Part shown: piece by piece, positions 1-64,000 of the stretch
Layout of the letters: the number at the start of each line of letters is the position of its first letter
Numbering within the stretch: position 1 is the first letter of the stretch
DNA from: Thraustochytrium sp. TN22
Lineage: Eukaryota; Sar; Bigyra; Thraustochytrida; Thraustochytriidae
Direction of reading: 5' to 3'
DNA: 64,000 nucleotides
NCBI GenBank assembly: GCA_013306675.1
Contig: JABLUY010000027.1
Span: 142,166-206,165, forward strand
Position numbers and translations under genes: made by a program
The notes under the pieces: generated by a model
Told to the model about the DNA's origin: nothing
What the model saw: the letters and a program-made list of their open reading frames with translations, nothing else
Databases searched by the model: none

Positions 1-560
1 ACGGCATTCTCCGTGCGGCCGGGCAGCTCGCGCGCGATGGCGGCCCACTTGTTGCCGAGCTCGCCACGCAGCTTCATGATGAGCTTGTCCTCCTCAGCGG
101 ACCAGGGCTCCTTGTTCACATCGGGCTTGAGGTGGTTATGCCAGCGCTCGCGGCACTGCTTGCCATTGCGGCCCGGCACGAGCTTCGACACGCGCGACCA
201 CTTGCCGCAGCCGTGCTCCTGGAGCGCGGCCTGCAGCAGATCGTCCTCCTCGGGGCTCCACGCGCCCTTCTTGATGGTCGGGTTGAGCACCTTTTGCCAG
301 CGGTGCGCGCACTGCGCGCGCGTGCGGTTCGGGAGCGCGGCGGCCACACTCTTCCAGTTCTTGCCCTTGTGCCGCGCCACGGCCTCGCGGAGGACCTCGT
401 CCTCCTCGGCGGACCACGGCACGCGGCTGCCGCCAGGCGTGGCGGGCGTCGCCGGTGCGCCGCTGCCGCTGCCGCTCTGCACGTCCACCATATCCAGCCC
501 GCTCAGCGCCTTGAGAAAGGCCGCCCTGCTGCCACCGCTGCTCGAGGACGTCTCCGCCAT
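1..560 (-). CDS. Three-repeat MYB transcription factor, 3' end cut by window edge
   Basis: The minus strand reads open from an ATG at 560 down to base 1 with no stop, so the C-terminus lies outside the window. After about 46 Ser/Gly/Pro-rich residues there are three consecutive MYB/SANT repeats. R1 begins PWSAEEDEVL, R2 begins GAWSPEEDDLLQ and R3 begins EPWSAEEDKLI. Each has spaced tryptophans or the usual substitute, and R2 ends in the typical GRNGKQCRERWHNHL. This is the c-Myb/3R-MYB arrangement of nuclear sequence-specific DNA-binding proteins, which in plants and animals often control cell-cycle genes. That role is inferred from the family; no regulatory C-terminus is visible here. The start is the first in-frame ATG before R1. 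Confidence 0.9.
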   Translation of the reverse strand, partial: MAETSSSSGGSRAAFLKALSGLDMVDVQSGSGSGAPATPATPGGSRVPWSAEEDEVLREAVARHKGKNWKSVAAALPNRTRAQCAHRWQKVLNPTIKKGAWSPEEDDLLQAALQEHGCGKWSRVSKLVPGRNGKQCRERWHNHLKPDVNKEPWSAEEDKLIMKLRGELGNKWAAIARELPGRTENA

Positions 561-1997
561 GCTCTCCAAAAGCACCACGTGAGCCTACCCTTTTCGCCGC
601 GCTGCTGCTGCAGGCTGGAGACCACCAAAGAGAATTGCACCCTGATTTCACGATTGCTCGCTCGCGCAGGTCGCGCGCGCACATCCAACGATCCATCCGG
701 TTGACTCGATGCGTGTGCGGCGGCACGCGCTGCGCTGCTGCGCGGTGTGGCGCGCGCTTCGGTGCGGCGGATCCGTTGGCACTCTGGAACAGAGCCGAGA
801 TCCAAAGGGGGGAAACAAGGCACGCGCACCCCCCGTTGCAGACTGTTCTCCAACGTCTCTTTGGCGCCTGGGATGGATTTTTTTCTTTCCTTTTCCTTCC
901 GCTGGCCTGGGTCCGCCAGGGCCCTCAACGGTTGGGGTCCGGTTGTAGAGTGGATGCTTGCGTCGACCCGTTTGGAGCCGTGACCGCTCCAGCGCGCTAA
1001 ACGGCTGGGCAGCCGAGCGAGCGTTGGAACGGCTGCATTGCATGCAGCAAGGAACTGTGGTCTGGCCTAACGACCGCCAGCGCGTGCGGCAGCCTGAGCC
1101 GCGACCGGACCTTCGTCTCTCTAGCTACTAGCTAGCCAGCCAGTAGCAAGTCAAAGAGCTGGAGAGCGAGCAAGTGAGAAAGGAGGTAGGTGAAGGGAGG
1201 AAGAACGGGCGCGAGCAACACACAGCCGTCGTGAACTTCGCTCCACGCCGTGAAAAAAAAAATGACGTCAGAATCGGAGAGTGGAGAGCACTTCTCAGCT
1301 AACGCCCAATTTCTTTCCCCGCTATCGGCTGCTGAGCGGACGAACGGCTGCATCTGTCACGATCTGTGGTCACTCCTAACCACCGGCGCAGGCCTCGCCG
1401 TGGCGCGGCCGCGGCGGCGCGCGCCAACCGGACCTCCACCTCCTACTAACGTTTGCCGTGGGAGCAAGCCTGCAGGTGAGCGAGCGAGCCGACTCGGAAG
1501 AGCAAGCCAAAAGGTTGCATGGCTGAAACGAGCATCGAGGCCAAAAAAGAGCAAGCGGCCGAGGCGGAGGAAGCAAACACCCGTGCAGGGCCGGAAGCTG
1601 GGCAATACTTGGCTTGCGCGGCAAGTTGCGCCGGATCGGAGGAGCTAACGCCGATTTTTTTTTTCCTCCGCTACCATCATGATGGGGGTACCTGGTATGC
1701 TACCAACCATACCGGCCATGTTACCGTGCCTTTCATTCAGTTCGAATGCGCGTGCCGCGGGGATGGTCCAGCGGCCGCCGCGCGCCGCGGGAATCGAATA
1801 ACCTGGAGAAACGATCGAATCGATAAGACTTGTGGGAGATCGTAACGAAACAGCGCGTGCCGGACGCCCTGGTGTGCGAGGAAGGTCGTGCACCAGCAAA
1901 GCAAAGGCTTGGGCGAGGACTGCGCGCGGCCACCTGAAGCGAAGAAACCAAAAGGGGAGAGGATGAGAGAAAAAGGATCCGCTCGCTCGAAGGGCGC
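561..1997. other. Intergenic, no gene recognised
   Basis: This 1.4 kb stretch separates the 5' end of the MYB gene from the 3' end of the FANCJ-type gene. No frame has recognisable protein similarity. It holds T- and A-runs (about 879-897, 1252-1262, 1654-1666), a CTAG-rich patch near 1119-1140 and a TGACGTCA palindrome at 1263. It probably contains the MYB promoter. Confidence 0.5.
1263..1270. promoter_or_regulatory. TGACGTCA palindrome (CRE-type bZIP site), possible
   Basis: A perfect 8-bp CRE palindrome follows an A-run about 700 bp upstream of the MYB start. The sequence is the consensus for CREB/ATF-type bZIP factors. An 8-mer can occur by chance, so function is only suggested. Confidence 0.2.
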
Positions 1998-4677
1998 TCA
2001 GACTCTGCATGTGTCCAAACCAGGCTCGGCCTGGAGCAGCGCGACGAGCTCGTTGAGGACATTCTTGCGCCTGTCGTGGTCAACCTTGACGAGTTGCGCG
2101 CGAACGCTCGCGGCGAGCGCGCGCGCAAGGCCGGCGTCGCTCTCATCGGTGTTCGACCTCGCACTGTTCTCCACCTCTACGTCCTCCTCCGCCTGGGCCT
2201 CCTTCGCCTCGTCTTGCGCGCTGCGAGCAGGTCGCGCTCGAAAGTAGCTTTCGATCTTGCCGGGGCCCTTGCTGCTGGTGCCCTTGGCGCCGTTGCTCTT
2301 GATGTTGGCCACGCTATCCGGAGCAGCGGCCGACCGCGGTGGCGCGAGCTGCTCGTGGCGCGCGAAGAAGGCCGTCAGCGCGACGGCGGTGAGATCCACG
2401 GGCTGCGCTGCCTGCACACTCTTTCGCATCCACTTGGGGAGGTGAGCCTGCACGTTGGGGCGCTCGAAGCGAGCGTCAAGAAAGATAACAGCGCCGTGGT
2501 CATTCTTGTGGCGAATGACGCGGCCCGCAGCCTGGTTGAGCGCGCGGTACGCCTGCTGTGCGTACCAGTCGGCGCCGGAGAGCGCGACCGTGGCGCCGGC
2601 CGTGCGCTGCTGGTCCTGAAACTCGCGCTGCAGCTGGACCGCGAGCTCGCGGGCATTGGGGTATGGGATGCCGCACATGAAGACGGCGCGCGCCGCGGCG
2701 TCAGAGAAGTTGATGCCCTCGCTGAGCTTGCCGCGAAAGACGCCAAAGAAGAGCGCGCCGCGTCCCGCCGCAATTGCCGCCCGGTACTCGTTCATCTGGG
2801 CGTCGAAGCCGGCGCCGGCGCCGGCGCCGGCGCCGACGCCGCCCTCATCGTCGTCGTTCGCGTTGGCCGCGGCACCGCCGCCGCCCTCCACGAAGAGACC
2901 CGGCTTGGCCTGCTGCAGTTGGGCCCAAGTCGGCGAGGCGCGCCACCGCTCCAGACAGGCGCGCATGAAGGAGTACGACGGGAAGAAGCACAAGGCGCCG
3001 CCCGGCACGGCCGCGGCCAGGCGCGCGAGAGCGCAGCCGAGCGCGTCCTGGTACTCGGGCCTGGACTTGTTGGCGAAGACGCCCTCGAGGCGCACGAGGC
3101 CTGCGCCGGCGCCCGGCGCCAGGGCCTGCGGCATGACGCCGGCCCAAAGCTGCTTGCGCACGTCGATTACGTGCGGCGCCTCCAGCGTGAAGCGAAACTC
3201 GGTGCCGAGCTCGCTCGCGAAGGACGAGAGCGGCGCGAGCGTGCCGCTCGTGAGCACCACTGAGTGACACGCGCGCGCCAGCGGCTGGAAAGCGGCCGCC
3301 GCGTTCAGGCACCAAAAGCACAGCTGCGGCCCACCAGTCCCAGGCCCGCCACGGCTGCTCCCCTCGCGAACCACGACGCGGTAGTCCGCGGCGAACTCGC
3401 GGCTGTCGGCCAACATGAAGCCGAGCGCACCGAGCAAGCTGTCCAGGACGCCGCGGCTCAGCGGCGGCAGCGGCGGCGGCGCCTCGCCGGCCTCGCGGCC
3501 GGGCGCCGCAGCGCCCGTCTCCGCCTTGAGCGCCTCCGCAAAGAGCTTGCGCACCGTGTCGAGGGCGTCCTCGTCCAGGTCGCAGCGGAACTCGAGCTCG
3601 CGCAGCGCGTCGGTGCCGGAAATTGCGCGCGGGCGCCCGCGACCTGCCTCGAGATGCGTGCGCGCCCAGCGCGCCAGCTTTTGTACAAAGTCCGCCAGCA
3701 GTGAGAAGCTGGCCTGCTGGTCCAGCGCGCCGTGCGCGGCGAGCTCCTCGAGCTCGGAGCGCACCTGGTCGAGCGTGGCCAGCGCGACCTCGGCCGAGGC
3801 GGCGCTGCGGCAGGTGTCTGCGATATTGTGCGCCTCGTCGATCACCACGACGGCGCCGCGCAGGTCAATGTTCATGGCCTCGCGCGCCGCCGGGTCCACC
3901 AGGTAGTTGTACGGACAGAAGATCAGGTCGCTGCTGGCGGCGTCCGCGAGCTCGCGACTGCCGAAGTAAGGGCAGCACCGCATGCGCTGGCCGGTCTGCA
4001 CCAGGTCCTCGATGTCCCACACGGGCTCCTTGAGCGCCGCGCGCAGCCGCGAGCCCGAGCTCGGCTTGAAGTAGCCGCAACCTGGGCCCTGCGCCGAGAG
4101 CAGCCGCCGGCACTCCTCGTTGCGCGCCGCGCCGCCGGCGAACCGTCGCTGTCGCGTCACTTTGCCGTTCACGCAGTACTGCCTGCGGGACCCGAGGATG
4201 GTCATGCGTACGTCGCGCGTCAAGGCCTCGGGGCACTGTCGCAGCTCCGCCACGAGCTGCGCCAGCTGGCTGTGCGTGCGCGACGCGATGAAGACGCGCG
4301 TGCGCTTCGTCGCCCTGGCGAAGCCCTCCTCGCCGGCGCCCCGCTCCATCTCGCCGGCCCCTTGGAAGATGCGCAGCGACGCCGGGAGGAGGGCCGCCTT
4401 GCGCTCACGCCGCGCCGCGTCGCCGTGCACCGGGCAATCCTCGCTGATGGCCGCAGTGCGCTTCTTGCTCGCGCTGACGGCCGGCGCCTGGGGCCGCGGC
4501 GCCGGCGGCGTGTTGTGGTCAAAGTCCTCGTCGTCCGAGGCCCCGAGGCAGAAGTCGGGCGGCGTCGTCCGCCGACGCGCCGGCTGCGTCTGGCTCACGT
4601 CCGCGAAGTACTTGCTGCTGGGCGGGCTCTCTTGGGCAACCGTGGCGGCAGGGCACGTGCAATCCTCCTTGACCGGA

Positions 4678-4713
<36 letters not shown>

Positions 4714-5021
4714 ACGGCGGGCTTCTTTTGCGCCGCCCACAGGGCGCCGGCGGCCTCGTCGGCCTCCTGCGCTGCGGCAGCCTTGGCCACGGCGGCCGCC
4801 TCGGCCACGGCTGTCACTTGCTGGTGCTGCTGCCACGAGAGCACGCCGCAGAGCGCCGCGAGGGCCTTGCCCGTGCCCGTGGGCGACTCCAGCAGCGCGT
4901 TCTCGCCGAGCCGCAGCGCGCCCAGCATCTTGGCCATGAGCGCCAGCTGCGTTGGGAACGGCCGCTTGCCCGCCGGAAACTGCACGGGCACCGACGCCAC
5001 GCGCAGCGCCTGGCCCTCCAT
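1998..5021 (-). CDS. FANCJ/BRIP1-type iron-sulfur DNA helicase
   Basis: 1007 residues, single exon. It is a superfamily 2 XPD/Rad3-like 5'-3' helicase. Walker A (ESPTGTGK) lies at about 45-52. Four cysteines of the Fe-S cluster fall at about 285-350 (in QYC, NEEC, GPGC and RCCPY contexts). The DEAH box is in VVVIDEAHNI near 392, and motif VI is ALNQAAGRVIRHKND. The run from MTILGSRRQYC to CPYNYL and the FWCLNAAAAF segment match FANCJ (BRIP1) better than RTEL1 or DDX11. The family unwinds G-quadruplexes and acts in crosslink repair in the nucleus. The C-terminus is shorter than in human FANCJ and holds PGKIESYF, which resembles a degenerate PCNA-interacting (PIP) box. The start is the first ATG in frame; the reading frame extends upstream only with non-ATG codons. 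Confidence 0.9.
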
Positions 5022-5753
5022 CCTTCTCTGCGCGCGCCCGCGCGCCCGCCGCCGCTTCGCGCTCTGCTGCGCGGCCCCGTCGCGCGCCGCGGCGGCGGCA
5101 CTCAAGTTGGGTTGCTTTCGTGCGACCGCAACGCGGCAACTCGCTACCAAAGCAAAGCAACGCCGCCGCGAACGTGAACCTAACCACCGCTGCGGCGATG
5201 GAGAAAGTGCTGACGCGAGCTCTCACGCGCTCTCACGGTTCTCACGATGCTCACTCGCCGACGGAGGCCGGACTGCCTGCCAGTGATGACTGTGCGCAGC
5301 GAGCAGCCGCAGCCGCGAGATGCGTGTACGGTGACGTGGTACTGCAAGGACGAAAAAGGACAAGACAGCAGGCTGAGCGGAGCCCTGGCCGTCAACGGCG
5401 TCAGTGCCGCTCGACCTGCGTTACGGTAGGCATACCGGAACGTCGGATTTAGACCTACCGTCCTGAGCCTGCCAAGCAGTGGAGAGAGGTCTGCGCACGC
5501 GCATGCCAAGCTCATTTATTTTTTTTCAGTATTGGCCAACTGACAAGTGCTGCACGTGGCACCGCAGCCTGACAGCTCCTGTAGGGCAGCCCTGGGCAGC
5601 CCTGGACAGCCCTGGACAGCCCTGGGTAGCCCTGGACCGTCCTGGACCGTCCTGGACCGTCCTGGGCAGCAGCCCTGGGCAGCAGCCCTGGGCAGCAGCC
5701 CTCGGCAGCCCTGAGCAGCAGCCCTGGGCCGCCCTGAACAGCTCTGCGATCCA
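5022..5753. other. Intergenic between FANCJ-type gene and methyltransferase
   Basis: No gene is recognised. It carries the 5' leader of the FANCJ-type gene and, from 5585, a minisatellite that runs almost to the stop codon of the homocysteine methyltransferase gene. Confidence 0.5.
5585..5737. repeat. 10-bp minisatellite, CCTGGGCAGC-type units
   Basis: Around 15 degenerate 10- to 13-bp units alternate between CCTGGGCAGC, CCTGGACAGC, CCTGGACCGT and CAGCAGCCCTGGG variants. The block ends about 16 bp before the stop codon of the methyltransferase gene, so it probably lies in its 3' untranslated region. An open frame across it is a repeat artefact. Confidence 0.9.
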
Positions 5754-6806
5754 TCACGGTCCTTCTGCTGGGGCGCCCGCGGTGTCGCGCAGGCTCGCGA
5801 ATTTGGCAATGTGGGCTGGCCCGATGCCGCAACAGCCGCCGATAATGGATGCGCCGAGGTCGACCCACTTCTTGGCGTGGTCTGCGTAAAGGTCAGGCGT
5901 GATCTCGTCGCGCATCTCAAGGATGGTGGTGTTTGCCTGCGGCATCTGGCTGACGCGGTAGGCATTCGCATACACACCTAGGCGCGGCGTGGGCGTGCCG
6001 GTCTTGGCCAGCGCGGCGAGCTCGGCGGCGGCCTCGCGCACTGCGCTCTCCATGACCTCGAGGCGCGAGCAGTTAAAGAGGACGGCCTCTACACAATGGC
6101 CGTGCTCCTCGCTGGCGGCTAGAACGGCGCGGACCCAGTCACGGACACTCTCGCCGGAGCGCAGACGCGGTGGCTCGTCGTGGCAGAGCGTGCAAGAGAC
6201 CCAGACGGGCTTCTTTTCCTGGGCGCACATCTCGAGGCCGACGCGCGTCTCGGCGATGCTGGAGATCGTCTCCATGAGCAGAATGTCGCACAGGCTGGAC
6301 TGCGCGCGCAGCAGGACGGCCCAGATGCGGCGCGCCTCGGCCTCGTTCTCCGCAAAGTCGAGGCGGTAGCTGCCCAAAGGGGGAGGCATGGACGCGGCGA
6401 CGCGCGGCGCGGGCTTTCCCGGACGCTCGGTCTCGACCTGTTTGGCCGCTTCGACGGCCAGCTCGGCGGCCTTCTGCGCGAGCTCGGCACCGCGCGCCTC
6501 AAAGACTTCTTCGCCAATATGGAAGGGCACCACGGCGTACGCGTTGGACGTAAGCACCTCGGCGCCCGCGCGCGCGAAGTTTACGTGTGCCTCCCGCACA
6601 AGGTCCGGCGTCTCCATGAGCGGCAGCGCCGACCATTGCGGCTGCCGCACGGGCGCTCCCATGGCGTGCAGCTCGCGGCCCATGCCGCCGTCGAGCACGA
6701 TCAGTCGCTGCGCCATGCTGGCCGGCACGCGCGAGGTGGGGCTCGCTACAGCGACAGCTCTCCAGGCAGACTTTGCTTGCGCCGCGGCCCACGTCGACGG
6801 CGGCAT
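5754..6806 (-). CDS. Homocysteine S-methyltransferase
   Basis: 350 residues from the first in-frame ATG; the conserved domain begins at a second ATG at 6716 (MAQRLIVLDGGMGREL). The enzyme transfers a methyl group from S-methylmethionine or S-adenosylmethionine to homocysteine, giving methionine. The family's three zinc-binding cysteines are visible: one in VLFNCSRLEV and the adjacent pair in IIGGCCGIGPAH near the C-terminus. The length from the second ATG (320 residues) is usual for the HMT/MHT family. The extra 30 residues are rich in Ala, Ser and Arg and lack acidic residues, so they could be an organellar targeting peptide, or translation may start at 6716. Confidence 0.9.
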   Translation of the reverse strand: MPPSTWAAAQAKSAWRAVAVASPTSRVPASMAQRLIVLDGGMGRELHAMGAPVRQPQWSALPLMETPDLVREAHVNFARAGAEVLTSNAYAVVPFHIGEEVFEARGAELAQKAAELAVEAAKQVETERPGKPAPRVAASMPPPLGSYRLDFAENEAEARRIWAVLLRAQSSLCDILLMETISSIAETRVGLEMCAQEKKPVWVSCTLCHDEPPRLRSGESVRDWVRAVLAASEEHGHCVEAVLFNCSRLEVMESAVREAAAELAALAKTGTPTPRLGVYANAYRVSQMPQANTTILEMRDEITPDLYADHAKKWVDLGASIIGGCCGIGPAHIAKFASLRDTAGAPAEGP

Positions 6807-6901
6807 CCGAGTTGCAAACTGCTGCCGCCGGGGGGCGCCTTGCGACTGACACGTTAACAGCACTGCACAGCTCCTGTAGGCCAAGCAGGCACATTATGGG
6901 T

Positions 6902-7009
6902 TAGGCCTACAGAAAGTAGACGTCGAAGATCATCAGTCGTGGGTAAAGGCGTTTCGACGCTGGAGCTTCTTCACTTTCTTGGCCAATTTGTAGCCTAGGC
7001 CTAGGCCTA
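6902..7009. promoter_or_regulatory. Three TAGGCCTA palindromes upstream of methyltransferase gene
   Basis: TAGGCCTA occurs at 6902-6909, 6996-7003 and 7002-7009, which is 96-203 bp upstream of the start at 6806. The same 8-mer appears in three other intergenic regions (9034, 25862, 45271). It stands out in this GC-rich DNA, where CTAG-containing words are scarce. A role as a promoter element is inference. Confidence 0.35.
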
Positions 7010-7055
7010 CTTGGATGAGTGGTTTTCTCACTTACTGCAAAACCGGTGGGCATGG

Positions 7056-7092
<37 letters not shown>
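7056..7092. repeat. (ATC)n trinucleotide microsatellite
   Basis: About 12 ATC/CAT units. On the minus strand they read as a poly-methionine frame, which is an artefact. The tract lies between the channel gene's stop and the methyltransferase gene's promoter. Confidence 0.95.
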
Positions 7093-7118
7093 GACATCGT
7101 CATCGTCGAGAACATAAA

Positions 7119-7152
7119 GCGCCGCGCCGCGCCGCGCCGCGCCGCGCCGCGC
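7119..7152. repeat. (GCCGC)n pentanucleotide repeat
   Basis: Six to seven GCCGC units begin 15 bp beyond the stop codon of the channel gene. The same pentamer recurs near other genes in the window (for example 26026-26050 and 46884-46910). Confidence 0.9.
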
Positions 7153-7166
7153 GTGGATCGTAGCGT

Positions 7167-8480
7167 TTAGTCGTCCTTGTTGCCCCCAGCAAAGCTGAGG
7201 AAACCGTTCTGGCCCCGAACATCGAGTGTCTGGGACTCGGGATGGATGCCAGTGCCGCGGACAAAGATGGCAGAGTCCTCCTTGGCGACGTAGTTGAGGG
7301 CGCGCAGCTCTTGGCTGCCCATATCGAGCTTGCGCAGCTCGAGGTTGCGACGGTAGCGACCGTAAAGGACAAAGCCGAGGACGAAGGAGAACAGGATGGT
7401 GACGTACGTGGCGGCGAGCACCGCGTCCATGCTAGCGCGCCACTCCTTGTCGGTGGAGATGACGGTGGAGCTGACCAGGCTCATGAGGCAGAGGAGCAAG
7501 ATGTTGGAGACAAAGGTGGCGATGGTGAGTTTCTCGAGCAGCACCACGTAGGGCACGGCCGGGAGCTCGCTCTGCACGACGTACTGGAAGGCGACGCTGG
7601 CGAGGATGAGCGTCATGAGCAGACCTTGACGCTCGGCGAACTGGTCGACGTCCAGCGCGAAGCAAGTGAGCGCCGTGACGGCCAGGAGCACACTGAGCAG
7701 CGCAATGCGCCAGATGTAGCCCTCGTAGCGCCGCACGAGCTGGAAGCGGATGACGAGCTGGCCGTACTGATAGGCATCCTCGTCGTCCTCCTCGCCCGGG
7801 TCCGAGCGCGCGGCGAACTCAATGACGACTCGGCGTGCCCGGAACTGCGGGATGGCGCTGAAGGCGCGGTTGAGGATAACGAGCTTGCCTGGCGTCGGCT
7901 CGCCGTCCTGCACGACCGGGACGTCCTTGGATGCATTCTCGTCGATGCGGAAGGCCGCGCGCGGCGGGACGTACATGGTCCGCTTCACGGACATGTCGTA
8001 GAATGGCGTGTCCATGGTGACCGTGAGCTCCTGCACGTCGAACGGGAAACTCCACAGCTCGAAGCGCTCCATGCAAGTCAGGTAGACGAGCGGTCGCATG
8101 CAGTTGTACACCTTGCCGTCTTCCTCAATGAGCTTGTACTTGGTGCCGTCCTGGTGGTCACGAATCTCGCGCGTCTCGCTCTTGGCATTCGGGAACTCAA
8201 AATTCGGCACGAAGTCCGGTAGGTACGTCGTCTTGTCGCGCCGGTACCGGCGCACGTCGTCCTCGGAGGCGAGCCACGACATCTCCAGGCCCATGGCCAC
8301 ATCGAAGGTCTGTTGCACCGTGTCCACGGCCGCCAGGTACCGCACGTACACGAGGTCGATGTGCACCTTGTCCTGGCAGTCCTCCCAAAGCTTGATGAAC
8401 TTTTGCGACGGGTTATACACGCGCCTCACCGTGCCGTCGGCGTCCATGGCCACGGACACCTGCGCCTTGGGGGTCGTCAT
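7167..8480 (-). CDS. Pentameric ligand-gated ion channel, Pro-loop type
   Basis: 437 residues, single exon. The first half matches the ligand-binding domain of Cys-loop receptors (VHIDLVYVRYLAAVDTVQQT, then the loop WSFPFDVQELTV). Four membrane segments follow: M1 near IWRIALLSVLLAVTALTCFA, M2 in GLLMTLILASVAFQYVVQ, M3 in LTIATFVSNILLLCLMSLV, and a C-terminal M4 ending in LGFVLYGRYRR. The FPFD core is kept, but neither loop cysteine is at its usual spacing, as in prokaryotic GLIC/ELIC relatives. No signal peptide is visible ahead of the binding domain, which is odd for a protein whose N-terminus should be extracellular. The start is the first ATG in frame; an unseen upstream exon could supply a signal sequence. 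Ligand and ion selectivity cannot be told from sequence. Confidence 0.88.
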   Translation of the reverse strand: MTTPKAQVSVAMDADGTVRRVYNPSQKFIKLWEDCQDKVHIDLVYVRYLAAVDTVQQTFDVAMGLEMSWLASEDDVRRYRRDKTTYLPDFVPNFEFPNAKSETREIRDHQDGTKYKLIEEDGKVYNCMRPLVYLTCMERFELWSFPFDVQELTVTMDTPFYDMSVKRTMYVPPRAAFRIDENASKDVPVVQDGEPTPGKLVILNRAFSAIPQFRARRVVIEFAARSDPGEEDDEDAYQYGQLVIRFQLVRRYEGYIWRIALLSVLLAVTALTCFALDVDQFAERQGLLMTLILASVAFQYVVQSELPAVPYVVLLEKLTIATFVSNILLLCLMSLVSSTVISTDKEWRASMDAVLAATYVTILFSFVLGFVLYGRYRRNLELRKLDMGSQELRALNYVAKEDSAIFVRGTGIHPESQTLDVRGQNGFLSFAGGNKDD

Positions 8481-9150
8481 GCTGCGAGACGTTGAGCCCT
8501 CGCGCCTCGGCCGGCGACCAGCGAGCCCTGCGCGCCGCGCGGAGGCGTCTGCGCGGGCGGCGGTCGCGCGCGGCGCCACGCCAACCGCAGCCGCGCTCCT
8601 CGCTGTCAGTGCTCGGTCTGCGAGCGCAGCCCGGCAGCCGCTGGTGCCAGGGCGCCGTGTGCAAGGTCGCGAGGCGAGGCGTCCCGCAACAGTGCGGCGC
8701 TCACTGGCAGGAAGGACAGGCTCTACCAAGGGCAGCGTCCGACAGACTCGCAGAAGGTGGGTACCGGTCGCTTGTGCCAGGCCCTGCTGCTAGCCTACCA
8801 TGGCTAGCATTGGCTACTAGAGCAGCAACGAGCTAGCGAACTAGTGCACCAAGGCAGGCAGGGCCGAGCAAAGCAAGCGAGCATGAGGCGAAAGCAAGGC
8901 AACACGCAAGGCGAAGCAAAGCTAGGCGAAGGAAGGCAAAGCAAGGCAAGAAAAGGCAACAGCCGAGTTGAGCGAGGTGTGCGCCCCTGGCAGCGCCGCA
9001 AGCCGCCGCAAGTGCAAGCCCTGGTACTGGTACTAGGCCTACTTAGGCCCTACTAGTACTAGGCGCGGCGCTGATGGTGTGTGAGCTGTGATGATGATGA
9101 TGGTGACCATGACTGGCTGGTGTGCGAACTCAGAGGCTCGGCTCCCTTGG

Positions 9151-9452
9151 CTGGCCACTGCCAGTGCTACCAATGCGGTGCTTGCGGTGCTTGCGGTGCT
9201 TGCTCAGTTTCTTTCTTTCTTACTTTCTTTCGATCGTTGCGAGTTTGCTCTGGCGCCGCCGCCGCTCGCCACGCGTAGGCTAAGAGGCTTATTCAGATGC
9301 GGTGGGACATCGCCTTTCTGCGCGTCCCAAGGGTAACCTCGACGCCACACAGGTCAGACTCCTGTGTCCGAGCATCCGTCGGCGTCCATGGCCACGGACA
9401 CCTGCGCCTTGGGGGACGTCGTCATGCTGGCCACTGCCAGTGCTACCAATGC
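9151..9452. repeat. Direct repeat pair, 26 bp identical
   Basis: The same 26 bases (beginning CTGGCCACTGCCAGTG and ending ACCAATGC) occur at 9151-9176 and 9427-9452. The second copy starts within the 3' end of the duplicated channel-gene fragment. Three GCGGTGCTT units follow the first copy. Confidence 0.9.
9376..9430 (-). pseudogene. Duplicated 5' fragment of the ion-channel CDS
   Basis: Bases 9376-9428 repeat 8434-8483 with complete identity apart from a 3-bp insertion. On the minus strand the copy begins at the ATG and reads MTTSPKAQVSVAMDADG, against MTTPKAQVSVAMDADG in the real gene. Only the first 16 codons are present. The frame then leaves the match and stops after six more residues. 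It lies about 900 bp upstream of the parent start, in the same orientation. It may be a local duplication relic or a remnant alternative first exon. Confidence 0.75.
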
Positions 9453-11239
9453 AGGGCACTGCAAGGCACTGCAAGGCAAGCAAGAGCATGCGAGCTTTTC
9501 TCTAACCTTTGAAGCATCGTCCAAAGTCGAAGTGTTGTGAACGAGGAGAGCAATCGTCGGAGACAAATTCATCGGAGACGAATTCATGCCTGCGGGACAT
9601 CAAACCTCGCCGAGCGTGCTACTGGTGCTTGCCGTTGTTGTGCGCAAGTCGAGGTGTTGTGAGAAAAGAGAGAATCGTCGACGCGATGGCCAAGCTTTGA
9701 ACTTGGCTGACGCTGGCGCCGAGCGTGCTGCCACTGCTGCTGCCGCCGCCCCGGCGTGCTTGCCATTACTGTGCGGACTGCCGCGGACATCACCGCCCAA
9801 GGACGCGGCGCGGTTGCAAAGAACGGCGGCTCACGACGACTCGGACTCGGAGCACAGCGGACTCGGAGCACAGCTCCATTACCCTGCCGAGAGCCGCACG
9901 CTCTCTGTTCGCCGTGAGCTCATCGAGATGGCGCGCCGGCGACGCGGCGACGCGTACAGTTCCTCGACTGAAGCCTGTGCTCAGCAACCAGCTCTGTCCC
10001 GTACGCAGGGCCCAGCACGTGCCAAGGCGATCAACACGCCCGAGCAGCTTTCAAGTTCAACTTCGTCACGGTGTCCGAGTCCCTGCGCAGCTGCGACCTG
10101 AGCCGCTGAGCGGCGGCCTCGACCCTGCCGCGAGGCGGCCGCCGCCGCTCGGCCCGCACTGCCAGTGGCACCGGCACCGCCGCCGGATCGACGCCGCCGG
10201 AGCCGGGAGGAGGCGGAAGGGCGTGCGCCCCGGCTGCGTAGGGTGATGCCGCCCGCACCGGCGCAGCCGCTGTGCAAGAACGATGCTGCATGAGAAAAGC
10301 GGAAAGCGCCGCGCCTTGAGTGATGTAAGTTAGCTCGGCTTGGCTGCAGTGCAGGCACTGTCGCGCGGCCAGCTCGGGCCCGCCGCCTCCACCGTGCGTG
10401 CGTCTCGTGCGTCGCCACGGCGTTTGCGAGGCCAGGACCCAGGCTGCTGCGCTGGGCGAGCGGGCGAGCGAGCGAGCGAGCGAGCGCCCGCTGGCCCTGG
10501 CGCCCATCGCAGCGCAGGTGCTCGCGGCGCGGCGCTGGCCGCTGCGTACGACGACGAAAGTACGGACGGCTCCGCGCGCTTCCAGCGCGGAGCTGGCGCG
10601 GCTTCTGCGAACTCTCTCCTGCCAGCACGTGATGGTTGATCATGGTTGATGGTCTCCTCGCGGCGCGCCGTCTCGTCCTCCTCCTTCTCTTTCTCTTTGC
10701 TTCCGCGGAGGTTTTTGTCGCGCCGCGCTGGTCCGGGCCCTCGCCGGCGGGCTCCAGCTCGCGCCTCGGCTCGCCCTCGAGCCGCGCCTCGGCTCGCGAA
10801 GCGGCGAAGGGCGCCGCGCCTCTCGGCGGGGCCCGTGCCGCGCGGGCCGCCTGCCGTGAGCGAGGCCGAGGCCGCCGCCGACCGCAAGCCCGCCTGCCCC
10901 CGCCCATCCAGCCTGAGCTCCGTGCCGGCGCTGGCCTGCCTGCCAGTACCGCAACGGGGCCCGTGCCTGCGCGCGAGCTGCCATTCGCCGGCGGCGGCCC
11001 TGCGGTCGCGCGCGGCCGCGGCGCGCGGCGCGGGCGCTCGCGGCGCGGCGCTCGTCCTGCTCCTGGCCCTCGTCCTCCTCGTGCTCGTGCTCGTGCTCGT
11101 CCTCGGCGGCGGCGGCGGCGGCGCTGAGCGGCGCGGCGCGGCGGCGCGTGCAGTCGGCGGCGGCGCGTGCAGCGGCGTGCGGCAGCCCGCAGCCTGGCTG
11201 CCTCCGGGTCGCGGCGATTTGAGGCACCCGCGTCGCGCT

Positions 11240-11296
11240 GCATTGCATCGCATTGCATCGCATCGCACGCATCGCATCGCATCGCATCGCATCGCG
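11240..11296. repeat. (GCATC)n pentanucleotide microsatellite
   Basis: About 11 GCATC/GCATT units lie some 210-260 bp before the myosin start codon, presumably in its promoter or 5' leader. A patch of GTCGA-like words follows. Confidence 0.9.
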
Positions 11297-11502
11297 CGAG
11301 ACAGAACAGACTCGACCCAAGTCGTCGAGACCCGGTCGAGTCGAGTCTCGGGCCGAGTCGGCTCGGCTCGAAGCTGCACTCGCGCGTCCGGCGCACGCGC
11401 TGCGCTGCGCTGCGTTGCGCGGGGCGGCAGTGCGGCCGGCAGAGTCGAAATATCGTCTGAGCGCGCCGCGACGGGCGGGCGCGCGGAGGGGTGGCGGACA
11501 GG

Positions 11503-14500
11503 ATGGAGGCGCCGGCGAGCGCGCTGCAGGAGGGCACGCGCGTGTGGCTGGCGGGCAACAGGGACACCTGGGTGCTGCACGAGATTACGACACGCGTGGG
11601 CGATGTGGTGAAGCTGCGGCCGGCCGAGGGCGGCGGCAAGACGCACACGGTGGAGCTGTCGCATGAGACGCGCAAGCGCATGTTCGTGGCGAACCCGCGC
11701 GTGGAGCCGGACATGACCAATCTGAAGCACTTTCACCTGCCGGGCATCTTGCACAACCTCAAGGAGCGCGCGCAGGCGGACGAGCCGTACACGTTCATGA
11801 GCCAGGGCGTGCTGGTCGCCATGAACCCGCTGCGGGAGGTGGCGGACCCGGAGGGCATCTTGGGCGAGCCGTCGGCGGTGAACGTGCCGCACCCGTACGC
11901 GATCGCGGAGTCGGCGTACCAGCAGCTGGCGTTCAACCTGCGGCGCACGGACGAGGACTCGGAGACGCCGGTGGACCAGTCCATCATCATCGGCGGCGAG
12001 AGCGGCGCGGGCAAGACGACGAGCGCCAAGATGGTGCTCAAGCACCTGGCCTCGCGCAGCACGGCCGCCAGCAAGCGGGATGCGGACCTCGACGAGCGGC
12101 TGCTGGAGAGCAACCCGATCCTCGAGGCCTTTGGCAACTCGGTGACCTCGCGCAACCACAACTCGTCGCGCTTCGGCAAGTTCATGAAGCTGCACTTTGC
12201 CGAGTCGCAGTCGTCGAGCAAGAAGAAGAAGAAGCGCCGCCAGGGCGGCGAGCTTAGCATCTTCGGCGCCAGCGTCGACACGTACCTGCTGGAGCGCTCG
12301 CGCGTCACGCACCACGTGCACGGCGAGCGCTCGTACCACGTCTTCTACCAGCTTGTGCACGGCGCCGACGCCGGGATGCGGTCCCGCCTCTCTCTTGGCG
12401 ACGACCCGTCGAGCTTCGAGTACCTGGTCTCGCAGGAGCCCTCGCTGGGCCACGGCGGTGGCGGCGGCGGCGGCGGCGGCAAGCGCGCGCTCGCCAAGCT
12501 CACGGGCGGCAAGGCCGGCAAGAAGCAGCAGCCGCATGCGGCGCGCAACGCGCACATGCCGACGCCGGACTCGGACGCGGCGCACTTCGCAGAGCTGGTG
12601 CGCGCGCTGGAGCTCATCATGGGCGCGGCCGGCGGCAGCGAGGAGGAGGAGGACCCGGACCAGGAGGACGACGGCGGCGGCGTGGAGGGCATCTTCGGCG
12701 TGGTGGCGGCCGTCCTGCACCTGGGCAACGTCCGGTTTGTGGATGAGGACAGCGCGGGCGGCAACGCGGCGGCCGTGGCGGACGCGGAGCCGCTGGAGCG
12801 CGCCGCGTCCCTCCTCGGCGTGCCGGCGGACGACCTGCTGCGCACCTTCACGGACGTCTCGGTGCAGACGGTGGGCGAGCGCATTGTCAAGCAGCGCGAC
12901 GCGCGCGGCGCCAAGTTCGCGACGGACGCCGTGGCCAAGACCATCTACGTGGGCCTCTTCCAGCACCTGGTGCAGCGCATCACCATGTCCCTGAGCGCGC
13001 GCGGCGACATGACGGACCTCCCGTTCATTGGTGTGCTGGACATCTTCGGGTTCGAGAGCTTCGAGGTGAACGACTTCGAGCAGCTGCTCATCAACTACAC
13101 GAACGAGGCGCTGCAGAGCTGCTTCAACGCGCAGATCTTCCAGGCCGAGGCGGCACTCTTCGAGCGCGAGGGCCTCCTCGTGGCGGAGGGCGAGCGCGAG
13201 CCGCCGGCCGACAACCACGAGTGCATGGCGCTGCTGGAGGGCGGCGAGGGCTGCGTGGGCATTCTGCCGTGCATCGACGCCGAGGCGCGCGCGCCGGGCG
13301 CCGACGATGAGCGGTTGAACGCCACCTTCCACCGCGAGTTCCGCGCGCACCCGCGGTTCGCCAAGGTGCACCCCAAAGACGCGCGCAGCTGCTTTACGGT
13401 GCGGCACTACGCGGGCGAAATCAAGTACACGGTGGGTTCCTTTTTGAGCAAGAACTCGGACGACGTGCCTGCGGAAGTGGGCGAGGTGCTGGGCGCGAGC
13501 GCCAGCACCCTGGTCCGCGCTGTCTTTGCGGCGTCGCTCGAAGACGGCCGGCAGCGCAAGAAGAAGAAGAAGGCCGGCGGCGGCAGCAAGAAGAAGAAGA
13601 ACGCGACGCGGTCCGTGACGGGCAAGTTTCAACGGCAGATGAAGTCGCTCATCCAGGAGCTCAACTCGACGCGGTGCTCCTTTGTGCGGTGCGTCAAGCC
13701 CAATGCCAGCATGCAGCGCGACGAGGTGGGCGGTGGCCGCGGCGCGGCGCGCGGCGCCATGGACTGGCTCGACAACACCTACATCATCCCACAGCTGCTC
13801 AACCTGAGTGTGCCGCAGACGGCCGAGGTGCTCAAGGGCGGCCTGCCGACGCGCGTGGACTTTGCCGTCTTTCACGAGACGTACGCGCAGATGCTACCGC
13901 GCGATGCCCTGGACATGTGGGAGGACATGGCGGCCGGCGACCCGCGGCGGTTCGTGGAGGGCCTCTTTTACGCCTACGGCATCGACCGCGACTCCTTCAA
14001 GATCGGCCGCACCAAGGTCTTCTTCAAGGCCGGCATGCTGGACCGCGTGCACGCCGTGCTGCAGGGCGCCGTCTCGGGCCGCGGCCTGGACGACGAGGTC
14101 ATCGAGCGCTTCAAAGAGAGCTTCTCCCGCGCGCGCTGGCGGCGCATCCGCGTCAAGCTGCGCATGCTGGGCCTCCTGCAGCTCGCGCTGCTGGACGCGC
14201 GCGACAAGCGCGTGCGCGCGGCGCGCCAGCGCGAGGAGGCCGAGAAGCAGCGTCGCGAGATGGAGCTCAAGCTGGAGCTGCGCCGCGAGCGGGAGGCCCG
14301 CATCGCCGAGCTGCTCAAGGCCACCACGGACGACATCGCGGAGCTCAAGCGCGTGCTGGCGGCCCTCGAGCACGAGCTGCGAGGCGCCGAGACGCCCGAG
14401 GAGCGCGAGCAGCTCGAGGAGAAGATCGACCGCGTGCGCGCGCAGATCGCCGACGCCGACCTCAAGGCCAGACGCATGTCGCTCTCCGTGAGCCGCTCGC

Positions 14501-16080
14501 GCCGTGCCGACTCGCTCGCGCGCCGCAGCGCGCGCTTCTCGGTGGCGCGCGGCGCCGCGGGCCGCCGCGGTGGCGGCGGCGGTGGCGGCAGCCGCGCCGC
14601 CCGCCTGTCCGCCCGCCTTTCCATGGACTCGCGCCGCGGCTCGCTCGCGAGCCGCGCCTCGGTGCGCCGCGGCTTCCGCAAGTCTGTGGCGCGTGACTTC
14701 CAGCCGCCCCCGGAGGACGAGAGCGACCCGCCCATGGTGGTGCCCGACGGCGTGGACATTTGCCTCACGCCGCCCCGAAAGGCTTCCGCCGTCTCCCGCC
14801 TGCTTTGTATGGCCTCGCGCACCCGCAACCCGAGCTCCGACCCGACCGCCCAGACCGACGACAACCACTGGGACCCGTGCCGCCTGACCATGATCGGCTA
14901 CCAGGTGCGCATCTTCCCGCCGCCCGGCCCGGAGGAGGCGCGCGTCTTGGAGCACTGGCGCGGCGAGGGCGTACCTAGCAGGACCTACCAAATCACCGAC
15001 AAGTCCACCATCAAGGCCGACGAGACGGCCATGGACGGCAACGCCTATATCATCGGCAAGAAGTACATGGGCTTCGACTACTTTGGCGTACCGCGCGAGA
15101 TGGTGCGCGAGGTCTTCCGCGTCCGCTTCGCCGACGATGGCTACCTGCGCGAGTTTGAAAGCCGCTTCCAGGCCGCCATGGAGGCCTACGTCAAGGAGCG
15201 CGCCAGCGCGCAAGTCTTCCAGCACGGCCTCATCTTGCGGCACGACGGCAAGCCCGACATGGAGAAGACCCAGACCGTTCGTGAGCTCGCCCAGCTCGCA
15301 CGCGCCGGCGTCATCACCCAGGAGGAGTACGAGATGGGCCTCTTTCTGCAAATGTCCACGCAGGACGAGCACCTGCACCGCTTCGTCGCCGTGTGCGGCG
15401 AGGACGCCTACCAGGACTACAAGATCCAGTGTCCCAAGTGCGGCGAGTTCCTCTTCAACCTGCCTGAGGACCCTCTCGAAGAGTGCCCCGAGTGCGGCTA
15501 CGACGAGCTCGACACGCCGCGGGACCTCGAGATGGAGGCCGCCGAGGCGCGCGAGCGCGAGGCCCAGGCCCGCAATGCGCGCTTCAACGAGGACACTATT
15601 CACGAGCAGGAGGACTACCCCTTTTCCATCATCGGTAAGGCCGGCGAGCAAATCATCGTCGAGCACCCCACCACGTCCACGCACATGGACCCCAAGACCT
15701 ACGAGCGCCGCACGATCTTCAACGTGCAGTGGGTGCGCCGCTTCAAGGGCGAGAACGACTGGGAGCGCTTTGTCATGTCGCACACCTGGGCCGAGTACCG
15801 CGACTTCTTTAACGCCGCCCTGCCCAACCTCCCCTCCGCGGATATCACCCGCCACCTCGAGTTCCCCACCCTCGAGCCCGAGGATGAATCCAGCGAGGAC
15901 CTCTGCGAGGACCTCTCCATGTTCCTCATCACCTTCTTTCAAACCCTCAACGAGAGCCCGGATCTCCTGGCCATCCCCGAGATCAAGGGCTTCATGGGCT
16001 ATCGCAAGCACGAGGCCACCGTCCAGAGCGTGCGTCAGGCCCTGGCCGCCGCTGCCGCCGAGGACGAGTTCGTCGACTAA
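11503..16080 (+). CDS. Myosin with C-terminal zinc-ribbon and PX-like tail
   Basis: 1525 residues, one exon; the in-frame GTG at 11491 is not the likely start. It is an actin motor with P-loop GESGAGKT near 165, switch I SRNHNSSRFGKF near 215, switch II DIFGFE near 513, actin-binding STRCSFVRCVKPN near 725 and converter GRTKVFFKAGMLDRVH near 835. The TEDS-rule residue, 16 before DAVAK, is glutamate, so the head should not need phosphorylation. Lys- and Gly-rich insertions lie after switch I and in the upper 50-kDa region. After a basic neck and a charged helical segment (about 905-990) comes a Ser/Arg-rich linker. The tail begins near 1119, then has a SHOCT-like helix pair (AQLARAGVITQEEYEMGLFL), a four-cysteine zinc knuckle (CPKCG and CPECG, about 1309-1332), and a region resembling a PX lipid-binding fold (about 1370-1470). 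The class is uncertain. The tail suggests membrane cargo. Confidence 0.92.
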   Translation: MEAPASALQEGTRVWLAGNRDTWVLHEITTRVGDVVKLRPAEGGGKTHTVELSHETRKRMFVANPRVEPDMTNLKHFHLPGILHNLKERAQADEPYTFMSQGVLVAMNPLREVADPEGILGEPSAVNVPHPYAIAESAYQQLAFNLRRTDEDSETPVDQSIIIGGESGAGKTTSAKMVLKHLASRSTAASKRDADLDERLLESNPILEAFGNSVTSRNHNSSRFGKFMKLHFAESQSSSKKKKKRRQGGELSIFGASVDTYLLERSRVTHHVHGERSYHVFYQLVHGADAGMRSRLSLGDDPSSFEYLVSQEPSLGHGGGGGGGGGKRALAKLTGGKAGKKQQPHAARNAHMPTPDSDAAHFAELVRALELIMGAAGGSEEEEDPDQEDDGGGVEGIFGVVAAVLHLGNVRFVDEDSAGGNAAAVADAEPLERAASLLGVPADDLLRTFTDVSVQTVGERIVKQRDARGAKFATDAVAKTIYVGLFQHLVQRITMSLSARGDMTDLPFIGVLDIFGFESFEVNDFEQLLINYTNEALQSCFNAQIFQAEAALFEREGLLVAEGEREPPADNHECMALLEGGEGCVGILPCIDAEARAPGADDERLNATFHREFRAHPRFAKVHPKDARSCFTVRHYAGEIKYTVGSFLSKNSDDVPAEVGEVLGASASTLVRAVFAASLEDGRQRKKKKKAGGGSKKKKNATRSVTGKFQRQMKSLIQELNSTRCSFVRCVKPNASMQRDEVGGGRGAARGAMDWLDNTYIIPQLLNLSVPQTAEVLKGGLPTRVDFAVFHETYAQMLPRDALDMWEDMAAGDPRRFVEGLFYAYGIDRDSFKIGRTKVFFKAGMLDRVHAVLQGAVSGRGLDDEVIERFKESFSRARWRRIRVKLRMLGLLQLALLDARDKRVRAARQREEAEKQRREMELKLELRREREARIAELLKATTDDIAELKRVLAALEHELRGAETPEEREQLEEKIDRVRAQIADADLKARRMSLSVSRSRRADSLARRSARFSVARGAAGRRGGGGGGGSRAARLSARLSMDSRRGSLASRASVRRGFRKSVARDFQPPPEDESDPPMVVPDGVDICLTPPRKASAVSRLLCMASRTRNPSSDPTAQTDDNHWDPCRLTMIGYQVRIFPPPGPEEARVLEHWRGEGVPSRTYQITDKSTIKADETAMDGNAYIIGKKYMGFDYFGVPREMVREVFRVRFADDGYLREFESRFQAAMEAYVKERASAQVFQHGLILRHDGKPDMEKTQTVRELAQLARAGVITQEEYEMGLFLQMSTQDEHLHRFVAVCGEDAYQDYKIQCPKCGEFLFNLPEDPLEECPECGYDELDTPRDLEMEAAEAREREAQARNARFNEDTIHEQEDYPFSIIGKAGEQIIVEHPTTSTHMDPKTYERRTIFNVQWVRRFKGENDWERFVMSHTWAEYRDFFNAALPNLPSADITRHLEFPTLEPEDESSEDLCEDLSMFLITFFQTLNESPDLLAIPEIKGFMGYRKHEATVQSVRQALAAAAAEDEFVD

Positions 16081-17311
16081 TCGCTGGCGTCGACCAATCG
16101 CTGGCGCAAGCAACAGGGCTATGAAGCGAGCGAGCGAGCAAGCCTTACACGCAAGCAAGCAAGTCACGTCGTCGCCACGGTCGCCGCCGCTGCGGCCTGC
16201 ACGATCAGCAACTTGCAATCACTCCGAGTCGCTTCCGCCCACTGGCAGTGACCGTGACCAGTACCACCTTTCCACAGTTTCCAGTAGCAATGTTTCAACG
16301 TAGAAGCCATGTTTCCAGTCTCCGAGACGCTAGCCGCCTGTCTGGCGTCACTGGCCCCTCCCGTCCTTTCGGGTTTGACGCCGCACGCGACGCGACGCGA
16401 CGTTGCGTAGCCCGGCCCGCCGGACCGGTCCGGCCGCCTCCCGCGGCCAGTGACAGGCTGTGGCTCACACTGCACCACGTGACAAAGTTGACGGTAACTA
16501 CCCTACGACGGTGGTACTAACTTAGTAGTAGTAGTACGACCGCACCCTATTCGCACTTCGCTTTCGGCCACTGGAGCAGCAAATCTCGTGCCTTTTGCAG
16601 GTCCACTGCCTGCCTGCCTGCCTGCACCAGCGACTCACTTCACTCGAAGAGTTGGCCCTCCGCCGGATCATTGTCGCCTGCAGTGCCAGCGCCATGGCCG
16701 CAGTAGGCAGCCGCGCCCCGCCTCTCCTGCCTGTGCACGGACCTGCAGCTAGGCGCGGCGCCGGCCGCCCTCTCCGCCAGGGCGCCAGGGTCCAGCACGA
16801 GGGCTGATCATCCGCTGATGAGGCTCCTCCTCCCGCGCTCCTCCCGCTCTTGGACGGCGCGCCCGCGCACACGCGCCGCCTGCCCCCGCGCGGCGCGTGC
16901 CGGGCACCTTGCGGCGCCGCGGCGCGTGTGGCACGGGGGGTGCAGCGCGCGTCTGGCACGGCGCGCGCTGCGCTCGCCGGCGGCGGCCCGGCGCCCGCCG
17001 CAGAGGTCGCGCAGTCCCGCTCGCCGCGCCGCGCCGCGCCGCCTGCCGGTGCCGGTGCCGGTGCCGGTGCTGGTGCTGGTGCTGCCGCCGCTCGTCTGCC
17101 CGCCCGTCTGCCTGCGCGCCGCGCTCTGCGTCGGGCTGTGCTGTGGCCGGGGAAGGGATCGATCGGCCGGCTGGCCGTCGCGTAGCGCTGCGCGGCCGCG
17201 AACGCGGACGAGCGTGCTCGTCCGGAGCGGGGGCCGGCGCAGCGCGGCGCAGCGCAGCAGCGCAGCGCAGCGCAGCGCAGCGCAGGGCAGGGCAGGCTTG
17301 GGGCCGCGGCG
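16081..17311. other. Intergenic between myosin and bHLH genes
   Basis: No gene is recognised on either strand. A short GCGAGCGAGC run follows the myosin stop at about 16124. The last 500 bp are extremely GC-rich, carry GCCGGT units at 17043-17080, and lead into the CAGCG repeat before the bHLH start. Confidence 0.5.
17229..17300. repeat. (GCGCA/CAGCG)n repeat in bHLH 5' leader
   Basis: About 10 GCGCA/CAGCG-type units end in GGGCAGGGCAGG, 12 bp before the bHLH start codon. A similar CAGCG run precedes the PP2C-kinase gene (25755-25780). Confidence 0.85.
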
Positions 17312-18697
17312 ATGGCGGGGTACTTCAATGTGGACGACTTCGACGCGGCGCCGGCCAGCGAGGACGCCACCATGATGGGCGACCTGTTCCCGGCCTTCGA
17401 CGTGGCCATGTCGGACGCGCAGGCGCCGGCGCACGTGCATCACGGCCACGCACAGCAGGGCTACGCGCCGGCGCCTGGACAAGGTGCCACTGGCAACCCG
17501 GCGTACTATGCACCGCCGTCCATGGACATGCTAGGCGCCCATGGGGGTGGCGCTGTCACCGCCGCCGCGCGCGAGGCGCAGGCGCAGGCCCTTTACCAGG
17601 ACGACTACGCCCCGATGCAGCAAATGCACGCGGGGCAGCCGCCGCCGTCGTCGTCGTCCCAGCTGCCACGCCACTTGCCGCCGCCGCCGCCGCCGCCACA
17701 CGCACAGCCTGCGCCGGGGCACACCAACTACGCCTTCTACGGCACGCAGCAGCTGCCGACGGCGGCGCCGTTTGCGCCGCCCCGCCCGCACGCAACCCCG
17801 AAGCCGTCGCAAACCGTCAAGGCCGAGGGCGCGCCTTCGCCGGCTGCCGTCAAGGCCGAGGTCGCGGCGCCCATGCCGGCGCCTGCCCCAGCATCTGCGC
17901 CTGCGCATGAGCCCACGCCCACGCCCACGCCTGCCGTCGCGACCGCCTCGGGCGAGGCCGGAGAGGCGCCCAAGAAGCCCCGCGTGCGGCGGCCCAAGCT
18001 CACGCCCGAGGAGCGCGAGCAGCGCAGGAAGCAACGGCTCACCATGCGGCGCCAGCGCAAGTCTGTGCGCGAGAAGGCGCGGCGCAGCAAGGAAAACGAC
18101 TACTACGAAGAGCTCGCCAACCTGTGCGGGCTCGACAAGGACAGTCGCGACAAAGCCACCATCCTGGAGGCCGTCATCAAGGCCTTCGAGGAGGATGGCA
18201 ACGCCGTGCCGCCCGAGGTCACAAACGCCCTCAGTGCCGTCAACGCTGCCAACGTCAAGACGGAGCACCAGACCAAGGCCGCCGCCGCTGACACTTCGCT
18301 CTCAGCGGCGGCGCTGCTGCCTCGGCCCACGGAGGAGCGCAAGCGCCCTGACAGCCCCGGCATGGACTGGGACGCTGTCAACTTCGACACCTTCAAGGTC
18401 GAGTCGGCCGTTTTCGAGTCCACCGACTTCCACTTGCCCTTGGACGAGTCCGCGCCACCGCAGACCTTTGCGCCCCTCCCCCACCCATACGTTGGGCAGC
18501 AGGCGCACCCACAGAATCATCAGGTCCCTCGGGGCCATAGCCAGCAGCAGCGACAGCAGCAACACCATAGCCACCAACACCAACACCACCAGCTCCAAGA
18601 GCATTCTCACAGCCAGCACCACCACCAGCCGCCCCTTATGGCGGCGCCGCCCATGCCTGCGGACTTTGCCGACCTGCCCGCGCCGGTGTCTTCCTAG
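17312..18697 (+). CDS. bHLH transcription factor
   Basis: 461 residues. A single basic helix-loop-helix domain lies at about 245-295: basic helix KSVREKARRSKENDYYEEL with the E-K-x-R-R signature of E-box binders, a loop through CGLDKDSRD, and second helix KATILEAVIKAFEE. The basic stretch upstream (RRPKLTPEEREQRRKQRLTM) may add nuclear localisation. The rest is low-complexity: Pro/Ala-rich before the domain, and Gln/His-rich after it (about 405-445, HSHQHQHHQ-type). The N-terminus (FNVDDFD, MMGDLFPAFDV) is acidic and hydrophobic like an activation segment. No PAS or zipper domain is visible. It should act in the nucleus as a dimer; targets are unknown. Confidence 0.85.
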   Translation: MAGYFNVDDFDAAPASEDATMMGDLFPAFDVAMSDAQAPAHVHHGHAQQGYAPAPGQGATGNPAYYAPPSMDMLGAHGGGAVTAAAREAQAQALYQDDYAPMQQMHAGQPPPSSSSQLPRHLPPPPPPPHAQPAPGHTNYAFYGTQQLPTAAPFAPPRPHATPKPSQTVKAEGAPSPAAVKAEVAAPMPAPAPASAPAHEPTPTPTPAVATASGEAGEAPKKPRVRRPKLTPEEREQRRKQRLTMRRQRKSVREKARRSKENDYYEELANLCGLDKDSRDKATILEAVIKAFEEDGNAVPPEVTNALSAVNAANVKTEHQTKAAAADTSLSAAALLPRPTEERKRPDSPGMDWDAVNFDTFKVESAVFESTDFHLPLDESAPPQTFAPLPHPYVGQQAHPQNHQVPRGHSQQQRQQQHHSHQHQHHQLQEHSHSQHHHQPPLMAAPPMPADFADLPAPVSS

Positions 18698-18886
18698 AGG
18701 AGTGCGCGCCGACCAGACCCTGACTGCTGATCGTCCTCCTGACTGTGAATGTGTGTACAAGAAACAAAATCAACCAGGACTTTTTTTGTTATCATTTGGA
18801 AGTTCATCTCTTTGGCGCAGGCCAATGACGCGCGTTCGTTGACGACGTATGTATGTTTGTATGTATGTACACGGGGCACACCAGCT

Positions 18887-18951
18887 CATGCGCTCGCTCA
18901 TGCGCTCGCCCATGCGCTCGCTCATGCGCTCGCTCGGTCGCTCGCTCGCGT
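18887..18951. repeat. GCTCATGCGCTC repeat between convergent genes
   Basis: Units of GCTCATGCGCTCGC shorten to GCTC tetramers and end just before the stop codon of the convergent gene at 18954. The 255 bp between the two convergent stops hold only 3' ends. (ATGT)n words at 18847-18870 add to the low complexity. Confidence 0.85.
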
Positions 18952-18953
18952 CT

Positions 18954-20726
18954 TTAGGGGCAGGACTGCGAGGACGCGAGGTCGGTCAGCATCGGCAAGA
19001 GCTCCATGCCGCACTCCGCGTGCTCAAGGCTGTTGCTGAAGTCAAAGTCGTTCCACTCCTTCTCGAGCGCAAGCGGCTCGAGCAGCTGGCTGTCGAAGCC
19101 GGAGCCGCACGCCGACGTGGAGGACGACGATGCGAATGGCCCGCACACCGCAGGCCAGCTGTTGAGCGAGTTGAGGCGCCTGGGGCGGACGGCATTGGCG
19201 CTCGAGCAGCTCGTGAGCGAGTTGAGCCGCGAAAACATCCGAGGTCCGGCGTCCACAAAAATCGGATCGGCCGCACACTGCTCTGTGCCGACGCTCGTAG
19301 CCTCCTCGACCGCATCGCACGTGCCGCGCGAGTCGGTATCCGAGCCGTCGCCGTGGTCATCCTCCGGCTCGTTCATGCTGCACGGCGAGCACGCCTCCTC
19401 CACAACCCTGTTGTTGCGAATAATGATCTTCGTCGTGCGCGGCGGCGTTGCCGGAGCCACAGTCCGTGATTGGCGTGGCGGGCTCGGCGGAAGCGCGGCC
19501 TCGTGCCCTTCACTTCGCGGCATCGGGCTCGCTTGCGGCGCCGGGCTCTCGTGCAAGACCGGACTCGCGCGCCGCATTGGGCTCTTGTACGGCTCTGGCC
19601 TCGCGTGCGCATCTGGGCTTGCGTGTTCCTCCAGCCGTGCACGCTTGGCCTTGCCCTTTTCCTTCTTGACGACGACCTCAAAATCGTCCGCGTCGTCCCA
19701 CACCTCCTCCTCCACCTGGCGAATGCGCTTGAGCCGCTCCTCGGCATGGCGCGATGCGACGCGCTTCTGGAATGGGGCCAAGGCGGTCGTGCCACACGTC
19801 GTCGGTGTTCGAGTGAATGGGGCGGGCTTTGGGACGTCACTGCTGCAGAGAGCGTCGGTCGCCGACGCCGACTGACCCTTTGAGGCGACCATCTCGCGGT
19901 AGGCCGTGGGCTTGAGCCTCTTGGGCTCGGCCTTCTTTGCCGAAGGCTCCTCAGCCGGGGGCGGCAGGGCCTGCTGGTGCGGCCGCATGCGTGACGCGTT
20001 GCTGGGCAGCGGCTTCGGGCTCTCCGTGTACCACGAAGGCTTGGCCAGCGTCGGGAGGCTGTCGAGCGGCTTCTGGTCAAGGTCTGGATAGCCAAAGCAA
20101 GGGTTCTCGTCGGGCTGGATGCGCAGAAAGTCGAGCAAACTCGTCTCGTAGGCTTCCGCGCACTCTTTCGAGCGCAGGCGGGCCGCGTGCAGCGAAAGGA
20201 AGGCCTCAATGCGCTCATGCACCTCTGCGCGGCGCGCGCGCTCGACGTTGCGGTGCACAGCGCGCAGCATGCGGCGCTTGGTCAGCACGAGCACCGGCTT
20301 GGCGGTCGCGCCCCGGATGCCCGGGTGGTTCGTGGTGATGGTGAGCGCAAAGCTGCCGTGCTTGACGTGCTTGGAGCAGACGCCCTGGACGCGGAAGAAC
20401 GCGCGGCCCACCAAGTTGTTGCGCGAGAGCGTGCTGGTGGACCGTCTCTCGCGTAGATCCAGAAACTTCCCCATGTTGCGCCCCAAGGGCGACTCGCCGC
20501 CCTTGAGCTTTAGCCCGAACGTGAGCTCCACGTCGCCCAGCTCCTCCAGCGTCGCCGCATCCTTGACGCGCAGCACGAAGCCCACCACCAGCAGGTACGT
20601 CTGCTTCGGCCCCTCCGCGTTACAGAACACCGTCTCCGGCTGCGCCACGACCTCCACGCGTCCCAGCTCCGCCTCCGCCTGCGCCGCGGCCCCGCCGCGC
20701 GCCTTTTGGCCCTGGCGCCGCGCCAT
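18954..20726 (-). CDS. Unrecognised 590-residue protein, possible transcription regulator
   Basis: I do not recognise a family. Residues about 22-152 form a compact, strand-rich conserved-looking domain (TYLLVVGFVLRVKDAATLEE, then LGRNMGKFLDLRER, NNLVGRAFFRVQGVC and GSFALTITTNHPGI). It is followed by a basic helix (KRRMLRAVHRNVERARRAEV). The rest is disordered. It includes five closely spaced Ser-Pro sites (for example KSPMRRASPVLHESPAP), two RLNSL motifs typical of basophilic kinase or 14-3-3 sites, and an acidic C-terminus (EKEWNDFDFSNSLEH) of activation-domain character. An immunoglobulin-fold DNA-binding protein (Rel/p53/NDT80-like) is a guess only. The start is the first ATG; a longer upstream frame uses non-ATG codons within a pentamer repeat. 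Confidence 0.75.
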   Translation of the reverse strand: MARRQGQKARGGAAAQAEAELGRVEVVAQPETVFCNAEGPKQTYLLVVGFVLRVKDAATLEELGDVELTFGLKLKGGESPLGRNMGKFLDLRERRSTSTLSRNNLVGRAFFRVQGVCSKHVKHGSFALTITTNHPGIRGATAKPVLVLTKRRMLRAVHRNVERARRAEVHERIEAFLSLHAARLRSKECAEAYETSLLDFLRIQPDENPCFGYPDLDQKPLDSLPTLAKPSWYTESPKPLPSNASRMRPHQQALPPPAEEPSAKKAEPKRLKPTAYREMVASKGQSASATDALCSSDVPKPAPFTRTPTTCGTTALAPFQKRVASRHAEERLKRIRQVEEEVWDDADDFEVVVKKEKGKAKRARLEEHASPDAHARPEPYKSPMRRASPVLHESPAPQASPMPRSEGHEAALPPSPPRQSRTVAPATPPRTTKIIIRNNRVVEEACSPCSMNEPEDDHGDGSDTDSRGTCDAVEEATSVGTEQCAADPIFVDAGPRMFSRLNSLTSCSSANAVRPRRLNSLNSWPAVCGPFASSSSTSACGSGFDSQLLEPLALEKEWNDFDFSNSLEHAECGMELLPMLTDLASSQSCP

Positions 20727-20778
20727 GCCGCGCTCCTGCCGCGCTCCGGCGCCGCGCGCGCGCGCCTCCTGCGCCTGC

Positions 20779-20873
20779 CTCGCCTCGCCTCGCCTCGCCT
20801 CGCCTCGCCTGGCCCCGCCTCGCCGCGCCGCGCCGCGCCTCGCCGCGCCTCGCCGCGCCTCGCCGCGCGCGGC
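20779..20873. repeat. (CGCCT/CGCCG)n pentamer array in 5' leader
   Basis: About 18 pentamers of CGCCT or CGCCG begin some 50 bp upstream of the start codon at 20726. Read as protein they give only Glu/Ala/Arg repeats, which is why the open frame extends through them. Confidence 0.9.
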
Positions 20874-21547
20874 CTCTTGCTTTGCTGGGCTGTCGCTCTC
20901 GCTGCCTGGGTTTCGTGTTTGCCGCGCGCGCGTTGTGCCGCCGCGGGGCGCGCCGCGTTTGAACCCAAGTTTGTTTCTCCGGGTGGGGGCGCCCCTGCCC
21001 CCTGCGCCGCCAGAGGGCGGCAGGGGGGGAACCGCGACAGAACGCCCCGGGCCTGGTTTCGCCGAGGGGGCCGGTGCGCCGTGTGGGCGCCGTCCGCCGC
21101 GGAGGTGGCCTGGGCGAACGGCGCCACCGCAAGCAGAACGACCCGGACTCAGGCTGCAGTGGCAGCGCGGCGCAGCGGCCGGGCGGCGCGCGGGGCGGCC
21201 CGGGGTCAGACGCCGGCTGCGTGCGTGGTCTGCGCTGCTTTGGATGCGCTGCGCTGGAACGAGCGAGCGAGCGAGCGACGGCCGCGTCGCCCAAGGGGCT
21301 CGCTGGCGGTTGCGCTGCTGGCTGGCTGGCTGGATTTTTCTGCACTTGTTTTCGAGGCGAGGCGAGGCCGTGAGCTCGCCCGTGGCGGGGCGTGCCTGGG
21401 CGCGCCTGGGCGGCCCGGGCCGCGTGCCAGGAAGGTGCACGTGACGGACTCGGTCGACGGGCTTTGCGCTTACAATTTCTTCCCACTTTTTAGAAGCGCT
21501 CTGGCGTGGCCTGCCCCTACGTGGCTTGGCGCGTACGTGGGGAGAGT

Positions 21548-22153
21548 TCGCTCGCGCAGTGGGCCGCGCTCGGGCCAGGCCCGGGCTGGCGCTGCGAAAC
21601 TTCCCTCTCTCTCATGTCAAGCAACTGCAAGGCACATCGGAATCTTACTTGCATTCGTGTGTGGTTGCATGATACAGAGTACTCGCAGAGGTCGCAATTC
21701 CTTGATGGCTTGAGCTTGTGCGAATCGCTTCGCTTCGCTTCAGATCATTGTTGGCGGCCTGCGGCGGCCATCCTCCTCGTCCTTGTCCTCCTCGTCCTTC
21801 GCGGGCCGCCATCCTCCTCGTTCTCGTCCTCCTCGATTTCGCTCGCGCGCTGGGCCGCGCTCGGGCCGCGCTCGAGCCAGGCCCGGGCTGGCGCTGCGAA
21901 ACTTCCCTCTCTCTCTTTCTCTCTCACATGTCAAGCAAATGCATGGCACATCGGAATCTTACTTGCATTCGTGTGGGGTCGCATGGGCTAGGATACAGAG
22001 TACTCGCAGAGGTCGCATTTCCTTGACGACTTGTGCTTGTGCGAATCGCTTCGCTTCGCTTCAGATCATTGTTGGCGGCCAGCGGCGGCCATCCTCCTCA
22101 ACCTCGTCCTTCGCTGGCCGCCATCCTCCTCGTCCTCGTCCTCCTCGTCCTTC
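21548..22153. repeat. Tandem duplication, two copies of about 300 bp
   Basis: Copy 1 spans about 21548-21840 and copy 2 about 21841-22153, offset 314-321 bp. Both hold GGGCTGGCGCTGCGAAACTT, CACATCGGAATCTTACTTGC, ACAGAGTACTCGCAGAGGTC and CGCTTCGCTTCAGATCATTG in the same order, with scattered substitutions and small indels. Each ends in CTCCTCGTC-rich sequence. Copy 2 abuts the stop codon of the PP2C-kinase gene, so the pair probably lies in its 3' flank. No coding potential is recognised. Confidence 0.9.
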
Positions 22154-22155
22154 TC

Positions 22156-25100
22156 TCAAAAGTTCTCGAACCAGACGCCAGGGGCAGCCTCGGCGGAGCC
22201 CGAGTCGATGGTCTCGCCGCGCGGGGTGGGCGTTGCGAGAATGTCGTGCAGAGCAGCCTGTGCGGCGTCGCGCAGAGGCGAGGGCGTTGTGCCCGCGCGG
22301 ATGGCGTCAAAGTCGACGCCGGAGAAGAAGGGGTGGCGGCGCGTGTCGTCGAGGTTGGCAAGACGTTTGGCCGGCTGCGGCTGGAGCAGGTCGTGCACGA
22401 AATCGCGCGTGGCCTGCGAGAGGGACTTGGGCAGCTGGAGCGAGTCGGGGTCAAAAGAGGTGATCTGCGAGAAGAGGTCGGACTCGTTGAAGGGCAGAGA
22501 GGCGGTGAGCATCTCGTAGGTGAGGATGCCAAGCGCCCAAAAGTCAACCTCGAGACCGTGGCCGGCGTTGAGGACCTGCTCGGGCGCGACGTAGCCCGGG
22601 TCGCCGCACATGGTGAAGGTGCGGATGGTGGTGTCCTCGAGGTACTTTCCGCAGCCAAGGTCGGCGAGGCTGACGTAGCCGTCCTCGTTAAGCATGAGCG
22701 TCTGCGGGTTGACGGAGCGCGCGAGGATGCTGTGCTCGTGCAGGCGCTCCAGGATGATGACGATGTTGGCGGCCACGAAACGCACAACGTCCTCGCTGAG
22801 CGGCTCGGACATGAAGTCATGGAGCGGGCCGCAAATGACGCCGGCCAGCGCGACGTGGAGGGCGTCGCGGCCGACGAAGGTCTTGAGCACCGGGTAGACG
22901 GGCGCATACGCGGACACCGCGTTCGCCTCGGCCTTGGCGGCCTCGTGGTGCGCGACGCCAAGCGCAGCAGCGGCCTTGGCGGAGGAGTTGCTGGGCGTGC
23001 GCAGCAGGGCGCTCTTGCTGTTGGCGCGGGAGATCTCGGCGACGAGCGCCGGAAGCTCGGGCACCGAGGCGATAGGCAGGAGCGCGCGGTCGCGGAGCGG
23101 CATGCTCTCGACCTTGGCGGCCTCGATGGGCGCGCGCAAGAAGGATTTGAGCGTGCAGGGCGGAGCGGCGCCATTGAGGTGCACGATGCGGTAGACGGTG
23201 GTCTCACTGGTGTGCACGAGCGCCTTGGGCGTGACGTCCTCGAGCGGCGTGGCGAAGTCGATGCCGAGGGCGGCGCAGCGCGACGGCATCTCGGAGGCGG
23301 CGAGGCTCTCGAGCTCTCGCTTGCGGCCGTGGCGCGCAATGATGGTGGAGAGCGGCCCAAGGACCTGCTCGAAGGAGCGCTTGCTGATGTAGAAGCAGGT
23401 GGTCTTGCCGACCGCCAGGACGCTGGCGGCGCGCGGCTCGGCGTTGAGGAGCGCGCGCTCGCCAAAGTAGCCGCCGGCGCGCAGGCGCATGACCTCTTTG
23501 CCAACGGCCGGGTCGAAGTCGGCGTCGTCCTCGGGGGCGCCAATGAGGCAGCGCACCTCGCCGTCGCGCACGATGTACATGGTGTCGCCCACGTCGCCCT
23601 GGCGGATGATGGTGTCGCCGTCGTGGTAGGTGACCTCGGAGACCTGGTCCGCGAGGCGCTGGAGCTGGCCCTTGCCGAGGGACTCGAGAATCTTGACGCT
23701 GCGCAGCACAGTGATGAGCTCCTTGTTGGGGCGCTTGATGAGCACGCGCCGAAAGGTCTTGCGGCCAAGCGCCCAGAGATGGCCGTCAGTCTTGGCGACG
23801 ACCGAGGCGGCGCGCGGCTTGGAATACATGAGCGCGAGCTCGCCAAAGGAAGGGTTGCCGACGTTGCCATCGCGCGCCACGTAGGTGTGGACCTTGTGGA
23901 CCTCGTCGCTGCCGTCCTGGCGCAGAAAGCAGTCGTAGTCGCCGGAGCCGACGACGTAAAAGTTGTCGCCGTGCTCGCCCTGCTCGATGATGGTCTCGCC
24001 AGCCTTGACGTCCTTATGCTCAAAGGCGGCCAGCACCTCCTCGAGCTGCATCGGGTTGAGGTGCTGGAAGAGAAAGTTGGTGGCGATGGCGGACTTGATG
24101 GCATCGAGCTCCTCGGCAGACTTGCGCGCGGGCGCGCCGGCGCCGGCGTCGGCGCCCTCCTCGTCCTCGGCGGCCTCGTCCTCCTCCTCGATGACGGCCG
24201 AAGCCTCGATGAGCGCGCGCTTGACGCGCGACATCTCGCGGCGTACGGGACGGTTCTGCTTCTCCATGGCGAGCAGCGCATCGTAGTTGCGGAAGGAGCC
24301 CGTCATGCGCAGGTCGTCCAAGCGCGGTGACGGCGTGCCGGAGAGAACGGCGCCGGCATCGACCTCGTCGGCGCGCGCCGACCCGACCGCGCTGCCGCCC
24401 TCGTGGTCCGTGAAGATGACGATGGCGGTGATGTCGTCGGTGCGCACCTCGTAGTGCAGCCAGAGCTTGTACGACTCGGTGACGAGCGCACGCGCCGCCT
24501 CGTACGGGTCGGTGAACTTGGTGACCATGTCCACAACGGTCTGCGAAGAGAGGAACTCAAAGACGCCATCGCTCGCGATGACCACGAAGCGGTCGCGCGG
24601 CAGCACGCGGCGGCGCAGCACCTCTGGGTTGGGCACGCAGCCGATGGACTCGGCCATCTCGTCGCCCAGGCTGCGCGTGAAGGCCACGCCCGGGCAGCCC
24701 TTGTTGGGCAGCCAAAGCCGCGGCGGGTCCCCGCCGTCATCCTCCTCCTCGCCCCAATCCTGCGCGTTTGGGTCGTACGGCTTGAAGCCCTCCAGCTGGT
24801 CCATGGTCATGACCACGGCGCCTGCTGACTTGCAGCGCTCGCGCTCATCCGCGCGATACGGCGTCTGGTCCGCGCTCAGCGGCTGCGCCACGATGCGGCC
24901 GCCACCCATGTCGGTGGCCAGGACAGCGCGCGAGTCGCCCACATTTGCCACGACGAGCTCGTCGCCCACGAAGAGCACCGAGATGCACGTGGTACCGGCG
25001 AGTGTGTCGTCAAAGTACGTGGGGCCCTTGCGCTTGCGCTTCTGCTTGTGCATCTCCTTGTTCACCTTGACCAGGGACTCCTCGAAGGCTGTCTCGGGCC

Positions 25101-25578
25101 CGTCGCGCAGCTGCGGGTGGCCCACCATGTACTTGCAGAATTTGTCCACGGCGAAGGTGCTGCACTCCGTGCCGTAGCGCCCGTGGCCGTCGAAGACACC
25201 GAACAGGCTCAGCTCGGGGTGGTCCGGCCCGAGGTCTGGTGCAACCAGCAAATTATCCTGGTTCTTCTTGCTCAGGTCCTCCGGGTAGAAGCCGCTCTGG
25301 CACACCCAGCCATAGCGCAGCTTCATGATGTGCTCGCCTGCCTTGCTCGCCAGCTTGCGCGACTGCGCGCCCTCCGACGATCGTGTGCGCCCGGACACCT
25401 CCAGCCTGCTGATGGCCAGGAACTTCTCGTCCTGCGTCAGGCCATCCTCCACGTCCGGCTCGGGCGCTGTGCACTTATCCAGCGTCTCCGGGATGAGCGC
25501 CGTCGCCAGATCCTCCGCGCTCGTCTTGGCCGCCTTGAGCTTCGACACCGGGATGGGCTCTGTGCGCTGCGCGTCCAT
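22156..25578 (-). CDS. PP2C phosphatase, two cyclic-nucleotide domains and (pseudo)kinase fusion
   Basis: 1140 residues, one exon; first in-frame ATG at 25578. Order: PP2C phosphatase about 85-395 (GVFDGHGRYG, VANVGDSRAVL, IASDGVFEFL and RTDDITAIVIF carry the metal-binding aspartates); CNB-A about 493-610 with phosphate-binding cassette FGELALMYSKPRAASV; CNB-B about 612-735 with FGERALLNAEPRAASV; AGC-like kinase about 766-1082. The same PP2C-CNB-CNB-kinase order is known in plant cGMP-dependent kinases. Both cassettes keep the ligand-contacting arginine. In the kinase, the VAIK lysine (TLKSF), DLG and APE (YVAPEQ) are present. The catalytic loop, however, reads LARSVNPQTLML instead of HRDLKPEN, so aspartate, lysine and asparagine are all replaced. 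I predict an active phosphatase gated by cAMP or cGMP, with a kinase-like domain that does not transfer phosphate. Confidence 0.9.
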   Translation of the reverse strand: MDAQRTEPIPVSKLKAAKTSAEDLATALIPETLDKCTAPEPDVEDGLTQDEKFLAISRLEVSGRTRSSEGAQSRKLASKAGEHIMKLRYGWVCQSGFYPEDLSKKNQDNLLVAPDLGPDHPELSLFGVFDGHGRYGTECSTFAVDKFCKYMVGHPQLRDGPETAFEESLVKVNKEMHKQKRKRKGPTYFDDTLAGTTCISVLFVGDELVVANVGDSRAVLATDMGGGRIVAQPLSADQTPYRADERERCKSAGAVVMTMDQLEGFKPYDPNAQDWGEEEDDGGDPPRLWLPNKGCPGVAFTRSLGDEMAESIGCVPNPEVLRRRVLPRDRFVVIASDGVFEFLSSQTVVDMVTKFTDPYEAARALVTESYKLWLHYEVRTDDITAIVIFTDHEGGSAVGSARADEVDAGAVLSGTPSPRLDDLRMTGSFRNYDALLAMEKQNRPVRREMSRVKRALIEASAVIEEEDEAAEDEEGADAGAGAPARKSAEELDAIKSAIATNFLFQHLNPMQLEEVLAAFEHKDVKAGETIIEQGEHGDNFYVVGSGDYDCFLRQDGSDEVHKVHTYVARDGNVGNPSFGELALMYSKPRAASVVAKTDGHLWALGRKTFRRVLIKRPNKELITVLRSVKILESLGKGQLQRLADQVSEVTYHDGDTIIRQGDVGDTMYIVRDGEVRCLIGAPEDDADFDPAVGKEVMRLRAGGYFGERALLNAEPRAASVLAVGKTTCFYISKRSFEQVLGPLSTIIARHGRKRELESLAASEMPSRCAALGIDFATPLEDVTPKALVHTSETTVYRIVHLNGAAPPCTLKSFLRAPIEAAKVESMPLRDRALLPIASVPELPALVAEISRANSKSALLRTPSNSSAKAAAALGVAHHEAAKAEANAVSAYAPVYPVLKTFVGRDALHVALAGVICGPLHDFMSEPLSEDVVRFVAANIVIILERLHEHSILARSVNPQTLMLNEDGYVSLADLGCGKYLEDTTIRTFTMCGDPGYVAPEQVLNAGHGLEVDFWALGILTYEMLTASLPFNESDLFSQITSFDPDSLQLPKSLSQATRDFVHDLLQPQPAKRLANLDDTRRHPFFSGVDFDAIRAGTTPSPLRDAAQAALHDILATPTPRGETIDSGSAEAAPGVWFENF

Positions 25579-28007
25579 GATCCCGTCTGGCTGCACGTCC
25601 TCCGCGAAGAACTTTTCCGGCAACTCTGCAGCGCCTAGCTACGCTCGGCCCGCCGGGCCTGGCCTGCCTCGGCCTGCCCCGGCCTGTCTGCTTGGCGCGC
25701 GCGCGCGCCGCCGCCGCCGCTACCGCCGCCGCTACCGCCGCCGCCGCGCCCGCGCAGCGCAGCGCAGCGCAGCGCAGCGAGAGCGACCGGGCTTGCGCTG
25801 CTGCCTCGCGCGCGCTTCGGCGGCAACGAGATCAGCGCACGAGGCCGAGCCAGCTAGCTACTAGGCCTAGCTAGAGCTGTGCTGCTTGCTCTTCCTCCGC
25901 GCCGCAGCGCCTCGGCGACTGCTCGCCCGCCCGCCCGCCCTTGCGTCGCCCGCCCGCTCGCTAGCTTGGGCTCCTACGCAGGCGCCTCGCTCGCCGCGCG
26001 CCTCCCGCTCGAGGTCCGCCGCGCAGCCGCGCCGCGCCGCGCCGCGCCCCGCCGCGCTGCGTCGCGTCGCGCGGAGTTGGTTGGGTGGATGGATCCTGGC
26101 CAGGCGGAAAGCACCGCCGCAAGGCTGAGCTGACGCCGCCGCCGACGCCGCGAAGCGAGCCCGAGCGGCTCGCGCCGCAAGGAAGCTAGCTCTGTCTCTC
26201 GGCTGCGCGCCGCGCTGCAGCGCCGGCACGCGCGCCAGCCCTCGGCGCCCGAGCCCGAGCCCCGCCGCGCTGCTGTGGCTGGCCGTCTGGTCGGCGATGC
26301 AATTTCGAAAGCGGCGCGGCACAGCACCAAGACAGCCCGCGTCGCGCTGCGACGCGACAGCCGGTCGGCACTGGCTGAAGACAGACAGTCAGGGCGCTGC
26401 CAGCTGAGCTCGACTCCACGCCGGGAACGCGGCCAAGACGCAGGCAGACAGGCTGCCTCAGGCAGGCAGGCAGGCGCGCAACCTCAGTTCCGCGCCAGGC
26501 AGCTTCCGTTCAAATTTTCAAACCACTTGCCGCCCGGCCGCGCTAGCCGGCCGCCACTGGCCGCGCTGCCTTGCAGGCTGTTGCTCCGCGGACTCCGCGC
26601 CGCCTGCCCGCGGCGGCCGCCAACCGCTCGTTGCGCCTCCGCGGCTCCTCGTTCGAAGAACTTGTCAGTGAGGCCTGCAGGTCCGAGTCTGCTGTCTGCC
26701 AGTCACGGTGGCGTCTGCTCCAATGTTCTCCGCGACCAACTGCCATCACCAGCCGCGGCACTGGCCAGCGCGCTGCAGAGTGCAGAACTCAGCCTGAGCC
26801 GGACACGGACAGCCGGCGCGGACTCGCGCGGACTCGGCGGCCTCCGAGTCTCGGCTCCTCAGGCTCGGCAGCGCAGGAAAACAGAAGGAAAACAGAGCTT
26901 CGAAGCGAAGACCCGCCGCGACCCGGGAAGCGCCGCCGCCGGCCAGCACCGCGGCCAGGCGCGACCAGGCTGCGCGCGGGCGGGCCTGGTCAGTGCAGAG
27001 GTCGCCGCCGCACTGCCGCAGCGCAGCAGCACTCGCCGCGGCGCGTGAACGGCTTCGAGACGCGCCGGACGCCGCCGGATGCGGCCGCTCGGCCGCCGGA
27101 CTATGCGAGGATAGGCCGCGCGGCCGCGGCGCGCTGCGTTTTCATGTTGAGCTGCACTGCGAACGCCATCACCGGCATCCTGGCCAGCCACCTGATCAGT
27201 GCCACTGTGCCAGGCTGCCAGCCAGAGGCGGGCGAGGCGGGCGGCGGTTGGGTGGTGGATGGATGATGGATGATGGTGAGAGCTCCAATTGGCAGGGGAC
27301 GACCGGTGGCGGCGGCGGCTGGCAGATGGAATCACGGCGGGACCTCGAGGGATTTATTAGCAGCGTCCTCTTGACTCCGCAGCACGCGGATGGCAGATGC
27401 AACGATGCGTCGGCTGACTCGGCTCCGAGTCCGAGTCCGAGGTCGTGCCGGTGGTGGCGGGCGCTTCCTTCCTCGCGGCCTTGGTGATGCGAGGCTTGGA
27501 CCGTCCCTCCGTCCAGAATGAAGCTTGGGTGGAAGCAAACGTCGCGAGAGCTAGCTAACTTACGTCAAGTCTCACGAAGCAGCCAGGAAGGCAAGCGCGC
27601 ACTGGCCCAGTTACGCTCAAGCGCGCTCAACGCCCTCAAATGTCAGCCCCAGAGCCATGGCCACTGCAAGGCGAGCTCTAGGCGAGCTCTGGCAAGCAAG
27701 CACTCAGAGTCAGTGCTCACGTCTGACAGCTGCCATCATCACAGCTTCGCTTGGCCGAGCACATCTCTCGACCTCGAACCGGGCGGCCAGCTCGAGCTGA
27801 GTCGAGCAGCACAGCAGCACAGCAGCACGTCGATGCTCTCGCTCTGCTCGTGCCTCCAGTGCCGCCGCGCCGCACCTTGCGATGACGTGTGAGTGAGATC
27901 GCTTCGCTTGGCAATGCCTTCGTGCAAAGCTCGGTCGCGCGCAGGCAGGCAGGCAGGCAGGCAGGCGGGCGGGCGGGCAAGCGCGCGCGCGAGGCAGGGC
28001 AAGTAGG
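25579..28007. other. 2.4-kb intergenic between divergent genes
   Basis: No convincing coding sequence in any frame. It contains CCGCCG and CAGCG runs (25705-25780), a TAGGCCTA palindrome at 25862, GCCGC units near 26026, GGCAGGCAGG at about 26460, and (GGCA)n/(GGGC)n then GCGCGC at 27941-27990 just before the phospholipid methyltransferase start. It should hold the promoters of both divergent genes. A small multi-exon gene cannot be excluded. Confidence 0.45.
25862..25869. promoter_or_regulatory. TAGGCCTA palindrome upstream of PP2C-kinase gene
   Basis: Same 8-mer as upstream of the homocysteine methyltransferase gene, here 284 bp from the start at 25578 and embedded in CTAGCTACTAGGCCTAGCTA. 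Function is not shown. Confidence 0.3.
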
Positions 28008-28838
28008 ATGGCGGTGAAGCAGCGCAAGAAGCAGCAGGAGGGCGGCGTCGCGGCGCAACCGGCGGCGGCGCAGGCGGCCGTCAAGAGCGACGATGCTGCC
28101 GCGGGCCCGTACACGGACCGCGTGACGCAGGCCGGCCTGCTGGCGGTGCTGGCGGCGCCGTGGGCAATGCTGGTGGCCCTGGGCGAGGAGACGCCGCAGG
28201 AGCTGGCGCAGGGCCTGGTGCGCGACCTGCGGCTCGAGCAGGCCGCCAAGGAGCGCGGCTTCCTGGACGATCCGCGCTTCTGGGCGGTCGTGGCCGCGCT
28301 TGCCACGCCGCACCTCTTCTACCTCATCGTGTGGACGAATGCGTCCGTCTTTTACCGGCTGGCCAAGCCGCTCGGTGAGCCCTTCCAGGTCTTTGCCATG
28401 ATGGCGCACGCCATCAAGGCCTTCCAGGCGTGTGCCTTGGCCGTCTGGTACTTTGGCGCTGACTACTGGCTCAACAAGGACAACCTCATGGCGCTGCCGC
28501 AGGACGCGGTCGCCTTTATGGCGGCACGCAGCAACGCGCAGCTCCTGCTGGCCGGCGAGCTCTTCTTCCTTGGCCAGCTCTTCAACGGCGGCGTGTACCA
28601 GAGCATCGGCGAAGCCGGTGTGTATTACGGCTGCCGTCTCGGCCAGACCGTGCCGTGGGTCTACGGCTTCCCCTTTAGCGTCGTGCCGCACCCGCAGTAC
28701 CTCGGCGCCACGGTCTCCATCTGGGGTGGCGTTGTGCTCTGTGCGACCTCGTTTTCGGTCGCCGCGGGCATTTACGCCATTGGCCTCATCATGACCTTTT
28801 ACTACTTTTTCTCCTCCATGGTCGAGCAGCACCTCTGA
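28008..28838 (+). CDS. Phospholipid N-methyltransferase (PEMT/OPI3 type)
   Basis: 276 residues. The family methylates phosphatidylethanolamine or its mono- and dimethyl forms with S-adenosylmethionine to make phosphatidylcholine, in the ER membrane. The sequence has several hydrophobic segments (RFWAVVAALATPHLFYLIVW, a middle segment near VFAMMAHAIKAFQ, and two near the C-terminus). It keeps the diagnostic PHPQYLGATVSIWG, matching the family's PHP-x-Y-x-G motif. The C-terminus FYYFFSSMVEQHL ends in a glutamate-containing segment, as usual. Length is slightly above the 200-210 of fungal or animal relatives because of a polar N-terminal extension. Confidence 0.88.
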   Translation: MAVKQRKKQQEGGVAAQPAAAQAAVKSDDAAAGPYTDRVTQAGLLAVLAAPWAMLVALGEETPQELAQGLVRDLRLEQAAKERGFLDDPRFWAVVAALATPHLFYLIVWTNASVFYRLAKPLGEPFQVFAMMAHAIKAFQACALAVWYFGADYWLNKDNLMALPQDAVAFMAARSNAQLLLAGELFFLGQLFNGGVYQSIGEAGVYYGCRLGQTVPWVYGFPFSVVPHPQYLGATVSIWGGVVLCATSFSVAAGIYAIGLIMTFYYFFSSMVEQHL

Positions 28839-29421
28839 GCCCTTTGACGGGCGCGCTGTCGGTGTTCCTGGCCCGTGCGGTGAACACCACTTCAGCATCT
28901 GCAACGTCAGGTCCTTCTTTTCCTTTTCTTTGTTTCTCTTTTTCCCTCCATGGGCGATCAAGGCTGGGCACGATGGCTGGTCTTGGTACCAGGTACGTAC
29001 CGTGTCGTGGCTTATCGTCTCCTCCTTTCATCGTCGTCGTGCAGCAACCTCTCTGACGGGCGCGATACAATCGGAGCTCCTGACACACGTCTTGGTGCCA
29101 TAAACTGCCGAGCTCATTGAGAAGAGGGTGGGAAAGCTATGGCTGGTATGTATACAAAGAGGCAGCAGGCAAGGCGCGTACGTACTGTGACGTGGCTTAC
29201 GCATCGTCAACGTGCGGCAACCTCTCTGACGGGCGCGATACACAATCGGAGCTCCTGGCACACGTCTTGGTGTCGTAAATTGCGTCTCAGCATCCGCCGA
29301 GCCCATCTTGATCATTATTTAGCAGAGGGGAAAGCTATGGCTATACAAACAGCAGCAGGCAAGGCGCGCAAGACTGGCCCGCAAGTACACAGCACGCTTC
29401 TCTCAGGACTCGCCGTCAAGA
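28839..29421. other. Convergent 3' intergenic with tandem duplication
   Basis: This lies between the convergent stops of the phospholipid methyltransferase and REX4 genes. Almost all of it is accounted for by the duplication at 28991-29373. No coding sequence is recognised. Confidence 0.6.
28991..29373. repeat. Tandem duplication, two copies of about 185 bp
   Basis: The copies are about 28991-29178 and 29175-29373. Shared blocks in order are CGTGGCTTA, GCAACCTCTCTGACGGGCGC, AATCGGAGCTCCTG, CACACGTCTTGGTG, GGGAAAGCTATGGCT and GCAGCAGGCAAGGCGCG. The offset is 173 bp at the left end and 189 bp at the right because of indels. A GTACGTAC word marks the start of each copy. Confidence 0.88.
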
Positions 29422-30633
29422 TCAGCGCTTGTGCTTGTGCTTGCGCGGGCGGGAGAAGACATCCGCCGGGCCCGCGCGCGCCGACACGAGCGCCGCCTTG
29501 TCTTCCGCCTTGTCTTCCGCCTCGTCTTCCTTGTCCGCCGCTGCCTCTGCCACCGTCACCGTCGCCGGCACAGCAGCGGCATCAGAAGAGCTGCTGCCGG
29601 CACCGTTTTCAATGCCGCCCCGCATCTCCGTGCGCAAGGCGCGGCGCTTCGCGCGATTCGTGAGCACGCCGCGCTCCCACTCGACGGCGTGCAGCTTGTA
29701 CAGCTCCAAGGCAGCGCGCGCGTCAACATAAGGGTCGTGCTCACCGTCCTGAATCCGCTTGCCAAGATGCTCCAGGCAGAGGTCGCGCAGCTTGGAGGCG
29801 TAGCGCCGGCCCGTCTGCTCGTTTTTGCGCCGCAGCGGCGCATACCGCGCCGTGTCGCGCAGCAGCGACCGCGGGTGCTTAATCATGAGCACCTCGAGGT
29901 CACTCGATAGCTGGTGCCCCACCATCATCTTGCCGCGCACAATGTCCGCCACCTGCGTCTGCACGTCCCAGAACCCGGGCGCGTTCACCAGGTCCGCGGG
30001 CCGGATGCCACTCCATTCCGTGCGGTAGTCCGTCACCTTCTCGAGCGGTTTGCAGTGTTTGTCAAACAGCACCTCGCCGCGCTCGTTCACAATGCACACG
30101 CGCGCCAAGAAGCTCTCCTTGCGCGGCCCGACGCCCACCATCTCGCAGTCCAGCGCCACCAGCTTGGTCTCCTTGGTCTTGGCGTCACGCCGCGCCCAGT
30201 CAATGTGGACGCCCTTGCGCCCCAGTACTGCCTCCTCCTCCTCGCGCTGCTGCCGTCGCCGCTTCCCGGCCACGGACATGTCGTTCACGGCGCCCTTTTG
30301 CAGGAGCGCGCGCCAGTTCGCGTCCGGGTCCGCCGCTACGGGCGCCTTCTTCTGCTTCTTCTGCTCCTGCACCGCCGGCTGCGCCTTGTGCTTGCCATTC
30401 AACTTCTTCGCCTTTTTCTTCCTCTCGGCGCTGCCCTCGCCCTGCTCGCCCAGCCTCCGCTTCGCCATGCCTGCCTGCCCGCGCTGCTCGAGGCGGTGCT
30501 CCTGCTCCTGCTCCTGCAGCTGCTGGTGGTTGCGCTCCCGCGCCTCCTCGCGCCCCTGCCGCCCCTGCCGCGTCGCGCCGCCCACAGCGGAAGGCGCCTG
30601 CTGCAGCGCCCCCGGCCTCCTCGCAGCGCCCAT
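29422..30633 (-). CDS. REX4-type 3'-5' exoribonuclease
   Basis: 403 residues. The DEDDh exonuclease domain spans about 157-315: LVALDCEMVGVGP holds the first Asp and Glu, VGHQLSSDLEVL the second Asp, and EHDPYVDARAALELY the His and last Asp. CEMVG and the WSGIRPADL segment are typical of the RNA exonuclease 4 group, nucleolar enzymes linked to ribosomal RNA processing. The N-terminal 150 residues are Gln/Glu/Lys-rich with basic clusters (ERKKKAKKLNGKHK) suited to nuclear or nucleolar targeting. The C-terminus is acidic then ends SRPRKHKHKR. The start is the ATG at 30633; a second Met at 30468 (MAKRRLGEQ) is an alternative. Confidence 0.88.
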   Translation of the reverse strand: MGAARRPGALQQAPSAVGGATRQGRQGREEARERNHQQLQEQEQEHRLEQRGQAGMAKRRLGEQGEGSAERKKKAKKLNGKHKAQPAVQEQKKQKKAPVAADPDANWRALLQKGAVNDMSVAGKRRRQQREEEEAVLGRKGVHIDWARRDAKTKETKLVALDCEMVGVGPRKESFLARVCIVNERGEVLFDKHCKPLEKVTDYRTEWSGIRPADLVNAPGFWDVQTQVADIVRGKMMVGHQLSSDLEVLMIKHPRSLLRDTARYAPLRRKNEQTGRRYASKLRDLCLEHLGKRIQDGEHDPYVDARAALELYKLHAVEWERGVLTNRAKRRALRTEMRGGIENGAGSSSSDAAAVPATVTVAEAAADKEDEAEDKAEDKAALVSARAGPADVFSRPRKHKHKR

Positions 30634-31377
30634 GCGCCGCGCCGCCGCCCGCCGCGCGCGCGCCCGCCCCGCTCGCCCGCTCGCGCGCGCGCGCCGCTCC
30701 CGCGCGCAGCTCCGAGTTCTGCCGCAGCGCCACTGGCGCGGGGGCCTCGCCGTTTTATACGCCCTTCCGGACGCCGCCCGTGTTTCAAACGCCGCCGCGA
30801 CCGAGCCGGCCGGCTGGGGACCCCGTCCGCCGCCCGCACCCCCACCTTAGTCCTTCGCGCCGGCTTGGGGCGCCCGGCGGGGGGGGCACGGTGCACGTGA
30901 AGGGCCCGAGCGCATTTTGAGCATGGATGCGGATGCGAAAGCAAATTCAAAAGCGCGCCGCGGGGGCTCGGGCGACGGAGGCAGGCGGGCGGCAGGCCGC
31001 GCGGCGCGCCCCGCTCACCTGGCCCGGCGCGGTGGCCGCGGCTGCCGGTCCGCAGCGTGGATCGCTTCGAAGGGCGCGGCACGCTCGGATCTGCGTTGAC
31101 CTGCGTGCGTGCGTGCTCAACGACGACTGTTAGAGAGGAGCGCCCGCGCGGCGGCCGTGCAGCGGCGACGGCGGCGGCGGCGGCAGACCGACCGCTCGCT
31201 CGCTCGCGCGCGCGCGAGACGGCAGACGCGCCGTAGCACGCTGGTCCACGTCCTCCTGCCCCCTGCGCAGGTCGCCTGGGCTGGGCTGGGCTAGGCTAGG
31301 CTAGGCTAGGCGGACTCGGGCTGGGCTCGGCCGGCCGGCCGGCCTGGGAAGGAGCGCGCTCGCTCGGCCGCGACACT
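30634..31377. other. Divergent promoter region, REX4 and VPS10 genes
   Basis: No gene is recognised. It holds a GGTGCACGTGA word with an E-box core at 30890-30900 (also seen near 21434), a run of CGGCGG units near 31165, and GGGCT/GGCTA tandem units at 31280-31311 followed by GGCC repeats. These last lie 30-100 bp before the VPS10 start codon. Confidence 0.5.
31278..31311. repeat. GGGCT/AGGCT pentamer run before VPS10 gene
   Basis: Three to four GGGCT units pass into four AGGCT units, ending 66 bp before the start codon. It belongs to the set of pentamer or tetramer repeats found just upstream of many starts in this window. Confidence 0.8.
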
Positions 31378-34281
31378 ATGCAGCCCGTCGCGGCGTGCGT
31401 CGTGGCGACGCTGGCGCTGCTGGTGATGGTGCAGCTCTTCGCCGCAGCGGATGCGCAGCTGTTGAGCCAGGGGACCACCAGCAGCACCAGCAGCAAGGGC
31501 GAAGTCGGCGACCCTGGCCGCATTGTGCAGTACACGTACGAGCTGGGCGGCGAGGTGGACGATATGCGGTGGCTCGGGGAAGACAAGAATGCGGTGCTGG
31601 TGCTGACGAGCAGCATGCAGGTGCATCGCAGCGCAGACGGCGGACTGAGCTTCCAGGATCTGGGCCCGGAGCTGTCACGCGCCAGCGCCGAGCAGCCGGT
31701 GGCCGCCGAGGACTTGCGCATCCGGCGGCTCGTGCAGCACCCAAGCCGGCCCGAGATCGTCGTGCTCTTGTCGGAGGGCGTGGTGCAGTACTACTCGTCG
31801 AACTCGGGTGCGAACTTTAAGGCGTTCCGCACACCAGCGCCCGTGGCGGACTTCAGCCTGCACCCGCGCATGGAGGCGCTCATGATGGTGACGGCGTACT
31901 CGGCCAAGTGCAAGATGTACCCGGGCAGCGGCACTCCGAGCAGCCCAAACCAGGCAGACGATGGCAAGGACGCCAGCGGCAACGCGGCGTGCTACAAGGC
32001 GCTCTACGTCACAACGAACCACGGGTCGAGCTTCCAGCTGCTGCGCAAGTATGTGGTGCAGGCGGAGTGGCACGAGCGGCTGCTGGCGAGCGAGCAGGGC
32101 AGCGTGACGTCGTGGACCTCGGGCGAGGCGCCGCGCAGTGCCGACGAGGCCGGCTGGCACCTGCGCGGCGCGGACGCCGGGCCGCGCCGCGACACACGAA
32201 CCATCCTGTGCACGGCGCTGCCGCTGGAGCACCGCGGCGACCAGCGCTTCGGGGTCTGGGACGCCGAGGTGAGCCTGGTAGAGAGCGAGGACCTATTCAA
32301 GTCGGAGCGCACGCTCGTGGACGGTGGCAACAAGTTCATCTTTACCAAGCACTTTGTCTTCGTGGCACAAATGGCCACGCGCGGCAGCTCAGAGGTCCGC
32401 CTGCAGCTCAGCACGGACCGCGGCGAGACCTTCCACCCGTCGCGCATGCCCTTCCAGATCACGCAGCACAGCTTCACGGTGCTGGACTCGAGCTCCGGCG
32501 TCGTCTTCCTGCACGTCGACCACGTCGGCGGCGACCACTCCAAGTACGGCCACGTCTACGTGAGCGACAGCACCGGGGCCAACTACTCGTTCTCGCTGCG
32601 CGACAACGTGCGCGCCTCCAACGGCAAGTGCGACTTTGAGCGCGTGCTCAGCCTTGAGGGCGTCTACGTGGCCAACTTCGTGCACAATGTGCAGGAGCTC
32701 GAGAGCTACGCGGCCATGCGCGGGGACCTCGACGAGGACCCAGCCGCGGCGCGCGCGGCAGCCTCCAAGCTGCGCCAGCCGGCGGCCGAGCTGCGCACCG
32801 TGGTGTCCATGGACCGCGGCGGCGAGTGGAGTCTGTTGCGCCCGCCCGCCACCGACGTCTATGGACGGCCCATCCGCTGCGCCGCCGCTGACTGTGGTCT
32901 GCACCTGCACGGCCACTCGACGCACTTTGCGCCGGTGTACAGCTCGCCGTCCGCCGTCGGCCTCATCCTCGGCGTCGGCAACGTCGGCTCGCATCTGTCG
33001 ATGCGCGCCGGCGAGGTCTCCACCTACCTGTCGGCCGACGGCGGCCTCACGTGGGCCGAGGTGCGCCGCGGCTCGCACATTTACGAGATCGGCGCGCACG
33101 GCGGCCTCATTCTCATGGCGCGCGACGATGAGGCCACCACCTCGCTCGTGTACTCATGGACGCACGGCCGCGAGTGGACGGAGATCCAGTTCTCCAAGGA
33201 GCCCATCGACGTGGAGAACATCATCGTGGAGCCCACGGCCGTGGGCCGCGTCTTCCACATCTTTGGGTCGGCCCCGGACCGCGACGACGCCGGCGTCCTC
33301 ATCACGCTCGACTTTTCCGGATTGCACGAGCGGGAGTGCACGGGCGCGTCCATGCCGCAGAACCCATCGAGCGACTACGAGCTGTGGAGCCCGCGCGACT
33401 CGGCCGCACAGGGTTTCGATGCCGCCGCGTCCTGTCACCTGGGCCGCGAGGTCGCCTACGTGCGCCGCAAGGGCGACGCCGCCTGCTTCACGCCCATCGA
33501 CTTTGAGGCGCGCCGCTTCGTGCGCAACTGCGCCTGCTCGGCGCGCGACTACGAGTGCGACTTTGGCTTCCGCCGCTCCATCGCGCATGGCCCATGCGTG
33601 CGCGACCCGGCTGTCTCCAACGCCACGCTCGCGCCGCCCACGGAGTGCCCGGCCGCCGGCTTCTACACCGTCAGCAACGGCTACCGCCTCGTCGGCGGCA
33701 ACTCGTGCGAGGGCGGCAAGAACCTCAACCCGACCGTTTTCACCTGCAGCCGCGGCCTGCTCGGCGTCAGTGGCCATGGCTGGCTCGTCATCCTGGTCAT
33801 TCTCTGCATCGCCGCGCTCACGCTCTACCTCAACAAGCGCAAGCAGTCCGGCCCGCTCGACCCCTTTGGCACGCAGCACTTTGGCGGCGACGACGTCAAG
33901 TCCTGCTGGGACTTTGCGCGCGACTTTGTGCGCGCGCGCGGCTCCCCCTCGCAGCTCTACCGCTACGCGCGCATGCGCTCGCCCTCCAACTCCATGAACT
34001 TCACTGACCCGGACTTTGGCGCCGACGGCCCCGACGGCCCGGAGGACCCGGACGACCTTGACTCCAGCAGCTTCCAGGCGCGCAGCTTTGTCGACGACGA
34101 GGACGACGAGGCCTTTCACGCCAAGGAGGCCGAGCTCATCTCCACTGTTGTCGATGCCAAGCCGCTGCGCCATCGCGCCTCCAACCCGGCCGCCTCCGTC
34201 CCTGTTCTTCGGGCGCCGCCTACCGCGGCTCCCATTGATGTCTTGGGCGACTCGAGCGATGACATTGGTGACGCGATCTAA
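31378..34281 (+). CDS. VPS10/sortilin-family sorting receptor
   Basis: 967 residues, one exon. It is a type I membrane receptor that moves cargo between Golgi and endosomes. The signal peptide spans about 1-26 (ATLALLVMVQLFAAADA). A ten-bladed VPS10 propeller follows with Asp-box-like turns (RSADGGLSFQDLG, STDRGETFHPS, SMDRGGEWSLL, SADGGLTWAE, SWTHGREWTE). A cysteine-rich 10CC module spans about 660-790 (RECTGASMP, SCHLGREVAYVRRKGDAAC, FVRNCACSARDYECDFGF). One transmembrane helix lies at about 800-820 (LVILVILCIAALTLYL). The cytosolic tail of about 145 residues is acidic and ends GDSSDDIGDAI. The single VPS10 domain resembles sortilin rather than the double-domain yeast Vps10. With the GRIP golgin and V-ATPase F genes it makes three endomembrane genes in the window, though they are not adjacent. 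Confidence 0.93.
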   Translation: MQPVAACVVATLALLVMVQLFAAADAQLLSQGTTSSTSSKGEVGDPGRIVQYTYELGGEVDDMRWLGEDKNAVLVLTSSMQVHRSADGGLSFQDLGPELSRASAEQPVAAEDLRIRRLVQHPSRPEIVVLLSEGVVQYYSSNSGANFKAFRTPAPVADFSLHPRMEALMMVTAYSAKCKMYPGSGTPSSPNQADDGKDASGNAACYKALYVTTNHGSSFQLLRKYVVQAEWHERLLASEQGSVTSWTSGEAPRSADEAGWHLRGADAGPRRDTRTILCTALPLEHRGDQRFGVWDAEVSLVESEDLFKSERTLVDGGNKFIFTKHFVFVAQMATRGSSEVRLQLSTDRGETFHPSRMPFQITQHSFTVLDSSSGVVFLHVDHVGGDHSKYGHVYVSDSTGANYSFSLRDNVRASNGKCDFERVLSLEGVYVANFVHNVQELESYAAMRGDLDEDPAAARAAASKLRQPAAELRTVVSMDRGGEWSLLRPPATDVYGRPIRCAAADCGLHLHGHSTHFAPVYSSPSAVGLILGVGNVGSHLSMRAGEVSTYLSADGGLTWAEVRRGSHIYEIGAHGGLILMARDDEATTSLVYSWTHGREWTEIQFSKEPIDVENIIVEPTAVGRVFHIFGSAPDRDDAGVLITLDFSGLHERECTGASMPQNPSSDYELWSPRDSAAQGFDAAASCHLGREVAYVRRKGDAACFTPIDFEARRFVRNCACSARDYECDFGFRRSIAHGPCVRDPAVSNATLAPPTECPAAGFYTVSNGYRLVGGNSCEGGKNLNPTVFTCSRGLLGVSGHGWLVILVILCIAALTLYLNKRKQSGPLDPFGTQHFGGDDVKSCWDFARDFVRARGSPSQLYRYARMRSPSNSMNFTDPDFGADGPDGPEDPDDLDSSSFQARSFVDDEDDEAFHAKEAELISTVVDAKPLRHRASNPAASVPVLRAPPTAAPIDVLGDSSDDIGDAI

Positions 34282-34372
34282 ACCCAACAAGCAGTCCGTC
34301 GCATGCACGTGCACGTGCATGTGCACAACATGGAATGGAATGTCACATAAGCTACAGGATCTTCTTTACAAC

Positions 34373-35736
34373 TCACTCACTGTCAGCGCCAGTCCCGCAA
34401 GCCTCGTCCATGTATAGTCGAGCATAGCGCTCGCGCGCCTCGCGACGCGTGCTTTCCTCGCGACGTCGCTGGCGCTCGCGAGCGTGCAGAGCGGAGGCAT
34501 GCACGCGAACCAGGAGACGACGCGCGTGCGCCTGGACCAAAATGGCCGCCTTGTCTTCCTTGGTCTCCTGCAGCTTGCGCGCGGCAAGGCGACGCTCGCG
34601 CTTGCGGTCCGCGTGCAGGCGAATACTGCGCGAGAGCGTGCGGGCGGCCTGCGCGCGCTCCGCAGCCTCGAGCGCCCGCTGCTTGACGGAGGCCTCACGC
34701 TCCGCATGCTCTCTGCGGCGACGCCCGCGCTCCTTGAGCTCCTCCATCTCCAGGCGCTTGCGCGCCTCCTCGGCAGCAAGCTCCTGCGCTTTGCGGTGGG
34801 CCTCGGCGGCCATGAGTTTGGTCGCCTCGCGCAGCTGGCGCGCCTTCGATGCCACGAAGCCGCGGAAGCGGACCTGGATCGACATGGCGGCAAGCTCCTC
34901 TACACTCTTGGCCAGCTTCTCCTCCTCCGAAAGCTTGCGCAGGTACTCCTCGGTTTCCAGGTGGTCCAGGTACGCGCGCCGATTCCTGCGCATGCGCGCG
35001 GCAGCCTGCATGCGCGTGGCGGCGGCGTGCTCCTCCTGCTCGCGAGCTGCGCGGCGCGCCAAGGTCTCCGCGTCCTCCTCCAGCAACTCGTGGCGCGCCT
35101 CGCCCCCAGCGAAGCCGCGCCGTAGCAGGTCCAGCTGCAGGCGCAGGTCACGGAGTCGCTGCGCATCGTCGCGGTTGAGCTCGTTCTCACGCGCCGCGAG
35201 CCGCTGCACCTCGCGCTCCACGCGCGCTCGCGCTGCACGCGCCTGCACGACGGCGCGCGTTTGCGCCGTGCGCGTGCTCGCCTTGGCGCGCAGCTGCAGG
35301 GTGGGCCCGCTCAACACTTTGAGCTCCTCCACGGCCACGGCATCCTCGACCTGCAGCGTCCGTGTGGCCGTCGATCTCGGCGCCTCTTGCTCGTCATCGC
35401 CGCGCGGCGAGACGTAGGCCGTCTCGGCGTGGCGTCGCAGCGTGTCGCCGTCCGGGCACCTGCCGTCGCCGCGAGCCAAGTAGGTGTCGAGCGCCTGGTC
35501 CCGGCCGCCGCGCGCCAACAGATTCGCCAGGGGGTCGTACGCCTGCGCCTTGCGCTGCAGCTCCAGGCCCTTTTCCGTCTTCCAGGTCGCGATCTTGGCG
35601 GCCTCGCCGCGCACCTCCGCGTTGGTGGTTGATAACGCAGTTCGGAGAACACGGTCACTGACGCCGGCCACCAGCGGATGGTCCGGCGAGAAGGACAGGT
35701 CAAATGCGCGCCCACGCGTTTCAGGGAAATCTTGAG

Positions 35737-35780
<44 letters not shown>

Positions 35781-37807
35781 GCCTGCTGCTGCGCCTGCTG
35801 CGCCAGCGAGACAGTTCTACGGCTCAGTGGGCGTTCGTGGCTGGGTGGATTGGTGCCCGGCGCAGGGCCTAGCGCGGGCGCGTCCTCGCCATCATCCGCG
35901 CCCTCGTCATCGTCGATGTCGAGCCGCGGCGAGACCGGTTCCCGGCCAAGGCGGGCGAAAGAGGGCCGATGCTCGTCCTCGAAGCGCCGCGCCGACTGAG
36001 GCCTCGCCACGGGCGGCTCGCTGCTGTCTTGCGCGCTCTCCGGCGCCGGCCGCCGGATTGTCAGCGTCAGCCCGTGCATGAGGCGGCCTCGGTACACCTC
36101 GCACGTGTTGCTTTGCTTGTCGACATCGGACGCCGCCGTGTCGCCGCACAGGATGCTGTACGCGCTCTTGCCAGCACGCAGGCCCAGGTAGATTTGCTTG
36201 CGCAGGTTTGCCTGACGTTGCGCAGCGTGCCGCTCATCCTCTAGCGCAGTCCAAGCGCGCAGCGCCTCCACCGGATCGTGGTCCTCGGGTGGGAGCAGCA
36301 GCGGGTTGGCGGCCGTGGGAAAGCCCACCCACTTGGCCACGAGCACGTGCGGCGGCGTCTCAAAGCTGATCGAGGGCGTTGACGCAGACTGTCCAGGCAC
36401 GTCTTGCAATAATGCCATGGAGGAGCCTTGGTGCTGGAGCTTGGGCGCCCCGGCCGGGTTCGAGGCACCCTCGAGAAAGGCGACATCGCTTTGCATCTTG
36501 AGCAAATAATTCTCGCCGGACCAGTCGAAAACCGGAAAACTTGGGTCGAGCTGAAGGCGCTTCTCCTCCTCGCGCACAAAGAGGCGCCAACGCTGGATGG
36601 CGCGTACCGTGCGCAGCGTTGCCTCGCGCAGCCGGACCGTCTCTGCGGCGAGCTCGTCTTGTTGTTCGTGCAGGTACCGGATGCGCATGGTGAGTTCGGC
36701 GTGGAGCTGCCTGCGCCGCGTCCGGGCATCCACCACGGGCGCATTGCCGGTGCCACTGCTCCCGGCGCTGGCCGGGGCGCGCAAGAAGGCATTTCGGGAG
36801 CGCAGCTGGTCCAGCTGGAGTCGCACACCGCGTACCACGATGACGGCCTCCACCAAGAGCTGGAAGGCCTTGCGACAGGTGCTCAGGGTCTCCTCGCGAA
36901 CTTCGATCTCCTTGAGCGCGTCCAATTCGTGCTCGAGGAGGTCAGGGTTCATGGGTAAGTGCGGCGTGCGGCCCATGCGCGGCACTTTGCTCTGCTGGCC
37001 ATCGCCGCGCCCGCGGCCGGGGCGCGCAACGCGGCCAAGCTCCATGCGGCGCATCTTGCGATACGACTTGCCTTGGTTGGAGTACGCCGGTGCGCGAGCC
37101 ACGTCGCCGCGCGGAGGCGGGCGCAGCGCAGTGGAGGCCGTCTCCCAAGTCTCCAAACGCCCGTCGTCCGGGGTTGGAATCGCAGCGGTCTCAGGCGGTG
37201 GTGCCTGGGGCTCCACGTGCTGCGTGAGGCCAAAGATGCCATCCTCCGCCTCGTCGTCTTCGGCGTCCTCCTGACCCAGGAAAGAGAACAGACCAGCGTC
37301 GGGCGGAGCATCATTCGACGGAAATGCGTTCAGGTAGTCTTGCACCTCGGACACGTTGCGCGGCGAGGCGGCGTGCAGCGGCGGTCCCTTGCGCAGCACG
37401 AGCTGACGGTCTGCCTCTGGCGGTGCCGGGGCGCTGGGCCTGGCGAGAGCACGCGGCGTCCTCCTCGCCGTTGGCAACTGCACGCCAGCCTCCAGCAGGG
37501 GCGCCTCGTGTGGTGCCGCCTCCTCCAGCATGCGCGCCCGCCGCAGGCGTGCTTGGCGGAGCCGCTCCACGCGCTCTTGCGTTGAGCTCACCCTGTGCCG
37601 CTGCGCATGCAGCACGTGCGCACGTGCCCGCGCTTGGGCCTCGCGCTCCGCGACCGCGGGCACCTCCAGCTCGACGGTCCGCACGCTCGCTGCCGCTTGC
37701 CGCAGCACCGGCAGCCTCACGCCGCTGTCCTGCGCTCGTGGCGCGCGCCGCGTGCGACCCATGGCGCCCTGCGCCTGATTTGATCTGGGCATCGTATGGT
37801 GATACAT
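34373..37807 (-). CDS. IQ-motif coiled-coil protein, function unknown
   Basis: 1144 residues. The N-terminal half is disordered with short conserved-looking pieces (LFSFLGQEDAEDDEAEDGIF, KSYRKMRRMELGR). Helical segments occur around 280-400. A polyglutamine tract near 670-690 is encoded by a CAG run. The C-terminal 300 residues are long charged helices with three IQ-like calmodulin-binding motifs: ATRMQAAARMRRNRRAY near 930, MSIQVRFRGFVASKARQL near 980, and ILVQAHARRLLVRV near 1090. No enzyme domain is seen. Such IQ/coiled-coil proteins are common in the cilia and cytoskeleton of protists; that role here is inference. Its 5' end is 303 bp from the hAT transposon. Confidence 0.8.
35738..35803. 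repeat. (CTG)n coding microsatellite, polyglutamine
   Basis: About 22 CTG-type triplets on the plus strand, broken by CGC (giving Ala), encode the glutamine tract of the IQ protein on the minus strand. Mostly uninterrupted CAG codons suggest slippage-prone, variable length. Confidence 0.9.
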
Positions 37808-38110
37808 ACTCAGCTTGCATACAGGCGCGATGTCCGTTGTCGTCCGCTAGCTGCGGACCCCTGGTGTGCGACTGTGCGACCGGCGGCGCCGGCGCTGTAT
37901 TTGACCCTGAAAAGCCGGGCCAGGAGGGGGGATGGGCCAGGCTCGACCACGCGAACGAAAGGTCAGGTCATCGATTTGCAAAGGCAAAGAGAGAGCTGCT
38001 CTCCTTCCTGCATCAAAACAAGTCGAAGTTGGCTTGGCACCGTGACAGCTCGCGTGCAGAGTCACGTGAGACAATTCTCGAAAACCAACCACTGTTGATC
38101 AGGGTCAGGG
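37808..38110. other. Short intergenic, presumed promoter of IQ gene
   Basis: 303 bp between the IQ gene start and the left end of the hAT element. Nothing recognisable except the left target-site duplication at its end. Confidence 0.5.
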
Positions 38111-38122
38111 CAGGGGTTGGCA
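38111..38122 (+). repeat. hAT left terminal inverted repeat
   Basis: CAGGGGTTGGCA, pairing with 41938-41949 except at one position. The 8 bases to its left, GGTCAGGG, are the left target-site copy. Confidence 0.88.
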
Positions 38123-38188
38123 ACCTATTTGGGGGGATGATGATGTCATTCGCATCGCGGCGAAAAAAAAACAAAGCCTCTGATTGGG

Positions 38189-38246
38189 TTGGTACTGCCG
38201 TGGGTCGGCAGTTAGGCTTGGTACTGCCGTGGGTCGGCAGTTAGGC
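38189..38246. repeat. Two tandem 29-bp subterminal repeats in hAT element
   Basis: Two identical 29-bp units (38189-38217 and 38218-38246) begin TTGGTACTGCCG and end GGGTCGGCAGTTAGGC. Each contains the small palindrome CTGCCG...CGGCAG and shares GGGTCGGCAG with the right terminus of the element. Subterminal repeats of this kind bind transposase in other hAT elements; binding here is inference. Confidence 0.85.
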
Positions 38247-38435
38247 AGGCTCATGAGTCAGGCTGCCGACGGTGGTTAGACCAAGCAATCCGGATATCTG
38301 CGCGGCGGCGGCGGCGGCGCGGCGGCGGCGCGGCACCGGTGAGGCGGCGTGGCTCCGGAGAGGCGGCCGCCAGCCTGGCGCGGGCTTGGCGCAGGCTTGG
38401 GCGCGAACTCGGACCGTGCGCGCGCGCGCGGAGCC

Positions 38436-41400
38436 ATGGATGCGCCAGGCACGCCACTGACGCCCGACAGTGCAGCAGACACACGAAGCAGGGCAGGGCC
38501 TGCAGGCGCAAGCTGCGCAGCTTCGCCTCGTTCGGACACACCGATGCGCTGTGCGACTTCGTCAGCTTCGGATACCCCGGCAAGCTTGGTCAGTTCGACG
38601 AGTTCGTCGACCCAAGGCTCGTCCGGTGGCCTGGGCGGGCATGATCATGACGAGGTCCTGACAGCCACCGATCATGCTGACAGCATGTCTCCACCGTCGC
38701 CGAAGAAGAAGAAATCGGTGGCGACGCTCAAGGCAGGGAGCCTCACGAAGGCATCGCATCATTGCCACGCGCGGCTCAAGACTCCTGAACAGCACGCCGA
38801 GGTGAAGAGGCGCGTGGTCAACCGTTTCATGGTGAATCTGCTCTCCGAACACCACGTCGAGGAGCTTCCCAAGCCTCTTCTGAAGAAGACGCACGTCTGC
38901 AAGCTTTGCCCTCCGCGTGACAGCAAGTACAAGTGGACCAAGGACAGTGGAGCAGGTGTTGCACTCCACACGACCAACATGCTCAGCCATTTCAAATCCA
39001 AGCACCCCAAGATGTTCAAGAAGCTTCTCGAAGTCGCGGAGGCGAAGGCAGCGGATGAGCCGAAGGCGGGAGCCAAGCTGGACTGTGCAAGCACGGCGGC
39101 GAAGACCACGATCCTCAATGCCTTTGGTGTTGGCGAGAAGCTGCGCGAGCTCACCCCGATGACGAAGCGCGAACTCGACCTGCATTACGTGCGCTTCCTC
39201 ACATCGACCGGGTCTGCGCACACACTTGGCCAGGATGCCAACTTCAGACGCATGTTCACCTCGATCGGTGTCGACTGGGATCCTCCGAGCGCCAGCAGCT
39301 ACCAGCGCCTGGTGTCTCTCGACCGCTCATTTCATGAGAAGCTCCTTGCATCGAAGTTGCAGGCCGCGTCCGAAAACTGGCACCTTCCGGTGATCGCCTT
39401 GCAGTACGATTTGTGGAGCTCGAGCACGGAGCAGGCGTACATCGGCGTCCAGGCTCGCTGGATCTCACCAACCGGCGAGCTGGAGCTCGCTACCATCGCT
39501 TTGAAGCTCGTCACGGGAAAGCATACTTCCACGAACATTGCGGCCTCGCTCTGCGCGGTCGTGGACCAGGTGTGCGGCACCGCTCTTCCTGAAAAGGCGG
39601 AGCTCGAGCTGGTGCGCAGCGACGAAGCTCAGCAGCAGGACGCGGTTGATGCGCCCGTCTCGTCTGCCAACGAACTCGCTGATGGCGAGGCTGAACACCA
39701 CGACCTCAGGTCGAAGCTCGCCAGCATCGTCTCCGACGGCGCCGCCAACTGCATGAGAGCCAATCAACTTCTCGGATTTGGCGACTCCGTGCGCTGCGCG
39801 GCGCACAGGCTGCACCTCGTTGTAGAGGACGGCTTTCTGTTTGGCACGGGAAGCAGGCTCGACTCTAGCGCTTTTGAGCCCCTCGGCCTCGGCCAGATGC
39901 AGCTCGAAGCCGACCGGTTTCTCAAGCTGATCCTGGAGGCCTCTTCCAGCGAGCTGGCAAAGAAGATCGTGGAGGCAACCATGGCCGACGGGAACGTGGA
40001 GGAGTGCATAAAAGAACTGCAGCCGAGAATGGTCGTAGGTAGCGCGCTGCACGCCGAGAGGAAGGCGCAAATGCAGGTCCATCTTGCGCTACATGGCTAC
40101 TATGCAGGCCAGTCGGAGGACGAACCGACCAGTCTCGCTGGCAACAAACTACGCAACGCGCACGCCAGAAACCTGCTCAAAACGCTTGGCTCAAAGGTGT
40201 TCACGAGTGAGGCGCGGGATCTGAAGAACGTCGTGACCAAGGTCAAGGCCCGGATGTCCATCCTCCACAAGAGCACACAGCTGCGTGAGTTCTTCCACGA
40301 GATCGCAGCAATCCTGGGACTGCCGAGGCGCCAGCCACCTCAGAACTGTGTCACGCGCTGGACCTCTTTCTACCGGATCCTCGAGTTCGAGGTGCGTTTC
40401 AGCGACGCACTGGGCCTCACATTCGACCCCAACTGGGCCTGCGGCGGCATCAGCAGTCAGAAGAGGCAAAGCATCCGCGCCCTCCACGAGAGCGTCGCGC
40501 CTTTCAAAGGTTCGAAGTTCTCCATGGAGACACTGCGCCTCGACAAGAACAAAGGCGAGGCAACCATCGTCCACGAACTTCATGCTCTCCTCCTTCCTGT
40601 CATCAAGACCAACCTGCTCCTGCAGCGAAAGCACAAGGCCCTCTCTGAGGCCTACTTCAATGTGGAGTTCCTGAAAGCGATGGTCTGGTCCAATCTCGAT
40701 GTGGTCATAAGCCTGAGCGAGATCCAGAACGACGTGAACGAGGCGCTGGCCGAGGAGTGTGCGGATCTCCTCAACGAGACACTGGGCGACGACTCTGCAG
40801 ACATTTCTGACCTGACGAAGTTCTCGGTCAGGCTTGAGCACGCTCAACCCGCCGTAACTCTTGCGCGACACCGCATCAGCGCAAGCCTCGATGCCCGCTT
40901 CAGCCGCGTGCCGGACGACATGACTTTGCTGGCGCTCTACCTGGACCCGCGCTACCGCACCATGATGAAGCTCGCCGCACTCTGGGCATTCGCTGCTGGC
41001 AGGGCTGCGCTCGAGCGCTCATCGGAGGTTTACTTCGTGACCTTTGATGTCCCGAAGGACGCGCTCTTCGACATCGCGGCGGATGAGGCGATGGAGCTTC
41101 GCGAACGGCTGACCTCACGTGCGCAGGCGCTGCTCAAGTCTAAGCTCACTGAGGCTTTCTACCAGAGAGCGGACGCCGAGGCCGCTCGCAAGCAGGAAGG
41201 GTCCCTTCCTGCCCCGTGCGAGGGCTCCGGCTCGCGGGTCGAGGTTGGCAACTGTTCTGGCCGGCAAGGCAAGGTCAGCCGTTGGAACCGTCGCCACCGT
41301 CCGGCATTTCATGATGACTCTGCGCCACATGAAGCGCCATCCCGCTGGAAGGCCTGCACAAAGGCCGTGGAAGAAGAGCTATACCTCTATCGCGATGTCG

Positions 41401-41765
41401 TCAAGACAGAATACGACCAAGAGATGACCTCCACGAAGCACCCGTCTGAGTCGGACTTCGAGCTCGAAGACCTCCGTGAAAGCATGTCGCCCGAGGACGC
41501 TCGCCGCTGGTGGTTCTCGAACAAGTCGGACAAGTTCACTCTTATGAGGCACGTGTTCGCCCACGTCTTCACAACCGATGCAACCACGGCCAGCACCGAG
41601 AGCCTCTTTTCGCGGTCGGCTTTGATCCAGACTGACCTGCGCAAGGGCCGCCTCGGTTCGCTCCCAATGTCGGATTTTGCGTTCATGTGTTCCAACATGA
41701 GCGAGCTGCGGCCAGTCGAGGAGGTCATTAAGGCCTCGATGAAGCGCAAGCGCGACGAGCAGTAG
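38436..41765 (+). CDS. hAT transposase with BED zinc finger
   Basis: 1109 residues, uninterrupted; the first ATG is at 38436. A BED-type zinc finger lies at about 150-190 (HVCKLC followed by SHFKSKH, giving C-x2-C and H-x4-H). The RNase H-like core follows: first catalytic Asp in LQYDLWSSST near 325, second in IVSDGAANCMRAN near 435, and the usual downstream CAAHRLHLVV. The C-terminal hATC dimerisation segment (RWWFSNKSDKFTLM, then TTASTESLFSRSALIQTDLRKGR) carries the third catalytic acid, Glu, near 1055. Compared with neighbouring host genes the codons use more A/T at third positions. The intact frame and matching termini suggest a recently active element. Confidence 0.92.
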   Translation: MDAPGTPLTPDSAADTRSRAGPAGASCAASPRSDTPMRCATSSASDTPASLVSSTSSSTQGSSGGLGGHDHDEVLTATDHADSMSPPSPKKKKSVATLKAGSLTKASHHCHARLKTPEQHAEVKRRVVNRFMVNLLSEHHVEELPKPLLKKTHVCKLCPPRDSKYKWTKDSGAGVALHTTNMLSHFKSKHPKMFKKLLEVAEAKAADEPKAGAKLDCASTAAKTTILNAFGVGEKLRELTPMTKRELDLHYVRFLTSTGSAHTLGQDANFRRMFTSIGVDWDPPSASSYQRLVSLDRSFHEKLLASKLQAASENWHLPVIALQYDLWSSSTEQAYIGVQARWISPTGELELATIALKLVTGKHTSTNIAASLCAVVDQVCGTALPEKAELELVRSDEAQQQDAVDAPVSSANELADGEAEHHDLRSKLASIVSDGAANCMRANQLLGFGDSVRCAAHRLHLVVEDGFLFGTGSRLDSSAFEPLGLGQMQLEADRFLKLILEASSSELAKKIVEATMADGNVEECIKELQPRMVVGSALHAERKAQMQVHLALHGYYAGQSEDEPTSLAGNKLRNAHARNLLKTLGSKVFTSEARDLKNVVTKVKARMSILHKSTQLREFFHEIAAILGLPRRQPPQNCVTRWTSFYRILEFEVRFSDALGLTFDPNWACGGISSQKRQSIRALHESVAPFKGSKFSMETLRLDKNKGEATIVHELHALLLPVIKTNLLLQRKHKALSEAYFNVEFLKAMVWSNLDVVISLSEIQNDVNEALAEECADLLNETLGDDSADISDLTKFSVRLEHAQPAVTLARHRISASLDARFSRVPDDMTLLALYLDPRYRTMMKLAALWAFAAGRAALERSSEVYFVTFDVPKDALFDIAADEAMELRERLTSRAQALLKSKLTEAFYQRADAEAARKQEGSLPAPCEGSGSRVEVGNCSGRQGKVSRWNRRHRPAFHDDSAPHEAPSRWKACTKAVEEELYLYRDVVKTEYDQEMTSTKHPSESDFELEDLRESMSPEDARRWWFSNKSDKFTLMRHVFAHVFTTDATTASTESLFSRSALIQTDLRKGRLGSLPMSDFAFMCSNMSELRPVEEVIKASMKRKRDEQ

Positions 41766-41937
41766 GCGCGAACACTCTTCCGACAGGCTAAGATATTAGG
41801 TTTATCCACCCCATTGGCAAGACATCGCGCTTTGCTCATCTCATCCAAATTCAGAAGGTCGAGCTGGCGCTCTCCCCACTTGACGTTCCAGCCTATACAA
41901 ATTCCCCCCACGTCCGTCATAGGCTTTACAGAACATC

Positions 41938-41949
41938 TGCCGACCCCTG
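41938..41949 (-). repeat. hAT right terminal inverted repeat
   Basis: TGCCGACCCCTG on the plus strand, the reverse complement of CAGGGGTCGGCA. The next 8 bases, GGCCAGGG, are the right target-site copy. Confidence 0.88.
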
Positions 41950-42451
41950 GGCCAGGGGGAAAGGAGACCGTCTGCGCTTCAGTGGTACCTTCGGCTTCGA
42001 AGGTGCTGGCATCTTTCATCGACGACCGAATGTGAGGAGCAGAGCATCTTCGTCAGAGACCAATTCTTCGTCCCAAGCATGCAGGAGAGCGCAAGGGATG
42101 CAGCCCACATATTGCAGCGTTTGCATTTGCTGGTGTCGAGCCGCTCTGCGGCATGCCACCCGGAAAGACAAGACTGACTCTTCGTCCCAGGTGGCGCGCT
42201 GAATGCTTGCGCCTGCTTGCCGTCCCCCGCTAGTTCTGGTTCCCCTTATTCTCAACGGTCGCCTCGGGCGCCCTCGCCGCAGCAGAGTGACGGCGAAGAA
42301 GGCAGAGCAGCGCTGCGCGGAGCCTAGCGGTCGCGCGCGCGCGCGAAGTCGGCCGGCAGCCGCGCATCGGCAAGGTCGCCAGCGAGGCCCGGCCCGGCCA
42401 GAAGCAGAAGGCTTGAGCCGGCCAGTCAGGCACGATGGTAGGTGCGGCTGC
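41950..42451. other. Intergenic, presumed promoter of roadblock gene
   Basis: No gene is recognised. An ATG at 42434 is out of frame with the roadblock start at 42452. Confidence 0.45.
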
Positions 42452-42952
42452 ATGGCGCAAGGACGGGGAGAGGCGCCAGAGACTTACACAACGCGACACG
42501 ACGAGCAGGCGGGCGCGGGGCAGCAGGCGAGCGAGGTGGATGAGGTCATCAAGCGCGTGATGGCGATCGAGAACGTGACGCGGTACGTGATCTACAACAA
42601 GGACGGGATCGTGTTGCGGTTCGAGGGCTGGCCCAGCGAGGAGGGCGATGGCGGGTACCGCAAGTGCGTGCAGCTGGCCGGCACGGTGGCCAACCTGGTG
42701 AACCACTGCGCGCAGGGCTGCCAGGACATGCTGGCGCCACCAAACGTAAGTTGCTCACTCTCGCGTAGAGGAGTGCAAGTACGTCCGACAACTGACGCAT
42801 TCCGTGGGTGAACGCATGAAATGGAGCGGGGAAAACAGAACGAGGTGGAGTGCCTGCGGCTCAAGACGCGCAACTACGAGATGATCGTGGCGCCGGGCAC
42901 GAACTTCACGATGGTGGCGATCCAGGAACCGTCGGCGAACAAGCCGGTCTGA
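42452..42952 (+). CDS. Roadblock/LC7-type dynein light chain, one intron
   Basis: Joined from 42452-42745 and 42839-42952, giving 135 residues. The 93-bp intron starts GTAAGT and ends ACAG, between codons 98 and 99. The product matches the Roadblock/LC7 family: VDEVIKRVMAIENVTRYVIY, NKDGIVLRFEG, then in exon 2 NEVECLRLKTRNYEMIVAPG and TNFTMVAIQEP. These small proteins dimerise on the dynein intermediate chain and serve cytoplasmic and ciliary dyneins. About 35 residues precede the usual start, so translation could also begin at the internal Met near residue 36. The splice join restores the conserved strand exactly, which supports it. Confidence 0.9.
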
Positions 42953-43438
42953 AGAGGAGGGAAAAAGTGGTCAGAAAAGCCTGTATTGCTAAAGAAGAAG
43001 AGAGGAAAGGAGAAGATTTCCGGGGCGCCACGCGCGCCCTCGTGCAATCGATTCCCGAGATGTAACGCGGCCCTTGTCGAGATGCGGCGCGGCCCCGCTC
43101 TGCATAAAGCGAGGCAGCATCTCTTGCGCCAAGGCCGCGGCTGCTCAGGCAGTCCAATCGTCTACGGATGGGAACTGCGCAGTCCTGGTCGGTGGCTCCG
43201 CACGTCTCGAAGGCCGCCCCTTGGTTTTCTTGGACATGCAGGCGAGACGCTCTGCACGTGGCAGGTCCTACATGCAGACCTCTCCGCCTGCATGCATGCA
43301 AGTCCTGAACGTCGCGGCCGCGGTCCCGCACACGGACCTCTCCGCTCTCTCCGCCTGCATGCATTATCCACACACACACCCGCACGAACACTCACACGGA
43401 AAGGAGGCGACAGGTCGGGTGCGGCACTCCGACGGAGA
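42953..43438. other. Convergent 3' intergenic
   Basis: No gene is seen. TCCGCCTGCATGCAT occurs twice, at about 43283 and 43347, within C/T-rich sequence, followed by an ACACACAC run at 43368-43380. Confidence 0.5.
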
Positions 43439-44542
43439 TCAGCTGATGTTGCCAAAGACGCGCTTGCCAGCCTCGTAGGAGCTGAGCATGATCGCGCAGG
43501 CGGGTGCGGTCTTGGCGAGGCGCGGAGTGATTCCGAGCATGAAGCCGGCTGCACCCTCGGAGGCCCAGATTTTGCGCGCAATGTTGACAGTGGAGGCCTC
43601 CTTGCGCAGGACGTCGGCCGAGACCCCGGGCGAGTAGTCAAAGATCTGTCGGCGCGTCTTGATGACGTCGAAAGGATTGGTGAGCGTGGCAGCGACCATG
43701 CCGCCGGTTGCACCAGCCAAGAAGGAAACAGTAAACTCCTCGAGCGTGCCGGCCGCAGCGTGGCGAGACGCGAACCAGGCGTCTACGTGCGGGCGGTAGA
43801 CGACCTTGGCGCGCTCGACAACAGCCCAGTAAATACCGGAGAAGGGAACGTCGCGGAAGAGCGTGGGCGACAGGCCCTGCCAGAGCGAGGTGAAGCCTCG
43901 GTGCTGGACCTGCTTCCTGACGTAGTGCATGATGGACTGGCGCGTGTGGCTCGCCTGCATCCGCGTGCGCACGAGCTCGAGCGGCGAGATGGTGGTGGCG
44001 GCGATGATGCGCGCACCGGCGCCCGAAGCTAGAGCGGCCGCCGTGGTGGAGAAGTTGAGCTCGTTGCGCAGGCGCTCGCGCAGGTACTCGTAGCAGGAAA
44101 AGTAGAGAACGGTGGAGGGCACGGCCATGATGAGACTGGGCCCGAGGCCGCTGTAGAGCGCCGCGACGCCTTCGTGCTTGGGTATTTTGTACAGAGCGTC
44201 GAAGGTGCTGTGCAGATGATACGGGCATTCGCGCAGCGGGTGGTTGGCCTCCTTGGGCAGCATGACGTCCATGAGCCCGTTGCTAAACTCGTAGTGCGTG
44301 CAGCGCGCGCACGTGGCCGCGGAGCGCGCCTCCGAGTAGCTGTAGTGCTGCGCTTGCGACTGCAGCCTCGTCTTGACCACGTCCAGCGGCGTCACCAGCA
44401 GCGAGGTCGTGAGCGCGCCCACGGACGCCGACGCCGCCTTTTGCGCCAGCGTCAGCTCCACGCGCTGCGGCTGCTGCTGCTGCTGCGAGGGCGCCGGCGC
44501 CTGCTGCGCCGCGCCTCGCGGCTCCGCGGTCGCGGTCATCAT
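43439..44542 (-). CDS. Mitochondrial carrier, SLC25A39/SLC25A40/Mtm1 type
   Basis: 367 residues. Three carrier repeats show the P-x-(D/E)-x-x-(K/R) signatures: TPLDVVKTRLQ, SPLELVRTRMQ and NPFDVIKTRRQ. Between the first signature and the second helix is a long matrix loop with three cysteines (ATCARCTHYEFSNGLMDVM, then LRECPYH). The YEFSNGLMD segment is characteristic of the SLC25A39/40/Mtm1 group, which imports glutathione into mitochondria and whose loop cysteines sense iron-sulfur status in mammals. Other diagnostic pieces are LYSGLGPSLIMAVPSTVLYF and LWQGLSPTLFRDVPFSGIYW. The N-terminus is Gln/Ala-rich. Transport of glutathione is inferred from family membership. Confidence 0.9.
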   Translation of the reverse strand: MMTATAEPRGAAQQAPAPSQQQQQPQRVELTLAQKAASASVGALTTSLLVTPLDVVKTRLQSQAQHYSYSEARSAATCARCTHYEFSNGLMDVMLPKEANHPLRECPYHLHSTFDALYKIPKHEGVAALYSGLGPSLIMAVPSTVLYFSCYEYLRERLRNELNFSTTAAALASGAGARIIAATTISPLELVRTRMQASHTRQSIMHYVRKQVQHRGFTSLWQGLSPTLFRDVPFSGIYWAVVERAKVVYRPHVDAWFASRHAAAGTLEEFTVSFLAGATGGMVAATLTNPFDVIKTRRQIFDYSPGVSADVLRKEASTVNIARKIWASEGAAGFMLGITPRLAKTAPACAIMLSSYEAGKRVFGNIS

Positions 44543-45270
44543 TCTGTTCGCCCGAGACGCGCGTCACCCCGTCGCTCTGCTCGCTCGCTCGCTCGCTCGC
44601 TCGCGCGCGTCGAGCCGCGCCGCGCCCTCGCGCTGCGCCGCCTCGCCGCGTGCTTCGGCTCTGCCGCGCCGCGCGCCCGCGCCGCCACGCGCCGCGCCGC
44701 ACCGCACGGGCCCGCCCGCCACGAGCGCTGCTGAGACCGAGGCGCGGAGGAATGGATGAACGACGCCGACGGGATGAACGATCGGGGCCGACAGCCGGCC
44801 GACGCGCCCGCGCGCGGAGCTCGCGAGCTCGGAGCGCCGCGCGTACCTGCCCTGCGCGCGGCCGCCAGTGCCTCCCTCAGCAGGCCCGGCGCCGCGCGTC
44901 GCCGCCGCCGCCGCCGCCGCCGCGCCGCGCCGCCCGGTTCTGCGCCGCGTCTGACGAGGCAGAAAAGGCGGCGGCCGTGAAGCACTACTAACCACTCGAC
45001 TCTCACTCTCTCACCTCTCAGCTCTCTGCGTCAGTGCCCGCAGCCTGCCGTCCGAGGCCGTGGCACTGCAGGCCGTGCCGTGCCGTGCCGTGCCGTGGCC
45101 AGTGCCGCGTCGCTGCTCGGCGCCTGCTCGTCCGCAGGCCGCGAGCCTCGCGAGGAGGAGGAATCTCGCTGTCTTTGCCGCCAGCCGCTGTTGACGCGCA
45201 GCCTGCCCAGCCTGAGCGCCTGCGCCTCCGCCGAGGCGGTGGCCGCCGCCAGCTAGCGCTGCTAACGTAC

Positions 45271-45278
45271 TAGGCCTA
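45271..45278. promoter_or_regulatory. TAGGCCTA palindrome upstream of carrier gene
   Basis: About 730 bp upstream of the carrier start, embedded in ACTAGGCCTAGG. Same 8-mer as at 6902, 6996, 7002, 9034 and 25862. Confidence 0.25.
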
Positions 45279-46597
45279 GGACTTGGAGTCGCAGGAGATG
45301 GAGAGCCCGGCGCAGCGGCCGCGGCAGTGGGCCCCATGCTGTGACTGGACTCGGTGACGAAGGCTGCCTTCCCTGTCACCATTACATCAGTGGTGGTGGC
45401 CGCCGCATCTCTCCGCCATCACCATCACCAGACACATCACAGACAGCTATCCGACCAGCGGGCCGCGCAGCGGGTCGTGGCGGATGCCTTGCGGCAGGCC
45501 ACGACGAGTGCCATGGCGCAGGCCCTGCGAGGTGACTCGCGGCATGGCGCCGGCCATGACCATGGCCATGGCCACGACCACTGCAGGGTGTGCGCCGCGA
45601 GCCCGATCGCGCACGGGCGCGGGAAGTTGCGCGGACGGGGGTGCAAACGGAGTGGTGGTGGGTGTGCGCAGCGACCTGTGACCATGATGACTGGTGATGC
45701 CAGTGCCAGTGGGGGGCGATGGGGGCGCGGCGGGGACTCGGACGTACCGGGACGGAGGAAGAGGCAGGAAGAGGCAGGAAGAGGCGCAGGACACGCTGGA
45801 GCCGCGGCCGGGCCATCCCCGGCGAGCGCATGTGCTGCTTAAAAATAAGTGTCCGACAGTGTCCGGGTGTCGAGCGCGTTCAAGCTCGCGCGGCCGGGCG
45901 GACAGCGAGCACTGCGCGGCACTGCGCGGCGCAGGGCTGGGCCCGGGCTGGACAGCGCAAGACGGCGCAAGACGGGAGAAGATTTGGCTGCCACCACCAG
46001 CTGGTGCCTGCCAGTGGCTGCTGCGGCGGCTGGCCTGCCAGCCAGCCTGGCGGAATCGGCGGAAAGCGAGCTCGCCGTCCGTGTCAATGAAAAGGAGAGG
46101 GCCTGCCACTGGCAGCGCGCCAAGTTCGCCAGCGCCGTGCGGCGCAGTGGGCGCACTGGCAGCGCGTTCGTTGGTGCGCCGCGCGCGGCGTGGCGCCGTG
46201 GGCCGTGGCTGATGATGATGCGGAGCTGAGATGCTCTCTACTACGTAGTACGTGAGGTAACTTAGACCCGCGGCACGTGTCGGAAGCTCGCCACAAGCTC
46301 TCTGAGCCGGCCTGCGGTAGAGGCTGGAGAGGAGCTGCCCTTGGCCCCTGCAGGCTGCAGCGCAGACTCAGAGGCTCCTCGCCATCACCACCGTCGCCAC
46401 GCCCACTAACCCGCTCTTTGCCAAGTTTGCATGACAACGACAGCCGCGGAAACGAGTGCGGCCGCTCCTGCCAGTGCCGGGCAGCTCCAGCCCGGCCCCG
46501 GACGCCACCTCGCCGCGCAACTCCCATCAACGTTCGCCGCGCCCGGGCCCCAATCAAGCGCTGCCGCCGCCGCGACCGCGCGCCGCCGCGCAGCGCA

Positions 46598-46598
<1 letters not shown>

Positions 46599-46629
<31 letters not shown>

Positions 46630-46632
46630 CCG
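46599..46632. repeat. (TGCC)n tetranucleotide microsatellite
   Basis: Eight CTGC/TGCC units. Similar GGCA/TGCC tracts occur at 27941, 50156 and 62277. Confidence 0.9.
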
Positions 46633-47267
46633 GCCTGCGGGAGCAGGAAGCCCTGCACCTTGCACGCGCGGAAGCGCGGCGGCCGCACCGCACCGGCAGG
46701 CTGGCAGCCAACACCTGCAGCCCGCCAGCCTCTCAACAGGCAGGAGCGCTTGTGCATCGATCGCCCCGCTCATCCCTCCGCCCGCCAGCGCCGGCGCCCA
46801 GGCGCGGCGAGACGCGCGCGCGCGCCGCAGACCGCGCCGCCGGCCGCTCCGCGCCCCGCCCCCGCGTCGATCGAGCGGCGCTCGCCGCGCCGCGCCGCGC
46901 CGCGCCGCGCGGCAGCGCGAGTGGCGGCGGCGCGTGCTCGCGCTGTCCATTCGCCTGCTTGAGCCCTAGCTCGCCAGCGACGAGCGAGACCGGCACGCGG
47001 CCGGCAGGCTCGCGCGCGCCCGCGGGCGCGGCAGACGAGATCGGGCGGTCGATCGCGCACCGCGCGGTGCGGTGCGCGGGCGAGCGAGCGAGCGAGCGAG
47101 CGAGCGAGCGGCGGGCGAGCGGGCGAGGTCGCCGCCGGCGAAGCGCGCGCGGGCGCGCGATGCGCGCGCGGGCAAACGCGCCCCAGGCCGCCACGCTGCC
47201 AGTGACGCGGCTTGTGCACAACAAACGCCGCGGCGACCGCGACGGCGACCGCGCGGCGGCGCGGAGA

Positions 47268-49535
47268 ATGGGCGCGCGCAGGAGAGCGCCCTCGCGCGCG
47301 CGGCGAGGGCTGACGCTGGCGGCGCTCGCGCTCGCTGGCGCGCTCGCGCTCGCCGGCGCGCTCGTGCCCGCAGAAGCGCGGCTGGCCAGCGAGACCTGGC
47401 TGGGGTCACGGACGTGGCGGCACGAGCCGAACGTCAACCACGAGTACGAGGCACCGCGCGAGCTGCAGAATGTCACCAGCTTGGCCCCCACGGCCGTGCC
47501 GACCTTTGTGCCTACAGCCGCGCCGAGCTCCGTGCCGACGAGCGCTCCGAGCGAGGCGCCAACGAGCGCTCCGAGCGAGGCGCCAACGAGCGCTCCGAGC
47601 GAGGCGCCAACGAGCGCTCCCAGCTACGCTCCCAGCTATGCTCCCACCACGGCGCCCACCACGGCGCCCACGAGTGCACCATCTGCGGCGCCGACGGAAG
47701 ACGAGATCTCGCCGGCGCCGCCTGGCGAGGCACCAACGCCGTACCCGACGATCGCGTCCTCCTCCATCGTCATGGCGACAACAGCTCCGACAACGGAGGA
47801 GTCGTTGAGCACGCCACGGCCGACCATCGCGCCCAGCACGGCGACGCCGACGACAGGGTCGCCAACGATGGCGCCGTCACTGGTCCCGACGTCGGCGCCC
47901 ACGACGGGCTCGCCCACGACGGCGGCACCAACCTCTGCGAGCTGGTCCGCCCTGGAGGTGGCGTCGATGGTGGACGCCGACGCGGAGAGCGAGCGCACGT
48001 GCCTGTGGCGCGAGAACCGGACCATGGCCTGGGTCGAGGTCGAGTGCGACAGCATGGGGCTGGGCAACTCGACCTCGCTGGTCATCCAGGCGGCGCAAGG
48101 GCCGGCGGACGGGACCGCTGGCGCCGAGGCCGCTGGAAGCGCGACCGTCGTGAGCGCGAGCATGGGCGGGCTGAGCGTGGTGCACGCCGAATATGCGGTT
48201 TGCGCCGAGGGCGGGGGCGCCTGCGTGACGGGCGAGCCAAACGAGCTAGACTCGGGCGAACTCGAAGTGCGCATCGACCTGGAGGACGGCACGTACAAGG
48301 TGGTGTTGGCCGCCGAGGTCGTTGACGTGGCGCCAGCGAGCGGCAGCAGCGGTGGCGGGCGTGCGAACGGCGAGACGTGGCTCGTCGTCAAGACCCAAGA
48401 CATCGTCGTGGACACGGGCGACGAGCTGAGCGAAAAGTCCACGTTTGTGTCGGAGAACATGCAGACGATGGGCGTTACGCTGGCGAGCATCTCGTGGGCC
48501 CTCATCCTGCTGCTCGGCGCGTGGCACTATCGGCATCGCGCACACAAGATCGTGCTGATCGGTCAGAGCGAGATGCTGGTCATCATCTTGTTCGGCACGG
48601 CCGTGTCGACAGCGACGATCCTGCTCTTCGCCGTGCCGGAGAGCGCGGCCTGCCAGGCCACCTCGTGGACGTACACCATGGGCTTCTCCATTACCTTCGC
48701 CGGCATCATCGGGAAAGTGTGGCGCGCGCATAAGATCTTCAACAATCGCTACATGAAGCTGCGCAAGCACGTCCGCCGCAACCTCGTGGTGGGCTCCATC
48801 CTCGTGGTGGTTGTGGACCTACTCATTCTCATCATCTGGACGCTCGTGGACCCTCTCTCGCTGCAAGGCCGCATCGGCAGTGACGGCTCTGTCGTGTACC
48901 TGTGCACCTCTGACACGGCGTGGATTTTCGCCGGCCTCGTCATGGTCAATCACGGCGCGCTCCTGGTCTTTGGGCTCTTCAAGGCGAACGAGGACCGCTA
49001 TCTGAACCAGATCGTCTCAGAGGCACGCGAGCTGCGCTTCGTGCTGGGCGCCAGTATCATCGTGCCCGTCCTGCTCATCCCAGTGCTCTGGGTGTTCTTT
49101 GACGAGCCGGATCTGCGCTTTGCGCTGCTCTCGATCGTCGTCTTCCTCACCAACATCTCCATCCTGCTCATTTGCTTCATTCCGCGCATGCTGCACATTC
49201 ACGTCTACCACACGCAGGAGATCACGCTGGCGCGTCCCTCCCACACGGAGCGCATGAACAGCATCCCGGAAATCTCGCTGCACGTCGGCGGCCACCGCGA
49301 CGGCTTCGCTGACAAGAAGCGGCCCAGTGACACCTCGGGCAGCTCCTCGGCGGCGCCTGAATCCTCCGAGGCGGACCGAGGCGCCTTTAAGCTCCCGGAC
49401 ACCTTTGTCCGCGTCGCCCGCGGCGTGTCTACGCGCTTCATGGCCGCGAATCGCCCTGCGGCCAAGGATCCTCATGTCGACGGCGCCGTCGGCTGGCACT
49501 TCGGTGCCCAGCCGGCCACTGGCACGCCCCGCTGA
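47268..49535 (+). CDS. Family C (GABA-B-like) 7TM receptor with Thr/Ser/Pro stalk
   Basis: 755 residues from the ATG at 47268, chosen because it opens directly into a signal peptide (LTLAALALAGALALAGALVP). In-frame ATGs lie upstream at 47160 and 46431. The ectodomain starts with a stalk of APTSAPSE-type repeats (about 78-145) like those of stramenopile surface proteins. About 200 residues follow with no recognised Venus-flytrap domain. A seven-helix region spans about 403-648: LASISWALILLLGAW, MLVIILFGTAVSTATILLF, the diagnostic third helix MGFSITFAGIIGKVWRAHKI, LVVGSILVVVVDLLILIIW, and later helices through LLSIVVFLTNISILLICFIP. The cytosolic tail is Ser-rich. The WRAHKIF motif places it with GABA-B/metabotropic-like receptors. 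The ligand is unknown. Confidence 0.85.
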   Translation: MGARRRAPSRARRGLTLAALALAGALALAGALVPAEARLASETWLGSRTWRHEPNVNHEYEAPRELQNVTSLAPTAVPTFVPTAAPSSVPTSAPSEAPTSAPSEAPTSAPSEAPTSAPSYAPSYAPTTAPTTAPTSAPSAAPTEDEISPAPPGEAPTPYPTIASSSIVMATTAPTTEESLSTPRPTIAPSTATPTTGSPTMAPSLVPTSAPTTGSPTTAAPTSASWSALEVASMVDADAESERTCLWRENRTMAWVEVECDSMGLGNSTSLVIQAAQGPADGTAGAEAAGSATVVSASMGGLSVVHAEYAVCAEGGGACVTGEPNELDSGELEVRIDLEDGTYKVVLAAEVVDVAPASGSSGGGRANGETWLVVKTQDIVVDTGDELSEKSTFVSENMQTMGVTLASISWALILLLGAWHYRHRAHKIVLIGQSEMLVIILFGTAVSTATILLFAVPESAACQATSWTYTMGFSITFAGIIGKVWRAHKIFNNRYMKLRKHVRRNLVVGSILVVVVDLLILIIWTLVDPLSLQGRIGSDGSVVYLCTSDTAWIFAGLVMVNHGALLVFGLFKANEDRYLNQIVSEARELRFVLGASIIVPVLLIPVLWVFFDEPDLRFALLSIVVFLTNISILLICFIPRMLHIHVYHTQEITLARPSHTERMNSIPEISLHVGGHRDGFADKKRPSDTSGSSSAAPESSEADRGAFKLPDTFVRVARGVSTRFMAANRPAAKDPHVDGAVGWHFGAQPATGTPR
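47540..47611 (+). repeat. 24-bp coding repeat, three identical units
   Basis: Three copies of GAGCGCTCCGAGCGAGGCGC plus CAAC encode an APTSAPSE-like octamer. Identity at the DNA level points to recent expansion. Further degenerate units continue to about 47700 (SAPSYAPSYAPTTAPTTAPT). Confidence 0.9.
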
Positions 49536-50310
49536 CAAGGCGCGCGCGATGCCAGCCAGGTGCCAGTGGACCGGACCGCTCGCGCTCGCTGACAACTCCC
49601 TTGACTTTTCTTTTGACTCTACTACAATTCTGTCTGTGAATCATCATTCTCTGTTTGTTTGGGTTGGCCGCCTTGCGGGAAGCGCAGAGATTCCCCCATT
49701 CGGGTCCAGGAGTCTGCGCGCAGCACCCTTGACGAAGCAACTCTGGCGAAACGGCCGTATCTTCGAGCTTGCAACGCTCTAACACCTGCAAGCTCGCGCC
49801 ACCCATCAACCATGGCAACCGCTCCACAGGCCTCCTCCACAGTGGCTCGCCTGCGTGCCGTTGGCGCGCGCCTGTTCGTCCACTGTGCGGCGCTGGCGCT
49901 GGCGCACGCCAGGGCCTCGCTCTGCTTCTCAGCCACTCTCCTCAGGCCGCGCCGGGAGCGCTGCCGAGCCTCGGCGTGCAGCGGATGCGCCCCGGCGCCA
50001 CTGGCACCGCGATGGACCTGCCTGCCAGTGCGCGGCTTCGACCCGGGCCTCGACTTCGAACCAAGCTGACTGTGAAAGCAATGCGAAAGCAAAGGCAAGC
50101 TGCGCGTGCGAACTTCGAACGAAGAGAGGCGCGCACCGGGTCCTCGCTGCTCGGCGGGCAGGCAGGCAGGTAGCCGGCGGCCGAGCAGGAGGCAGGCGCA
50201 GCAGCAGCACCAAGCTGGCGAGTCGGAGAGGCGCGCTCAAGTTCAAATCGGCATCGGAGCGCGGCGCGGGCGCGGGCGCGGGCGCGGCGCGCGGCGCGGC
50301 GCGCGGCGCC
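49536..50310. other. Intergenic, presumed promoter of golgin gene
   Basis: No gene is recognised. The golgin frame stays open upstream but only with a GTG start. It ends in GGCGCG hexamers at 50266-50310 that abut the start codon, preceded by GGCAGGCAGG near 50156. Confidence 0.5.
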
Positions 50311-53300
50311 ATGTGGTCGCAGCTGGAGCGAGTGCGCGCGTCCGCGCAGCAGGCGGCGCAGCAGGTGCGCGGCGGCGGCGCGGGCGGCGAGGATGCCGGC
50401 GAGGCCGGCGGCGCGGCGGCGGCCGCGCGGCGGCGCGTGGAGGAGCTCGAGCAGGCCAACGAGCGGCTGCGCGCCGACCTGGAGATGCTCGCGGACAAGG
50501 ACGCAGCCGCGGCGGCCGCGGTGGGCTTCAAGGACCAGGTGCAGCAGCTGCAGGGAGAGCTGGCGAAGCAACGGGAGGAGGCCGCTGCAACGCACAAGGA
50601 GCTCAAGCTCAAGCTCAAGACCGTGCTGGAGAAGTGCAAGGAGTACAAGGAGGCGCGCGACCGCGCCGTCGCGGAGGCTAGCTCTGCGGCCGCCGCCCCG
50701 GACGCCAAGCAGGGCGAGGAGGCGCTAACCAAGGAGGCGGGTGCAACCGGCGCCAGCGCGGACGAGGAGGCCCAGCAGCAGATCGCCAAGCTCAAGGAGC
50801 GCCTCGTCATGGTGCTCAACAAGCACAAGGAGCTGCGCGCCGAGAAGGACCGCGTGGACGCCGAGCTGGCGCAGCTACGCGACGGGCAGCAGGCGGCGCC
50901 CAAGACCCCGGGCGACGTGGACGAGCTCAAGACCAAGCTCAAGACCATGCTGACCAAGTTCAAGGAGCTCAAAAGCGACCGCGACCAGGTCGTCGTGGAT
51001 CGCGACCAGGCCAGGGCTGAGCTCGAGGCGGCCCGCGAGCAGCTGCACGAAGCCGAGCGCAGCCAAAAGCGTGCGCAGGCCCAGCTCGAGGAGTTCGAGG
51101 CCGGCGCGCTGGCCACAGAGTCCTCGCACGCCGCGGCCAAGAAGGACGCCCAGAGTGGGCTCGCCAGCCTCCAGGAGGCGCTCGAAGCGACCAAGACAAA
51201 GCTGCACGACGCGCAGGCCCACGCCATGGAGGCCGAGGCCGCGCGCGACGATCTGCAAGGCAAGCTGGCCACAATGCGCGAGGAGCGCGACAGGCTGGCT
51301 GCCGCCATCGAGGAACACGCCGGGTCCAGCCGGGACGCGAGCGCAGCCCTCCAGGCTGAGACGGTCGAGCTGCAAAGCGAGCTACAAGCCGCGCGCGCGG
51401 AGGTCAGCGCAAAGGCACGCGAGGCGCGCGAGGCGCACGAGGCGCGCCAGAAGGCACTGGATACCGCCAAGGCAGCGGAGGCCGAGGCGCAGGCCTCCAA
51501 GGACGCCCTGGGAGCGGCGCACGAGGCCTGGGCCAAGGAGCGCGACGAGCTGCGGCTCGCCGAGGAGCAGGCTCACGAGGAGCACGCAACGGCGCTGGAG
51601 GACGCCTCGCAGGAGCTTCTGCAGAAGCTGGTCGCAGCCCAGGAGACCGCGCAGCGGCTGGAAAGCGAGAAGGTCGCGCTGGAGAAGGAATCCATGGAGC
51701 AGATGCAAGAGGCCAAACGCCGGATCGAGGAGCTGGAGGAAGTCATGAGCACACAAACCGGCGCGTCTGCGTCCCTGCAGCAGGAGCTGCAGGAGAACGT
51801 CCGCGCGTTGTCCCTGCAGCGCGACCAGTCGATCCGCCAGCTTGAGGTGGTCACGCAGGAGAAGGAGGACAAGGACGCCCAAATCGCGCAGCTGCAGCAG
51901 GCCTTGGAGGCCAAGCAGCAGTCCGCGACACGCGACACGGATGAGCTCGTTGCGCTTCGCGATGAGCACGAGCAGCTGGCGCGCCACGCCGAGGCCAAGC
52001 AGGAGGAGCTGCACGCCGAGATCAAGCAAGTGCAGTCGCTTTTGCGTGACCGTGAGGAGCAGGTGGCGCGACTCACGTCGACACTAGAGCAGACGCAGCA
52101 GGCCCTGGACGGCGCGAACGCCAGCCAGGTCAGTGCCGACGCCCTCGAGGTGCAGCTCGCTGCGCGCGACGCCGAGGTGAAGGAGCTCGAGGGCGTGCGC
52201 GAGGCGCTCGAGGCCGCCCAGGAAGAGCTGGCCGCCATGCGCGAGAGCGCCAAGAACGCTGACGCGGTGCACCAGGAGGACATGCAGACGGTTGACGCCC
52301 GGGTGCAGGCGCTGGACGCGGAGAACGAAGACTTGCGCACCAAGTTGGATCAGGCCCTAGCTTCTGCGGCGGCCGCCGAAGACTTGGTCCAGAAGGCGGC
52401 TGCCGAGGAGCGCAAGCAGTCTGCGGGCACCACCAAGGTGGTGCGCAAGCTCGAGGAGGACCTGGCTGAGGCGGAGCGTGTGGCGGCTGAGCAGGCCGCC
52501 GCCGCGGACGACTTTCAGGCCAAGCTCACATCCGTTACGCAGCAGCGTGACGAACTCACCTCGCGCATCAAGGTGCTCAAGGAGGAGCACGCGCGCGCTC
52601 TCGAGGCGGGCCTGGCCGACCAGGAGTCGCGCCGCTCCGAGCAGGTGGGCGAGGTGGAGGCCCGCGCGCAGAAGCAGCTGCACGAATTCCGCGAACGCCA
52701 GGATGCGCAGCTCAAGGCGCTTGAGGCGGACTTCACGGCTGCTACCGAGCAGCTCGCCGGCCTGCAGGCCGAGGTGGAGGCCAAGGACGAGGCGCGTGCT
52801 CGCCTCGAGGAGGACCTCCAGGCCACCAAGCTGGACCTTGCAGAGCAGCGTGAGCAGGTTTCTCTGGCCAACGCGGTCCTCGAGGAGGCCCAGGCGGCTT
52901 TGGCGGCCAAGGACGAGGAGATCCAGCGCTTTGGCTCGGACCGGCAAGAGGGCGAGGGCCGGCTCGCCGCCCAGGTCGCCGTACTGCAGACGGAGCTGCG
53001 CGACAAGAACAAGGCGCTCAACACCATGGCGGAGGACGCGGAGACTGTGCGCAAGGACCTCGAGGAAAAGCTCGATGTGGCCAACGAGGTGCAGCAGAAG
53101 CTCGCGGAGGAGGCCGAGGCTGCGCGTGAGGAGGCTCAGACGTATACCAAGGAGCTCGACGACCTCAAGGCGGAGCGCAGTCAGCTCCTAGCTGATCTGG
53201 AGGAGCGCACTGCCGAGAGCGAGGCCAAGGTTCAGGAACTTGCCGGTCTCCAAGAGAAGCTGACTGCCCTGCAAGCTCAGCTCGCCGAGCGGGAGGCGCA

Positions 53301-56300
53301 GGCCGCACAGAGCAGCGCTCTTCTGGAGGAGACCCAGGCGCGCCTCGTGGCGCTCCAGGAGCGCCTCGATGCCCGCGACGCTGAGGCCGCCGCTGTGGCG
53401 GCTGCCAAGGATCAAGAGCTCGAGCAGGTTCAGGAGCAGCTCCAGATTGCGCAGGAAATGGCCCAGGGCGAGCTGGCCAGCCTTGTCGAACAGCTCAAGC
53501 AGGCGCATGATGACCTGGCAGAGGCGCAGGCGAAGCTGGCAGAGGCCCAGCAAATGCTGGCCGCGCGCGAAACTGAGGCTGGTGAGAGCGCCGCGACACT
53601 TCATGAGTCCATTTTGGCCAAGCAGGAGGAGCTTGACCAGGCGCGGCTCCAACTGGCAGATGCGCAGGAGGAGCTTAACCAGGCGCGGCTCCAACTCGCA
53701 GAAGCGCAGGAAGCGCTGGCCGCGCGGGATGCCCAAGTCGCCGAGAGCGCCGTGGCGGCGCAGGAGGCGGCGGTCGCCAAGGAGCAGGAGCTCGAGCGGG
53801 CGCAGGAGCAACTGAACGGTCTAGGCCAGGAACTTGCAAGCCTTCAAGAACAGCTCGCAGCGCGTGATGCCGAGGCTGGCGAGAAGGCCTCGGCCGCGCG
53901 GGAGGCTATGACCGCCAAGGAACGCGAGCTGGAGGAGGCGAGAGATCAGCTCAAGCTGGCTCAGGAGCAGCTCGAGAACTCGCAAGAGCAGCTGAACAGC
54001 CTCCAAGGGGTTCTGACGGCGCGTAGCGCCGAGGCCGATCAGACCTCCGCTGTGATGCAGCAAAATGTTGCGGCGAAGGAGCAGGAGCTCGTTCGGGCGC
54101 AGGAGCAGCTCGAGGAGGCCCAGGAACAGGTGGAGCTGGTGCAGAAGCAGCTTGCTGATGTGCAGGAACAGCTTGTGGCTCGCGATGCCGAGGCCGGTGA
54201 GAGCGCCACGACCGCACAGGCTGCTCTTAGCGCCAAGGAGCTGGAGCTCAATCAGGCTCAGGAGCAGCTAGAGCAGATGCAGGAGCAGCTCAAGACGCGC
54301 GATGCCGAGGCTAGCGAGAGCTCTGCAGCGATGCAAGATCTTGTCGCGGCCAAGGAGCAGGCACTTGAGCAGGCGCAGGAGCAGCTCAAGGAGGCACAGG
54401 AGCAGCTGGAGCAGATGCAGGAGCAGCTCAAGGCGCGCGACGCCGAGGCCGGCGAGAGCTCTGCAGCAATGCAAGATCTTGTCGCGACCAAGGAGGAGGA
54501 GCTCGAACGGGCGCAGACGCAGCTCAAGGAGGCACAGGAGCAGCTGGAGCTGATGAAGGAGCAGCTCATGGCGCGCGAGGAGCAGCTGGAGGTGATGAAG
54601 GAGCAGCTCATGGCGCGCGACGCCGAGGCCGGCGAGAGCTCTTCAGCAATGCAGGAGGCTCTTGCGACCAAGGAGCAAGAGCTCAAGGTGGCGCAGGAGC
54701 AGCTGGAGCAGATGCAGGAGGAGCTCAAGGCGCGCGACGCCGAGGCCGGTGAGAGCTCTGCAGCAATGCAAGATCTTGTCGCGACCAAGGAGGAGGAGCT
54801 CGAACTGGCGCAGACGCAGCTCAAGGAGGCACAGGAGCAGCTGGAGCTGATGAAGGAGCAGCTCATGGCGCGCGAGGAGCAGCTGGTGGTGATGAAGGAG
54901 CAGCTCATGGCGCGCGACGCCGAGGCCGGCGAGAGCTCTTCAGCAATGCAGGAGGCTCTTGCGACCAAGGAGCAAGAGCTCAAGGAGGCGCAGGCGCAGC
55001 TTGAGCAAATGCAGGAGCAGCTCAAGGCGCGCGAGGCCGAGACCGGAGAAATCTCCGCGGCCATGCACGAAGCCGTCGCGGCCAAGGAGCAGGAGCTTGA
55101 GCAGGTGCGGGAGCAGCTTGCCGGTCTCCAGCAGCAGCTCAGTGGGCTTCAGGATCAGCTCGCTGCGCGCGAGACGGAGGCAGGGGAGGGCACCGCGGCG
55201 CTGCAGGAGGCAGTCACGGCCAAGGAGAAGGAGCTGGAGCAGGCGCAAGAGCAGCTCATGGAGAGCGGGGAACAGCTCGAGCAGGCTCAAGGGCAGCTCA
55301 GTGGTCTCCAAGAGCAGCTCAGCGGTCTCCAAGAGCAACTGGCGGCACGAAGCGCCGAGGCCGACGAAAGCGCCTCTGCTGCTCAAGAGGCCTTGGCTGC
55401 CAAGACACTAGAGCTGGAACGTGCCCAGGAGCAGCTCGGCGGTCTCCGGCAGCAGCTCGGTGACCTTCAAGACCAGGTCGTTGCGCGCGATGCCGAGGCT
55501 GGCGAGGGCGCCGCTGCGCTGCAGGAGGCTGTCGCGGCCAAGGAGCAGGAGCTCGAGCAGATGCAGGAGCAGCTCGGGGGTCTCCAGCAGCAGCTCAGCA
55601 ACCTCCAAGACCTGCTCGCTGCGCGCGATGCTGAGGCTGGCGACCATGCCACGGCCGTGCAGAATGCTTTGGCTGCCAAAGAGGAGGAGCTTGCTGGCCT
55701 CAAGGAGCAGGTCGCCGAGCTGCAGGCGCAAAAGGAAGAGGCGCATTCGCAGCTGGACGCTGCGCAGAAGGAGGTGAGCAAGCTGGAGGCGGAGGTGGCC
55801 GCACGCGACGCAGCGGCAAGTGAGGGCGCAAGCTCCGCTCAGCTGGAGCTGGAGCGGGCCCGGGTGCAGCTGCAGGAGCATGAGGCGGAGAAGGATCAGG
55901 CCGTGGCGCGTGTCGCGGAGCTGGAGGCGCAGCTAGCACAGCAGGTCGAGGCAGCGGAAGCGGCGCGGCAGGAGCTGGAGGAGTCCTTCCAGCAAAAGAA
56001 GAAGGACATCTTGGCCAAGTCAAAGAAGCTGATCCAGGCCAAGGCCAAGGCAAGCGCAGATGCGCTGGAAGCCGCGCAGGCCGAGGCGGAGGCGGCCAAG
56101 AAGGAGGCTGCGGAGCTGGTGGCGGCTCTGGTCACCGCTCGTGAGAGCGTGGAAAGCGCGGAGGCGCGCGATGAGGAGCTGCGCGAGCAGCTGGAGGCTC
56201 AGGCGAGCGAGCTGGAGAACGCGCGCGACACGCTGGTGGCGACGAAGGAGGCGCTGCGCGCGCAGACGACGGACGCGGCGGCGGAGCTGGAGGCGCGTGG

Positions 56301-57747
56301 GCGCGAGCTTGCCGAGGTGGACGAAGAGCGCAACCAGGTGCGGCGCGAGCTGGCGCAGGCGCGCGAGCAGATTGCGCAGCAACGCGAAGCTTTGGAGCAT
56401 GCGGGCAAGGAGCATGGGGAGGCGCTGCGCGCGCAGGAGGTGGCGCTCCGCGTGCAGATTGACAAGGCGCAGCAGGCGGAGCAGGAGCTGCAGCGCGTGT
56501 CGGAGGAGCTGAGCAAGGCGAAGCAGCGCAACAGCGCGGCGCTCAAGAAGGCACGCGGCGAGATGCAAAGCGCGCAGGAGCAGGCGGCGCAGGCGGCGCA
56601 GCGCGCGAGCGGCCTGGAGACGGAGCTGGCCGAGGCCCGACAGGCGTGCGAGGCGCTGCAGCAAGGGTCACGGGCGGCGGAGGAGCTGCAGGCGAAGCTG
56701 GACGCGAGCGCCCGCGCGTGCGAGGAGCTGCAGTCGGAGGCGCGCGCCGCGGCGGAGCGCACGGAGGCGGCTGAGCGAGCGCTGGAGGCTGCCAAGGCCC
56801 GCGCCGTGGCGGACGCGGAGGCGGACGCGAAGCAGTGGGAGGCGCAGCTGCAAGAGCTGCGCAAGCAGCTCAAGTCCCGCAATGAGGGCGCGCGGCAGCT
56901 GATTGCGCAAAAGGATCGCGAAATCGCGGTCCTGGAGGCGCGTGTACAGGAGGCGCGCGACGAGGTTGCGCAAAAGACGGGCGAGCTGGAGGAGAAGAGC
57001 AAGCACGGTGATGAATACGAATTTGTGCAGCTCGCGCAGGCACAGGCGCGGCGTGACGCGCAGGTGAAGACGCTAGAGCGGCGGCTGGAGGAGGCGACCA
57101 AGGCTCTGCAGACCAAGGACAAGGAGCTGGCGAACCGCAGCGTGGCGCTGGATGAGCAAAACGCGGAGCTGGAGGAGCTGCGGCGCACGGTGGGGCGGTC
57201 CCGCGACGTCCCGCTTTCGGCGCGCGAGGAGGAGGACGGCGGTGCCCTGGCGGGCAACTCCGAATACCTGAAGAACGTGATGCTCAAGTTTTTCCAGGCC
57301 GGCAAGAACGAGCGTTCGCAGCTCGTCCCGGTCATCGGCACGATTCTGCACTTTAGCCCGCAGGAGCTGGATGCCTCCCGCAAGGGCGAGCAAGATGCTG
57401 CCGGGGGGGGCGGTGGTCTGTTCTCCTTCTTCACGGGTGGAGGTGACGTCGGTGCGAGCGGCTCCTGGTCCGAGCCCAAGCCCATGGCACTTTCGCCGCG
57501 CACGGGCGGCGGTCCTCCCTCGCCGGGCCCTACCGCCTCGGAGTGGCCGCTCATGGCGGCGGATGGAGACGAGGATGACGAGGAAGGGGACGACGAGGAA
57601 GAGCAGGGCGAGGACGTGGACGAGGATGGCGGCGCTGGCGCCGGCAGTGGTCTGTCCTCTTGGTTTGGCTTTTCTTCGGGCGGCCAAGAAGACGAGCATG
57701 ACCAAGACGAAGTCGAGGACGAGGATGAGATGCCTGATGCCCTGTGA
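50311..57747 (+). CDS. GRIP-domain golgin, giant coiled coil
   Basis: 2478 residues, one exon; the ATG at 50311 opens MWSQLERVRASAQQAAQQV, a typical golgin beginning. Nearly the whole protein is Gln/Glu/Ala-rich heptad coiled coil, with GGEDAGEAGGA-like breaks only near the N-terminus. A GRIP domain at about 2315-2360 (NSEYLKNVMLKFFQAG, then LVPVIGTILHFSPQEL) keeps the tyrosine that binds Arl1 GTPase in known golgins. The family tethers vesicles at the trans-Golgi. A 110-residue tail follows, with Gly/Ser-rich and highly acidic parts ending DEVEDEDEMPDAL. Residues about 1100-1800 consist of degenerate repeats of the type AKEQELEQAQEQLKEAQ...ARDAEAGESSAAMQ; two 99-residue units are almost identical. 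It is longer than most GRIP golgins. Confidence 0.9.
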   Translation: MWSQLERVRASAQQAAQQVRGGGAGGEDAGEAGGAAAAARRRVEELEQANERLRADLEMLADKDAAAAAAVGFKDQVQQLQGELAKQREEAAATHKELKLKLKTVLEKCKEYKEARDRAVAEASSAAAAPDAKQGEEALTKEAGATGASADEEAQQQIAKLKERLVMVLNKHKELRAEKDRVDAELAQLRDGQQAAPKTPGDVDELKTKLKTMLTKFKELKSDRDQVVVDRDQARAELEAAREQLHEAERSQKRAQAQLEEFEAGALATESSHAAAKKDAQSGLASLQEALEATKTKLHDAQAHAMEAEAARDDLQGKLATMREERDRLAAAIEEHAGSSRDASAALQAETVELQSELQAARAEVSAKAREAREAHEARQKALDTAKAAEAEAQASKDALGAAHEAWAKERDELRLAEEQAHEEHATALEDASQELLQKLVAAQETAQRLESEKVALEKESMEQMQEAKRRIEELEEVMSTQTGASASLQQELQENVRALSLQRDQSIRQLEVVTQEKEDKDAQIAQLQQALEAKQQSATRDTDELVALRDEHEQLARHAEAKQEELHAEIKQVQSLLRDREEQVARLTSTLEQTQQALDGANASQVSADALEVQLAARDAEVKELEGVREALEAAQEELAAMRESAKNADAVHQEDMQTVDARVQALDAENEDLRTKLDQALASAAAAEDLVQKAAAEERKQSAGTTKVVRKLEEDLAEAERVAAEQAAAADDFQAKLTSVTQQRDELTSRIKVLKEEHARALEAGLADQESRRSEQVGEVEARAQKQLHEFRERQDAQLKALEADFTAATEQLAGLQAEVEAKDEARARLEEDLQATKLDLAEQREQVSLANAVLEEAQAALAAKDEEIQRFGSDRQEGEGRLAAQVAVLQTELRDKNKALNTMAEDAETVRKDLEEKLDVANEVQQKLAEEAEAAREEAQTYTKELDDLKAERSQLLADLEERTAESEAKVQELAGLQEKLTALQAQLAEREAQAAQSSALLEETQARLVALQERLDARDAEAAAVAAAKDQELEQVQEQLQIAQEMAQGELASLVEQLKQAHDDLAEAQAKLAEAQQMLAARETEAGESAATLHESILAKQEELDQARLQLADAQEELNQARLQLAEAQEALAARDAQVAESAVAAQEAAVAKEQELERAQEQLNGLGQELASLQEQLAARDAEAGEKASAAREAMTAKERELEEARDQLKLAQEQLENSQEQLNSLQGVLTARSAEADQTSAVMQQNVAAKEQELVRAQEQLEEAQEQVELVQKQLADVQEQLVARDAEAGESATTAQAALSAKELELNQAQEQLEQMQEQLKTRDAEASESSAAMQDLVAAKEQALEQAQEQLKEAQEQLEQMQEQLKARDAEAGESSAAMQDLVATKEEELERAQTQLKEAQEQLELMKEQLMAREEQLEVMKEQLMARDAEAGESSSAMQEALATKEQELKVAQEQLEQMQEELKARDAEAGESSAAMQDLVATKEEELELAQTQLKEAQEQLELMKEQLMAREEQLVVMKEQLMARDAEAGESSSAMQEALATKEQELKEAQAQLEQMQEQLKAREAETGEISAAMHEAVAAKEQELEQVREQLAGLQQQLSGLQDQLAARETEAGEGTAALQEAVTAKEKELEQAQEQLMESGEQLEQAQGQLSGLQEQLSGLQEQLAARSAEADESASAAQEALAAKTLELERAQEQLGGLRQQLGDLQDQVVARDAEAGEGAAALQEAVAAKEQELEQMQEQLGGLQQQLSNLQDLLAARDAEAGDHATAVQNALAAKEEELAGLKEQVAELQAQKEEAHSQLDAAQKEVSKLEAEVAARDAAASEGASSAQLELERARVQLQEHEAEKDQAVARVAELEAQLAQQVEAAEAARQELEESFQQKKKDILAKSKKLIQAKAKASADALEAAQAEAEAAKKEAAELVAALVTARESVESAEARDEELREQLEAQASELENARDTLVATKEALRAQTTDAAAELEARGRELAEVDEERNQVRRELAQAREQIAQQREALEHAGKEHGEALRAQEVALRVQIDKAQQAEQELQRVSEELSKAKQRNSAALKKARGEMQSAQEQAAQAAQRASGLETELAEARQACEALQQGSRAAEELQAKLDASARACEELQSEARAAAERTEAAERALEAAKARAVADAEADAKQWEAQLQELRKQLKSRNEGARQLIAQKDREIAVLEARVQEARDEVAQKTGELEEKSKHGDEYEFVQLAQAQARRDAQVKTLERRLEEATKALQTKDKELANRSVALDEQNAELEELRRTVGRSRDVPLSAREEEDGGALAGNSEYLKNVMLKFFQAGKNERSQLVPVIGTILHFSPQELDASRKGEQDAAGGGGGLFSFFTGGGDVGASGSWSEPKPMALSPRTGGGPPSPGPTASEWPLMAADGDEDDEEGDDEEEQGEDVDEDGGAGAGSGLSSWFGFSSGGQEDEHDQDEVEDEDEMPDAL
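54451..55044 (+). repeat. 297-bp coding tandem duplication in golgin gene
   Basis: Units 54451-54747 and 54748-55044 match nearly base for base, starting GGCGAGAGCTCTGCAGCAAT or GGTGAGAGCTCTGCAGCAAT. They add 99 residues each, so frame and roughly the heptad register are kept. Older, more diverged copies of parts of the unit lie on both sides. Confidence 0.9.
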
Positions 57748-58142
57748 AGAAAAGCGACATTTATTTTCCTGGAAATCGTCGACACCTCGTGCGACCTGTA
57801 CATTGATCGAGTAGCCGCATGCGCCTGGATGCCGAGACCACCTTGTCGTTTAGCCCCGCGTGTTACCCGCATCCACATCGGCTTGCGGACGCCGCCTGCG
57901 TGCTCCCAAGAGTCGAGGTTCGCTCTCGGGAAACTTTCACTCGCACAACAAGCCCGGGGGTTCGCATGAATCACATGAAGAGATCTAGAACATCGTCATG
58001 ATAAAGAAAAAGGTTTGCCATCACCGACGACGAACGCGCAGCGCACGCAGCGCACGCGGCGCGCGCACGCACGGACGCACAGTTTGCATCGTCATGGATC
58101 AGCCTCGCCTGGCCCCGCCTGCTTCCCTTGCTTCCTTGCCGC
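57748..58142. other. Convergent 3' intergenic
   Basis: 395 bp between the stops of the golgin and V-ATPase F genes. Nothing is recognised apart from GCAGCGCACGCAGCGCACGC at about 58037. Confidence 0.5.
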
Positions 58143-58499
58143 TTACTCGCCGCCGAGAAGGAGGTTCACCTGCTTCAGCACCTGGTCCTTGCTAGGATCG
58201 TACGGGTGCTCCTTGGACGGGATCTCCAGCACGGTCGGCACGAGCTTGGTGTACTTGGCGAGCTCCTGGCGGATGAGGTTGGCGATGTGCTGGTTGATGA
58301 GAATAATCGCAATATCGTCGCGCTCGGACAGCTCGATGAACTTCTCCTGCACCTCGGACGGCCGCGTGTCCTTCTTGACGACGAGGAAGTTCGAGCCGTC
58401 CGCCGTGCGCTCGCCGATGCCGGCCAGCAGGAAGCCCGTCACGGTGTCCTCATCTCCAATCACGCCGATCAGCTTGCCCGCGAACTGCGCGTCCGCCAT
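58143..58499 (-). CDS. V-ATPase subunit F (V1 sector)
   Basis: 118 residues, matching the usual length of the subunit. It forms part of the central stalk of the proton-pumping V1 sector that acidifies vacuoles and endosomes. Family landmarks are KLIGVIGDEDTVTGFLLAGI near the N-terminus, VQEKFIELSERDDIAIILIN in the middle, and VLEIPSKEHPYDPSKDQVL near the C-terminus. The single exon starts at the only suitable ATG. It shares a divergent promoter with the coiled-coil gene on the plus strand. Confidence 0.96.
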   Translation of the reverse strand: MADAQFAGKLIGVIGDEDTVTGFLLAGIGERTADGSNFLVVKKDTRPSEVQEKFIELSERDDIAIILINQHIANLIRQELAKYTKLVPTVLEIPSKEHPYDPSKDQVLKQVNLLLGGE

Positions 58500-58726
58500 G
58501 CTGCCGCTGCTGCTGCCGCTGCCCGCCTGCCTGCGCGCGCCGCTGCCGCCCCCGCGCGTCGCCCGGCCCGCGGCGAGAGAGAGCGCGCGCGCGAGAAGTA
58601 CTAGTCGTCGTCGTCAATCTTCGCCGCGCCGAGGCCGCCGCGGCCGCGGATTCCCCGAGAGGGCGGCGCCGCCGCCCCCCCCGCCGCCACTGGCTGCTCC
58701 ACTGCCCTTCCGCGGGCCGCGCCGCC

Positions 58727-58766
58727 GCGCGCCCCCTCGGGGCCCGGTTTCGCCGAGGGGGCGCGC
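58727..58766. repeat. Inverted repeat, 14-bp perfect arms
   Basis: The left arm GCGCGCCCCCTCGG (58727-58740) is exactly complementary to CCGAGGGGGCGCGC (58753-58766), with a 12-base loop. The loop end and right arm contain GGTTTCGCCGAGGGGGC (58746-58762), a 17-mer that also occurs at 21055-21071. Confidence 0.9.
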
Positions 58767-58780
58767 CCCGCCAGAGGGGC

Positions 58781-58824
58781 CGCTACCGTGCACGATGCCG
58801 GCCGCGGCTTCGTGCACGGTAGCG
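58781..58824. repeat. Inverted repeat, 15-bp perfect arms
   Basis: CGCTACCGTGCACGA (58781-58795) is exactly complementary to TCGTGCACGGTAGCG (58810-58824), with a 14-base loop. The GTGCAC core is itself palindromic. It starts 15 bp after the previous hairpin. Confidence 0.9.
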
Positions 58825-58852
58825 CTCAACGGATGCATGCCTGCCTGCCTGC

Positions 58853-59237
58853 ATGGAGGAGCAGGACGAGGAGGAGGAGGAGGAGGAGGAGGAGGAGACG
58901 GGGGGCAAGGCGGCGCAGGACGCGCAGGATTTGGCGGAGAAGGAGGGGAGGACTGGCCTGGTGGGCAGGGAAAGGCCGGCTCGAAGGAGGAGAAGGAGGA
59001 GAAGGCGGAGGAAAAGGAAGAGGAAGAGGAGGAGGAGGAGGAGGAGGACGAGACGGGGTGCAGGAACTCGGAGGCGAGCGCGGCGGCGAAGGACACGGAG
59101 GACTTGGCGGAGAAAGAGGTGGAGGACTGGCCTGGCTGGCCTGAAAAGGCCGGCTCGAAGGAGGAAGAGGAGCCTGAGGAGGCGCAGGCGGGCAGCAAGG
59201 AGGAGCTGGAGAAGGCGAGGAGCCCAACGGCGGCGGG
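58853..59237 (+). other. Acidic repeat region in shifting frames, possible 5' part of next gene
   Basis: GAGGAGGAC-rich DNA reads as Glu-rich protein in two different frames. One frame from the ATG at 58853 gives MEEQDEEEEEE and later AQDLAEKEG. A second gives EDETGCRNSEA and later TEDLAEKEVEDWPGWPEKAG. The two stretches are repeats of one another at the DNA level (DLAEKE in both), separated by a change of frame. The downstream coiled-coil frame is the third. Either an intron joins these pieces or the region is non-coding or decayed. I could not fix splice sites. Confidence 0.4.
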
Positions 59238-60008
59238 ATGCGGCGAGGAGAGGTGGGAGGCGCGGCGCGAGCGCGGCCGGGGCGCAAGCTGGCGCAGACG
59301 GAGCGCGAGCTGGACGCGGAGCTGCAGCGCGCCATGGCGGACCTGGCGCACCTGAAGGAGTACTACAGCGACCCGTGCAAGCTGGCGGCCACGCCGAGGG
59401 CGAACAACGCGTCGGGGGAAAGCGCCCAGGCGGCCGCAAGCGACAAGCTGGCCGTGGCGGAGGCGGTCATTAGGAAGCTGTTCAGGAGGAACCAGGAGCT
59501 TGAGGCAGCGGCGGCGGGCGCTACGCGCGCCAAGGACGGGCAAGTGAGGGAGCTGGAGGCGGAGCTCGCGGTGACGCGCGCTCGGACGCAGGCGCTGGAG
59601 GCGGCCCTGCGCAGCGCAGAGTCGCGCGAAGCGGACAAGGAAGAGCGCCTCCGCGCGCTGGGCGCGCGCTTGCGCCAGGCGGAGGTGGCGGCTGCCAAGA
59701 GCGCGGAGGCGGCTGCGCGGCGCGAACTGGCGGCCAAGCAGCAGGCAGCGCGAGCTGCCGATCTGGAGGCTGCCTCGCGCGCGGTCCAGGGGGAGTTGGA
59801 CTTTTTACGGACGCAGGTGCAGTCGATGCGCGCTGCGCAGACGTTGCGCGTGACGGGCGGTCCGAAGCGGGAGGCCAAGGCCCTCGCAGAGCTGTTGACG
59901 CAGCAGCTGGACGCGCAGGCCGAGCAACATCGAAAGGAGCGCGAGGCCTTCAATGAGAAGCTGGCGCGCCTGGAGGAGGAGAACTGCTCGCTCTTTGAGC
60001 GGCTTTGA
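59238..60008 (+). CDS. Coiled-coil protein, function unknown
   Basis: 256 residues from the ATG at 59238. The first 20 residues are Arg/Gly-rich and may not be translated. From LAQTERELDAELQRAMADL the sequence is regular coiled coil, with one break around the Pro/Asn/Ser stretch (DPCKLAATPRANNASG). Then come AEAVIRKLFRRNQELEA, a long Ala/Arg/Glu helix, and a C-terminal helix ending KLARLEEENCSLFERL. No family is recognised. It may continue upstream into the acidic repeats through an intron. It is divergent from V-ATPase F and convergent with the FKBP gene, whose stop is 146 bp away. Confidence 0.65.
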   Translation: MRRGEVGGAARARPGRKLAQTERELDAELQRAMADLAHLKEYYSDPCKLAATPRANNASGESAQAAASDKLAVAEAVIRKLFRRNQELEAAAAGATRAKDGQVRELEAELAVTRARTQALEAALRSAESREADKEERLRALGARLRQAEVAAAKSAEAAARRELAAKQQAARAADLEAASRAVQGELDFLRTQVQSMRAAQTLRVTGGPKREAKALAELLTQQLDAQAEQHRKEREAFNEKLARLEEENCSLFERL

Positions 60009-60153
60009 TCAGTAACGAAGGAAAGGATAATCTGTCTTGAAGACGACGTGAAGGCGCGGGAACGGCAGGCACGAGGTCGTTGAGCGTCGTTGAAAACTGG
60101 AACAATGCCGCGCGCCACGGGATGAGAGAGGCAAGCGCGGTCTGGCGTTGAAA

Positions 60154-60627
60154 TCAGCGGATCTCGAGGATCTCGATCTCAAAGATGAGCGTCGCCTTGG
60201 CCGGGATGCGCCAGGCAGGGAAGCCATTGTCGCCGTAGCCCTCGTGGCTGGGAATCTCGAGCTTGCGAATCTCGCCAGCCTTCATGCCAAGGCAGCCTTG
60301 GTCCCAGCCCTTGATGACGGAGCCGATGCCGGCCTGGAAGGTGAATGGCTGCTGGCCCGGATCCTTGGTGCTCCAGAACTTGTAGTCGGACTCCTTGACG
60401 ACGCCCTTGGCGTGGCACTTGACCGTGCTGCCCTTGTCGACGGTCTTGTCGCCTGCGTCGCCTCCTCCTCGTCAGCTTCCTCCCTCTCCTTCCGCGCGCG
60501 CGTCCTCCACGCGTACGGTCCGGACCAACGCCGCCACCGCCACCGCCGCTGCTGCGCCGAGCGCGCACGTACCGCTGCCCTCTTGGATGATCTCATACTG
60601 CGTGTCGCACCCCTCGACGGCCTGCAT
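60154..60627 (-). CDS. FKBP-type peptidyl-prolyl isomerase, one intron
   Basis: Joined on the minus strand from 60627-60573 and 60452-60154, giving 117 residues. The 120-bp intron starts GTACGT and ends CGCAG and splits a glycine codon. The product speeds cis-trans isomerisation of proline bonds. It matches single-domain FKBPs: YEIIQEGSGDKTVDKGSTV, then YKFWSTKDPGQQPFTFQAG, SVIKGWDQGCLGMKAGE, IPSHEGYGDNGFPAWRIPA and LIFEIEILEI. The aromatic pocket (Tyr, Phe, Trp, Tyr, Phe) is mostly kept. The FKBP12 drug-contact aspartate (FDSS in FKBP12) is replaced by FWST, so FK506 affinity may be low. An upstream in-frame stretch (IGIATLDVLDGDRAFFAT) begins right after a good acceptor (ACTTAG, ending at 60699), so a further 5' exon is likely. 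Confidence 0.88.
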
Positions 60628-60973
60628 CGTGGCGAAGAAGGCGCGGTCTCCGTCAAGCACGTCGAGCGTTGCGATACCGATCTGATGATGCTCGATCTAA
60701 GTTATCTTATTGATTGACGCCGGGCCGCATGCCATAGAGAACGCACCCTCAGAACTGCAGAACGGCATCGTTCCAAGAACGCGTTCTCCTTCGACCTTAA
60801 CCACCGCGGCGCTTGCCGGGCGCTCCTTCGACAAACCCACCACCTCGCGGGCGCGCGGGTGAGCGGGCGCGCGCGAGCGGGCGGGCGGTCGTTGGCGCAG
60901 GCAGCAGGCCAGCTTTGTCGGCCGATCAGCGAGCGAACGGCCGGCTCGCGACCACGCCAGGCCAGCCAGCATC
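60628..60973. other. Divergent region between FKBP and NSE1 genes
   Basis: It probably holds an uncertain 5' exon of the FKBP gene (60628-60698 is open and coding-like in its frame) and the shared promoter. A 92-codon minus-strand frame starting at 60975 overlaps the NSE1 start and is not supported by similarity. Confidence 0.45.
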
Positions 60974-61945
60974 ATGAGCTACACGGAGCTGCACAGGGTC
61001 GTGCTGCAGGCCTTTATGCGCGAATTGTACGTGGGAGAAGGCAAGAACGAGAGGCGGCGAGGGGGCGGGGGGGAGGAAAGCGACTGACGAGCGCGACGCA
61101 GTGCTTTCCGCGCGGACGAACTGTGCTTTGAGGTCGCCAAGGCGGGCGACCGCGTGGGCCAGCCGGGGGCGGTCCAGGAGAACCAGCTGGACAGCTTCGT
61201 GGGCATCATTACGGCGAAGCTGCAGGAGTATAATCTGGGCCTGGAGGTGCGCAAGCAGGCGCTCCCGGAGCTGGACGGCAAGGTGTACTATGTGCTTGTG
61301 AACACGCGCGCGGACGACATCTCGAAGAAGGCCGGGCCAGAGTTTGCGGACCACGAGTGCGCGCTGTTCAAAGACATGCTGGCGCACATGGCCAAGCCTG
61401 ACAAGGGCGACATCAACATGTCGGAAATCAAGGACCTGGTCAAGGCGAATCCTCTGACAGCAAACAAGTTCGCGGGGCGCAACACGCTGCCAAACTTTTT
61501 GAAGCGGCTCGCGGACCACAAGTGGCTGTGCCCTCACAGAAGCGAGGTCAATCGCTATACTGCCGGCGCGCGGACCCTGGTGGAGCTGCAGGCGGCGCTG
61601 GGCGACTTGGACGCGAAGCAGGACGACTCGGGCCTCTTCGGGCTCGCTGTGCGCGGGTACGCGCTGGGCCAGCGGGCGGAGTCGCAGTCGCAGTCGCAGG
61701 CGTCCTCCAGCCAAGAGTCTGCGACGCAGGACTCAGATCGCGGCGCAAGCCAAAGGACCGCGGCGTCTTCATCCTCTCGGCGGCGGTCACGGCGCTCGCA
61801 GCCAGAGGAGGATGGGAACGACGACGACGACGACGACGATGAGGACGACGACGATGACAATGACGACGATGAGGATGAGGAAGACGCTGCGGAGCGCCGC
61901 AAGCGTGCGGCTCGCATGAAGCGGCCCAGGCGTTCGCGGGCATGA
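60974..61945 (+). CDS. NSE1-like SMC5/6 subunit lacking the RING domain, one intron
   Basis: Joined from 60974-61026 and 61102-61945, giving 298 residues. The 75-bp intron starts GTACGT and ends ACGCAG and splits a phenylalanine codon. NSE1 belongs to the SMC5/6 repair complex. Matching pieces are MSYTELHRVVLQAFMRE, VQENQLDSFVGIITAKLQEY, KVYYVLVNTRADDISKK, ECALFKDMLAHM, and the winged-helix end FLKRLADHKWLCPH followed by YTAGARTLVELQAAL. In other species a C-terminal RING-like zinc domain follows. Here it is replaced by Ser/Gln-rich sequence, a run of about 25 mostly Asp residues and a basic end (RRKRAARMKRPRRSRA). The stop falls in the first unit of a 56-bp tandem repeat, so the tail may have been rewritten by repeat expansion. 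Confidence 0.8.
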
Positions 61946-62062
61946 AGTCGCACTGCAAGCGTGCGGCTCGCATGAAGCGGCCCAGGCGTTCGCGGGCATG
62001 AAGTCGCGCCGCAAGCGTGCGGCTCGCATGAAGCGGCCCAGGCGTTCGCGGGCATGAAGTCT
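61895..62062 (+). repeat. 56-bp tandem repeat, three units, overlapping a stop codon
   Basis: Units begin at about 61895, 61951 and 62007 and differ at only two or three positions. Each contains AAGCGTGCGGCTCGCATGAA and GGCGTTCGCGGGCATGAAGT. The first unit encodes the last 16 residues and stop of the NSE1-like protein. Because 56 is not a multiple of 3, and the stop sits inside unit one, later units are untranslated. Confidence 0.95.
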
Positions 62063-62111
62063 CGGATTGACAGTGAAGAAACAAAACCCACCGGATGGTT
62101 GTGCTGGCGTT

Positions 62112-62311
62112 GTGCAGAGAGAGAGAGAGAGAGAAGCGAGCGAGCGAGCGAGCTAAGCGTAGAGCGTTGGCACACATGCACGCACGCATACATGTGAGGG
62201 ATGCAGAAACGTATGAGCGTGGAAAATTTATGTGTGTGTGTGTTGTTTGAGGGAAGAAGTAGAGGTGGAGTAGAGCAGGCAGGCAGGCAGGCAGACAGGC
62301 AGGCAGGGAGG
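62112..62311. repeat. Cluster of AG, GAGC, GT and GGCA microsatellites
   Basis: (GA)n at 62116-62135 is followed by (GCGA)n at 62136-62152, then (TG)n at 62231-62243 and (GGCA)n at 62277-62308. All lie between the convergent NSE1 and WD40 genes. Confidence 0.9.
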
Positions 62312-62320
62312 AGAGAGAAA

Positions 62321-63892
62321 CTACTTGCGAAAGTCAATGACGGACACGTACTTGCTGGGCGTCATGAAACAGGCAGCGAGCTTGTCGCCAGAGTGGTTCC
62401 AGGCAACCTCGTAGATGGTCCCGTCGCCGCGAGCCTTGCGCACGCACTTGCCATCGCGAACGGACCAGATGCGGAAGGTGTGGTCGACAGAGCCAGTGGC
62501 GACGAACTCGCCATCGGGGCTGTAGGCCAGGCAGTAGACTGCCTTGTCGTGTTCTGCGAGGGTGTAGAGGCACTTTGCGGTCTCGGCGTCCCAGAGCTTG
62601 ACCGTGTGGTCGGCCGAGGCGGTGGCAAAGGATGCGGCGGAGGGCGCCCACTTGGCCTGATGGATGGCGCCGGCATGCTCGGCAACAACCTTGAGAGGCT
62701 TGGTCTGGTCGGGCTTCCAGAGGTGCGCGGTGTGGTCATCGGAGCAGGATAGCAGGAGACGCGAGTCCGGGCTCCACTGGATGGCGTTGACCTCGTCCGA
62801 GTGACCGACGAACTGGACGAGGGGCTTCTGCTTGCCGACCTCGCAGAGGTGGATCATCTTGTCGGTGGAGCAAGTCGCGAAGCTCTCGTTGTTGCGCCAG
62901 GCGATGTCGAGCACCGGGCCAGTGTGGTCATCGAAGACCTGCATGACGGTGCCCGAGCTCGCGTCCCAGACGACGGCGGTCTTGTCTACGCTGCCCGAGA
63001 GCAAATAGGTGCCCGACGGGTTCCAGCGGATGGAAAACATGGTGCCCTTGTGGCATTGGAGCGTCTGCAGCAGGTCGCCGTTGACGCTCCATATTCTGCC
63101 TGAGCCGTCGTAGGAGCCGCTGGCGAGCTGCTGGCCGTCGGGCCGCCAGTCCAGGGAGGCAACAACCATGTGATCGGGGCCGTCCGTGCTAGCGCCCGCG
63201 GTCTTGGTGTGCTCGAGCACGACCGGGTCTTTGGAGGCGAGGTTGCCCGCCGGCAGGCCCGAGGCGCCGCGCGGGATGGTCCAGAGGCGCACGGTGGCGT
63301 CGGCGGACCCGCTGGCCAGGACGTCGGCCTTGGGGTTCCAGGCGCAGGTGAGCGCCTCCTTCTTGTGGCCTTTGAGCTCGGTGATGTTCTCGCGCGTGAC
63401 CCAGGCGCCCTCGGCGGCCGCGGCCGCTGCTGCGGCGCTGCCGCCAGCGGCCGCGCCGCCCTTGGCCGCGCCCGCCAGCCCCAGGGTGGTCTTGCTGGCG
63501 GCGCTGCCGCCCTTGGCGCCGCCGCTGCCCCCGCCCGTTTCAGAGAGCTCCATGGGGTCGCCGCCGGCGGCCTCGCCCTCGGCGCCGGCGCCGGCGCCGC
63601 CTCCCGCGCCGCCAGTGCCGCCGTTCTCTGCGCCGGCCTCGCGCGCCGCTGACAGCAGCGAGAGCCCGTTCACGAGCTTCCCGGCGCCCTGCTCGAGCTC
63701 CTTCTCGATCTCCACATACTGCAGGCCCTTTTGCAGGAAGTTGATGAGCGCGCCTGGTGGAATGTCGGCCGTCGCCAGGTCCGCCCTGCCCACCAGGCTC
63801 TCGTACGCGAACACGAACGCGCTGTGCACGTACCCCGACTCCTGCAGGTACCTGTACACCAAGAAGTTGAGCTCATCCGACGTGATCGACAT
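62321..63892 (-). CDS. TBL1-type LisH-WD40 corepressor protein
   Basis: 523 residues. A LisH dimerisation motif at about 4-36 (TSDELNFLVYRYLQESGYVH) is followed by SAFVFAYESLVGRADLA and an F-box-like segment (PPGALINFLQKGLQYVEIE), the exact opening of TBL1/TBL1XR1. A Gly/Ala-rich linker of about 80 residues precedes eight WD40 repeats (from ITELKGHKKEALTCAWNPKA through GDKLAACFMTPSKYVSVIDF). Family proteins are nuclear subunits of histone-deacetylase corepressor complexes (NCoR/SMRT in animals, Sif2 in yeast). The single exon starts at the ATG that begins MSITSDEL; a (GCC)n run lies about 50 bp upstream in the leader. Confidence 0.94.
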   Translation of the reverse strand: MSITSDELNFLVYRYLQESGYVHSAFVFAYESLVGRADLATADIPPGALINFLQKGLQYVEIEKELEQGAGKLVNGLSLLSAAREAGAENGGTGGAGGGAGAGAEGEAAGGDPMELSETGGGSGGAKGGSAASKTTLGLAGAAKGGAAAGGSAAAAAAAAEGAWVTRENITELKGHKKEALTCAWNPKADVLASGSADATVRLWTIPRGASGLPAGNLASKDPVVLEHTKTAGASTDGPDHMVVASLDWRPDGQQLASGSYDGSGRIWSVNGDLLQTLQCHKGTMFSIRWNPSGTYLLSGSVDKTAVVWDASSGTVMQVFDDHTGPVLDIAWRNNESFATCSTDKMIHLCEVGKQKPLVQFVGHSDEVNAIQWSPDSRLLLSCSDDHTAHLWKPDQTKPLKVVAEHAGAIHQAKWAPSAASFATASADHTVKLWDAETAKCLYTLAEHDKAVYCLAYSPDGEFVATGSVDHTFRIWSVRDGKCVRKARGDGTIYEVAWNHSGDKLAACFMTPSKYVSVIDFRK

Positions 63893-63942
63893 GTCGCCGC
63901 GCCGCCGCGCCGCCGCGCCAGCAACGACCTTTGATATTTCCC

Positions 63943-63992
<50 letters not shown>

Positions 63993-63998
63993 CCCGCT
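63943..63998. repeat. (GCC)n trinucleotide repeat in 5' leader
   Basis: About 18 GCC units, about 50 bp upstream of the WD40 gene's start, running to the window edge. Confidence 0.9.
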
Positions 63999-64000
63999 GC

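Follow-up and report, generated by a model that had tools for sequence, protein, structure and literature searches.

The kinase domains of a PP2C-CNB-CNB-kinase fusion from Thraustochytrium sp. TN22 and of its examined relatives lack the catalytic aspartate

The window, by which we mean the whole analysed stretch of 64,000 nucleotides, comes from the 37.9-Mb genome of Thraustochytrium sp. TN22 (G000, contig C199). Its minus strand contains an uninterrupted PP2C-CNB-CNB-kinase frame of 1140 codons plus stop, with the coding part at 22159–25578, the Met at 25578 and the stop codon at 22156–22158. The nearest relative of the encoded protein is from Hondaea, a thraustochytrid (74% identity over 100% of the length), and the start of the protein agrees with that of Hondaea, MDNRDEPIPVAKL. 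Pfam recognizes a PP2C phosphatase domain, two cyclic-nucleotide-binding (CNB) stretches and a protein kinase domain, in that order on one chain. Nothing scored above the NCBIfam cut-off, and ARAGORN and Rfam gave no matches over the window. The features of the gene are as follows.

22156..25578, minus strand: whole PP2C-CNB-CNB-kinase gene (kinase part a predicted pseudokinase); open frame, 1140 amino acids plus stop, no intron needed
24409..25308, minus strand: PP2C phosphatase domain, residues 91-390, limits approximate (Pfam PF00481, E 2.4e-33 at 104-369)
24226..24252, minus strand: conserved basic-Ser motif RPVRREMSR, residues 443-451, before CNB-A
23734..24138, minus strand: CNB-A, residues 481-615, limits approximate (Pfam PF00027)
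23329..23733, minus strand: CNB-B, residues 616-750, limits approximate (Pfam PF00027 at 649-740)
22864..23244, minus strand: N-lobe of the predicted pseudokinase, residues 779-905, limits approximate; Lys811 kept, glycine loop absent, conservation poor
22279..22863, minus strand: C-lobe of the predicted pseudokinase, residues 906-1100, limits approximate (Pfam PF00069 at 899-1085)
22696..22725, minus strand: degenerate catalytic loop LARSVNPQTL, residues 952-961
22654..22662, minus strand: DLG, the DFG equivalent, with its Asp kept, residues 973-975
22612..22614, minus strand: Thr989, equivalent of the activation-loop Thr
22579..22587, minus strand: APE, kept, residues 998-1000

An imperfect tandem duplication of about 310 bases lies just 3' of the gene stop (window 21544–22147), with main repeat pairs that are 84–98% identical. 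Elsewhere in the window we found open frames for a myosin head (11461–16077, plus strand, E 8e-149), a Sortilin/Vps10 domain protein (31300–34278, plus strand) and a class C GPCR-like seven-transmembrane protein (46410–49532, plus strand, 7tm_3 E 7.3e-30). The region 7170–8789 (minus strand) weakly resembles the ligand-binding domain of neurotransmitter-gated channels, with a match that stays below the cut-off (E 9e-4).

The phosphatase domain contains all six PP2C metal-binding acids (D108, D130, D215, D306, D337 and D382), and its closest solved match is PPM1K. Both CNB cassettes are intact as well, with Glu580 and Arg589 in FGELALMYSKPRAAS of CNB-A and Glu707 and Arg716 in FGERALLNAEPRAAS of CNB-B. 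CNB sites that select cGMP have Thr or Ser after the cassette Arg. Here that position is Ala in both domains (Ala590 and Ala717), and the best solved match of CNB-A is PKA RII (3j4q), with PKG close behind. Because Ala follows both cassette Args, the predicted ligand is probably cAMP more than cGMP, a preference to be held loosely since PKG nearly equals PKA RII as a match to CNB-A. Domain stretches of cyclases (21 matches) and phosphodiesterases (14 matches) are encoded in the same genome.

The kinase region is readily recognized (Pfam Pkinase E 2.5e-27, with the HRD Asp absent), and its C-lobe matches solved PKG1 with an E value of 7.9e-32. An original prediction, made from the sequence, was that the catalytic loop reads LARSVNPQTL, with Ser in place of the catalytic Asp and with the following Lys and Asn changed, while the VAIK Lys, DLG and APE remain. 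Each of these points was borne out. The minus strand reads ATC CTC GCG CGC TCC GTC AAC CCG at the loop, and TCC (Ser955) occupies 22714–22716. In phmmer alignments, ILARSVNPQTLMLNEDGYVSLADLGCGK aligns without gaps with two solved PKG chains, PKG1 (6bdl) and another PKG (5dyk), placing Ser955 opposite the catalytic Asp, Asn957 opposite the Lys and Thr960 opposite the Asn. Retained residues include Lys811 (the VAIK Lys, in CTLKSF), D973 of DLG (973–975), E1000 of APE (998–1000), the HRD Arg and the activation-loop Thr. The losses extend beyond the loop: the GxGxxG glycine motif is absent, the hinge Glu is replaced by Ala912, and the GGE motif reads CGP.

Two trivial explanations were considered and rejected. 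A sequencing or frame error is unlikely because the loop, ILARSINPQTLML, is also carried by Hondaea (P0002) and by a transcriptome protein (P0003). Misalignment of the loop is countered by the gapless match to solved PKG and by the canonical CNB kinases of the same genome, which fall on identical columns. Judged by its sequence, the window protein is a pseudokinase in the sense of a kinase fold that lacks at least one of the VAIK Lys, HRD Asp and DFG Asp, and its kinase domain very probably has no ordinary phosphotransfer activity.

To place the gene among its relatives, we ran three protein searches against a database clustered at 90% identity and took all 114 matches from one search, the best 120 of 483 from another and the best 120 of 199 from the third, which gave 261 distinct relatives. 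Before counting we removed P0113 and P0114, in which the kinase domain is missing, and P0115, a CNB kinase from Polarella that carries the Asp but no PP2C. The alignment comprised 260 rows, including the window protein and a second copy from its genome. Named rows come from land plants, green algae, haptophytes, oomycetes, a thraustochytrid, bolidophytes (Triparma) and other stramenopiles.

The catalytic Asp was found in none of the 252 rows with a letter at its position, which holds Gly in 143, Asn in 51, Ser in 23, Ala in 18, Thr in 6, Arg and Met in 3 each, Leu in 2, and Cys, Lys and Gln in 1 each. The Lys two positions after the HRD motif is likewise absent (0/250), and 32 of 250 rows retain the metal-binding Asn. 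Other elements persist: the HRD Arg in 251 of 252 rows, the DFG Asp in 227 of 250, and the VAIK Lys together with the DFG Asp in 163 of 252. The activation-loop position is Thr in 217 of 251 rows, Asp in 30 and Ser in 2. GxGxxG occurs in 2 of 252 family rows, compared to 7 of 8 canonical CNB kinases, and of the 239 rows that cover the six PP2C metal acids, 238 have Asp at every one. One caveat here is that the 252 rows include P0104, which has no kinase domain by Pfam and contributes stray letters at the loop, as well as some fragments. For this reason we added a strict count, requiring letters at the six PP2C acids and at four CNB and four kinase positions. The 226 rows retained have no Asp, no Lys, Asn in 29, the HRD Arg in 225, the DFG Asp in 205 of 225, the VAIK Lys with the DFG Asp in 152 and all six PP2C acids in 225; no conclusion was altered.

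Loss of the Asp is therefore not particular to the window gene, an idea that we reject. The loops that lack it are of several types, mostly YRG in plants, YRN in haptophytes (Diacronema, Calcidiscus), YRG or YRS in green algae, and YRN, SRT and others in oomycetes. No Asp-bearing counter-example appeared among the 120 of 199 matches listed with the deep-branching P0098 as query. Thus, aligning plant and protist homologues at the HRD position, the check proposed with the original prediction, turned up no Asp in any row, fragmentary or four-domain. The prediction of a cyclic-nucleotide-regulated phosphatase carrying a pseudokinase holds insofar as the protein is a predicted CNB-containing phosphatase with a predicted pseudokinase. 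What fails is its implied contrast with relatives that are phosphatase-kinase pairs, as plants, haptophytes, oomycetes, green algae and the second copy all lack the Asp. In seven oomycete proteins (P0203, P0204, P0206 and P0208–P0211), Asp replaces the catalytic-loop Lys (R[STM]xDPTN), and the DFG Asp is Asn or Gly.

We asked whether the kinase domain has lost its catalytic features in particular or has diverged generally. Eighteen columns are invariant in 8 canonical CNB kinases, yet in them no single residue accounts for as much as half of the 40 family rows. Ten of these, by their PKA names, are the pair of glycines in the glycine loop, the Glu of the hinge, all three positions of GGE, the Asp, Lys and Asn, and the Thr that precedes APE. 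The remaining 8 are mainly hydrophobic, and in most of them the canonical residue is still the commonest. Between pairs of canonical CNB kinases (21 pairs), identity is 0.388 in the N-lobe and 0.425 in the C-lobe; between family pairs (780), these values are 0.188 and 0.336. When family pairs are restricted to the canonical C-lobe range (167 pairs), C-lobe identity is 0.40 and N-lobe identity only 0.22. At an 85% threshold, the N-lobe has 0 conserved columns in the family versus 15 in the controls and the C-lobe 20 versus 53, in a comparison that sets 40 diverse family rows against 8 controls and is hence unmatched. Between the window protein and that of Hondaea, identities are 81% in the C-lobe, 84% in CNB-A, 80% in CNB-B and 55% in the N-lobe. 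These sequence comparisons indicate that constraint has been lifted from the nucleotide-binding lobe, whereas the C-lobe has retained more, along with part of the switch machinery. We do not count the C-terminal AGC hydrophobic motif as a kept feature, its pattern being found in 57 of 188 rows.

In a tree of the CNB-CNB-kinase region, with motif columns excluded and 40 family rows sampled, all 40 lie on one side of a branch separating them from 8 canonical rows (SH-aLRT 100). The same split was recovered against 6 canonical rows after removal of two long rows (bootstrap/SH-aLRT 100/99). The window protein groups within the family and not with ordinary CNB kinases. Because the sampled family forms one such clade, the simplest account of the missing Asp and Lys would be a single ancient loss before the sampled lineages parted. 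The Asp is ancestral to kinases, and the direction of change depends on that. The loci that we fetched from this genome include 16 distinct kinase loci that do not belong to the family but resemble it in the C-lobe (BLASTP E up to 1e-8). All 16 keep both Asp and Lys, a count that covers the fetched loci and not every kinase of the genome.

The genome contains a second gene of the family, at G000:C79:80324-83698 (825–4199 of locus L059, plus strand), which encodes 1117 amino acids. It has the loop SRGVSPEG (SRG type), again without the catalytic Asp, and groups in the tree with P0044, away from the window gene. Its N-terminus is MGCSAS. An N-terminal MGC is present in 136 of 195 rows and absent from the window protein and its nearest relatives. 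A further 1349-aa open frame, at G000:C427:78803-82852 (304–4353 of locus L060, plus strand), has the order CNB-CNB-kinase-PP2C, with a strong PP2C match. Like the window gene, it joins CNBs, kinase and PP2C in one chain, but the domain order is opposite and the kinase motifs are intact (GRGTFG, HRDIKPAN, DFG). Its sequence makes it a possible candidate for a true kinase-phosphatase pair.

The cyclic-nucleotide sites show a different pattern across the family. Among the first 195 rows, Glu and Arg are present in both cassettes in 109 of the 127 rows outside the plant-like loop type, the window protein included. In the 68 plant-like rows, a class defined by the kinase-loop pattern whose named examples are land plants, the Arg is lost from CNB-A in 65 and from CNB-B in all 68. 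With a wider RG.S-type pattern applied to all 260 rows, both sites are kept in 8 of 117. The basic motif preceding CNB-A is also well conserved, R446 being found in 190 of 195 rows and S450 in 178 of the 188 rows with a letter there. By analogy of position, RPVRREMSR presumably sits where PKA-R and PKG carry their inhibitory segment. In phmmer it was not aligned to the PKA-R inhibitor segment, so that a pseudosubstrate role is a guess.

Members of this family have been studied in plants. Arabidopsis PP2C19 (At2g20050) has the same domains, and the accessible passages of PMC11775391 describe its PP2C domain as necessary and sufficient in hypocotyl phototropism. There, versions lacking the kinase or the kinase plus both CNBs rescue, as do D923N and T937A, and a PP2C point mutant fails. 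Numbered by the Cardamine protein P0156, which has the same length, D923 corresponds to the Asp of DFG, with R904-G905 at the HRD site. Hence the residue called catalytic in those passages is not the HRD Asp. PP2C19 has also been treated as a phosphatase acting on phototropin targets (PMC13274637). For rice PKG, Shen 2019, as summarised in a passage of PMC11638329, reported a kinase stimulated and a phosphatase inhibited by cGMP, that is, a single-chain kinase-phosphatase switch, and an excerpt from PMC8728061 names it as the first cGMP/cAMP-dependent kinase of plants to be properly characterised. In the part of the oomycete phosphatome study available to us (PMC10925823), dual activity of STKc-containing PPM proteins was inferred from domains. 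A count for Phytophthora infestans, known to us from an extract of PMC3019232, includes two inactive AGC kinases, and these are possibly members of the PP2C-CNB-CNB-kinase family. Our search covered titles, abstract starts and passages of CC-licensed literature, with subscription papers and supplements outside its scope, and among the entries listed found no text that calls the family pseudokinases.

We propose, as the probable reading on balance, that the window gene encodes a cyclic-nucleotide-regulated PP2C phosphatase that uses a dead PKG-like module as its switch. The C-terminal PKG-like kinase domain, having no ordinary phosphotransfer chemistry, would act as a regulatory module. Binding of a cyclic nucleotide, probably cAMP, would shift the CNB-pseudokinase block against the phosphatase domain, and this movement would set phosphatase activity or substrate access, much as CNBs act on the live kinase of PKG. 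In land plants the CNB Args would have disappeared later as well, so that the phosphatase alone stayed active. We are evenly divided on the broader claim that the whole PP2C-CNB-CNB-kinase family, rice and Arabidopsis members included, is one ancient pseudokinase family, phosphatases switched by cyclic nucleotides by way of a dead PKG, whose nucleotide sites disappeared afterwards in land plants. Were it true, no live kinase of this PKG type would exist in plants, and one would have to look to another source or a new catalytic mechanism for the published kinase activity. A kinase dead across plants and protists would mean that the rice PKG switch model needs re-testing and that the protein is a phosphatase built with the regulatory parts of PKG.

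Several observations count against the regulated phosphatase. The kinase activity reported for rice PKG (Shen 2019, through the passage of PMC11638329) is one of them. Since the VAIK Lys and DFG Asp are kept together in many rows, a nucleotide could bind and weak activity is conceivable. The kinase might be active by an unusual mechanism, with another residue as base or with the Asp dispensable, making the protein a real kinase-phosphatase switch of the kind proposed for rice PKG. The rice reports (excerpts from PMC11638329 and PMC8728061) speak for this, as do the kept Lys-Asp pair (163/252), the HRD Arg (251/252) and an activation-loop Thr or Asp in 247 of 251 rows. Against it, the Asp site has no single substitute and varies among G, N, S, A, T, R, M, L, C, K and Q. 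Moreover, the Lys is gone from 250 of 250 rows, the Asn from 218 of 250 and GxGxxG from 250 of 252, N-lobe constraint is lost, and in the Arabidopsis assay, as far as the passages of PMC11775391 go, kinase deletion and D923N were silent. We consider an unusual active kinase distinctly unlikely.

Somewhat less unlikely, though still improbable, is that the kinase serves the phosphatase as a docking platform or scaffold, recruiting substrates or an active AGC kinase to it, and that cyclic nucleotides play no regulatory part. A C-lobe far better kept than the N-lobe fits this reading, as does the persistence of the domains in plant-like rows that have lost the CNB Args (65/68 and 68/68). Retention of both cassettes in 109 of 127 other rows is hard to explain on such a scheme unless something is bound. 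The C-lobe too is less conserved than in canonical kinases (20 versus 53 columns), which weighs against the regulated phosphatase. In Arabidopsis, the accessible text of PMC11775391 has the CNB-kinase half dispensable in the one response tested and gives no proof of a regulatory role. The finding that PP2C is necessary and sufficient for that response (same passages) would also fit a reading of this half as the decaying baggage of an ordinary PP2C. Such decay is very improbable, given that the C-lobe and both CNBs remain 80–84% identical between the window protein and Hondaea, though the N-lobe is only 55% identical, and that all four domains are found together again in plants, green algae, haptophytes, oomycetes and other stramenopiles. 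The regulated phosphatase is the reading we retain, and the window protein is a good test case for it, since its phosphatase and both nucleotide sites look intact whereas the plant-like members have lost the Args.

The arrangement can be set beside four known systems. In PKG (5dyk, 6bdl, 7lv3), CNBs are followed by a kinase as in the window protein, and PKG1 is the best solved match of the kinase region. The solved PKG chains differ in having no PP2C, in reading YRDLKPEN at the loop, and in the residue after the cassette Arg, which is Ala in the window protein versus the Thr of cGMP-selective sites. PKA RII resembles CNB-A of the window protein in its cassette, PRAA as in cAMP sites, but it is a separate subunit without catalytic domains, whereas the CNBs here are fused to a phosphatase and a predicted dead kinase. 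Signalling pseudokinases of the HER3 and IRAK3 type have lost the catalytic Asp, kept the fold and taken on a regulatory role, and they are not known to be fused to a phosphatase or to CNB domains. A further likeness is to the Arabidopsis PP2C19/rice PKG family, compared through Cardamine P0156: the same four domains occur in the same order, the PP2C acids are intact, and in the plant rows the HRD Asp and Lys are missing as in the window protein, mostly in the form YRG..S. The window protein differs from the plant proteins in that both CNB cassettes are intact, DLG stands in place of the usual plant DFR, the MGC start is missing, and the HRD His position holds Ala, where plants mostly have Tyr or Phe.
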